A stretch of DNA of 37,466 nt from Deltaproteobacteria bacterium (GTDB lineage Bacteria > Desulfobacterota > Desulfobaccia > Desulfobaccales > Desulfobaccaceae): NCBI GenBank assembly GCA_016874895.1, contig VGSX01000002.1, forward strand, positions 1 through 37,466, written 5' to 3'. Positions 1 to 37,466 of the stretch are shown one piece after another. Made by a program: the position numbers and the translations under genes. A model generated the notes under the pieces. It was not told the DNA's origin and made no database searches. It saw nothing but the letters and a program-made list of their open reading frames with translations. How positions within the stretch are numbered: position 1 is the stretch's first letter; the number at the start of each line of letters is the position of its first letter.

Positions 1-31
1 ATTCGACTGTTGCTTTAACTTCCAATATAAG

Positions 32-109
32 AAGCCTTCAAAAATACCGCCTTTTGCGAACAAAAAAGCCCTTCTTGATATCAGGAAGGGCAATGAATGA
101 AGGCTTTTT
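32..109 (+). terminator. Nested stem-loop ending in a T-tract (terminator-like)
   Basis: Outer stem AAGCCTTCA (32-40) pairs with TGAAGGCTT (98-106); inner stem GCCCTTC (68-74) pairs with GAAGGGC (85-91), with TGATATCA between; the outer arm ends in a run of five T. Confidence 0.45.
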
Positions 110-114
110 CTGGT

Positions 115-133
115 AGTCCCAACGGGACTTTTT
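115..133 (+). terminator. Rho-independent terminator-like hairpin
   Basis: AGTCCC-AAC-GGGACT followed by TTTT; perfect 6 bp stem with a 3 nt loop. Confidence 0.5.
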
Positions 134-279
134 CCTGTCAAAATCGGCATCTACATGCCTAATAATTTCAGGGGCTTGGACAGAAGGCCCTCTCTCACCT
201 GAGTCAAAAATAGCGAAAATTTCGCTAGGTTATTGTAATGGCGTTATCATGGTGATGATTTACCACGCTGCGCGGTGCG

Positions 280-1130
280 GGGTGCCCATCAGGTGCGCCA
301 TTGTCCGGGACACCCTGGAAAACATCAAGCTCTCCCTCGTGCCCTCCTTTCAAGAGCTCTTCCTGACCTTTTCCGGACAGCAACCAGAGCAAGAACCGTT
401 TTAAGAATGAATACAAGGAGCGAGTGATTTACACCAACCCTCGGATCGAGGTAGACCTGTTCGGCATTAACGACCCGAGCAGCTTGGGGAAGCTTCAAGG
501 GTCTTCGGCGTATTCGTTCATCTGGCTCAACGAGCAGGCGCCCATTGCGGACAAGGCTAACGCGGGAACCCCGCAAACAGGGAGTATTGGACCTCCTGGC
601 GTTCATCGAGGAAGAAGATTTCGACCCCAACTACTCTTTGGTGCAAAAGGAGGAATGGCATGTGCCTTGCGCGAAAATACCCACCTGAAGCCGGAATCCC
701 GCAGATAGCCATGAAGATGTACGCCAACGACGAGGACTCCTAAGCCCGGTTGTATGTGGAGGGCAAATTGCCCAGATTTACCGGTGAAGGCCATGACGCC
801 AGAGTATACAAGCCGGGCATCCACCTGTGCCCGGACATTCTGGTGCCAGCGCTGGGGTTGGAATCCTTCACGTTTTTCGATTCCTGACAATATCCCGCTT
901 GTGTGTTGGTGCAGGTATCCTCCACCGGTAGGTTGGTGTTCCTTTACACCCTGCGCCTGTCCAATTCGGATGTTCGCGTCCTCATGGATACCAGGTTTTC
1001 CCTCTGCTCGGTTCCCCCAAGTGGCGGGGCAAGGCCGGTGCTGGCGTATCAGGGGGACACTATGAGGCAGCCGGACTAGAGCCACCGCAACGAGTCCGCG
1101 GCCAAGGTGGTGGAGGATGTGTTCCGGAAG
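280..1130 (+). pseudogene. Decayed phage terminase large subunit-like gene (multiple frameshifts)
   Basis: Fragments in different frames read RCAIVRDTLENIKLSLVPSFQELF, IYTNPRIEVDLFGINDPSSLGKLQGSSAYSFIWLNEQAPIADKANAG, AMKMYANDEDS and LYVEGKLPRFTGEGHDARVYKPGIHLCPDILVPALGLESFTFFDS, resembling a terminase ATPase/nuclease; no continuous ORF. Confidence 0.5.
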
Positions 1131-1708
1131 TTCCTCAAGAACCTTCGTATCTTTTTTAAGCCATGTAGGAAACCACGTGACGGCACATCAAGAACGCACT
1201 CCTGGCTCGGGGTACCCTAGGCCACCCGGACGATGAAGCCTGAGGACCTGGAACACCTGGCCGATGAATCGAAAAAGGGTCTGCCAGAGAAAGCGGTCCC
1301 GGCCCAGAGGGAAGCCCGGCGGGAACGCGGCCCCAAGGTAATCAAGACCCGCGTGCGGCATATCATGAAGTTTTAATGGTCTTTATCGAAAATCTCCGCC
1401 AAGGCATCAAGAGCCGGATCAGCGAAATCGAGCACCATCGGGCACGGAAGCCCAGGATTCGGCCGAGCTCGAGGAGCTGCCCAAGCTTACGCCAGGGAGA
1501 ACGAAAAGCACTTCGGATACCTTTAGGACTACATTAGGTTTCCATGAACGCCAACGAGGAGGTCAGGAAGGTCCAGGACAAATTCTGGCGCCTGTAGAAC
1601 GAGGAAGAACCGCCCAACAATGCGGCCAAGAAGCGGGGCAATCTAGTGTGATACTGCCCGTACCCCACGCGTCGGTGCTCTTCGGTATGGCCCTGATCCG
1701 CAAGGCTT

Positions 1709-2290
1709 TTGACGTGCAGTTTTTCCCCCGGAGGTGGAGGCCGCAACCAGGCCGTAGATTCCCATGGCGAACGGCGTCGGAATGAGACGCACGCCTCCAG
1801 CACCGACCACGAAGCCAAGCTGTGGCACAAGGGTTCCGGCCCCGAGACCAAGCTCTGCTTCATGGGCCATGTGCTTATGGAAAATAAACACAGCCTGATC
1901 CGGGACACCCGCCTCACTTCGGCCACCGGCACTATGGAACGAGAAGCCGCCTGGGAAATGGTGCAAGCTATCCCCGGCAAGCACCGATAAGCGTCGGCGG
2001 CAACAAAAACTACGACACCCAAGACTTTGTGCAAAAGCTCCGGAGCCGCCGGCCCGTGCCCCCTGTGTCCCGGAAACGCAGTTGCTCAGCTTTGGATGGT
2101 CGCACACCCTGCACGCCCCTTACTCCCTCAGCCAACGGCTGCGAAAACGGGTGGAAGAAATCGTCGGGTGGCTGAAGACCATTGGAAATCTCCGCAAAAT
2201 CCGCCACCGCGGCCGGGAGCGGGTTGCCTGGTCTTCACCTTCACCGTGGCAACTTATAATCTGGTGCGAATGTGAAATCCCTTGGTGGTA
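1709..2290 (+). pseudogene. Degenerate IS5-type DDE transposase remnant
   Basis: FSPGGGGRNQAVDSHGERRRNETHASSTDHEAKLWHKG...ETKLCFMGHVLMENKHSLIRDTRLTSATGTMEREAAWEMV, then VGGNKNYDTQDFV, RKRVEEIVGWLKTIGNLRKIRHRGRERV and TYNLVRM in shifted frames; typical of the IS5 transposase C-terminal half. Confidence 0.65.
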
Positions 2291-2572
2291 TAAGGCTAGA
2301 AGTTGAAAAAAATGGTCATCAATGCTCTTAGAGAACCTGAATCCATCGATGATTGACCTCCAAAAGCCAGAGAAATTCAATTAGAGAACATGATATATTC
2401 TGAACAAACTGTTCACTTATCGGTACTTTTCCCCTCCCACGATGTCCATTACTCTGACCAGGTGTGGGCTGTGGACTTTTATCGAGGACCAAGCAGGTTT
2501 CGGGGCGGAAACCGCGTGTGTCACACTTTTGGGGGCATCTCATTTTCGAATAAAATGGGTTAATTAATCTTG

Positions 2573-2588
2573 TGGAACAAATTTTGCA
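2573..2588 (+). promoter_or_regulatory. Candidate sigma-54 (-24/-12) promoter
   Basis: TGGAAC-AAATT-TTGCA fits TGGCAC-N5-TTGCW with one mismatch; lies about 190 nt upstream of the first EPS gene. Confidence 0.45.
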
Positions 2589-2780
2589 TATGAGGAATAT
2601 TAAAAAAAGGGATTGCATGAGTTTAATAATTAAATTATATATGATTGTAGGTTTCGTTGGGCGTTTCTGAAAGATTTTCGGTCCAGGTTGGTTTGATTTT
2701 TGTCCTAATAATTTCCTAAAGATAATTAAGACCACTTTTCTCCCGGGATTGAGAATCCAGTTTTTAACTAAGGATCATTT

Positions 2781-3824
2781 ATGCAGTTGAAAATAAAGGC
2801 TTTAATTTTGAGCCTGCTCTTGGCCTGTGCTTGTGCCGGGCCGGCTCCGCAACCGAGTCCTGAAAAAATCGCGGCACAGCTCCAGGCGGTGCCCAAGAAA
2901 AGCGAACTCCAGGAAAAGCTCCTGGTCCAGGGAAACAAATCAGTTCTGGCCAGTTACCAGGACTATCAGGTGGGGCCGGAAGACGTTCTGGGCATTTCCT
3001 TCTTTGGCCTCGACGACCTTAACCGTGATGTGCAGATTAACGGAAAAGGCGAGATCACCATGCCCCTGGTGGGGCCGGTCCAGGTGAATTCCCTATCCCC
3101 CCGCAAGGTGGAAGAAAAATTAACCCAGCTTTACCGGGACGGCGATTTCATCAAGAATCCGCAGATAATGGTGCAGGTCAAGGAATACCGGCATCAGCGG
3201 GTAATGGTGACCGGCGCGGTGGCACAGCCAGGGTCCTACGAGGTGGTAGGCCCCCGCACCCTCCTGGAAATGCTTGGTAAAGCCGGGGGCCTGAACGACA
3301 AGGCCGGTGATGTGGTCCATGTTATCCGGGCCCAAAGCGCCGCCGATCGCACCAAGTCCTTGAAAGGGTCTAAGGTGGAGTCCTTTTCCCCGGGCACCGA
3401 GACCATAATCGTTGACCTGCGCCGCGTGTTGTTGCAAGGCAGCTATGATATGAACCTGCCCATCAAAAACGGTGACCTTATCCATGTCCCCCACGCCCAA
3501 AGCGCTTATGTCATGGGCGCAGTCAACAAAGCAGGGTCCGTCCAGGTGAAGGAGAATCTCACGGTGACCCAAGCCCTGGCTTTAGCAGGGGGGACCAATC
3601 CGGTGCTGGCCTCCAATCAAATATCCCTCATTCGCTTTAGCGATACAGGCCAAGTTAACATCCCCATTCACCTGGAAGGGGTAATTAAGGGGGGTGAGAC
3701 AGATACCGTCGTTAAACCCAATGACATCGTATACGTCCATGAGAGCGGCATTAAGAGATTTTTATTCAATTTTAAACAATTGCTGCCAATATCTCCGTCG
3801 ATGCCGATCCCCGTGGTACCCTAA
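2781..3824 (+). CDS. Polysaccharide export outer-membrane lipoprotein (Wza-like, Poly_export/SLBB)
   Basis: Lipoprotein-type leader LLLACACAGPAP; YQVGPEDVLGISFFGLDDLNRDVQINGKGEITMPLVGPVQV and VMVTGAVAQPGSYEV; repeated SLBB-like segments. Confidence 0.92.
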   Translation: MQLKIKALILSLLLACACAGPAPQPSPEKIAAQLQAVPKKSELQEKLLVQGNKSVLASYQDYQVGPEDVLGISFFGLDDLNRDVQINGKGEITMPLVGPVQVNSLSPRKVEEKLTQLYRDGDFIKNPQIMVQVKEYRHQRVMVTGAVAQPGSYEVVGPRTLLEMLGKAGGLNDKAGDVVHVIRAQSAADRTKSLKGSKVESFSPGTETIIVDLRRVLLQGSYDMNLPIKNGDLIHVPHAQSAYVMGAVNKAGSVQVKENLTVTQALALAGGTNPVLASNQISLIRFSDTGQVNIPIHLEGVIKGGETDTVVKPNDIVYVHESGIKRFLFNFKQLLPISPSMPIPVVP

Positions 3825-3833
3825 CTACGAATC

Positions 3834-6083
3834 GTGGTGAGCCTAAAAATGGAAAAATTTCAAGAAACTGGAATCGTCGTTTCCCCAGGTCAGGTGCCTC
3901 AAAAATCTAACATGACTAATGCCGGTTATGAGGCCCAACCGATCCAATATAGTCATATGCGGGATTACTGGAATGTTCTGAAAAAGAGAAAGTGGTGGGT
4001 CCTGAGCGTCTTTTTGGCCGCGGTCATAACGATGGGAGTTATCACTTTTATGGCCACCCCCATCTATCGATCAGGGGTGGTAATCCAGATTGTTCGGGAC
4101 AGCCCGTCATCGGTCATGGGCGAGAAGGATCCCATGGCCATGATGGCCATCGGCTTTGACAGCCTGGCCAGATTTTATGAAACCCAATACCTGGTGTTTA
4201 ACAGCCAGACCATGGCCGAAAAGATCATAAAGGCCTTAAATCTCAAGGACCATGAGAGCTATAAAAAACTGGAACAGGCCTTTCCTGATAAGTCTTCCTA
4301 TGAAATCAGAAAAGCTTACACCGAGCAATTTTTGCAGAAACTGGAAGTCAAGCCCTTGAAAAAATCATACTTGGTGGAGGTCTCTTTCCAATCCCCGGAC
4401 AAGGAGCTGGCCTACAAGGTTCCTAATACCTCATACCGGGAATACCTGGAATTCTCCATGGAAACCCGCCGGCAGTCATACGCCCTGATCCGGGAGTGGC
4501 TGGAGAGCGAACTGGGGCAACTGGCCAACAAGGTGGTGGCCTCGGAAAAGAGGGTCTACACCTATAGCAAGGAAAAGGATTTCTTGTCGCTGGAGGGCGA
4601 AGATAACGTGGTGATCAAAAAATTCGTGGAACTTAACAAAGTTCTCACCGCGGCGCAAGCGGAGAAGGCTTCCAAGGAATCCCAATACCGGCAGGTTAAA
4701 GAAAAAGGAGCCGATGCCCCCATTGTCACCAACAACCCTTTAATTCAAAAATTGCGCGGGGAGGTTATCGAGCAAGAAGCCAAGATTTCCAGCATGGGCA
4801 AGCTTTTCGGCAAAAATTACCCGCCCATGCAAGCTGAACAGGCCAAACTCGGTGAATTGCGGTCCCGCTTGAACGGTGAGGTGCAACGCACCCTGGCCAG
4901 CATGAGGGCGGACCACGAAACCACGGTGCGGACGGAGAGTTTCCTGCGCGAGGAATTGGAAAAGCAGAAAAAAGAAGTGGAAAAGCTCCAGGGCAATCTG
5001 GTCCAGCATAATATCTTCAAACGGGACCTGGAAACCAATACCCAACTTTATCAAGCCCTGCTGGCCCGGATGAAAGAAGCCAGCGTGGCCAGCACCATGG
5101 TGGCCAGCAATGCTTCGATCATTCAACCTGCGGAGCCTCCCATCAAGCCGTTCAAGCCCAGGAAGATGTTGAACATGGCCCTGGGGGTGTTGATTGGCTT
5201 GATAGGAGGCGTCGCCGCGGCTCTATTAGCTGAATATCTGGACGATTCCATTAAAACCATCGAGGAAGTGGAACGGGTCTGTCGTCTGCCGTCCTTGGGG
5301 ATGCTACCCTTAATTAACACCAACGGAAACCGGGAACTGCCGGAAGGGCAAGAGTCCACCGCGTTAACCACTTACACCCAGCCCATGTCCATGTTGGGAG
5401 AGGCGGTGTTCCATATCCGGACTTCCCTCATGCTCTCCATGTCCGGGCGGCCTCCCGGCTCGCTGTTGATCACCAGCCCCAATCCCAGCGAGGGGAAAAC
5501 CACCTTGGCTGTCAACTTGGCTTCAGCGCTGCGATTCGATGAAGACAAAAAGGTGGTGGTCATGGACATTGACATGCGGCGGCCATCGGTTCACAAGGCT
5601 TTCCGGTTGCCGGGGCAACCCGGCCTGAGCAACTATCTCAGCGGGGCCGCGACTCTCTCTCAAATCATCATGGAAACCTTTGTACCCAACGTTTTTGTTA
5701 TTCCGGCAGGCCCCCGGCCTCCGCACCCCATCCATCTCTTGGGTTCCGAGAACTTTAAGGAACTCCTGGAAGAGCTTAGCCGAACCTTTCATTATGTCAT
5801 TGTGGACTCGCCGCCGATCGTCGGCTTTGCGGACGCCCGGGTGGTCGCTCACCTGATGGATGGCACCCTCCTGGTGATCAAGCATCACCAGACTTCCCGG
5901 GAGGCCGTGAAGCTGGGCATGCAGCTCTTGAATCAGGCTCGGACCAACACCCTGGGAGTGGTCCTTAATATGGTCAGGAGCGAGAGGTTGGGATATGGCG
6001 GCTACTATGACTATTACCGCTATTACCATAAATACTATGATGGCTACTACAGCCAGGAAACCAAAGATTCACGCAAATCTTAG
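3834..6083 (+). CDS. Wzc-like chain-length determinant / BY-type tyrosine autokinase
   Basis: N-terminal Wzz-type TM domain, coiled coil, Walker A SPNPSEGKTT, Walker A' VVMDIDMRRPS, Walker B HYVIVDSPPI, Tyr-rich tail YGGYYDYYRYYHKYYDGYY. Start GTG 3834 or ATG 3849. Confidence 0.93.
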   Translation: MVSLKMEKFQETGIVVSPGQVPQKSNMTNAGYEAQPIQYSHMRDYWNVLKKRKWWVLSVFLAAVITMGVITFMATPIYRSGVVIQIVRDSPSSVMGEKDPMAMMAIGFDSLARFYETQYLVFNSQTMAEKIIKALNLKDHESYKKLEQAFPDKSSYEIRKAYTEQFLQKLEVKPLKKSYLVEVSFQSPDKELAYKVPNTSYREYLEFSMETRRQSYALIREWLESELGQLANKVVASEKRVYTYSKEKDFLSLEGEDNVVIKKFVELNKVLTAAQAEKASKESQYRQVKEKGADAPIVTNNPLIQKLRGEVIEQEAKISSMGKLFGKNYPPMQAEQAKLGELRSRLNGEVQRTLASMRADHETTVRTESFLREELEKQKKEVEKLQGNLVQHNIFKRDLETNTQLYQALLARMKEASVASTMVASNASIIQPAEPPIKPFKPRKMLNMALGVLIGLIGGVAAALLAEYLDDSIKTIEEVERVCRLPSLGMLPLINTNGNRELPEGQESTALTTYTQPMSMLGEAVFHIRTSLMLSMSGRPPGSLLITSPNPSEGKTTLAVNLASALRFDEDKKVVVMDIDMRRPSVHKAFRLPGQPGLSNYLSGAATLSQIIMETFVPNVFVIPAGPRPPHPIHLLGSENFKELLEELSRTFHYVIVDSPPIVGFADARVVAHLMDGTLLVIKHHQTSREAVKLGMQLLNQARTNTLGVVLNMVRSERLGYGGYYDYYRYYHKYYDGYYSQETKDSRKS

Positions 6084-6095
6084 CTTAAAGCACTC

Positions 6096-7511
6096 ATGTT
6101 GACCAGGACGCTGGATATACTCTGTTCGTTGGTGGGGCTGTCATTTTTGGCCTTGATCTACCCCATCGTGGCCCTTATGACTAAGCTTGACTCCAAAGGT
6201 CCGGTCTTCTATAAATGCTCCCGGGTCGGCTTAAACGGCAAGATCTTCCAGATGTACAAGTTCCGCACCATGCATGAGACCCAGGTGTCGTTGGGGCCCA
6301 GCGTCTCCCCCTTGGGGGATCCTCGGGTCACTTCGGCGGGCCGGGTTTTGCGCCGGCTAAAATTAAACGAATTGCCCCAAGTGATAAATATCCTCAAGGG
6401 AGACATGACCTTGATCGGGCCTCGGCCTGAAGCTCCCGACCTGGCCGCGGCTTATCCCCCAGAGGCCAGGAAAATCTTTACGGTAAAACCCGGACTGGCA
6501 GGTCCCAACCAGATATTGGGGCGCAACGAAGAGGAACTCTATCCTCCCGGGGTAGATGCTACCCAGTACTATATCGAGCATATTCTCCCCCAAAAACTTC
6601 CCCTGGACTGGCATTACATTGAGAACAAATCATTTTTCACTGATCTCCAGTATATTTTTAAGGCCATATGGGTGGTTCTGACCAAGGCGGTGGGTTCCCG
6701 CCATTTGGAGAATAACCGAAGCCAGCTCCTCCTGCTTGTCTGTGACGCCATCTTTTGCGTCCTTTCTTTCTTTTTGGCCCACATGGTGAGATTCGAAGGA
6801 TTGAGCCGGACTTCCTACCAGCAGCTCTATCATATCATTCCTCTGGCCGTTCTGGTTCGACTCCCGGTTTTTTATTACTTTGGATTCTACCATACCATCA
6901 TCCGGCACCTCTCACTATTCGACATCAAACAGGTCATTAAAGGGGTGGCCGTTTCCACCATCTTGCTAATCTCCATCTCTTTTCTCTTCAATTTTAGCCG
7001 GGCGTATTCCCGGATCGTGTTCTTCATCGACTGGTGCCTGCTTACCACGCTGTTGGTGAGCTACCGCGGCTTATGGAAGTACCTGGAGAGAAGAGGGGAA
7101 TCCGCAAGTGGTGAAGAAATACGGGCCCTGATCTGGGGAGGGGGAGATTGCGGGGAATTATGCTTCCGCTTTCTCGCCAAGGAAAGAAATCCGTCTTACA
7201 AGGTGGTGGGCTTTATTGACGATGACCCTCGAAAACAGGGAAAGACGATCCAGGGTGTCAGGATTCTGGGGGACCACCATCAACTGGGCCTGATAACCGA
7301 GCTTTACCAGGTTGACAAGGTGTTCATTGCCATAGCTTCGGCCCCGGATGCGGCACTGGAAAGAACTATCCAGACCTGCCAGGGCTTGGGGCTGGAGGTG
7401 GAGATATTCTTTACGAAAAATAACTCCCAGCTGAAGGGTTCTGCTGTCAATGGCGCTGCCACCATCTTCCCCAAAAGCCTTGCCCCAAGCGGCGTTGAAG
7501 TAAGGTCTTAA
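6096..7511 (+). CDS. Initiating sugar-phosphate (polyprenyl) transferase fused to TM + Rossmann half of a CapD/WbpM-type protein
   Basis: N-terminal bacterial sugar transferase motifs (KFRTMH, LRRLKLNELPQVINILKGDMTLIGPRPE, KPGLAGPNQI), then several TM helices and LIWGGGDCGELCFRFL...VVGFIDDDPRKQGKTIQGVRILG. Confidence 0.85.
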   Translation: MLTRTLDILCSLVGLSFLALIYPIVALMTKLDSKGPVFYKCSRVGLNGKIFQMYKFRTMHETQVSLGPSVSPLGDPRVTSAGRVLRRLKLNELPQVINILKGDMTLIGPRPEAPDLAAAYPPEARKIFTVKPGLAGPNQILGRNEEELYPPGVDATQYYIEHILPQKLPLDWHYIENKSFFTDLQYIFKAIWVVLTKAVGSRHLENNRSQLLLLVCDAIFCVLSFFLAHMVRFEGLSRTSYQQLYHIIPLAVLVRLPVFYYFGFYHTIIRHLSLFDIKQVIKGVAVSTILLISISFLFNFSRAYSRIVFFIDWCLLTTLLVSYRGLWKYLERRGESASGEEIRALIWGGGDCGELCFRFLAKERNPSYKVVGFIDDDPRKQGKTIQGVRILGDHHQLGLITELYQVDKVFIAIASAPDAALERTIQTCQGLGLEVEIFFTKNNSQLKGSAVNGAATIFPKSLAPSGVEVRS

Positions 7512-7527
7512 AGGAGGTAAGCAAACC

Positions 7528-8289
7528 ATGCGGGCGGTCATTCTAGCAGGTGGTAAAGGAATCCGTTTGGCCCCGCTTACCGAAGTGATTCCCAAGCCCC
7601 TGGTGCCCATCGGCGGCATGCCGGTTATGGAGATCGTCGTCCGCCAGCTCAAGAACCACGGGTTCCAAAGGATCACCCTGGCGGTGGGTTACATGGCCGA
7701 CCTGATAAGAGCCTATTTCCAGGACGGCTCCAGGTGGGGCATGAAGATCGATTATTCCCTGGAAACATCCCCCCTGGGAACCGCAGGCCCTCTTTCTCTT
7801 ATCGAAGACTTACGGGAAACCTTTCTGGTAATGAATGCCGACGTGGTTACCAACCTGAACTATACCAGCCTGATAAAGTTCCATCGGGTCCACGGCGGGG
7901 TGGCCACCATCGGCAGCTATCAGAAAGAGGTGAAGATCGATCTCGGGGTGATTGTCGAGGACGGGGAATTTTCCATCAAGGATTACATCGAGAAACCCCT
8001 CACCCACCACCGGGTGAGCATGGGCGTCTATGTTTTTGAGCCCCAAGTCTTTAAATGGATAACAGCCGGTCAATATTTGGACCTGCCGGATCTGCTGAGG
8101 ATGCTCCTCGCCGCCTCTCAGCCGGTGAAGTTTTACCCCTTTGACGGCTACTGGCTGGATATCGGGCGTCATGACGATTATTCCCAGGCCGCGGAGGAAT
8201 TCGATCAGATGAAAGGCGCCCTGCTGGGTAATGAATCCCGCCAGCTCCCGCCCCCGGGTCAGGTTCAAAGGAACTCCACTCTTGGATAA
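7528..8289 (+). CDS. Sugar-1-phosphate nucleotidyltransferase
   Basis: MRAVILAGGKGIRLAPLTEVIPKPLVPIGGMPVMEIVVRQL; preceded by AAAGGAGG-like RBS. Confidence 0.92.
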   Translation: MRAVILAGGKGIRLAPLTEVIPKPLVPIGGMPVMEIVVRQLKNHGFQRITLAVGYMADLIRAYFQDGSRWGMKIDYSLETSPLGTAGPLSLIEDLRETFLVMNADVVTNLNYTSLIKFHRVHGGVATIGSYQKEVKIDLGVIVEDGEFSIKDYIEKPLTHHRVSMGVYVFEPQVFKWITAGQYLDLPDLLRMLLAASQPVKFYPFDGYWLDIGRHDDYSQAAEEFDQMKGALLGNESRQLPPPGQVQRNSTLG

Positions 8290-9361
8290 CATTTTTCGAG
8301 ACCAAGTCATCCTGATTACCGGGGCCGCCGGGTCGGTGGGCCAGGAACTGGTGCGCCAGCTTCTGCCGCGCCAGCCCGCGGAGATCCGGGGACTGGACAA
8401 CAATGAGTCCGAGATTTTTTTAATGAGCGATCGCCTTCGGGATTGCGCCTTCACCGCGTTCCTGGGCGATGTGCGGGACGGCCAGAAAGTTGCCGCGGTG
8501 GCCCGGGGCGTGGATATGATCTTTCATTGCGCCGCGTTCAAACACGTAGTGCTGTCGGAATATAATCCCTTCGACGCGGTGCAGACCAATATCATGGGCG
8601 TGCAAAACGTGGTGCAGGCCAGCGTTGACAATGGCGTCAAGCGAGTCATCTTTACCAGCAGCGACAAGGCGGTGAACCCCACCAACGTCATGGGCACCTC
8701 CAAGCTGATGGGCGAGCGGCTGATGACCGCGGCTAATGTGGTCAGCCGCAACCATAAGCAGCGCTTCTCCAGTGTGCGTTTCGGCAACGTCCTGGGCTCC
8801 CGGGGCTCCGTGCTGCCCATTTTCCTTGACCAAATCAAAAACGGCGGTCCGGTGACGGTCACCGACCCGGGTATGACCCGCTTCATCATGTCGTTGCAAC
8901 GGGCCGCCCAGCTCGTTTTGGAAGGAGCCATAATGGCCCAAGGGGGAGAGGTGTTGGTGACCAAGATGCGGGCCGTTTCCATTATGGATCTCGCCCGGGT
9001 GCTCATCGACCTCCTGGCCCCCCGCTATGGTCACGATCCGTTAAAAGTGGACATTAAAATCATCGGCGCCAAACCCGGGGAAAAGATGTATGAGGAATTG
9101 ATGAGCGCCGAGGAGGTGGGCCGCTCCCTGGAGCTGGAGGAAATGTTTGTGGTGCTGCCGGCCTTTCGGGCCATCTACCGCAATATCGATTATTCCTATT
9201 CGGGGGAAACCGGACGAAAAGTGGAGCGCCCCTATAATTCCGGCCAAGAGCAGCTTATGAGCCGCCGGGACATTGAGTCCTTTTTGCGGGACAACAAGCT
9301 CCTGCCGGAGGATTTGTTGCCCGCCCGTGAGGGACCGCGAATGACGGCAGCCGCGTCCTGA
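8231..9361 (+). CDS. Soluble WbpM/PglF-type nucleotide-sugar 4,6-dehydratase (catalytic SDR half only)
   Basis: VILITGAAGSVGQELVRQLL, FHCAAFKHVVLSEYNPFDAVQTNIMGVQNV, SSDKAVNPTNVMGTSKLMGE (MxxxK in place of YxxxK), GEKMYEELMSAEE; overlaps the previous gene by 59 nt. Confidence 0.88.
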   Translation: MNPASSRPRVRFKGTPLLDNIFRDQVILITGAAGSVGQELVRQLLPRQPAEIRGLDNNESEIFLMSDRLRDCAFTAFLGDVRDGQKVAAVARGVDMIFHCAAFKHVVLSEYNPFDAVQTNIMGVQNVVQASVDNGVKRVIFTSSDKAVNPTNVMGTSKLMGERLMTAANVVSRNHKQRFSSVRFGNVLGSRGSVLPIFLDQIKNGGPVTVTDPGMTRFIMSLQRAAQLVLEGAIMAQGGEVLVTKMRAVSIMDLARVLIDLLAPRYGHDPLKVDIKIIGAKPGEKMYEELMSAEEVGRSLELEEMFVVLPAFRAIYRNIDYSYSGETGRKVERPYNSGQEQLMSRRDIESFLRDNKLLPEDLLPAREGPRMTAAAS

Positions 9362-9487
9362 GGGCGGGAGGTGAAGAAGCTTATGCACCTGCCCTGGAGC
9401 CAAACTGAGATATTCCCGGCGAATAATAGCCTGCGACACCCTGCGCCCGACTCCATCCCCTCCCTTTAAGCGTTAAAGGAATCGGAG

Positions 9488-10615
9488 ATGAACCTTTTTT
9501 CAGTAACATTGCCGTATTTAATGCTGATAAGTTTCTTCACGGGTAATTTAGACACCTTTAGAATCGACAAAATTAATTTTATCAATAACTCACCCTATAA
9601 TGGTATTGCTGTTTCATTAATTGACAACTATGATATTAAGAAAGGTAACTTGAGTAACTTTGAGGCCCAGATCAAAATTATTAAGGAGAATTCTAGAAAA
9701 GATATCTGGCCCTGGATTTTTATTAATCGAATCATCGGCCACCACGAAGGGGGAAGGGCTCATAACCCCAAGTTATCTAATTTGCCGTATTTTCGGGCTA
9801 TTAAAGGGATGGATCTTTATAACGAAACGGGGGCGCTGGACGACTTCTTCAGTATCTGGCGCCTATCCCTGAGGATCGCCAAGATGCTGGGGGCTCCCGG
9901 CATCGTGGTGGACTCCGAGGCTTATAACAACTACCGGATCAACACGCTGGATATCCTGGCCCGGGAGACCCAGAAGCCCATACCGGTGGTCCAGGAACGG
10001 CTCCGGGAAATCGGCCGAATACTGGCCGACCTGACCCGGGAGATTTATCCCGAAGCCGTGGTCTGGTTTCTGTTCACCGGCCTGGGAGAGCCGGATTACC
10101 ATAAATTAGGGTCGGGCCAGTCGGTGTACCGGAGCCTCACCTACCTGGTGCTGGGTTTCCTGGAGCGGACCGGGGAAAAACCCGGCGCCATCAAGGTCAT
10201 CAGCGGCGGGGAAATATCCTTGGGGTATTGCCATCCCTCGGCCGAGGCCATGGGCCGGAAAATCGCCGCCCGGCAGGCCGCGTTCCGGGAGATCCTCCAG
10301 CGCTACCCCAACCTGCACTTGGCCGGAACCCTGGCCCCCTGGCACGACGCGGCCTTGAAAAAGCCGGGACATTATTTTTCCCAGGGGGACTGCGACAACT
10401 CCTTGAAAAACCTGGACGACTTCCAACCCTTGCTGCGGCTTCTGTTCTCCTCATACCGCCTTAACTGGCTCTATGCCGCCTGGGGCGCGGGCTACCACCC
10501 CTGGGACGATAAGACCGCTCCCCTTTACCGGCGCGCCATTCAGGAAGCCCAGAAAAATACGCCATCCCGGGCTGCGTCGGCGGTAAGCGGACGGGCCGTT
10601 GGTGGAGAGAAATGA
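9488..10615 (+). CDS. Uncharacterised protein, possibly TIM-barrel glycosidase-like
   Basis: Full-length 375 aa ORF; YNGIAVSLIDNYD, APGIVVDSEAYNNY, VISGGEISLGY and WLYAAWGAGYHPWDD suggest beta-strand-end acidic residues of a (beta/alpha)8 fold. No family recognised. Confidence 0.6.
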   Translation: MNLFSVTLPYLMLISFFTGNLDTFRIDKINFINNSPYNGIAVSLIDNYDIKKGNLSNFEAQIKIIKENSRKDIWPWIFINRIIGHHEGGRAHNPKLSNLPYFRAIKGMDLYNETGALDDFFSIWRLSLRIAKMLGAPGIVVDSEAYNNYRINTLDILARETQKPIPVVQERLREIGRILADLTREIYPEAVVWFLFTGLGEPDYHKLGSGQSVYRSLTYLVLGFLERTGEKPGAIKVISGGEISLGYCHPSAEAMGRKIAARQAAFREILQRYPNLHLAGTLAPWHDAALKKPGHYFSQGDCDNSLKNLDDFQPLLRLLFSSYRLNWLYAAWGAGYHPWDDKTAPLYRRAIQEAQKNTPSRAASAVSGRAVGGEK

Positions 10616-11368
10616 ATGGACCCACTGACCAATGAAACCTATTGGAATCAGAAATGGCACGATGTTTCCACTTCTGCAACTGGATGGATAAGAAGATTAT
10701 TTAGAGGGCGAACGTATATTGACAGTTGCATCCATAAAATTTTTCTAACAATCCTCCCCCAGGGGCCGGATTATAAACTAATAGAAGTGGGTTGCGGAGG
10801 GGGGAAATGGATACCTTACTTTTGTCAGGAATTCGGATACTGCGTAACCGGAATAGATTTCTCCACGGAAGGCATGTTGCTTGCCCAAAAAAATGCCGAC
10901 CTCGCTAACGTAAAAGCCACGTTTATTTTGGCTAATATCTTTGATTCAGACCTGAAAGAAAAATATGATATTGTATTTTCTGATGGGTTTATAGAACACT
11001 TCCGCGATTTAGGGGCGACATTGTCCAAGATTGCCGACTTGGTAAACCCGGGCGGGTTGCTGATAACAACCGTACCCAATCTCACCGGGTTCCATAAAAA
11101 ACTGCTTTGCTGGCTGCGGAAAGATCAAGAGATATTTGAGTCACATCTTGCCGTCACCAAAAATCAATTAGTAGAGTGTTATGAGACGCTTGGTTTGCAG
11201 GAGATTAAATTTTTTCCCATCGGTTCCATAGTTCCGAAGGTGATCGTCATGTCGCGCCTATTGAGGAGGTTCCTGGATTCTGTTTTGTATTTTTTGAGTT
11301 TCTTAAAAATAGGTCTTGAGGGAGAGAACATTTCAAGCAATTACTTAATAATTGGTAGAAAACCTTGA
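10616..11368 (+). CDS. SAM-dependent methyltransferase (class I)
   Basis: LIEVGCGGGKWIPYF, VTGIDFSTEGM, YDIVFSDGFIEHFRD, LVNPGGLLITTVPN; start directly follows the previous stop. Confidence 0.88.
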   Translation: MDPLTNETYWNQKWHDVSTSATGWIRRLFRGRTYIDSCIHKIFLTILPQGPDYKLIEVGCGGGKWIPYFCQEFGYCVTGIDFSTEGMLLAQKNADLANVKATFILANIFDSDLKEKYDIVFSDGFIEHFRDLGATLSKIADLVNPGGLLITTVPNLTGFHKKLLCWLRKDQEIFESHLAVTKNQLVECYETLGLQEIKFFPIGSIVPKVIVMSRLLRRFLDSVLYFLSFLKIGLEGENISSNYLIIGRKP

Positions 11369-11436
11369 TATTATCCATAACTCCATGGTCCCTGGCGCAT
11401 GAGCCGCGGAACTGATGGAAAGACGACAACTTACCG

Positions 11437-12714
11437 GTGAAACTGCAAATTAGAGTTGTAGGAAATTTTTTTTGGGTTACCCTGGGCGAAATTATAAGCA
11501 GGGGGTTCCTCTTTATGGCCAACATCTTGTTGGCCCGGAACCTGGGGGTGACGAATTTCGGCATCTTTGCCCTGGCCCAGGGGATAACCCTCTATTTCTG
11601 GCTGGCAGTGGATTTGGGCACCAACATGTACGGCATCAGAGAAATTGCCCGGAACAAAGACGGCGCCGCGGAACTGGTAAATACCCTCCAGACCATGCGC
11701 ATCGCCGCCGGTGTGGTGGTGTGCCTAATTTACCTCCTGGTCGTCCTCCACCTGGACATGCCCCCGTTGAACCGACACGCTTTTTTGGGCTGCGGGCTGT
11801 ACCTGGTCACCTTTGCCTTTTCCCTGGATTGGGTCATGAAGGGATTTGAAAAATTCCAATATCTGGCTATAAGCAACCTGTTTTATTCTGTCCCGTTCCT
11901 GGCCATTGCCTTCTTCGCCCAGGGGGATTGGGGCCTGGTTGTCTCCTCCTTCGGGTGGTCTTGCAGTTTCCTGGGATCCGCCCTGCTGCTCTACCTGCTG
12001 TTGGGGAAAACCGGCCTGCGCTTCCGTCCGGTCTTCCACTTGAGGCAGTGGTGGGAGCACGTCAAGGAATCCATCTTTTTCAGCCTGTCCGGGAGCCTTC
12101 AGGTTCTGTCCACCCTGCTGCCGCTGCTGTTCCTCAATTTTTTTTATTCGCCTTACGAAGTGGGGATTTTTTCCGCCGCTTACCGCATCGTGTCCATGGT
12201 CTGCATCATGGGCACCTTTCTCACCATGGCTTGCTATCCGGTGTTTTCCGATCTGTATTTCCGCGATATGCCCAGGTTCATCCTGTTGCACCGCAAGCTG
12301 CAACTGGCCATGATCTCGGCCGGCCTAACCGCTGCCCTGGCGGGTTACTATCTGGCTCCCAACATCATCAATTCCCTGTTCGGCGTCAAGTACGAAGGCA
12401 GCATACGGATCCTGGAAGTCCTCATCTGGTTTATCCCCCTGGAATTTTTCCGGTTCACCTACGGCATTGTCTTTCTGGCGGTGAACCTCCACCGCCATAA
12501 CCTGATCATTTTTCTGCCGGGGGTTATTTTCATGGGTAGCGCCTGCTATTTGTCCGGCGATAAATTGAATGCCTGGCTTCCCTATATAGTACTATTATGG
12601 GAGCTACTGCTCATCGGCCTTTATTTATTAATTTATTACGTGAAGAGGCCCTTGCAAATCCAAACACAGGCAACAAACGGGCCCAAAGCTCCTGTACAGT
12701 TGGGTGAAGCATGA
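11437..12714 (+). CDS. wzx: Polysaccharide flippase (Wzx-like)
   Basis: About 12 hydrophobic segments; ISRGFLFMANILLARNLGVTNFGIFALAQ and later AAYRIV typical of PST/MOP flippases. Confidence 0.88.
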   Translation: MKLQIRVVGNFFWVTLGEIISRGFLFMANILLARNLGVTNFGIFALAQGITLYFWLAVDLGTNMYGIREIARNKDGAAELVNTLQTMRIAAGVVVCLIYLLVVLHLDMPPLNRHAFLGCGLYLVTFAFSLDWVMKGFEKFQYLAISNLFYSVPFLAIAFFAQGDWGLVVSSFGWSCSFLGSALLLYLLLGKTGLRFRPVFHLRQWWEHVKESIFFSLSGSLQVLSTLLPLLFLNFFYSPYEVGIFSAAYRIVSMVCIMGTFLTMACYPVFSDLYFRDMPRFILLHRKLQLAMISAGLTAALAGYYLAPNIINSLFGVKYEGSIRILEVLIWFIPLEFFRFTYGIVFLAVNLHRHNLIIFLPGVIFMGSACYLSGDKLNAWLPYIVLLWELLLIGLYLLIYYVKRPLQIQTQATNGPKAPVQLGEA

Positions 12715-14027
12715 TTCGATTATTAATTTTGTTTCCCCTGTGTTATTTCTTTACCAACGTGCCGTTGCCATTCATCGGTTCGCCGGAAAAGCTCCTTGCC
12801 GGCGCCCTCTTGGTAGGCTCGTTGTGTTCCCTCCCTTTTGTCCCGGGGGACCGGGGAATCGATAGGGCCCTGGTTGGTCTTTTCACCCTGTTTGTGGTGG
12901 TCAATCTCGTCTCCACCATCAACAGCACCGTTCCCCTGCAGGACAACTGGACTGCGCTCCAAAGTCTGCTCCTGAAGGGAATCCTCGTTTTTCTTATTTG
13001 CCGGATCATTCAAAGCCCAAATGATTTACTAGCCTGCCTCAAATCCCTGGTGTCGCTACATGCAGTCATCGTGGTTTTTGCCATGGGGCTGATTCTTTAT
13101 TTTCAGGATTTCTTTGTCTTAAGGGATGTCATGCTGGGCCCTTTTGGAGAGGAAATTTATGCCTGGTCCGATCATGAATGGCTTAAATTTTTGGGATACA
13201 CCTTGTTTAAAAACCCCAATACGGTCTCCCGGGTAATTATCTACATATTCCCCATCACTTATGTTTTATTCCTGAACTCTAAGAGACTTATCGCCCGGTC
13301 GGCTTATGGGAGTTTGCTTATTCTTAGCCTGTTAACGGTGGTGGGTTCCGTCTCCCGGTCGGGAATATTGGTTTTGGGCGCAATCTTAATTTTAGCGGCC
13401 TATAAATTCAGGTCCAAGTCAGTACTCATCTTCCTCATCTGCGGGGCAGTTTTAGTTGGATGGCTGTATTCCAGCGAAACCCTTATGACTACTCGGTTTG
13501 AAAAACTAACCGCCATTGAGGACGAGACCCGCTACCCGCTGCTCCTGGCCGCCCTGGCCAGCGCCCGGGAAAGGCCGCTCCTGGGGGCCGGCCCCGGGAG
13601 CAACGCGTTTCAATCTTTTATCCACAGCGGCCTCTTGGACCATGCGGGAAATTATATCCCCGGCCATAACTTGTATCTCAACGTCCTGGTGGAAAACGGC
13701 ATAGTGGGCTTGGTAGCCTTTGCAGCCCTTTTAGCCGGTATCCTTCTGGCCATCTGGCCCCTGGGGAATGCGGCGGATGAAGAGGTTCGACAATGGGGCC
13801 AGGCCTTCCAGGTGTTCATGCTGGCCTTTGTTCTCGTATCCCTGTTTGCTCCCACCTTTAACGAAAATATTTTCTGGTTCGTGGTGGGTCTGGCCTTGTC
13901 GCTAAAGAAATTGTCAGGCGGGAAAGAACCTCAGCCGTCCCGGGCGGAGTCTCGCCCCGGCCTGGCCTCTGCCGGCCGAGCCCTGGAGCCGGGGCTGCCG
14001 ACCGGCAGTGTCCGGGATACGAGATGA
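12711..14027 (+). CDS. wzy: O-antigen polymerase/ligase-type membrane protein (Wzy-like)
   Basis: Multi-TM protein with LLGAGPGSNAFQSFI...GHNLYLNVLVENGIVGLVAF; ATGA overlap with wzx. Confidence 0.85.
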   Translation: MIRLLILFPLCYFFTNVPLPFIGSPEKLLAGALLVGSLCSLPFVPGDRGIDRALVGLFTLFVVVNLVSTINSTVPLQDNWTALQSLLLKGILVFLICRIIQSPNDLLACLKSLVSLHAVIVVFAMGLILYFQDFFVLRDVMLGPFGEEIYAWSDHEWLKFLGYTLFKNPNTVSRVIIYIFPITYVLFLNSKRLIARSAYGSLLILSLLTVVGSVSRSGILVLGAILILAAYKFRSKSVLIFLICGAVLVGWLYSSETLMTTRFEKLTAIEDETRYPLLLAALASARERPLLGAGPGSNAFQSFIHSGLLDHAGNYIPGHNLYLNVLVENGIVGLVAFAALLAGILLAIWPLGNAADEEVRQWGQAFQVFMLAFVLVSLFAPTFNENIFWFVVGLALSLKKLSGGKEPQPSRAESRPGLASAGRALEPGLPTGSVRDTR

Positions 14028-14839
14028 CCGAGATGGAGCGTCAGATCCGGCGCAAGTGGGCCGAGCAGCGCAGTTTTATGACCGAAAAGGCGTTTCGCCG
14101 GTTTATCGCCTTCAAGCTCCATCAAGAGGACTATCAGGAACGCTTGATCCGCCGGTTGGAACTCTTCGGGGACCTATCGCAGAAAACCGTCTTGGATGTG
14201 GGCTCAGGAGAAGGCGGACTGGTGGTGGCCTTGAGACTAAAGGGAGTCCGGGCTTACGGGGTGGACTTCAAGGAGGACAACCTGGAGATTTCCCGGCTGC
14301 GGGCGGACCGCCGCGGGGTGGCCCGGGACATTTTTGCCCGAGGTCGGAGCGAGGAGCTGCCTTTTAGAACGGGAAGCTATGACTTGGTAATCATGAATGA
14401 AGTTTTAGAGCACGTTAAAGACGTGGAAGCCTCCGTTAAAGAAGCAGCCAGGATCTTGCGCCCGAAGGGGCTGTTTTTTGGCCGGGTGCCCAACGCCTTG
14501 TGGCCTTTTGAAGGGCACGTCAATATGTGGTTTCCCCACTGGTTGCCGGCGCCCTGGCGAAAACGTTATATCCGGCGTTTCCGTCCCCGGAAGGGGCTGG
14601 AAAGCAACTTCCTGGGGGATATCAATTATCGGGACTACTTTGGGTGGCGCCGGGCGGTGGCTCCATTTTTCGCCACAGTGGAGGCCAATATTTCCATCAA
14701 TCGGGCCATCATTGAGGGAGTGCCTCCCCGGCTGCCGGGGGGCGCCGGGAAATTGGCGGCTCAGTTCCTGCGGGGCCTCCTGCGGCTGGGCCTCTTTGAC
14801 GCCCTGTCTCCCACCGTACATCTGGTGGCCCGGAAATAA
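14024..14839 (+). CDS. SAM-dependent methyltransferase
   Basis: KTVLDVGSGEGGLVVALRLKGVRAYGVDF, YDLVIMNEVLEHVKD; ATGA overlap with the upstream gene. Confidence 0.88.
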   Translation: MTEMERQIRRKWAEQRSFMTEKAFRRFIAFKLHQEDYQERLIRRLELFGDLSQKTVLDVGSGEGGLVVALRLKGVRAYGVDFKEDNLEISRLRADRRGVARDIFARGRSEELPFRTGSYDLVIMNEVLEHVKDVEASVKEAARILRPKGLFFGRVPNALWPFEGHVNMWFPHWLPAPWRKRYIRRFRPRKGLESNFLGDINYRDYFGWRRAVAPFFATVEANISINRAIIEGVPPRLPGGAGKLAAQFLRGLLRLGLFDALSPTVHLVARK

Positions 14840-14895
14840 GACTGGATAAGTTGAATAATTGTCCCCTTTTGTTCTAATGGGTTCGGAGCAGCGTT

Positions 14896-15834
14896 ATGGG
14901 AAGTTGGACGTGGGATGAAATGAACCTGCTGGCTATCAGGCGTCTCCACTATCACGGCATTCATGAGACTTATGATCCGTTGCGGGGCTGGGACCCGCAA
15001 TCCGAATATGAACGTTATCTATATGGAAAATTTCAACAGATTCCAGTATCGGATATTGCCCTGGTGATTACCCAACTTATTCAAGGGGGTCAGGTCACAA
15101 AAAAAGGCCCTTTCTGGACTTTGACCAAGCAAGGCGCGGCGCTGGCCTACGGTCTCTGTGAATATGACATCCAGAAACTATCCGGATTGTGGCAGGAGAT
15201 TTTTAAGCTGGCGAAACCCCGGCCGCGGCCCCGGAGGGTGCTGGACATCGGCTGCGGCGGCGGGTTGACCGGTTTGATTCTGAGTCAGAACGGCTTTTTA
15301 GGCCCGGAAGCTTCCTATTATGGCATAGATTGCGACGCGGCGGCCTTGGAGGCAGGCAGGATGTTGATTTCCCGTAATCCCGGAGCCACTTCCGCCATTT
15401 CCTTGAGCGAAGGCAATGCCCTGGGTTTGCCCTTTCCCGACCACACCTTTGACTTTGTTTTATCCAAGGGGGTGTTTTGCTATTTGCCCATGCGAAAAGC
15501 CGTGCAGGAGGCTTTCAGAGTCCTGATGCCCCAGGGATATTTGGTGGTGATTGTGCCCACCATGCAGTACATGCTGCACAAAGCCGTCGCGGCGCTGAAG
15601 TCTTTCCAGCCCCGGCCCGTCATCCGGTATTCCACCGCGGTTTTACTGGGACTGGCCTCCTTTTTCGGCATCCGCAACCCCCGACAAAGCCGGTTCTTCG
15701 TGGGGGAAACCATTAGAGGCGTGCAAAAGCAGATCGAAGGGATTCCAAATCTGAAAACCCTGTTCCTCCAGCGGTTATCCGTGCCATTTCTCAGTCGGCC
15801 CATCGCCCTCATTGCCCAAAAAGCCATGGGTTGA
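14896..15834 (+). CDS. SAM-dependent methyltransferase
   Basis: RRVLDIGCGGGLTGLILSQNG, YYGIDCDAAALEAGR, GNALGLPFPDHTFDFVLSKGVFCYLP. Confidence 0.88.
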   Translation: MGSWTWDEMNLLAIRRLHYHGIHETYDPLRGWDPQSEYERYLYGKFQQIPVSDIALVITQLIQGGQVTKKGPFWTLTKQGAALAYGLCEYDIQKLSGLWQEIFKLAKPRPRPRRVLDIGCGGGLTGLILSQNGFLGPEASYYGIDCDAAALEAGRMLISRNPGATSAISLSEGNALGLPFPDHTFDFVLSKGVFCYLPMRKAVQEAFRVLMPQGYLVVIVPTMQYMLHKAVAALKSFQPRPVIRYSTAVLLGLASFFGIRNPRQSRFFVGETIRGVQKQIEGIPNLKTLFLQRLSVPFLSRPIALIAQKAMG

Positions 15835-15842
15835 AAAACGAG

Positions 15843-16889
15843 ATGAAAATTTTAAATTACCCTATTCCGGCAAACCTTTTTTATCACTTTCGCTTGCTCT
15901 TGGTCGCCGTCAGCGGCTTGGAAAATATTTTGCCCAGGCAAATATTGCCTCTCCTGGCGAATATCAATTTAACCGAGAGATGCAATGCCAGGTGCATAAC
16001 TTGTGATTACTGGAAAAATAAACCAGAAGATAGGATTACTACGCAAAGGGCTTGCCATCTGATTAACGAATTGCTGTCAATAAATGTCCGGAATCTCCGT
16101 TTTACCGGAGGAGAACCACTATTACGGGCGGATTTGTTCGAGATCTTAAGCTCCGTAGATGGAGCGCGATTCAATAAAGTTGTCTTAGCCACCAATGGGT
16201 TACTGCTGAAAAAATATGCTGAGAAAATCAACGAATCAATCATAACCAATGTCACTGTATCGTTAGATGCAAAGGGAGAGAAGAATGATAGCATCCGGGG
16301 GATCAAAGGATACTATGAGAAGATAATAGCCAATCTGAGGTACATCAACAAGAAAATTAAAATAGTGAGCACTTTGAACAATCTGTTGATAGACAACTTA
16401 GAAGAAATGATTTTATGGTGCCGGGATAACGGATATGAATATGATATCAATCTTCCAGACAATAACATGTATTTTCTGGCCGGCAAAGATGTGAAGGCAG
16501 CCTTGCAGAAACTTAAGTTAAATAACGAACAAATCCATAAGGTCTTTTATTTACTTAAAAAATATAACGTTGTTAACGGCGTGGTTCTCGACAACGCCAA
16601 GGCTTACATGATTTCAGGCAAGTTTATTTTCAAACATTGCATGCAAGGATACCTGGAAGTCAATATTGATTCCCAGGGTAATGTCAGGTCTGGATGCAAC
16701 GTATTTCAACCCATTGGCAACATTCTAAATAATTCATTGGAAGACATAATAAATTCCGACGATTATCTAAATTCAGTTAAAAAAATGTTTTCTTTTGATT
16801 GTCCCGGTTGTACTTGCGGTTACGGCATTTCGGCAACTTATGGCAATCCTCTTTCCGTCTGGAGCTATATCCAAAGAAGATTAAGCTGA
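15843..16889 (+). CDS. Radical SAM protein with SPASM-like C-terminal cysteines
   Basis: INLTERCNARCITCDYW (CxxxCxxC), RFTGGEPLL, C-terminal GCNVFQPIGNILNNSLEDI...CPGCTCGYG. An upstream TTG at 15831 is an alternative start. Confidence 0.88.
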   Translation: MKILNYPIPANLFYHFRLLLVAVSGLENILPRQILPLLANINLTERCNARCITCDYWKNKPEDRITTQRACHLINELLSINVRNLRFTGGEPLLRADLFEILSSVDGARFNKVVLATNGLLLKKYAEKINESIITNVTVSLDAKGEKNDSIRGIKGYYEKIIANLRYINKKIKIVSTLNNLLIDNLEEMILWCRDNGYEYDINLPDNNMYFLAGKDVKAALQKLKLNNEQIHKVFYLLKKYNVVNGVVLDNAKAYMISGKFIFKHCMQGYLEVNIDSQGNVRSGCNVFQPIGNILNNSLEDIINSDDYLNSVKKMFSFDCPGCTCGYGISATYGNPLSVWSYIQRRLS

Positions 16890-16903
16890 AGGGAATCCGA
16901 GAA

Positions 16904-18079
16904 ATGCGGCTGGGGATAATATTCCCGGGGCTTCCCCTGGGATACGACGACGCGGGCTACGCCACCCGCGCCTCCATCTTCCTCTGGCTGGAGCACCTGA
17001 CCCGGCATTTTGCAGTGGAGATGGTGTGCCCGGTGGTAGAGAGAAAGATCCAGGGGCACCGGCTGGGCGGGGATATCCGCATCTTTCCCGTCCCCGCCTG
17101 GGATAGCGGCCTGGAACTATACAGCCGCCAATTTCCCCGAGTGGCCGCGGCCATCTGGCGGCATTTCCAGGCCCGGGCCGGGGCCTGGGACGCGGTGCTG
17201 ATAATCGATCCCGACCCGCTGAGCCAGGTCGCCTTTGCCGCCGCTTGTTATTACGGCGTCCCCCGGATACTTTACCTGCGATGCAACGACTCCGAGGAAA
17301 TCCTCGCCCGGAACCAGCAAGGGTGGAGGCGGCTAGTGGCCGTGGCCTGGTGCGGGTGGCTGGAGGCGGCGGTGCCTCTAATGCTCAAGAGCTCCCCGGG
17401 AATCGTCACCGGCGGGGAATTGTACCGCAAGTACCGGCCCATCCAGCCGCGGCTGCTGAATTTTTATTCCCCTTCCATTACCTCCCAGCTTCTACGCCAG
17501 GCGAACAGTAAGGCGCCTCGGGTAAAGGGCGGCCTTCTCAGACTTCTTATGGTGGGGAATCTCGTGGCGGTGAAAGGCTTCGATCTGGCCATCCAGGCCG
17601 TGAAAATCCTGAGGGACCGGGGGATTCAAGCCACTCTGGAGATAGTGGGAGAAGGACCGGAAAGAGACCGCCTTCAGCAGTTGGCCCAGGCCCTAAAGGT
17701 GGACGGCATGGTAACCTTCCACGGCTTCAAGGCCTTTGGGGAGGACCTCTTCGCCCTGTACCGGCAGGCCGACCTGTTCCTATTGTCTTCCTTCAGCGAA
17801 GGGACTCCCAAGGTGGTGCCGGAAGCCTTTGCCTTCGGCTTGCCGGTGGTGGCCTCCCGGGTGGGGGGCATCCTGGATATGGTTCAGGATGGGGTCAACG
17901 GCTTGCTCATTGAACCCGGCAGCGCCAAGGAGCTCGCAGCCGCGATTGAGAAGCCGGCCCGGTCCCCGGAATTATTGCAAAGACTCAGCGAGGGCGCCGC
18001 GGCCGCCGCCCCCCGGTTCGTCCTGGAAAACCAGGTGGACCGGTTGGCCGAAGCTATCCGCGCCTGGGCCCGGCCATGA
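16904..18079 (+). CDS. Glycosyltransferase family 4
   Basis: LLMVGNLVAVKGFDLAIQAVKIL, LEIVGEGPERDRL, SSFSEGTPKVVPEAFAFGLPVVASRVGGILDMV. ATG 16904 chosen over 16799, which overlaps the radical SAM gene. Confidence 0.9.
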   Translation: MRLGIIFPGLPLGYDDAGYATRASIFLWLEHLTRHFAVEMVCPVVERKIQGHRLGGDIRIFPVPAWDSGLELYSRQFPRVAAAIWRHFQARAGAWDAVLIIDPDPLSQVAFAAACYYGVPRILYLRCNDSEEILARNQQGWRRLVAVAWCGWLEAAVPLMLKSSPGIVTGGELYRKYRPIQPRLLNFYSPSITSQLLRQANSKAPRVKGGLLRLLMVGNLVAVKGFDLAIQAVKILRDRGIQATLEIVGEGPERDRLQQLAQALKVDGMVTFHGFKAFGEDLFALYRQADLFLLSSFSEGTPKVVPEAFAFGLPVVASRVGGILDMVQDGVNGLLIEPGSAKELAAAIEKPARSPELLQRLSEGAAAAAPRFVLENQVDRLAEAIRAWARP

Positions 18080-18834
18080 TCATCCTTGCCTACCACAGCA
18101 TCGCCCCCCACGGCGAACTGCCTCTGTCGGTAAAGGTGGAGGAATTTGCCCGGCAGATGCAATACTTTCATGAACAAGGCTGCCAGGGTTGTTCCCTGGA
18201 GGAAGCCCTGGCCAGTGAGGACCGGGGCAATGGAGAACGCCGCGTGGTCCTGACCTTCGACGACGGTTACGGGGACAACTATGCCAATGCCTTCCCCGTC
18301 CTGGCCCGCCTTGGCTTTACCGCCACCATTTTTGTGGCGGTCTCCTTTGTGGGTTCCCGCCGGACCTTCCCCTGGCATAGCCGCACGAGCCCGCGGCCCC
18401 TGGATTGGGGAGAAATCGCCGAAATGGCCCAGCAGGGGATAGTCTTCGGCTCCCACACCTTGAGCCATCCGGACCTCACTCAGATTCCGGTCGAGGACGC
18501 CTGGCGGGAAATCGCCCAATCCAAGGACATCCTGGAGCAGCGCCTGGGGTTGGAGGTGACGTCCTTCTCCTACCCCAAGGGAAAACTTAGCCGGGAAATC
18601 CAGGAAATGGTGCAAGCTGCAGGCTATAAACAGGCAGTGGCCCTCCGCCCCCCCCAGGGTGCGGCTCCGGGAAGGTTTGCCCTACCCCGGTTGGAAGTCA
18701 GCGCCAGGGATTCCTCTCCCGTGTTCCGCTTCAAAGTGTCGCGCCTGTACCAGAAACTGACTGACTGGGGTCTGGACGGTTATCTGAATAGAAACTGGTT
18801 TTACTCTTTGAAGAAAAAATTTTCTACCCGGTAG
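18076..18834 (+). CDS. Polysaccharide deacetylase (NodB-like)
   Basis: VVLTFDDGYGDNYANAFPVLARLGFTATIFV, FGSHTLSHPDL, TSFSYPKGKL; ATGA overlap with the GT4 gene. Confidence 0.92.
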   Translation: MIILAYHSIAPHGELPLSVKVEEFARQMQYFHEQGCQGCSLEEALASEDRGNGERRVVLTFDDGYGDNYANAFPVLARLGFTATIFVAVSFVGSRRTFPWHSRTSPRPLDWGEIAEMAQQGIVFGSHTLSHPDLTQIPVEDAWREIAQSKDILEQRLGLEVTSFSYPKGKLSREIQEMVQAAGYKQAVALRPPQGAAPGRFALPRLEVSARDSSPVFRFKVSRLYQKLTDWGLDGYLNRNWFYSLKKKFSTR

Positions 18835-18843
18835 AGACTTAAC

Positions 18844-20037
18844 GTGCGACTCGCGGTCATCACTGATCAGCCATTCTGGTTTGATGGCACCAGGTACACC
18901 ACCAACGCCACGTTCATCAACTTTGTGCTTTCTTTCAAAGCCTGCGTGGACAAGATGATGCTAATCGCCCCCCTGTCCATTACCAAAGAGTGCCGGGGGA
19001 ACTTTGTGGTGGGGCTGGAGGACGAACGGGTGGAACTGGTGCCCATGCCGTTCTTTAAAAATTCCACCGAGATGTATTACCGGTTTCATGCGCTGGCTGG
19101 GCCCATATGGCGTTTATTCAAAAGCAACCTAAAAAATTGGGACCTGGCCTGGATTGTGGGGATGCACCTCCCCCAGTTGATGTTTTATCGGATGGCCAAT
19201 AACGGCTCCCGGAAACTCTTTTTCTATATTCGGAGTAATATCGCCAAGGAAACCGAAAGCCAGGGCTACCGCGGGATAAAAGGCGTTTGCGCCCGGATGC
19301 TCTCCGGGTTCCTGGCATCCCAACTGTTGCGGGCCAGTCAATCCACTCCCTTTTTCGTGGTGGGGGACGAGTTGTTTGAGATGTACTCCGGCCCGAGCAA
19401 GCGGGTTTACAAGGTTTACCCCACCCTCGTGTACGAAAAGGATATCGTGACGGGCGTGCGGCCTCGCGGTCCGGGACCCACGGTGCTCCTGTGCGTGGGC
19501 CGGCTGACGCCGGAAAAGAATCTGGAGGTTCTGGTGGAGGCGATGGACCTCCTGCGGCGGCAGGGCGATGGCGACTTCGTCTGCTGGCTGGCAGGGAGTG
19601 GGAAGGAAGCAGCCCCCCTGCGCGCATTAATAAGTCAAAAGGGGCTGGATGCCTATTTCGATTTCAAGGGTTATGTGCCCCATGGTCCGGACTTGTTTGC
19701 TCTTTACGATGCCGCCCACATTTATGTCAGTCCCTCCCGGACCGAGGGCCTTCCCAAGACTTTTTACGAGGCCATGGCCCGGGGCTTGCCCATAATCTCC
19801 ACCCGGGTGGGAGGCATCCCGGAAATCGTCGCGGATGGTGAAAACGGCTTGTTAGTCCCTCCGGGAGACCCTCAATCCCTGGCTGCGGCCATAAAAAGAT
19901 TGACTTCGGATTCGGGATTAAGAGAATCCTTAAGCTGGGGCAGTATTAATAAAGTCCGGGATTTTACCCTGGAGAAGCAACGGGACCGGATGTTCCACAT
20001 TCTGAAAGATGAGATCCTGGGGAGAGGGAGAGTTTGA
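18844..20037 (+). CDS. Glycosyltransferase family 4 (GTG start)
   Basis: LLCVGRLTPEKNLEVLVEAMDLL, YVSPSRTEGLPKTFYEAMARGLPIISTRVGGIPEIV. Confidence 0.9.
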   Translation: MRLAVITDQPFWFDGTRYTTNATFINFVLSFKACVDKMMLIAPLSITKECRGNFVVGLEDERVELVPMPFFKNSTEMYYRFHALAGPIWRLFKSNLKNWDLAWIVGMHLPQLMFYRMANNGSRKLFFYIRSNIAKETESQGYRGIKGVCARMLSGFLASQLLRASQSTPFFVVGDELFEMYSGPSKRVYKVYPTLVYEKDIVTGVRPRGPGPTVLLCVGRLTPEKNLEVLVEAMDLLRRQGDGDFVCWLAGSGKEAAPLRALISQKGLDAYFDFKGYVPHGPDLFALYDAAHIYVSPSRTEGLPKTFYEAMARGLPIISTRVGGIPEIVADGENGLLVPPGDPQSLAAAIKRLTSDSGLRESLSWGSINKVRDFTLEKQRDRMFHILKDEILGRGRV

Positions 20038-20123
20038 TGTCTCTTATTGCACTGGGGCACCAACAGTTCATGTCATCTCGTGCCCTCTCTTTTTGATCAG
20101 GGGCCATACCGCCGGAACTAGGC

Positions 20124-20825
20124 ATGGAAAGACCAGCAAAGCGTGAGATTGAACGAATAAGGGAAGTCTATGGAAAGCGCACCGGCATTTCGCCGCGTTA
20201 TTCTCTTTTCAATAGCGGAGAGTTGTATGCTTATCAGCAGAGAGAACGCGGGATTATCCAGGCGTTAAAAGATTCGGCCTTCGAGAGTTTATCGGGAAAA
20301 AGAATATTGGATCTGGGATGCGGCAATGGAAATATCCTTCGGGACTTCCTCAGGTATGGGGCCTCTCCCCGGAATCTTTTCGGCATCGACTTGCTTGAGG
20401 ACCGGCTCACCACCGCCAAAAGGATTTGCCCCAATATTTCCTTTATTTTGGGAAGTGGTGAAGCCTTACCCCATGTAGACCGCACCTTTGACTTGATTAT
20501 TTGCTTTACGGTATTCTCTTCGATTTTAGATGATGAGATTCAAAAAAACCTGGCCGAAGAGGTGTTGCGGGTTTTGAAGGAAGGCGGGGCTATTTTATGG
20601 CTTGATTTTTTTATCAGTCACCCTCTGAATCCGGATACCCGGGGAGTGAGCAAAAGGAGAATCAGGGCCCTGTTCCCTAACTGCCAGCTTAACTTGACTC
20701 GGTCCATCTTGGCTCCCATTATCTACCGGAGGTTGGTTCCTTATTCCTGGCTGGCGGCGCTCTTTCTGGAAAAATTGAAAATCTTCAACACCTACTATTT
20801 GGGATTGATCACAAAACCGAAATGA
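20124..20825 (+). CDS. SAM-dependent methyltransferase
   Basis: KRILDLGCGNGNILRDFL, FGIDLLEDRL, FDLIICFTVFSSI. Confidence 0.87.
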   Translation: MERPAKREIERIREVYGKRTGISPRYSLFNSGELYAYQQRERGIIQALKDSAFESLSGKRILDLGCGNGNILRDFLRYGASPRNLFGIDLLEDRLTTAKRICPNISFILGSGEALPHVDRTFDLIICFTVFSSILDDEIQKNLAEEVLRVLKEGGAILWLDFFISHPLNPDTRGVSKRRIRALFPNCQLNLTRSILAPIIYRRLVPYSWLAALFLEKLKIFNTYYLGLITKPK

Positions 20826-20949
20826 AGTCGTCGGCCAGGGCTGAAGCAAAGCAGACAGGCAACTCACCCAGTGACATGGTAATAATCTTAATAACCGGAG
20901 GCTGTGGTTCCGGTAAAGGCAGGGAAACTGCAAATAGGAGAACCTAATA

Positions 20950-22158
20950 ATGAATAAAAAGATAGCAATTCTGGGAGGGGACGGTTTTTGCGGCTGGCCT
21001 ACAAGCCTAGGATTATCCCTTGCGGGTTACGATGTCACCATTGTGGACAATCTGGTGCGGAGAAAAATCGACGTGGATTTGGAATGCGAATCACTGACCC
21101 CCATCCAATCCATAAGCACCCGCCTGGCATTGTGGAAGCAATTGACTGGCACAACCATAAACTTTTTTAACTTCGACGTGGCCCGGAATTACCACCGGTT
21201 GTTGACTCTTTTAAAAGAACTGCAGCCGGCGGCGGTGGTGCATTTTGCCGAGCAACGGTCGGCGCCTTATTCAATGAAAGCGTCATATTACAAAAGATAT
21301 ACTGTTGATAATAATATCAATGCCACCCATAATCTGCTTTGCGCCATAGTGGAATCCAAGACCGATATCCACGTGGTGCATTTGGGAACGATGGGAGTAT
21401 ATGGTTATGGAACAGTAGGGATGCAGATTCCCGAGGGTTACTTAAAGGTGAAAGTCCATGTGGACGGGGAAGAAAAAGAAATGGAGATTATTTATCCTCC
21501 CAACCCCGGGAGCGTCTATCATATGACCAAGACCCAAGATGCGCTCATGTTTTTGTACTACAACAAAAACAATGGCATACGGATCACCGACTTACACCAA
21601 GGGGTGGTCTGGGGTACCAATACTCCTGAGACTTCAATGCACGAGGGACTGATAAACAGGTTTGATTATGATGGAGATTATGGGACAGTGTTGAACCGGT
21701 TTCTCATGCAAGCCGCCATCGACCATCCCCTTACGGTCCATGGTACGGGCGGACAAACGCGGGCTTTTATCCATATCAGGGATACGGTTAATTGCATCAA
21801 GCTGGCCATTGAAAACCCCCCGCAGCCGGGGACTCCGGTGGATATCTTCAATCAAGCCACCGAATGCCATACCATCCGTGATTTGGCTAAGAAAGTAGCC
21901 ACGATAACCGGAGCTGAAATAAGGTACTATAGAAATCCTCGAAAGGAGAGTGCCGAAAATAGCCTCAGTGTGTGCAACGAGAAATTCCTCCGACTGGGAT
22001 TGAACCCCATTACCTTGAGTGAAGGGTTGATGACGGAAGTGCTGGAAATAAGCAAAAAATACCAGGACAGGTGCGACAAGTCGAAGATTATCTGTACTTC
22101 CACTTGGCTGGATGACATCATGCCGGATTGGGAAGGTTCACCGGAGCCCGTTGTTTAA
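20950..22158 (+). CDS. SQD1-like NAD-dependent epimerase/synthase (UDP-sulfoquinovose synthase-like), paralog A
   Basis: ILGGDGFCGWPTSLGLSLAGYDVTIVDNLVRRKIDVDLECESLTPIQSI, VVHFAEQRSAPYSM, LGTMGVYGYG, YHMTKTQDA, TVLNRFLMQAAIDHPLTVHGTGGQTRAFIHIRDTVNCI. Confidence 0.82.
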   Translation: MNKKIAILGGDGFCGWPTSLGLSLAGYDVTIVDNLVRRKIDVDLECESLTPIQSISTRLALWKQLTGTTINFFNFDVARNYHRLLTLLKELQPAAVVHFAEQRSAPYSMKASYYKRYTVDNNINATHNLLCAIVESKTDIHVVHLGTMGVYGYGTVGMQIPEGYLKVKVHVDGEEKEMEIIYPPNPGSVYHMTKTQDALMFLYYNKNNGIRITDLHQGVVWGTNTPETSMHEGLINRFDYDGDYGTVLNRFLMQAAIDHPLTVHGTGGQTRAFIHIRDTVNCIKLAIENPPQPGTPVDIFNQATECHTIRDLAKKVATITGAEIRYYRNPRKESAENSLSVCNEKFLRLGLNPITLSEGLMTEVLEISKKYQDRCDKSKIICTSTWLDDIMPDWEGSPEPVV

Positions 22159-22182
22159 ACATTGGAACATGGTTATTGAAAT

Positions 22183-23313
22183 ATGCGTTATCTCTTCTGG
22201 CTGCAGGTTCTTATCGTGGTGCATGTATGGGTAGGGTATATAATATTATTAAAAATATTATCAATTTTCTTAAAGAGAGAAGTTAACCTGGAGGGGCCCC
22301 TGCCGGGGGTTACGGTCCTGCTCACTGTCCATAATGAGGAGAAACTGGTTGAATCCCGAATTAAAAATCTGTTGGACTCCCAATACCCCCGGGAGTTGCT
22401 GGAGATCCTGGTGGCCTCCGATGGCTCTACGGATGCCACTGATCACCTGGTCAGCTCCCTGTCCCTGACCGACCACCGCATCAAACTGTTCGCCACCCAA
22501 GGGGGAGGGAAAAGTTTTACCCAGAACCAGGCCATCCCACGGGCCCATAATGAAATCGTCCTCTTGACGGACGGCAGCACCACCTTTGAACCCCATGCCA
22601 TTAAAGGTCTGGTAAGGCATTTTAACGATGAAAGCGTGGGCTGCGTAACGGGAAGATGTCTCTTGAGGGAAAAAGACAATAGTATATCTGCCTCCCACTC
22701 AATTTATTGGAAAGCGGAGATGCTCATCAGAAGGCTGGAAAGCAGCATAGGCACGTTACATACTGCTTCGGGGCAGTTCATGGCTTTTAGAAAATCCTTA
22801 TTCAGACCTTTCAGTTGCAAATATGGCGATGACTGTATAATTCCATTGGATATTTTACTGCAATATTTTAGGGTCGTGCACGAGGACAAGTTATTAGCCT
22901 ATGAGGAATTTCCCTCGACAATAAAAGGAGAATTGAAAGCCCGAACCAGGATGACTCTTCGAAATCTGACCTGCACCCTTAGTAAATACCCATTACTTAA
23001 CCCCATAAAATATCCCTTGATTTCTTTGTCAATTTTCTCCCATAAATTATTGCGTTGGTTGACGCCTTTTTTTCTGTTAGCCATCTTTATTTCAAACTTA
23101 TTATTGGTGGGGGAGAGTTCAATTTACCCCCTGACTTTATGGGCCCAATTAATTTTTTACGCCCTGGGCCTCATTGGCCTTATCGGGGAACAAAGGGGCC
23201 ACCGCCTCCCCCTGGCGTCATTGGTATTCAGTTTCTTATTGGCCAATCTGGGATTTTTCTTAGGAGTAATTAACGCAATTATTGGTAAGGAAATAACTTC
23301 TTACGAGACATGA
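22183..23313 (+). CDS. Membrane glycosyltransferase family 2
   Basis: VTVLLTVHNEEKLVESRIKNLLDSQYPRELLEILVASDGSTDAT, LLTDGSTTF, C-terminal TM helices. Confidence 0.9.
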   Translation: MRYLFWLQVLIVVHVWVGYIILLKILSIFLKREVNLEGPLPGVTVLLTVHNEEKLVESRIKNLLDSQYPRELLEILVASDGSTDATDHLVSSLSLTDHRIKLFATQGGGKSFTQNQAIPRAHNEIVLLTDGSTTFEPHAIKGLVRHFNDESVGCVTGRCLLREKDNSISASHSIYWKAEMLIRRLESSIGTLHTASGQFMAFRKSLFRPFSCKYGDDCIIPLDILLQYFRVVHEDKLLAYEEFPSTIKGELKARTRMTLRNLTCTLSKYPLLNPIKYPLISLSIFSHKLLRWLTPFFLLAIFISNLLLVGESSIYPLTLWAQLIFYALGLIGLIGEQRGHRLPLASLVFSFLLANLGFFLGVINAIIGKEITSYET

Positions 23314-23546
23314 AGGGGGCGATTTTATTGCAAAAAGAATATCCGATTGATCCTGGCGAAACCCTCCATTCATTAATCGCCAAATCAAAAGATCTGGGCG
23401 CCCAACTCATCATCGAAGTGGTGGACCAGTTTAAGCAAGGAACGGTGCAACCCAAGGAAAATGATCCTCAAAAGGGCGCCTACTACGGTTTTCCCGACCG
23501 ACTGGCGGTTAAACAATTCTTGGCCAAGGGTTTGAAATTCCGATAA
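23310..23546 (+). CDS. Short protein resembling the C-terminal part of a formyltransferase catalytic domain
   Basis: KGAILLQKEYPIDPGETLHSLIAKSKDLGAQLIIEVVDQFKQGTVQP...YYGFPDRLAVKQFLAKGLKFR; ATGA overlap with the upstream GT2 gene. The N-terminal half is absent. Confidence 0.55.
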   Translation: MKGAILLQKEYPIDPGETLHSLIAKSKDLGAQLIIEVVDQFKQGTVQPKENDPQKGAYYGFPDRLAVKQFLAKGLKFR

Positions 23547-23620
23547 ATTCGGAAAGGCTGGTCAGTAAAGGTTTAAACTGAAGGGAGGCGTCTCCGATTA
23601 CCGCGACGAAAGAGAAACCT

Positions 23621-24583
23621 ATGATACTTATTACCGGAGGAGCCGGTTTCATCGGTGCTAATCTCGTTCGGTCCCTAACTTCCTCGGGGTGTAGGCTAAA
23701 GGTGCTGGACAACTTGAGCGCCGGCAGGGCCGAGGATCTGGCCGGATTGCCGGTGGAGTTTCTGCAGGGAGACATCCGCCACCGCACGGACGTGGCCGCG
23801 GCCATGGCCGGGGTGGAGGCGGTGGTGCATCTGGCCGCCGACACCGGGGTGGTGGATTCGGTGGCCAACCCCGAATTCAACCTGGAGGTTAACGTCAGAG
23901 GGACTTTCAACCTCCTCCAGGAGGCGGTGGCCTGCCAGGTGGAGCGTTTCGTATTCGCCTCCACCGGGGGAGCCATTATGGGGGAAGTCACCCCTCCGGT
24001 GCATGAGGACATGGTGCCACGCCCCATCTCGCCTTACGGCGCCAGCAAGTTGGCCGCCGAGGGTTACTGCTCGGCCTTTTGGGGAAGCTACGGCCTCAAG
24101 ACCATATCCCTGAGATTCTCCAACGTGTACGGGCCGTTTTCTTACCACAAAGGCAGCGTTATCGCCAAACTCTTCCGTCAGGTCATGGTGGGCGAGCCTA
24201 TCACCATTTTTGGGGATGGGGAGCAGACCCGGGATTTTGTCTTTGTGGCCGACCTATGTGAGGCCATCCGCGCCGCCCTGGAGGCAGACTTGCCCTTTGG
24301 CCAGGCTCTCCAGTTGGGCACCGGCCGGGAAACCAGCATCAACCAGTTGGTGGCAATGATGCGGCAGGTGGTGCAGGAGGCGTCCTTCCCCCCGGTGAAG
24401 CATGTCCCGCCCCGGGCCGGGGAAGTATCGCGCAATTTCGTTAAAATCGATAAGGCAAAAAAGTTTTTGGGGTTCGACCCCAAAACCGGGTTGCTCGAGG
24501 GTTTGCAGCTTACCTGGCAGTGGTTCCGGCAACAGCCACTAGCCGCCGGAGCGATTGATCCAGCCAATTTTCCCAACCCTTAG
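23621..24583 (+). CDS. NAD-dependent nucleotide-sugar epimerase/dehydratase (GalE-like SDR)
   Basis: MILITGGAGFIGANLVRSL, VVHLAADTGVVDSV, YGASKLAAEGYC, FSNVYGPFSYHKGSVI, GDGEQTRDFVFVADL. Confidence 0.9.
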   Translation: MILITGGAGFIGANLVRSLTSSGCRLKVLDNLSAGRAEDLAGLPVEFLQGDIRHRTDVAAAMAGVEAVVHLAADTGVVDSVANPEFNLEVNVRGTFNLLQEAVACQVERFVFASTGGAIMGEVTPPVHEDMVPRPISPYGASKLAAEGYCSAFWGSYGLKTISLRFSNVYGPFSYHKGSVIAKLFRQVMVGEPITIFGDGEQTRDFVFVADLCEAIRAALEADLPFGQALQLGTGRETSINQLVAMMRQVVQEASFPPVKHVPPRAGEVSRNFVKIDKAKKFLGFDPKTGLLEGLQLTWQWFRQQPLAAGAIDPANFPNP

Positions 24584-24600
24584 CAAGGGATTAATAATCC

Positions 24601-25752
24601 ATGAAAGTTCTCATCCTGGGCGCCGACGGCTATCTTGGATGGCCCACCTGCATGTACTTCTCCCGGCGGGGACATGAAGTCATGGGGGTTGATAACTACT
24701 TCCGGCGGGGAGCCGCCGTGGAGCTGGACTGCGAGCCCCTGTTTCCCACGCCCAACTTGATCCGGAGGGCGGAGATCTGGGAAAAGTTAAGCCGGCGGAC
24801 CATCGAGGTGCGCATCGGCGATGCCACCGACTATGGTTTCCTTAACCGGGCCTTTGAGGATTTCAGGCCCGAGGTGGTGGTGCACTATGCGGAACAGCCC
24901 TCCGCGCCCTACTCCATGGTCAACCGGGACAAAGCCGCCCTGACCCTCACCAACAATCTCCTGAGCACCCTTAACATCATCCACGCGGTGCATGAGTCCA
25001 GCCCTGATTGTCATATCATCAAGCTGGGCACCATGGGGGAATACGGCACCCCCAATATCGACATCGAAGAAGGTTGGTTGGAAATCGAGCACAAGGGCCG
25101 CAAAGACAAATTCCTGTTCCCCCGCCAGGCCAGCTCCCTTTATCACACCACGAAAATCCAGGATACTGACCTGCTGTGGTTTTACGTCAGAACGTGGGGA
25201 ATCAGCGTCACCGATTTGATGCAGGGGCCGGTTTACGGCTTGTCAACGGAGGAAGCCAATCTCGATGAAAGTTTGATGCCCAATTTTAACTATGATGAGA
25301 TCTTCGGGACCGTGCTGAACCGGTTCATCGTCCAGGCGGTGGCTGGGCATCCCCTCACCATTTACGGCCGCGGCGGCCAAATCCGGGGCTACATCAACCT
25401 CAAGGATACCCTGCAGTGCGTTTACCTGTCGGCCCTTAATCCGGCCCGCCGGGGTGAGCTGAGAATCTTCAACCAGGTGACCGAGACCTTCTCCGTCAAT
25501 GAACTGGCCGAAAAGGTGACGCGGGTGGGGGAGAAGCTGGGATACTCCGTCAGGTCGAACTACCTGCCCAACCCCCGTATTGAAAAAGAGGAACATTATT
25601 ATAATCCCACCTACACCGGCTTGCTGGAGCTGGGTCTGGAACCCCATTATTTAACGCATGAGACTCTGTCCGAGATGTTCCAGGTAGTGGAGAAGTATAA
25701 GGACAATATCAATATGTCGGCGATTTATCGCGGAGTGAAATGGCATAAGTAA
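24601..25752 (+). CDS. SQD1-like NAD-dependent synthase (UDP-sulfoquinovose synthase-like), paralog B
   Basis: ILGADGYLGWPTCMYFSRRGHEVMGVDNYFRR, VVHYAEQPSAPYSM, IIKLGTMGEYGTPNIDIEEGW, ASSLYHTTKIQD, TVLNRFIVQAVAGHPLTIYGRGGQIRGYINLKDTLQCV, NPRIEKEEHYYNPTYTGLLELGLEPHYL. Confidence 0.87.
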   Translation: MKVLILGADGYLGWPTCMYFSRRGHEVMGVDNYFRRGAAVELDCEPLFPTPNLIRRAEIWEKLSRRTIEVRIGDATDYGFLNRAFEDFRPEVVVHYAEQPSAPYSMVNRDKAALTLTNNLLSTLNIIHAVHESSPDCHIIKLGTMGEYGTPNIDIEEGWLEIEHKGRKDKFLFPRQASSLYHTTKIQDTDLLWFYVRTWGISVTDLMQGPVYGLSTEEANLDESLMPNFNYDEIFGTVLNRFIVQAVAGHPLTIYGRGGQIRGYINLKDTLQCVYLSALNPARRGELRIFNQVTETFSVNELAEKVTRVGEKLGYSVRSNYLPNPRIEKEEHYYNPTYTGLLELGLEPHYLTHETLSEMFQVVEKYKDNINMSAIYRGVKWHK

Positions 25753-26463
25753 CTTCCAGTTTATCCTTACCGACCGCGGCCTGGGACACCCACGTGTGTT
25801 TTTAAACTGCCGGACCGCTTCCCCATCTTTTTCCGCATCTTATAAATTCCCTGTCTGAAAACCCGACCCAAAATCAAGACAATCGCCCCATCTTTTCTGG
25901 AAAAATATCACCCCTTGAAACATACTCTCGCCGGAAAGCCAATCTCGAGAATCATTACCCAAGGAGAGTGTGATGGAAAGTGGAACATGGACTTCCAAGG
26001 GGTTTATCTATAAGCCGATCCTGGGAGCCCGGGGGATTCGGGAAAAGACTTCCTTTGACTCCGGGATGGAGTTGGTGGACGCCCGCCTGGGGAAGGAGAC
26101 CTGGGTGGGCGACCCCGGTTACGGGTCCAGCTTGCAAGAGGCCATTGCCGCCGTCGGCTCCGCCTTCTGCACCCTCCGGGTGCCGGCGGTCAGCTGGTTA
26201 ATATGCTTATCGGGCACGACCCTACTACGGGAAATTATGGCCAGGGCCATGCTTTCTACGTCAATCCGGCTGCCGGAGCCACCGCCGCGAACTGGATCAT
26301 TGTGGGCGGCTACATCGAATGGAATAATTGCCGGGAAACCGAACTGGTTTACCTGAAAAACTTCTCCAACTCCAGGATCGATGGGATGTATATCCAATCC
26401 GGCAATTCCCCCACTCCCACCCGGAACATCTATGTGGCCAATCCGTGTATCAATCTGCAATTA

Positions 26464-27577
26464 TTACTCAGAGCGTTTAATTGATTAATTTTTCATGCTG
26501 CGTACCGGACGTGTTTCCCCTGGAAATAATTGGCGACTATATCCGGTTTGCATTGGCGGCTCCGGAGGTAACTCCTGACCTTGCCCATCAACGCTGTTTG
26601 ATTCTCGGGTCGTTGACGACCCAGGGCATTGCTTTTGACATCTTGATTGAGTAATTCATCCGGGTTGATCTCCGGGCTGTAGCTGGGTAGAAAAAATACC
26701 TTGATTCGCTCCTCGTTTTCCTTGACCCAATTTTGCACCTTATTGGAGCGGTGAACCGGGTGACGGTCAATGATGAGATAGACCAGGCGAGCACTTTGGC
26801 GGACCAAACGCCGGAGAAACTCTAAGAAAACTTGGGCCGTAAAACGCTCTTTGAAAACCATAAAGTTTAAGCGCCCCTGGTTGGTAATGGCAGAGACCAT
26901 ATTGCAACTGAAGCGCTGACCAGTGGCCAGGATCACGGGCGTCTGACCTTTGAGGCCATAAGAGCGCCCTACCGCATGGTCGGACCGCAACCCCATTTCA
27001 TCGCCCCAATAAATCTGGGCCTTGTCTTTCTGTGCCTGGCGGCGAATACTGGGGTACTCCTTCTCCAGCCATTGCCGGACCTGTTCCGGGTTTTGTTCCC
27101 AGGCCCGCCGCGCCGGTTTTTGCGGGGTAAAGCCCCAGCGTTTGAGATAGCGGCCGACGGTCCAAACTGACAACTGTAAGCCAAAACGACGTTTAATGAG
27201 GAGCGCCACCGCCTCCCGAGTCCAGAGGTAAAAAGGCAACTTGAGTTGTTCGGGATGATGATCAATAACCGTCTTGGCAATTTGTGCAGCCTGCCAAGGC
27301 TTGAGCTTGCCTCCTTTGGGGCGGCCTTTCCGTTTCGATTTTAGAGCATCTTGGCCCCGGGGATGATACGCTTTAACCCATACACAGACGGTTTGCGCTG
27401 TAACTCCAAGAAGCTGGGCAACTTCCTTTTGCTTTTTACCCTCTAACACCGCCTTCACGGCTAATTGGCGTAGATGTTCTTGGGCACTTGGCGATATGGA
27501 ACGAGCGTCGACTTTTTGCATGCAATATCTATAGCATATTTCCTCACATAAGTTAAGCTATTTATTGCACTGAGTAA
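26464..27577 (-). mobile_element. IS630-family insertion sequence, apparently complete
   Basis: Ends TTACTCAGaGC (left) and reverse complement TTACTCAGtGC (right), about 22 of 30 terminal positions matching; flanked by TA at 26462-26463 and 27578-27579, the IS630 target duplication. Confidence 0.85.
26493..27521 (-). CDS. IS630-family transposase
   Basis: N-terminal HTH (KQKEVAQLLGVTAQTVCVWVKAYH), IYWGDEMGLRSD, LIIDRHPVHRSNKVQNWV, VFFLPSYSPEINPDELLNQDVKSN (DDE domain). Confidence 0.95.
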   Translation of the reverse strand: MQKVDARSISPSAQEHLRQLAVKAVLEGKKQKEVAQLLGVTAQTVCVWVKAYHPRGQDALKSKRKGRPKGGKLKPWQAAQIAKTVIDHHPEQLKLPFYLWTREAVALLIKRRFGLQLSVWTVGRYLKRWGFTPQKPARRAWEQNPEQVRQWLEKEYPSIRRQAQKDKAQIYWGDEMGLRSDHAVGRSYGLKGQTPVILATGQRFSCNMVSAITNQGRLNFMVFKERFTAQVFLEFLRRLVRQSARLVYLIIDRHPVHRSNKVQNWVKENEERIKVFFLPSYSPEINPDELLNQDVKSNALGRQRPENQTALMGKVRSYLRSRQCKPDIVANYFQGKHVRYAA

Positions 27578-28342
27578 TAACTGGCCTGGGGCTGACTACC
27601 CTGGCGGCCAGGGCTGCCGGGCTGGTTTTGGCTGCCTCTTTTGTAACGGTTAGGGATTTACATACCTACAGCTCTCCGTTTACTAACCCGCTTGTGAACA
27701 ACGCAACGGACAATGTGATTGACCGGGTGGACGGCACCACCTGGCGGCGCACTCAATTAGATTTGGCCTATTCCGGGGCCGCGGGCTTGCGGTTGCGGAC
27801 GTCTCCTGGGGACGCCCAAGACTCGGTGCGGCTGCGAGCCGACTATACCACCGGGGGCGGAGCCATTCAATTCGGCAAGTCTGACACCGCTCCCGATTGC
27901 CATATTTACCGCACCGGCGCCAGCCTGTTAAAGAGCAACGCCAAGATGGGGTTCACCGGGGGTATTGGGGTGGGCAATTCCACGGACGGTGACGTGACTG
28001 CTACGGCCAAAACCAAGAAGGTTCAAATATTTGACGCCGACGGCAACAGCTTGGGGTATTTGCAGGTCTATGCGGGGCCGTGAAGTGGCGCCGGCAGGCT
28101 GCCTTCCCAGGATGTCCAGCGCTTTTGCCGGTGTCGTATTCGGACGTAACGTTATCAACCTCCCTCTCCTCCCATCAGGGGAAGGAACCAGGAAATTTTC
28201 TATTAAACGGTTTTTCGAGACGCCGCCGCCATCAGGTTGCGGAAAAACGGGGGCCCGCTTCGGTGGTCAATCTGCTTTATCCGGGAATATAAGCGCTCTT
28301 TCCCCTGAGGTCCAACCAGGGCCGTCTTGCCGGGGCGGTCCC

Positions 28343-29875
28343 TTATCTCCTCTTGAGAAGAACTTGTAGCCCCTGGATAATTGTTTCCTTGAGGCCCCGG
28401 TCCTTGGAATGCCTGAGGCTGTCAAGAGAGACCATCCTGCCGAGTTTGCTCAGATAATTCTTCCTGTCCACTATCTGCTCCAAATTAGAAGCCAATTCGC
28501 GAAATTTATCCGGAGGGATATAAGGCGTAAAACAGTTAAGGGGACTTTGGTGGTTATACAAAGATAAATCATCATCTTCAGTTATCAGACCTTCTTGCAA
28601 ACAATAGTAATATGCTTCCGTCCCAGGATATGGAGTGAAGATACTATATAGGATCCGATCACATTTAAGTTTTTTAATAACGTTTATAGTGTCATTTAAT
28701 GTACTGATAGTTTCAAAAGGGAACCCCACCATAAAGAACGTACTGACTCCGATGCCAGCTTTCTTAATTAATTTCACCGCCTGAAGCGCCTCCTCAATAG
28801 TAAAACCTTTCCTGATTTTTTTTAATATCTCATTGTTGCCCGATTCGATTCCCAAAGCTATATTCCGGCAGCCTGCAGATTTCATCCAGCCGATGGTCGT
28901 ATCATTTACTAAATTAACGTGGGTTTCACAACTCCATCTTAGTCCAGGACAATGTTTCACCAATGCATCGCATAAGTCTTTGATGTATTTAGAGTTTACT
29001 CCAAAGGTATCATCATCGAAATGGATGGATCGCAGCCCCTTAGCCATCAATTTTCGAATTTCGGCGGCGACATTGGCCGGCGAGCGAAACCGGGTCCGAT
29101 GGCTCCAGATGTAACGGGAGCCACAAAAGAAGCAATTAAAAGGACACCCCCGGGTGGCGAAAACATTGCCGAAAGCCTGGAGAGGGTAGTGTTCATAATT
29201 AATCAGGACCTCGGCAGCAGTTTCATGGGGAAATCCGAGGCGGTCCAAATCGCCGATATACTTGCGCGGCGGGGTTTCTCTAACCTCCCCGTCCATCCGG
29301 TAACCGATGCCGGGCACGCCTTCCGGGCCGCGCCCCGAATCCAGGGCTAGGAGCAGTTCCGCGATGGTCTCTTCGCCCTCCCCGTAGACCGCAATATCAA
29401 TGTCCAGACATTCCAGGGTCTTATGGCGGACCATGGTGGGATGGGGGCCCCCCACGATCACCAGTATCTGACGGTCGATTTCCTTGGCGATACCGGCTAT
29501 GGCGCAGGCGGCCGGAAAGTTCTGGGTTTTGGCGGAAATTCCCACCACCGCGGGGCGGTGTTCCCGGATAACCGATCGTATTTCCTGCCAGACCGGACCG
29601 GAAGCGTCTCTCAGGTTATGAAGATAATTATCGAAGCCTTGTTTGGCCAGGAAGGCGACTGAAACTCCGGGTTCTTCATTTTTGGGAGAGTAGTCGGCGT
29701 TGAAGGCCTTTACTTCCCAATCGGTTGCTTGGCAAATGGCACTGGACAGGTAGCCCAAAGATAATGGAAAGCGAACCAATGATAAAGATTCTTTATAGAG
29801 GCGGTAAAAGGGAGGTTCTATTAATAGTATTTTCTTTCTGAACCAAGGCATTATAATTTGATGAAGTCGGCTCAA
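28343..29875 (-). CDS. B12-binding-domain radical SAM protein
   Basis: ILLIEPPFYRLYKESLSLVRFPLSLGYLSSA, VIVGGPHPTMVRHKTLECLDIDIAVYGEGEETIAELL, FATRGCPFNCFFCGS, IHFDDDTFGVNSKYIKDLC. Confidence 0.92.
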   Translation of the reverse strand: MSRLHQIIMPWFRKKILLIEPPFYRLYKESLSLVRFPLSLGYLSSAICQATDWEVKAFNADYSPKNEEPGVSVAFLAKQGFDNYLHNLRDASGPVWQEIRSVIREHRPAVVGISAKTQNFPAACAIAGIAKEIDRQILVIVGGPHPTMVRHKTLECLDIDIAVYGEGEETIAELLLALDSGRGPEGVPGIGYRMDGEVRETPPRKYIGDLDRLGFPHETAAEVLINYEHYPLQAFGNVFATRGCPFNCFFCGSRYIWSHRTRFRSPANVAAEIRKLMAKGLRSIHFDDDTFGVNSKYIKDLCDALVKHCPGLRWSCETHVNLVNDTTIGWMKSAGCRNIALGIESGNNEILKKIRKGFTIEEALQAVKLIKKAGIGVSTFFMVGFPFETISTLNDTINVIKKLKCDRILYSIFTPYPGTEAYYYCLQEGLITEDDDLSLYNHQSPLNCFTPYIPPDKFRELASNLEQIVDRKNYLSKLGRMVSLDSLRHSKDRGLKETIIQGLQVLLKRR

Positions 29876-30087
29876 TCACAGGCACTTTACAAAACTCTGG
29901 CTTTTAAACCCTGTGATGATGGGATTGCTTTCCTACTAAATGAGAAAATTCGATGGCGGCAATCAATTTCCAATTTCTTTCAATAAGTTCTCAAGAAGCT
30001 TGTCCTGTAATGGGGGTTTATCATGGGTAAAGCAGACGGCCGTTAGCGGGGGGTGGTGATTTTTATGCTACCGGCTTTTGTTAACGG

Positions 30088-31143
30088 CTACCTCTCCAGC
30101 GGTATCGATTTCCGAACTTTCACCTCTTTAAACATCCACCGGCGGTTGAAGAAAATTAAAGCGCAAACGCTGCCCATGCCGTATGTTAAATGCAGAAGGA
30201 AAAAGAGAATGGGCAGGACAAAGACGAAGGGCCATTCCTCACTCTTGAACGCCGCAGCCAGAGACACTAAAATGGACGACAGACCGTAAACTGAGAGGAG
30301 CGCGAGGAGGAGGTATCGGCAAGGCTCCCACAGTATGCTAAAAAATCCCAAAACCATCAAACTGGTCATAAAGCAGAACGGAACCAAATGACGCCAGGAG
30401 CTTTGGCGCCAGGTGATCATACTCCAATAGCCGTTTCCAAAGGCTTGGCGAAGAAAATCAACGACCTCAGAACGGCATTGATACTTGGTCATCAAACCAG
30501 GATAGAGGAAAAATTTCCATCCCCGGGCCAGGATGCGAGCATGCAGTTCATTGTCTTCGCTGCGGACCAGGTCTTCACGGTATGAACCCACTTCATCGAA
30601 AACCCATTTCCAATAAAAGCCGCAAGGAACCGTATCTACGAACTGGGCGGTCTGGGAATATCGGAATTTGGCATTTCCCACTCCGAAAGGAGTGGAAAGC
30701 ACCTTGGCTATGGCCTGTCCCCAAAAACCTTTCCCCACTGTCTGCCATGGTCCCCCCACACAGGCTACCTTGTCTTTTTTCTTCTCAAGTAACAGCCGGA
30801 CACCATTACTAATATAATTACGGGGAATCGACACGTGGGCGTCCACCCGACAGACTATGTCACCCCGGGTGGCGCGCAAGGCCAGGTTGAGCGCCGGTGC
30901 CTGGATTCGCTTGGGGTTATCCAGGATGGTAATGCTCAATTCGGGATGGGCTTGGGAGAACTCCTGGATAATGGTCTTGGTGGCGTCTTCGGAAGCCCCG
31001 TCAACGAAAATAAGCTCTCGCAGACTGGCCGGGTAATCCTGTTGCAGGTAATCATTTACCAAATTTCCAAAACATTCTTCCGCATTTCGCGCCACTATAA
31101 TGATTGATACAAATAATTTGTCAGGATCGTTATGGTTTTCCAT
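30088..31143 (-). CDS. Glycosyltransferase family 2 (membrane-associated)
   Basis: VSIIIVARNAEECFGNLVNDYLQQDYPASLRELIFVDGASEDAT, DIVCRVDAHVSIP, C-terminal hydrophobic segments. Confidence 0.92.
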   Translation of the reverse strand: MENHNDPDKLFVSIIIVARNAEECFGNLVNDYLQQDYPASLRELIFVDGASEDATKTIIQEFSQAHPELSITILDNPKRIQAPALNLALRATRGDIVCRVDAHVSIPRNYISNGVRLLLEKKKDKVACVGGPWQTVGKGFWGQAIAKVLSTPFGVGNAKFRYSQTAQFVDTVPCGFYWKWVFDEVGSYREDLVRSEDNELHARILARGWKFFLYPGLMTKYQCRSEVVDFLRQAFGNGYWSMITWRQSSWRHLVPFCFMTSLMVLGFFSILWEPCRYLLLALLSVYGLSSILVSLAAAFKSEEWPFVFVLPILFFLLHLTYGMGSVCALIFFNRRWMFKEVKVRKSIPLER

Positions 31144-31669
31144 GGGACCTCGGCATGGTATTACGCACTAGGAAAAGTCATAGGGTTTATTGCCGGCAAC
31201 TTATGGGAAGCAGCTCTTGTAGGCCCGTTTATCCCTATGAACGCCGCCACTGATAAGGGTCAATCCCCCTTCGCGCTTTCGGAGATTTACAATTAATTAT
31301 AACCCGGAGACAGCACAGCATAAAGCAATGAAAAGCGGCGGGATATTAATTGAGCCGCTGGCGAAATACATCGCAAAATCTGTTTAGAAGTGGGCCAAAT
31401 CATAGTGGTCAAGCAGCATAACTTGTTGTCATATCGGGAAAATAAATTTTCCCGGAGGTCCTGTGAGTAAGACTGGCAGCGCCAACGGCTCCTTCTTCGG
31501 GCAACTTCCTCTCCGACCAACTGTGGCGTCGGCGCCACCGATTTCTTCCCAATTTCTCCCGGGCGTGGACTTTACCCCTGAGGTGAGTGACACCGGAGAC
31601 GAGTTTGACAACCCTTTGCCGCCAAGATATGATGCATTTAAGGAAAGAGCCTGAGGTAACGGATTTTAT

Positions 31670-32659
31670 ATGAAGTGGGAAGAAAAAAAGGTCCTGGTCA
31701 CTGGCGCCGGCGGGTTTATTGGCAGTCATCTGGTAGAACGGCTGGTGGAGCTGGGCGCCCAAGTACGGGCCCTGGTGCGTTATAATTCCCGGAATGAGTG
31801 GGGCTTACTGGAAATGTTGCCGGTTTCGATAAAAAAGGACCTGGAAGTCATAACCGGGGACATTACCGATCCCTTCGGGGCGGGCCGGATGATCCAGGGG
31901 TGCCAGGTGGTATTTCACCTGGCCGCACTGATTGCCATCCCGTACTCCTACGTGGCTCCCTCCCAATTTGTGGTGGTCAACTGCGGCGGCACCTTAAACC
32001 TGTTGGAGGCAGCCCGGCAGCAGGAAGTGGAGTGTTTCGTCCACACTTCCACCAGTGAGACTTATGGCACCGCCCAATATATCCCCATTAACGAGGCTCA
32101 TCCTTTAAAGGGCCAGTCTCCCTATGCCGCCAGCAAGATCGGGGCCGACAAATTGGCGGAGAGCTATTACCTCTCCTTTGGCGTGCCCGTGGCCACCATC
32201 CGGCCCTTTAACACCTACGGCCCCCGGCAATCGGCTCGAGCCGTCATTCCTACCATTATCAGCCAAGCTTTAAACGGCCAGGTTATCCGTCTGGGCAGCC
32301 TGGCCCCGGTGCGGGATTTGAGTTATGTCAGCGACACGGTGGCTGGTTTCATCAAAGTGGCAGAGACCCCCAAAGCCGTGGGTGAGGTGATCAATATCGG
32401 CTATGGGAAATCAATCTCCATCGGTACACTGGCGGAGAAGGTCGTGGAGTTGTTGGGCGGAGACAAAAGAATCGTTACGGAAGATGAAAGGGTTCGTCCC
32501 CAGGACAGCGAGGTGATGGAACTGCTCTGCGACAACCGCAAGGCCCGGGAGCTGCTGGGCTGGGAACCCCGGATGAGCCTGGAAGAAGGCCTACTTCAGA
32601 CCATCAGGTTTATCGAGCAGAACCTATCCCGCTACAAACCGGAGATTTACTGTGTCTAA
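31670..32659 (+). CDS. NAD-dependent nucleotide-sugar 4,6-dehydratase/epimerase (LegB-like SDR)
   Basis: KKVLVTGAGGFIGSHLVERL, VVFHLAALIAIPYSYVAPSQFVVVNCGGTLNLLEAA, TSTSETYGTAQYIPINEAHPLKGQSPYAASKIGADKL. Confidence 0.88.
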   Translation: MKWEEKKVLVTGAGGFIGSHLVERLVELGAQVRALVRYNSRNEWGLLEMLPVSIKKDLEVITGDITDPFGAGRMIQGCQVVFHLAALIAIPYSYVAPSQFVVVNCGGTLNLLEAARQQEVECFVHTSTSETYGTAQYIPINEAHPLKGQSPYAASKIGADKLAESYYLSFGVPVATIRPFNTYGPRQSARAVIPTIISQALNGQVIRLGSLAPVRDLSYVSDTVAGFIKVAETPKAVGEVINIGYGKSISIGTLAEKVVELLGGDKRIVTEDERVRPQDSEVMELLCDNRKARELLGWEPRMSLEEGLLQTIRFIEQNLSRYKPEIYCV

Positions 32660-33818
32660 GCCGGAGACCCCCTGGAAGGTCCCCCTGGCTGACGTGAAAC
32701 TGGAGCCAGAGGAATTGGTGGCGGTGACCGCGGTGTTGCAATCCGGCTGGCTGTCCATGGGCCCCAAGACTGAGGAATTTGAAGGCCGTTTCGCCGAATA
32801 TTTAGGAGTCAAACATTGCTTTGCGGTGGCCAACGGCACGGCCGCCCTGCACCTGGCGGTGGAGGCGCTGGGTCTGGAAGCAGGCGATGAGGTTCTCTGT
32901 CCCGCCCTGACTTTCGTAGCCACGGCCAATGCCATACTTTACACCGGGGCCCGGCCGGTCTTTGTTGACATCAATGGCCCCCATGATCTTAACCTATCTG
33001 TTGACGACGCGGCCGGTAAAATCACGGAACGCACCAGGGCCGTCATGGTGGTCCACTATGGCGGCTATCCCTGTAATATGGACGGCGTCAGGGCCTTGGC
33101 CGCCCGGCATGACTTGAAGATCATTGAAGACTGCGCCCATGCCCCCGGGGCCGTCTATCACTCCGCCCAGGGCGTCCGAATGGCGGGCGCCATGGGTGAT
33201 GTGGGCTGTTTCAGTTTCTTTGCCAACAAGAACATGACCACCGGCGAAGGCGGCATGGTGGCCACCAACGACCAACAATTGGCCGACCAAATCAGGACCC
33301 GGCGCTCCCATGGCATGACCACCCTTACCTGGCACCGACACCGGGGCCATAGTTTCAGTTACGACGTGGTGGCCAGGGGTTATAATTACCGGCTGGATGA
33401 GATGCGGGCCGCCCTGGGCCTAGTGCAGCTGGCGCGGCTGCCCCAAAGGAACTCCCGCCGGGGTCGGCTGGTTCGAGCATACCAGGAAAAATTGCGCTCT
33501 CTCGGGGGAATCGAGCTTCCGTTCCTGGGCTCCCCCCCCGGCGGAGCATACCACCTTTTTCCCATTATTTTAAAGGACGGCGATCGCGCCGCCTTCATGC
33601 AAATGCTGGCTCAGAAAGGCATTCAGACCAGTATTCATTATCCCCCGGTGCACACATTTTCCTATTACCGGCGGCAGTGGCCCCCGGATTTCGACCACCG
33701 CCTGCCCCGCACTGAAGACGCCGCTTCTCGGCTGGTGACCCTGCCGCTCTTCCCGGAGATGACTGCGGCCCAGCAGGAATTGGTGGTGGAATCGGTTCGG
33801 GAGTTTTTTGGTGCCTAA
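32652..33818 (+). CDS. DegT/DnrJ/EryC1 PLP-dependent sugar aminotransferase
   Basis: GWLSMGPKTEEFEGRFAEYLGVKHCFAVANGTAALHLAVEALGLEAGDEVLCPALTFVATANAI, IIEDCAHAPGA, FSFFANKNMTTGEGGMV, NYRLDEMRAALGLVQL. Confidence 0.94.
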   Translation: MSKPETPWKVPLADVKLEPEELVAVTAVLQSGWLSMGPKTEEFEGRFAEYLGVKHCFAVANGTAALHLAVEALGLEAGDEVLCPALTFVATANAILYTGARPVFVDINGPHDLNLSVDDAAGKITERTRAVMVVHYGGYPCNMDGVRALAARHDLKIIEDCAHAPGAVYHSAQGVRMAGAMGDVGCFSFFANKNMTTGEGGMVATNDQQLADQIRTRRSHGMTTLTWHRHRGHSFSYDVVARGYNYRLDEMRAALGLVQLARLPQRNSRRGRLVRAYQEKLRSLGGIELPFLGSPPGGAYHLFPIILKDGDRAAFMQMLAQKGIQTSIHYPPVHTFSYYRRQWPPDFDHRLPRTEDAASRLVTLPLFPEMTAAQQELVVESVREFFGA

Positions 33819-33950
33819 CCTCCCTTCACAAGTGCAGGCGAAGGCCAGGCTTCGATGGGGGCCTGGGACGATGATGAGGCCCAGGAATGGGGGGGTGGGA
33901 CGAAATTGTCGGTTAAGGGTTTTCGTCGGTAATGGCGGCGGGGAGCGGGC

Positions 33951-34954
33951 ATGAACCTTGACAACCCGGACATCACGGTGGTGGTGCTGACATACAACCG
34001 CGCCGGTATGCTGCGGCAGGCGCTGGCAACTTTGGTTAACCAGGTAACTGACGATCAATTCTCCTTCGAGATCCTGGTGGTGGATGACGGCTCTACGGAT
34101 AACACCACCGCGGTGGTCCGGGAAGTCTCGGAAAGCGCCGGCGCCTTGCTGGTCCGGTACCTTTACAAAGACCACGGGGGGGAAGGTGATTCCAGAAATA
34201 AGGGGGTGGCTGCGGCGCTGGGCCAATGGGTGGTCTTTTGCGATGACGACCAGTTGGCCGACCCCAGGTGGCTGGCGGAACTTTATCAAATAGCCCGGGA
34301 GACCGGGGCCAGGTGTGTGGATGGGGCCGTCTATCTGAAGCTCCCTCAAAGGTCCTCGTTTGAACTAACTCCCAAAGTTCGCCGCATCTTTGGGGAGAAG
34401 ACTCCTCAGGGGTATGGGCCATATTCCACCAGGGATACCGTGGGGGCCGGCAACATCCTGATTCACAAGTCCCTGTTCAACCATGTGGGGGGTTTTGACC
34501 CCACCTTCCGGCAGGGCGTGGACACGGATTTTTTCTGGAGGGTGGAAAAGCAGGGGATAAAGATTCGTTTTGCCCCGCAAGCTCGAATTCACCACATCAT
34601 TCCTCATCTCCGGCTGAACTTTCCATATCTCCGGGAGAGCTGCCTGAGGCAAGGGTTTGCCTACGCCCGGCTGCTGCTCAAATACGAGGGCCCGGGCAGA
34701 CTGGCTCTTGCAGGGAGCTGGCGAATGGCAGTGGCCCTGGGCCGGGATCTGCCATTGATGTTAGGGGGGGGATTTTGCACAAGCCCTCCTGGCTGATAGA
34801 TGGCCAGTGCGGTTGGTGGTACAGCCTGGGTTTTGTGCGGGGAATGCTTTTTCTTCTTTTCCCCCGAGTGTTGCCCCAACAAAACTTTATCCGCTCATTG
34901 GACCAGCACTATCATGCTGAATTTAACTCCTCCTCGATGGCGGAGTGTCCCTAA
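33951..34954 (+). CDS. Glycosyltransferase family 2, prematurely stopped at 34796 by the reading phase of a G8 tract
   Basis: VVVLTYNRAGMLRQALATLVNQ, ILVVDDGSTDNT, VFCDDDQLADPRWLAEL, HVGGFDPTFRQGVDTDFFWRV. After GGGGGGGG (34764-34771) the +1-G frame reads ILHKPSWLIDGQCGWWYSLGFVRGMLFLLFPRVLPQQNFIRSL... to TAA at 34952-34954. Confidence 0.8.
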
Positions 34955-34972
34955 AGCCCGCGAAAATTTCTC

Positions 34973-35848
34973 ATGTCTCCAAACCGCTTTCTCGTCATTA
35001 CACCCGCTCGTAACGAAGAACAGTACCTCGGCCAGACCATCGCCTCAATAGTCTCCCAAACTGTCCTCCCCCAGGAATGGATAATTGTCGATGACGGCTC
35101 CCGCGATGCGACGGCCGCTATCGCCCAGAGAGCCGCGGGGGCCAACCCCTGGATAAAGGTAGTGAGGCGCCGGGACCGGGGGTACCGGGACGTAGGGTCG
35201 GGCATGGTGGACGCTTTTTATTTAGGATTGAATAATGTCAAAGAAGACAACTATGATTTTATCTTTATAATAGACGCGGACGTTGTTCTCAGTAGAGATT
35301 ATTTTAAAGTAATTTTAAATAAATTTTCGGAAAATCCCCGATTAGGCATTGCCGGGGGAACGTTGTATGAACCGAGACATGGAAAGTTTTGTAAAACGAT
35401 ATTGATGCCCTGGCGTACTTACGGCGCGGCAAAATGCTGGAGAAGAACCTGTTTCCAAGATATTGGCGGACTGGTCAAGCACATTGGCTGGGACAACATC
35501 GATAATTTCAATGCCATGATGCGGGGCTGGGAAACCAGGGTCTTTGAAGATGAGGCATTGAAAACTTACCACCTGCGCCCCATGGGATGGTCGGAAAAAA
35601 GTCCTTATACAACCTGGATTAGAAGCGGCAATGCCTTGTACTTTATGGGAGCGCACCCGCTCTGGGTCCTGGCCAGTTCGGTATATCATTTCCAGGATTA
35701 CCCTTATGTAATTGGCGGTCTCTGCACCATTTTGGGTTATCTGCAAGCATTGCTCAAGGGAGCGAAACCTTACGATGACAGGGAATTTCGGAATTTTTTG
35801 TGGAAATGGCAGTTAAAGAAATTAAGCGAGTTACTGGGACTGCATTGA
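34973..35848 (+). CDS. Glycosyltransferase family 2
   Basis: FLVITPARNEEQYLGQTIASIVSQTVLPQEWIIVDDGSRDAT, IFIIDADVVLSRDYF, C-terminal WSEKSPYTTWIRSGNALYFMG. Confidence 0.9.
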   Translation: MSPNRFLVITPARNEEQYLGQTIASIVSQTVLPQEWIIVDDGSRDATAAIAQRAAGANPWIKVVRRRDRGYRDVGSGMVDAFYLGLNNVKEDNYDFIFIIDADVVLSRDYFKVILNKFSENPRLGIAGGTLYEPRHGKFCKTILMPWRTYGAAKCWRRTCFQDIGGLVKHIGWDNIDNFNAMMRGWETRVFEDEALKTYHLRPMGWSEKSPYTTWIRSGNALYFMGAHPLWVLASSVYHFQDYPYVIGGLCTILGYLQALLKGAKPYDDREFRNFLWKWQLKKLSELLGLH

Positions 35849-36717
35849 ACTCCATAATAAAATCATGGTTGAAGGGAGCATTGAGTGGCGCCTTCTGCCG
35901 TTTTGCCGGCGGGAGTCATAAGACCGGCCCCCGGGTCCCCGTGCTGTGTTATCATCGGGTATTGCCGGAGGTGGGCGGCGATGGGGGGCATGACTTTTTA
36001 TCAATCTCTTCGGAACAATTCGCCTCCCAGATGAAGTTCTTGTCCCGGGAAGGCTTTTATACGCTGACTCTGGAAGAATATGCCCGAATGGCCCGGGGCT
36101 TACAGCCCCTGATCCGGCGTTCCATCCTCATAACCTTTGACGATGGTTTTGCTGATAATTTCCAAATTGCCTGGCCCCTGGCCCAGGAATACAATGCCAA
36201 GCTAAATCTCTTTATTTGCACGGGCTTGGTGAGCCAGAGTAACCCGGTAATCATGATGGAAGACGGTTATCTGATCGCTGACTCCGGTCCCTCGGCGGCC
36301 AGCTTTCAGAATGCGAAGCTCCGGGAGCTGTCCCGGCCTCTGACTTGGCAGGAGTTGGGCGAAATGCGGGACTCCGGGGTGCAGATGGGGTTCCACAGTC
36401 ATAGCCATCGCAACCTGGCCCGATTAAGCGCGGATGCCCTGGCGGCGGAGGTGGAAACGGGGCTGGATCTGTTTGTTAAGAAACTGGGGTATCGCCCCCG
36501 GCTCATGGCCTTGCCCTATGGCCGCCGGGAACACCATCACCCGAAAATGATAGCCTTTTTAAGGAGCCGGGGGCTGGAGGTGATTTTCTCCGTGCGTTTC
36601 GGCCGGGCCAAGCTGCCTACCCGTCAGCCCGTTTTGCCTCGAATCACCATCTTCCCTCAAGACGACCTCACCACCTTCAAGCGCAAGATTTTCGGGGCCT
36701 ATGATTGGCTAGGTTAA
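35800..36717 (+). CDS. Polysaccharide deacetylase (NodB-like)
   Basis: VPVLCYHRVLPE, ILITFDDGFADNFQIAWPLAQEYNAKLNLFICTGLV, MGFHSHSHRNLARL, MALPYGRREHH. Start uncertain; overlaps the GT2 gene. Confidence 0.9.
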   Translation: MEMAVKEIKRVTGTALNSIIKSWLKGALSGAFCRFAGGSHKTGPRVPVLCYHRVLPEVGGDGGHDFLSISSEQFASQMKFLSREGFYTLTLEEYARMARGLQPLIRRSILITFDDGFADNFQIAWPLAQEYNAKLNLFICTGLVSQSNPVIMMEDGYLIADSGPSAASFQNAKLRELSRPLTWQELGEMRDSGVQMGFHSHSHRNLARLSADALAAEVETGLDLFVKKLGYRPRLMALPYGRREHHHPKMIAFLRSRGLEVIFSVRFGRAKLPTRQPVLPRITIFPQDDLTTFKRKIFGAYDWLG

Positions 36718-36769
36718 TTCCCTGAATAAACCCGAGAAACCGAAGCTGCTGGCCCCCCCGACGAATCTC

Positions 36770-37363
36770 CTAATCCAGGGTTTGCAGGATTTTGCGCTTT
36801 AACAGATGGCGTTGAAAAATGTTCTGCAACCCCATGGGAACCCAGCGCTGGGGGCGGATGAAATCTTGCACATGTTGGGGAAGCCGGCGCTTCAGGAAAT
36901 CGCGCAGGCGCCGGGGCATCCAGGTATCGTGAAGGGAAAAAGGAAACCGCTCCCCGCAGGAACTGCCGTTGTGGGAGCATACCTGGCAGAGCTTCAGACC
37001 CCGCCGGCCGGTGGATAGCAGTTTACTCCGGTAATATTGGAACCTCGGGGAATGCCAGATGTCTTCCAGCCGTTGGCGGGCCACATCTCCCATGATCACA
37101 TCGCAATACATGTCACCGCAACAAAGACTGACCATGCCGTTGGGACGGACCACCACCATGTCGAAGGGCCGCAGGCAAGGGCGAAGAAGATCTATGTATG
37201 GCGAAAACCTTCCCTTTCTAATCTCTCCGGCCCGATTTTCCAGCTTGTTTTCGGGGATGCGCATGTCGTTAAGAATAACCTCGGGAAACCTGGCATAGGG
37301 AGCCAACCGATGGTACCCGGCATCGTCATAAATGCTTAGTACTATAACGTTAAGTGTTGACAA
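36770..37363 (-). pseudogene. C-terminal fragment of a radical SAM/SPASM protein, lacking the radical SAM core
   Basis: LRPCLRPFDMVVVRPNGMVSLCCGDMYCDVIMGDVARQRLEDIWHSPRFQYYRSKLLSTGRRGLKLCQVCSHNG matches SPASM-type C-termini; no CxxxCxxC upstream within the ORF. Confidence 0.6.
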
Positions 37364-37392
37364 TTAATTTCCCATGTGCAAACATGGGGAGC

Positions 37393-37466
37393 ATGGACAA
37401 ACAAGAATTGCTCGAGGCCCGTGGTCGCCTGGAGGCTTTTCTTGAGCCGCTTTTGCTCATGTTGGG
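37393..37466 (+). CDS. Possible transposase N-terminus, cut by the window edge
   Basis: MDKQELLEARGRLEAFLEPLLLML resembles IS701-type transposase N-termini; only about 24 codons visible. Confidence 0.35.
   Translation, partial: MDKQELLEARGRLEAFLEPLLLML

Follow-up and report, generated by a model that had tools for sequence, protein, structure and literature searches.

Two SQD1-like enzymes from separate clades in one bacterial EPS locus: a SqdB-type homologue and a relative paired with a UDP-sugar dehydratase

Sulfonated sugars are known mainly from the sulfolipid of plants and bacteria and from a few archaeal glycans. What might two genes related to the UDP-sulfoquinovose synthase SQD1 contribute to a bacterial EPS locus? 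Literature searches on sulfoquinovose in EPS found no study of such loci, and in a mat study SQD appears only among the enzymes of predicted EPS monosaccharide routes. The window, by which we mean the whole stretch of 37,466 nucleotides that was analysed, is one entire contig and can be read as an EPS locus. The initial annotation had placed two SQD1-like ORFs in such a locus, 20950-22158 (here A) and 24601-25752 (here B). Both ORFs are exactly as claimed, and the surrounding genes (Wza, Wzc, Bac_transf, Wzx, Wzy_C, GT2 and GT4 glycosyltransferases, methyltransferases) are present. By its gene content, the Wza/Wzc/Wzx/Wzy-type EPS locus around A and B is complete. Its main features are the following.

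2781..3824 (+), Wza-type polysaccharide export protein
3834..6083 (+), Wzc/Wzz-type co-polymerase with kinase-like domain
6096..7511 (+), polyprenyl-phosphate sugar-phosphate transferase (Bac_transf), start of EPS assembly
8231..9361 (+), WbpM/PglF-like UDP-sugar dehydratase, predicted from its MxxxK active-site motif (SSDKAVNPTNVMGTSK)
11437..12714 (+), Wzx-type flippase
12711..14027 (+), Wzy_C polymerase/ligase
16799..18079 (+), GT4 glycosyltransferase
18844..20037 (+), GT4 glycosyltransferase
20124..20825 (+), SAM-dependent methyltransferase, directly upstream of A
20950..22158 (+), A, SqdB-clade UDP-sulfoquinovose synthase homologue (HFAEQRSAP, LGTMGVYG, YHMTK; Arg kept)
22183..23313 (+), membrane GT2 glycosyltransferase, between A and the SDR/B pair
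23621..24583 (+), GalE-like SDR, directly upstream of B (motif STGGAIMGEVTPPVHED..SPYGASK; nearest solved structures are UDP-glucose 4-epimerases)
24601..25752 (+), B, SQD1-derived enzyme of a separate clade (HYAEQPSAP, LGTMGEYG, QGPVYG, YHTTK)

A 375-aa protein inside the locus (9488-10615, +) has no Pfam match. Just downstream of B lies an IS630-like transposase with DDE_3 and HTH domains (26493-27521, -); this element may have severed the locus from a downstream portion that it once had.

A (402 aa) and B (383 aa) match Arabidopsis SQD1 over their full lengths, far beyond chance (E = 9e-96 and E = 2.5e-132), and the next best PDB matches reach 3e-14 for A and 7e-7 for B. All the SQD1 motifs quoted for them earlier are present. 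B is 49% identical to SQD1 and is overall nearer to the plant enzyme than A, which is 45% identical. Overlay of predicted structures on Arabidopsis SQD1, proposed earlier as a check, supports the family assignment over the full length of the fold. The AlphaFold model of A (pLDDT 80.4), from an alignment in which plasmid-record rows were left out, superposes on 1qrr/1i24 with a TM of 0.89-0.90 at 2.0 A, and that of B (pLDDT 91.5) superposes on 1qrr with a TM of 0.97 at 1.4 A. For both models the SQD1 crystal structures are the best match by a wide margin. A and B share with SqdB/SQD1 (EC 3.13.1.1) the fold, the cofactor motif and a Thr/Tyr/His/Lys active site, but their genes stand in an EPS locus and not in a lipid locus. 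The NCBIfam model NF041015 scores A and B at 330 and 447 bits, both below its cut-off of 575 bits. Only one of 14 control genomes passes this cut-off, which suggests that the model is tuned to archaeal Agl3; plant SQD1 was outside the scored set.

The two proteins had been described as divergent paralogs. They are divergent (39% identity), but they fall into two different clades, and an origin of the pair by local duplication is therefore rejected. In a maximum likelihood tree (70 sequences, with the A clade as root), A groups at 100/100 with the characterised SqdB of Sinorhizobium, and with sequences from Pelagovum, a Rhodococcus plasmid and two genomes from the phylum of the host. SQD1 is placed in a grade of sequences that carry an Arg at the position discussed below. 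The sequences with Pro at this position form a single clade (99/91). Nested inside it among Pro-bearing (P-type) relatives is the B clade (100/100), within the wider SQD1 family and apart from the clade of any characterised synthase. The host genome holds two further SQD1-like genes, both of B type and both nearer to B than to A. These are on contigs C18 (61% identity to B) and C342 (75%), and each adjoins a sugar-phosphate transferase-like gene, as judged by eye from translations. The C18 copy belongs to a second EPS locus (L009, 4536-15632), in which Wza- and Wzc-like genes, the B-type gene, a dehydratase, an SDR and the sugar-phosphate transferase-like gene are clustered.

The residues that distinguish the two clades can be read against Sulfolobus Agl3, an N-glycan UDP-sulfoquinovose synthase in which Ala at His95, Arg101, Met145, Tyr182 or Lys186 abolishes activity and in which Glu147 and Tyr148 also matter (PMC4388408). 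A has the active-site equivalents T147, Y190, K194, H191 and R103, the last corresponding to Arg101. Among the residues important in Agl3 it misses Glu147 alone, with Val (V150) and hence GVYG for GEYG. Sinorhizobium SqdB carries Val there too, so Glu147 is not family-defining. B has T144, Y181, K185 and H182, keeps GEYG and misses Arg101 alone, with Pro100 in its place (AEQPSAP for the AEQRSAP of A). The complementary conservation pointed out earlier is thus borne out. Across the 54 aligned B-clade sequences the Arg101 position is always Pro, and so is that of SQD1 Val209 (QGVVYG becomes QGPVYG). Positions about Arg227/Asp229 (also numbered Arg228/Asp230) are altered in nearly all or all of the 54, and the NRxDYD motif is altered across the clade. 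Going by the SDR fold, the changed positions would line the sugar pocket. The catalytic Thr/Tyr/Lys, the Met and the His183 equivalent are unchanged in the clade, and the LGTMGEYG, YHxxK and QG motifs are nearly invariant.

B-type genes also have a partner. Gene pairing was counted by tblastn in 55 B-clade loci and 33 other SQD1-family loci. A relative of the window dehydratase is present in 52 of the 55 B-clade loci, and in 42 it adjoins the B-type gene at no more than 300 bp on the same strand, frequently with a 4-bp overlap. Cultured carriers of the cassette include Rubrobacter marinus, Desulfatibacillum alkenivorans and Halomonas sp. M20 (loci L020, L021 and L049). The 33 other loci gave no MxxxK dehydratase by tblastn; the cross-matches seen there were weak, at about 70 bits. 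In an independent sample of the host's phylum the dehydratase adjoins 13 of 15 B-type genes, and the pairing spans about ten phylum names. A GalE-like SDR recurs in 27/55 B loci and in 2/33 of the others, one of which (L066) is the nearest sister of the B clade. In the window it is the SDR that adjoins B, and the dehydratase lies 15 kb upstream in the same locus. Further neighbours of B-type genes encode glycosyltransferases, flippases, polymerases and sulfotransferases. Small genes separate the dehydratase and the B-type gene in three loci (L029, L030, L044); they look like unrelated insertions and were rejected as pathway genes. The pairing with an MxxxK dehydratase, often with a GalE-like SDR, is outside the comparison made in the initial annotation. 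By sequence and gene order, the conserved pairing and the residue change set apart an SQD1-derived family that occurs in bacterial polysaccharide loci.

The dehydratase of the window has the DK and MxxxK active-site residues in the motif table of PMC8987622. It shares the SDK...MxxxK active site with the UDP-GlcNAc 4,6-dehydratases WbpM and PglF, but its family is short (about 350-380 aa) and is without their N-terminal membrane part. Of the solved structures, Pen (CapD, 6bwc) matches it best in sequence, but Pen has YxxxK. The partner was rejected as a Pen homologue on the aligned site, SSNAA...YGATK in Pen and SSDKA...MGTSK in the partner. Only the Y/M difference was counted, because deposited Pen-like structures may carry active-site mutations (PMC8987622).

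Since the P-type clade is single and B is nested in it, the change from Arg to Pro most simply occurred once, before B arose. P-type relatives are without the dehydratase. The residue change is therefore older than the pairing, the two are separate events, and the idea that gain of the dehydratase caused the change is rejected.

What does B make? It had been read as UDP-sulfoquinovose synthase-like. It is in the SQD1/SqdB family and keeps the Thr, Met, Tyr, His and Lys, but it stands in its own clade and carries Pro for the Arg of Agl3. Loss of the Arg, QGPVYG, the loss of NRxDYD and the dehydratase partner set it apart from SqdB/SQD1, and for these reasons B is probably something other than a plain UDP-sulfoquinovose synthase. 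We lean toward B being an SQD1 descendant of altered specificity that works in a nucleotide-sugar cassette. One alternative, to which we give perhaps a chance in four, is that A and B are both ordinary synthases of different origin, that the change from Arg to Pro is tolerated and that the dehydratase and the SDR make other sugars of the polymer, such as QuiNAc or FucNAc. The unchanged catalytic residues and the TM of 0.97 to SQD1 would fit this, as would the Pro form in relatives without a dehydratase and the CysH genes that adjoin some B cassettes. Against it stand the inactive R101A variant of Agl3 (PMC4388408) and the several further positions altered clade-wide, and a near-fixed one-to-one pairing across about ten phylum names is hard to square with an independent pathway. 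Equally tentative is the proposal that B no longer uses sulfite and forms, with the dehydratase and the SDR, a rare sugar that is not sulfonated, such as a 6-deoxy-HexNAc that has been epimerised or modified in some other way. The lost Arg, the other clade-wide changes, the near-obligate partner and a distribution of B-type genes beyond sulfate reducers agree with such a product. The nearly invariant SQD1-type motifs speak against it, and several lineages have CysH or PF01507 genes at the cassette, which does so too.

In the reading that we prefer, B would be an NAD-dependent enzyme that acts in the order dehydratase, B, SDR to form another modified UDP-sugar. The MxxxK dehydratase would open the chemistry at C4, C5 and C6. 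B would then oxidise C4, add a nucleophile to a 5,6-ene and reduce again, and the GalE-like SDR would set C4. The product would be C6-substituted, possibly sulfonated and possibly an amino sugar; most likely it would derive from UDP-GlcNAc or another UDP-hexose and be a 6-sulfo sugar (or one with a different substituent at C6). The likeness to the TunA/TunF and Pen/Pal routes, where one SDR supplies a UDP-GlcNAc 5,6-ene that the next one uses, is an analogy, and those routes contain no SQD1-type enzyme. TunA and Pen release 5,6-enes from UDP-GlcNAc, and the known MxxxK dehydratases yield 4-keto-6-deoxy sugars, whose C6 methyl is unable to take up sulfite (PMC8987622). The need for a 5,6-ene in addition at C6 therefore weakens this reading, as do the 15 kb between the window dehydratase and B, the small number of CysH neighbours, a host without CysH and the separate timing of residue change and pairing. 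More speculatively, the B-type gene, the dehydratase and the SDR could constitute a widespread undescribed pathway to a sulfonated UDP-amino sugar (e.g., 6-sulfo-6-deoxy-GlcNAc or -GalNAc), though we think this unlikely. The one-enzyme SQD1 reaction would here be split among partners, and the product would enter bacterial surface polysaccharides.

A sulfonated product requires sulfite, which had been expected to be at hand if the host reduces sulfate. The host encodes a dsrA above the curated cut-off with dsrB adjoining, and an aprA in two pieces at the ends of contigs C35 and C288, probably an assembly break. With DsrAB and AprA encoded, sulfite should be available. A PF08679 search for DsrD, meant to distinguish reductive from oxidative Dsr, found no match in the host. 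A small ORF at the dsrD position, after dsrAB and before a cobB-like gene (contig C226, 1328-1729 of locus L143, -), has no Pfam family. No gene of the PAPS reductase family (CysH) was found in the host genome. In an Anaerolineae and a Saprospiraceae genome (L024 and L026), CysH lies just upstream of the B cassette, above cut-off and with CC...K and ECGxH. In a Pseudomonadales genome (L059) it lies 8 kb from the cassette, also above cut-off, with ECGIN for ECGxH. Three related genomes from the host's order encode a PF01507 protein without the ECGxH tail directly downstream of B. CysH near B cassettes is thus confined to 3 of 56 loci and one related group. Three copies in 834 kb of B loci, set against an assumed 1-2 per 4 Mb, give a Poisson probability of ~0.001-0.009, which is suggestive only. 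As gene-neighbourhood evidence, the CysH and PF01507 genes favour sulfite use by A-type and B-type enzymes, with better support for A, and CysH beside the B cassette in a few lineages suggests a sulfonated, perhaps amino, sugar as the product there.

For A, the synthase assignment made earlier is upheld on sequence grounds by the SqdB clade, the kept Arg, the EPS context, the host aprA and dsrAB, and the A-type gene on a Pelagovum plasmid, which is directly followed by a PAPS reductase (CysH) gene. A is likely a SqdB-type UDP-sulfoquinovose synthase that serves the EPS; such a role is well supported, not proven. It would convert UDP-glucose and sulfite from dissimilatory sulfate reduction to UDP-sulfoquinovose. 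The same reaction is known from Agl3, whose product goes to a surface glycan and not to a lipid; unlike A, B misses the Arg101 of Agl3. The best characterised relatives of A make sulfolipid, and Sinorhizobium SqdB adjoins a GT8 gene, but a role in membrane sulfolipid (SQDG) instead of EPS is improbable for A, since it is flanked by EPS glycosyltransferase and methyltransferase genes and two further genomes of the phylum also have its homologues in polysaccharide clusters (beside a Wzx flippase and GT4, or beside GT9, asparagine synthase and an epimerase). Beyond the host, A-type genes occur in only 3 of 297 genomes sampled in the phylum. Among the four genomes of the genus, A is in the host only and a B-type gene is in all four. 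This rarity makes horizontal gain likely, and A was probably acquired by horizontal transfer.

Taken over the whole locus, we put at about even the chance that it directs the formation of two C6-modified UDP-sugars by two enzymes of SQD1 descent, with A as the synthase and B working with the dehydratase and the SDR. The initial annotation had expected a sulfonated or otherwise 6-modified sugar. The first half suits A, and for B "otherwise 6-modified" is the better half. It had also named, among its grounds for doubt, a clade placement outside SQD1/Agl3 and loss of sulfite-pocket residues in both proteins; about half of this is seen in B.

An SQD1 offshoot in the polysaccharide loci of many phyla would suggest a large unmapped source of sulfonated or C6-modified sugars, and also of organosulfur in biofilms and sediments. 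The blanket label of UDP-sulfoquinovose synthase, or of epimerase, may be wrong for the whole B clade. The B cassette may be a sign of a modified sugar, not yet described, in the coats of many bacteria, and with three genes the question of its product is directly testable in vitro.

Sulfotransferase domains occur near some B-type genes (L026, 13627-14532, and others), with 6 of 101 neighbours matching each of two families, and some B-locus polymers may be sulfated as well. One genome of the host's order (G006) has two SQD1-like genes in one locus (L138, 6404-12005). One is of the B clade and has its dehydratase, the other is a P-type relative, and a radical-SAM-like protein, recognised by eye, is encoded between them.
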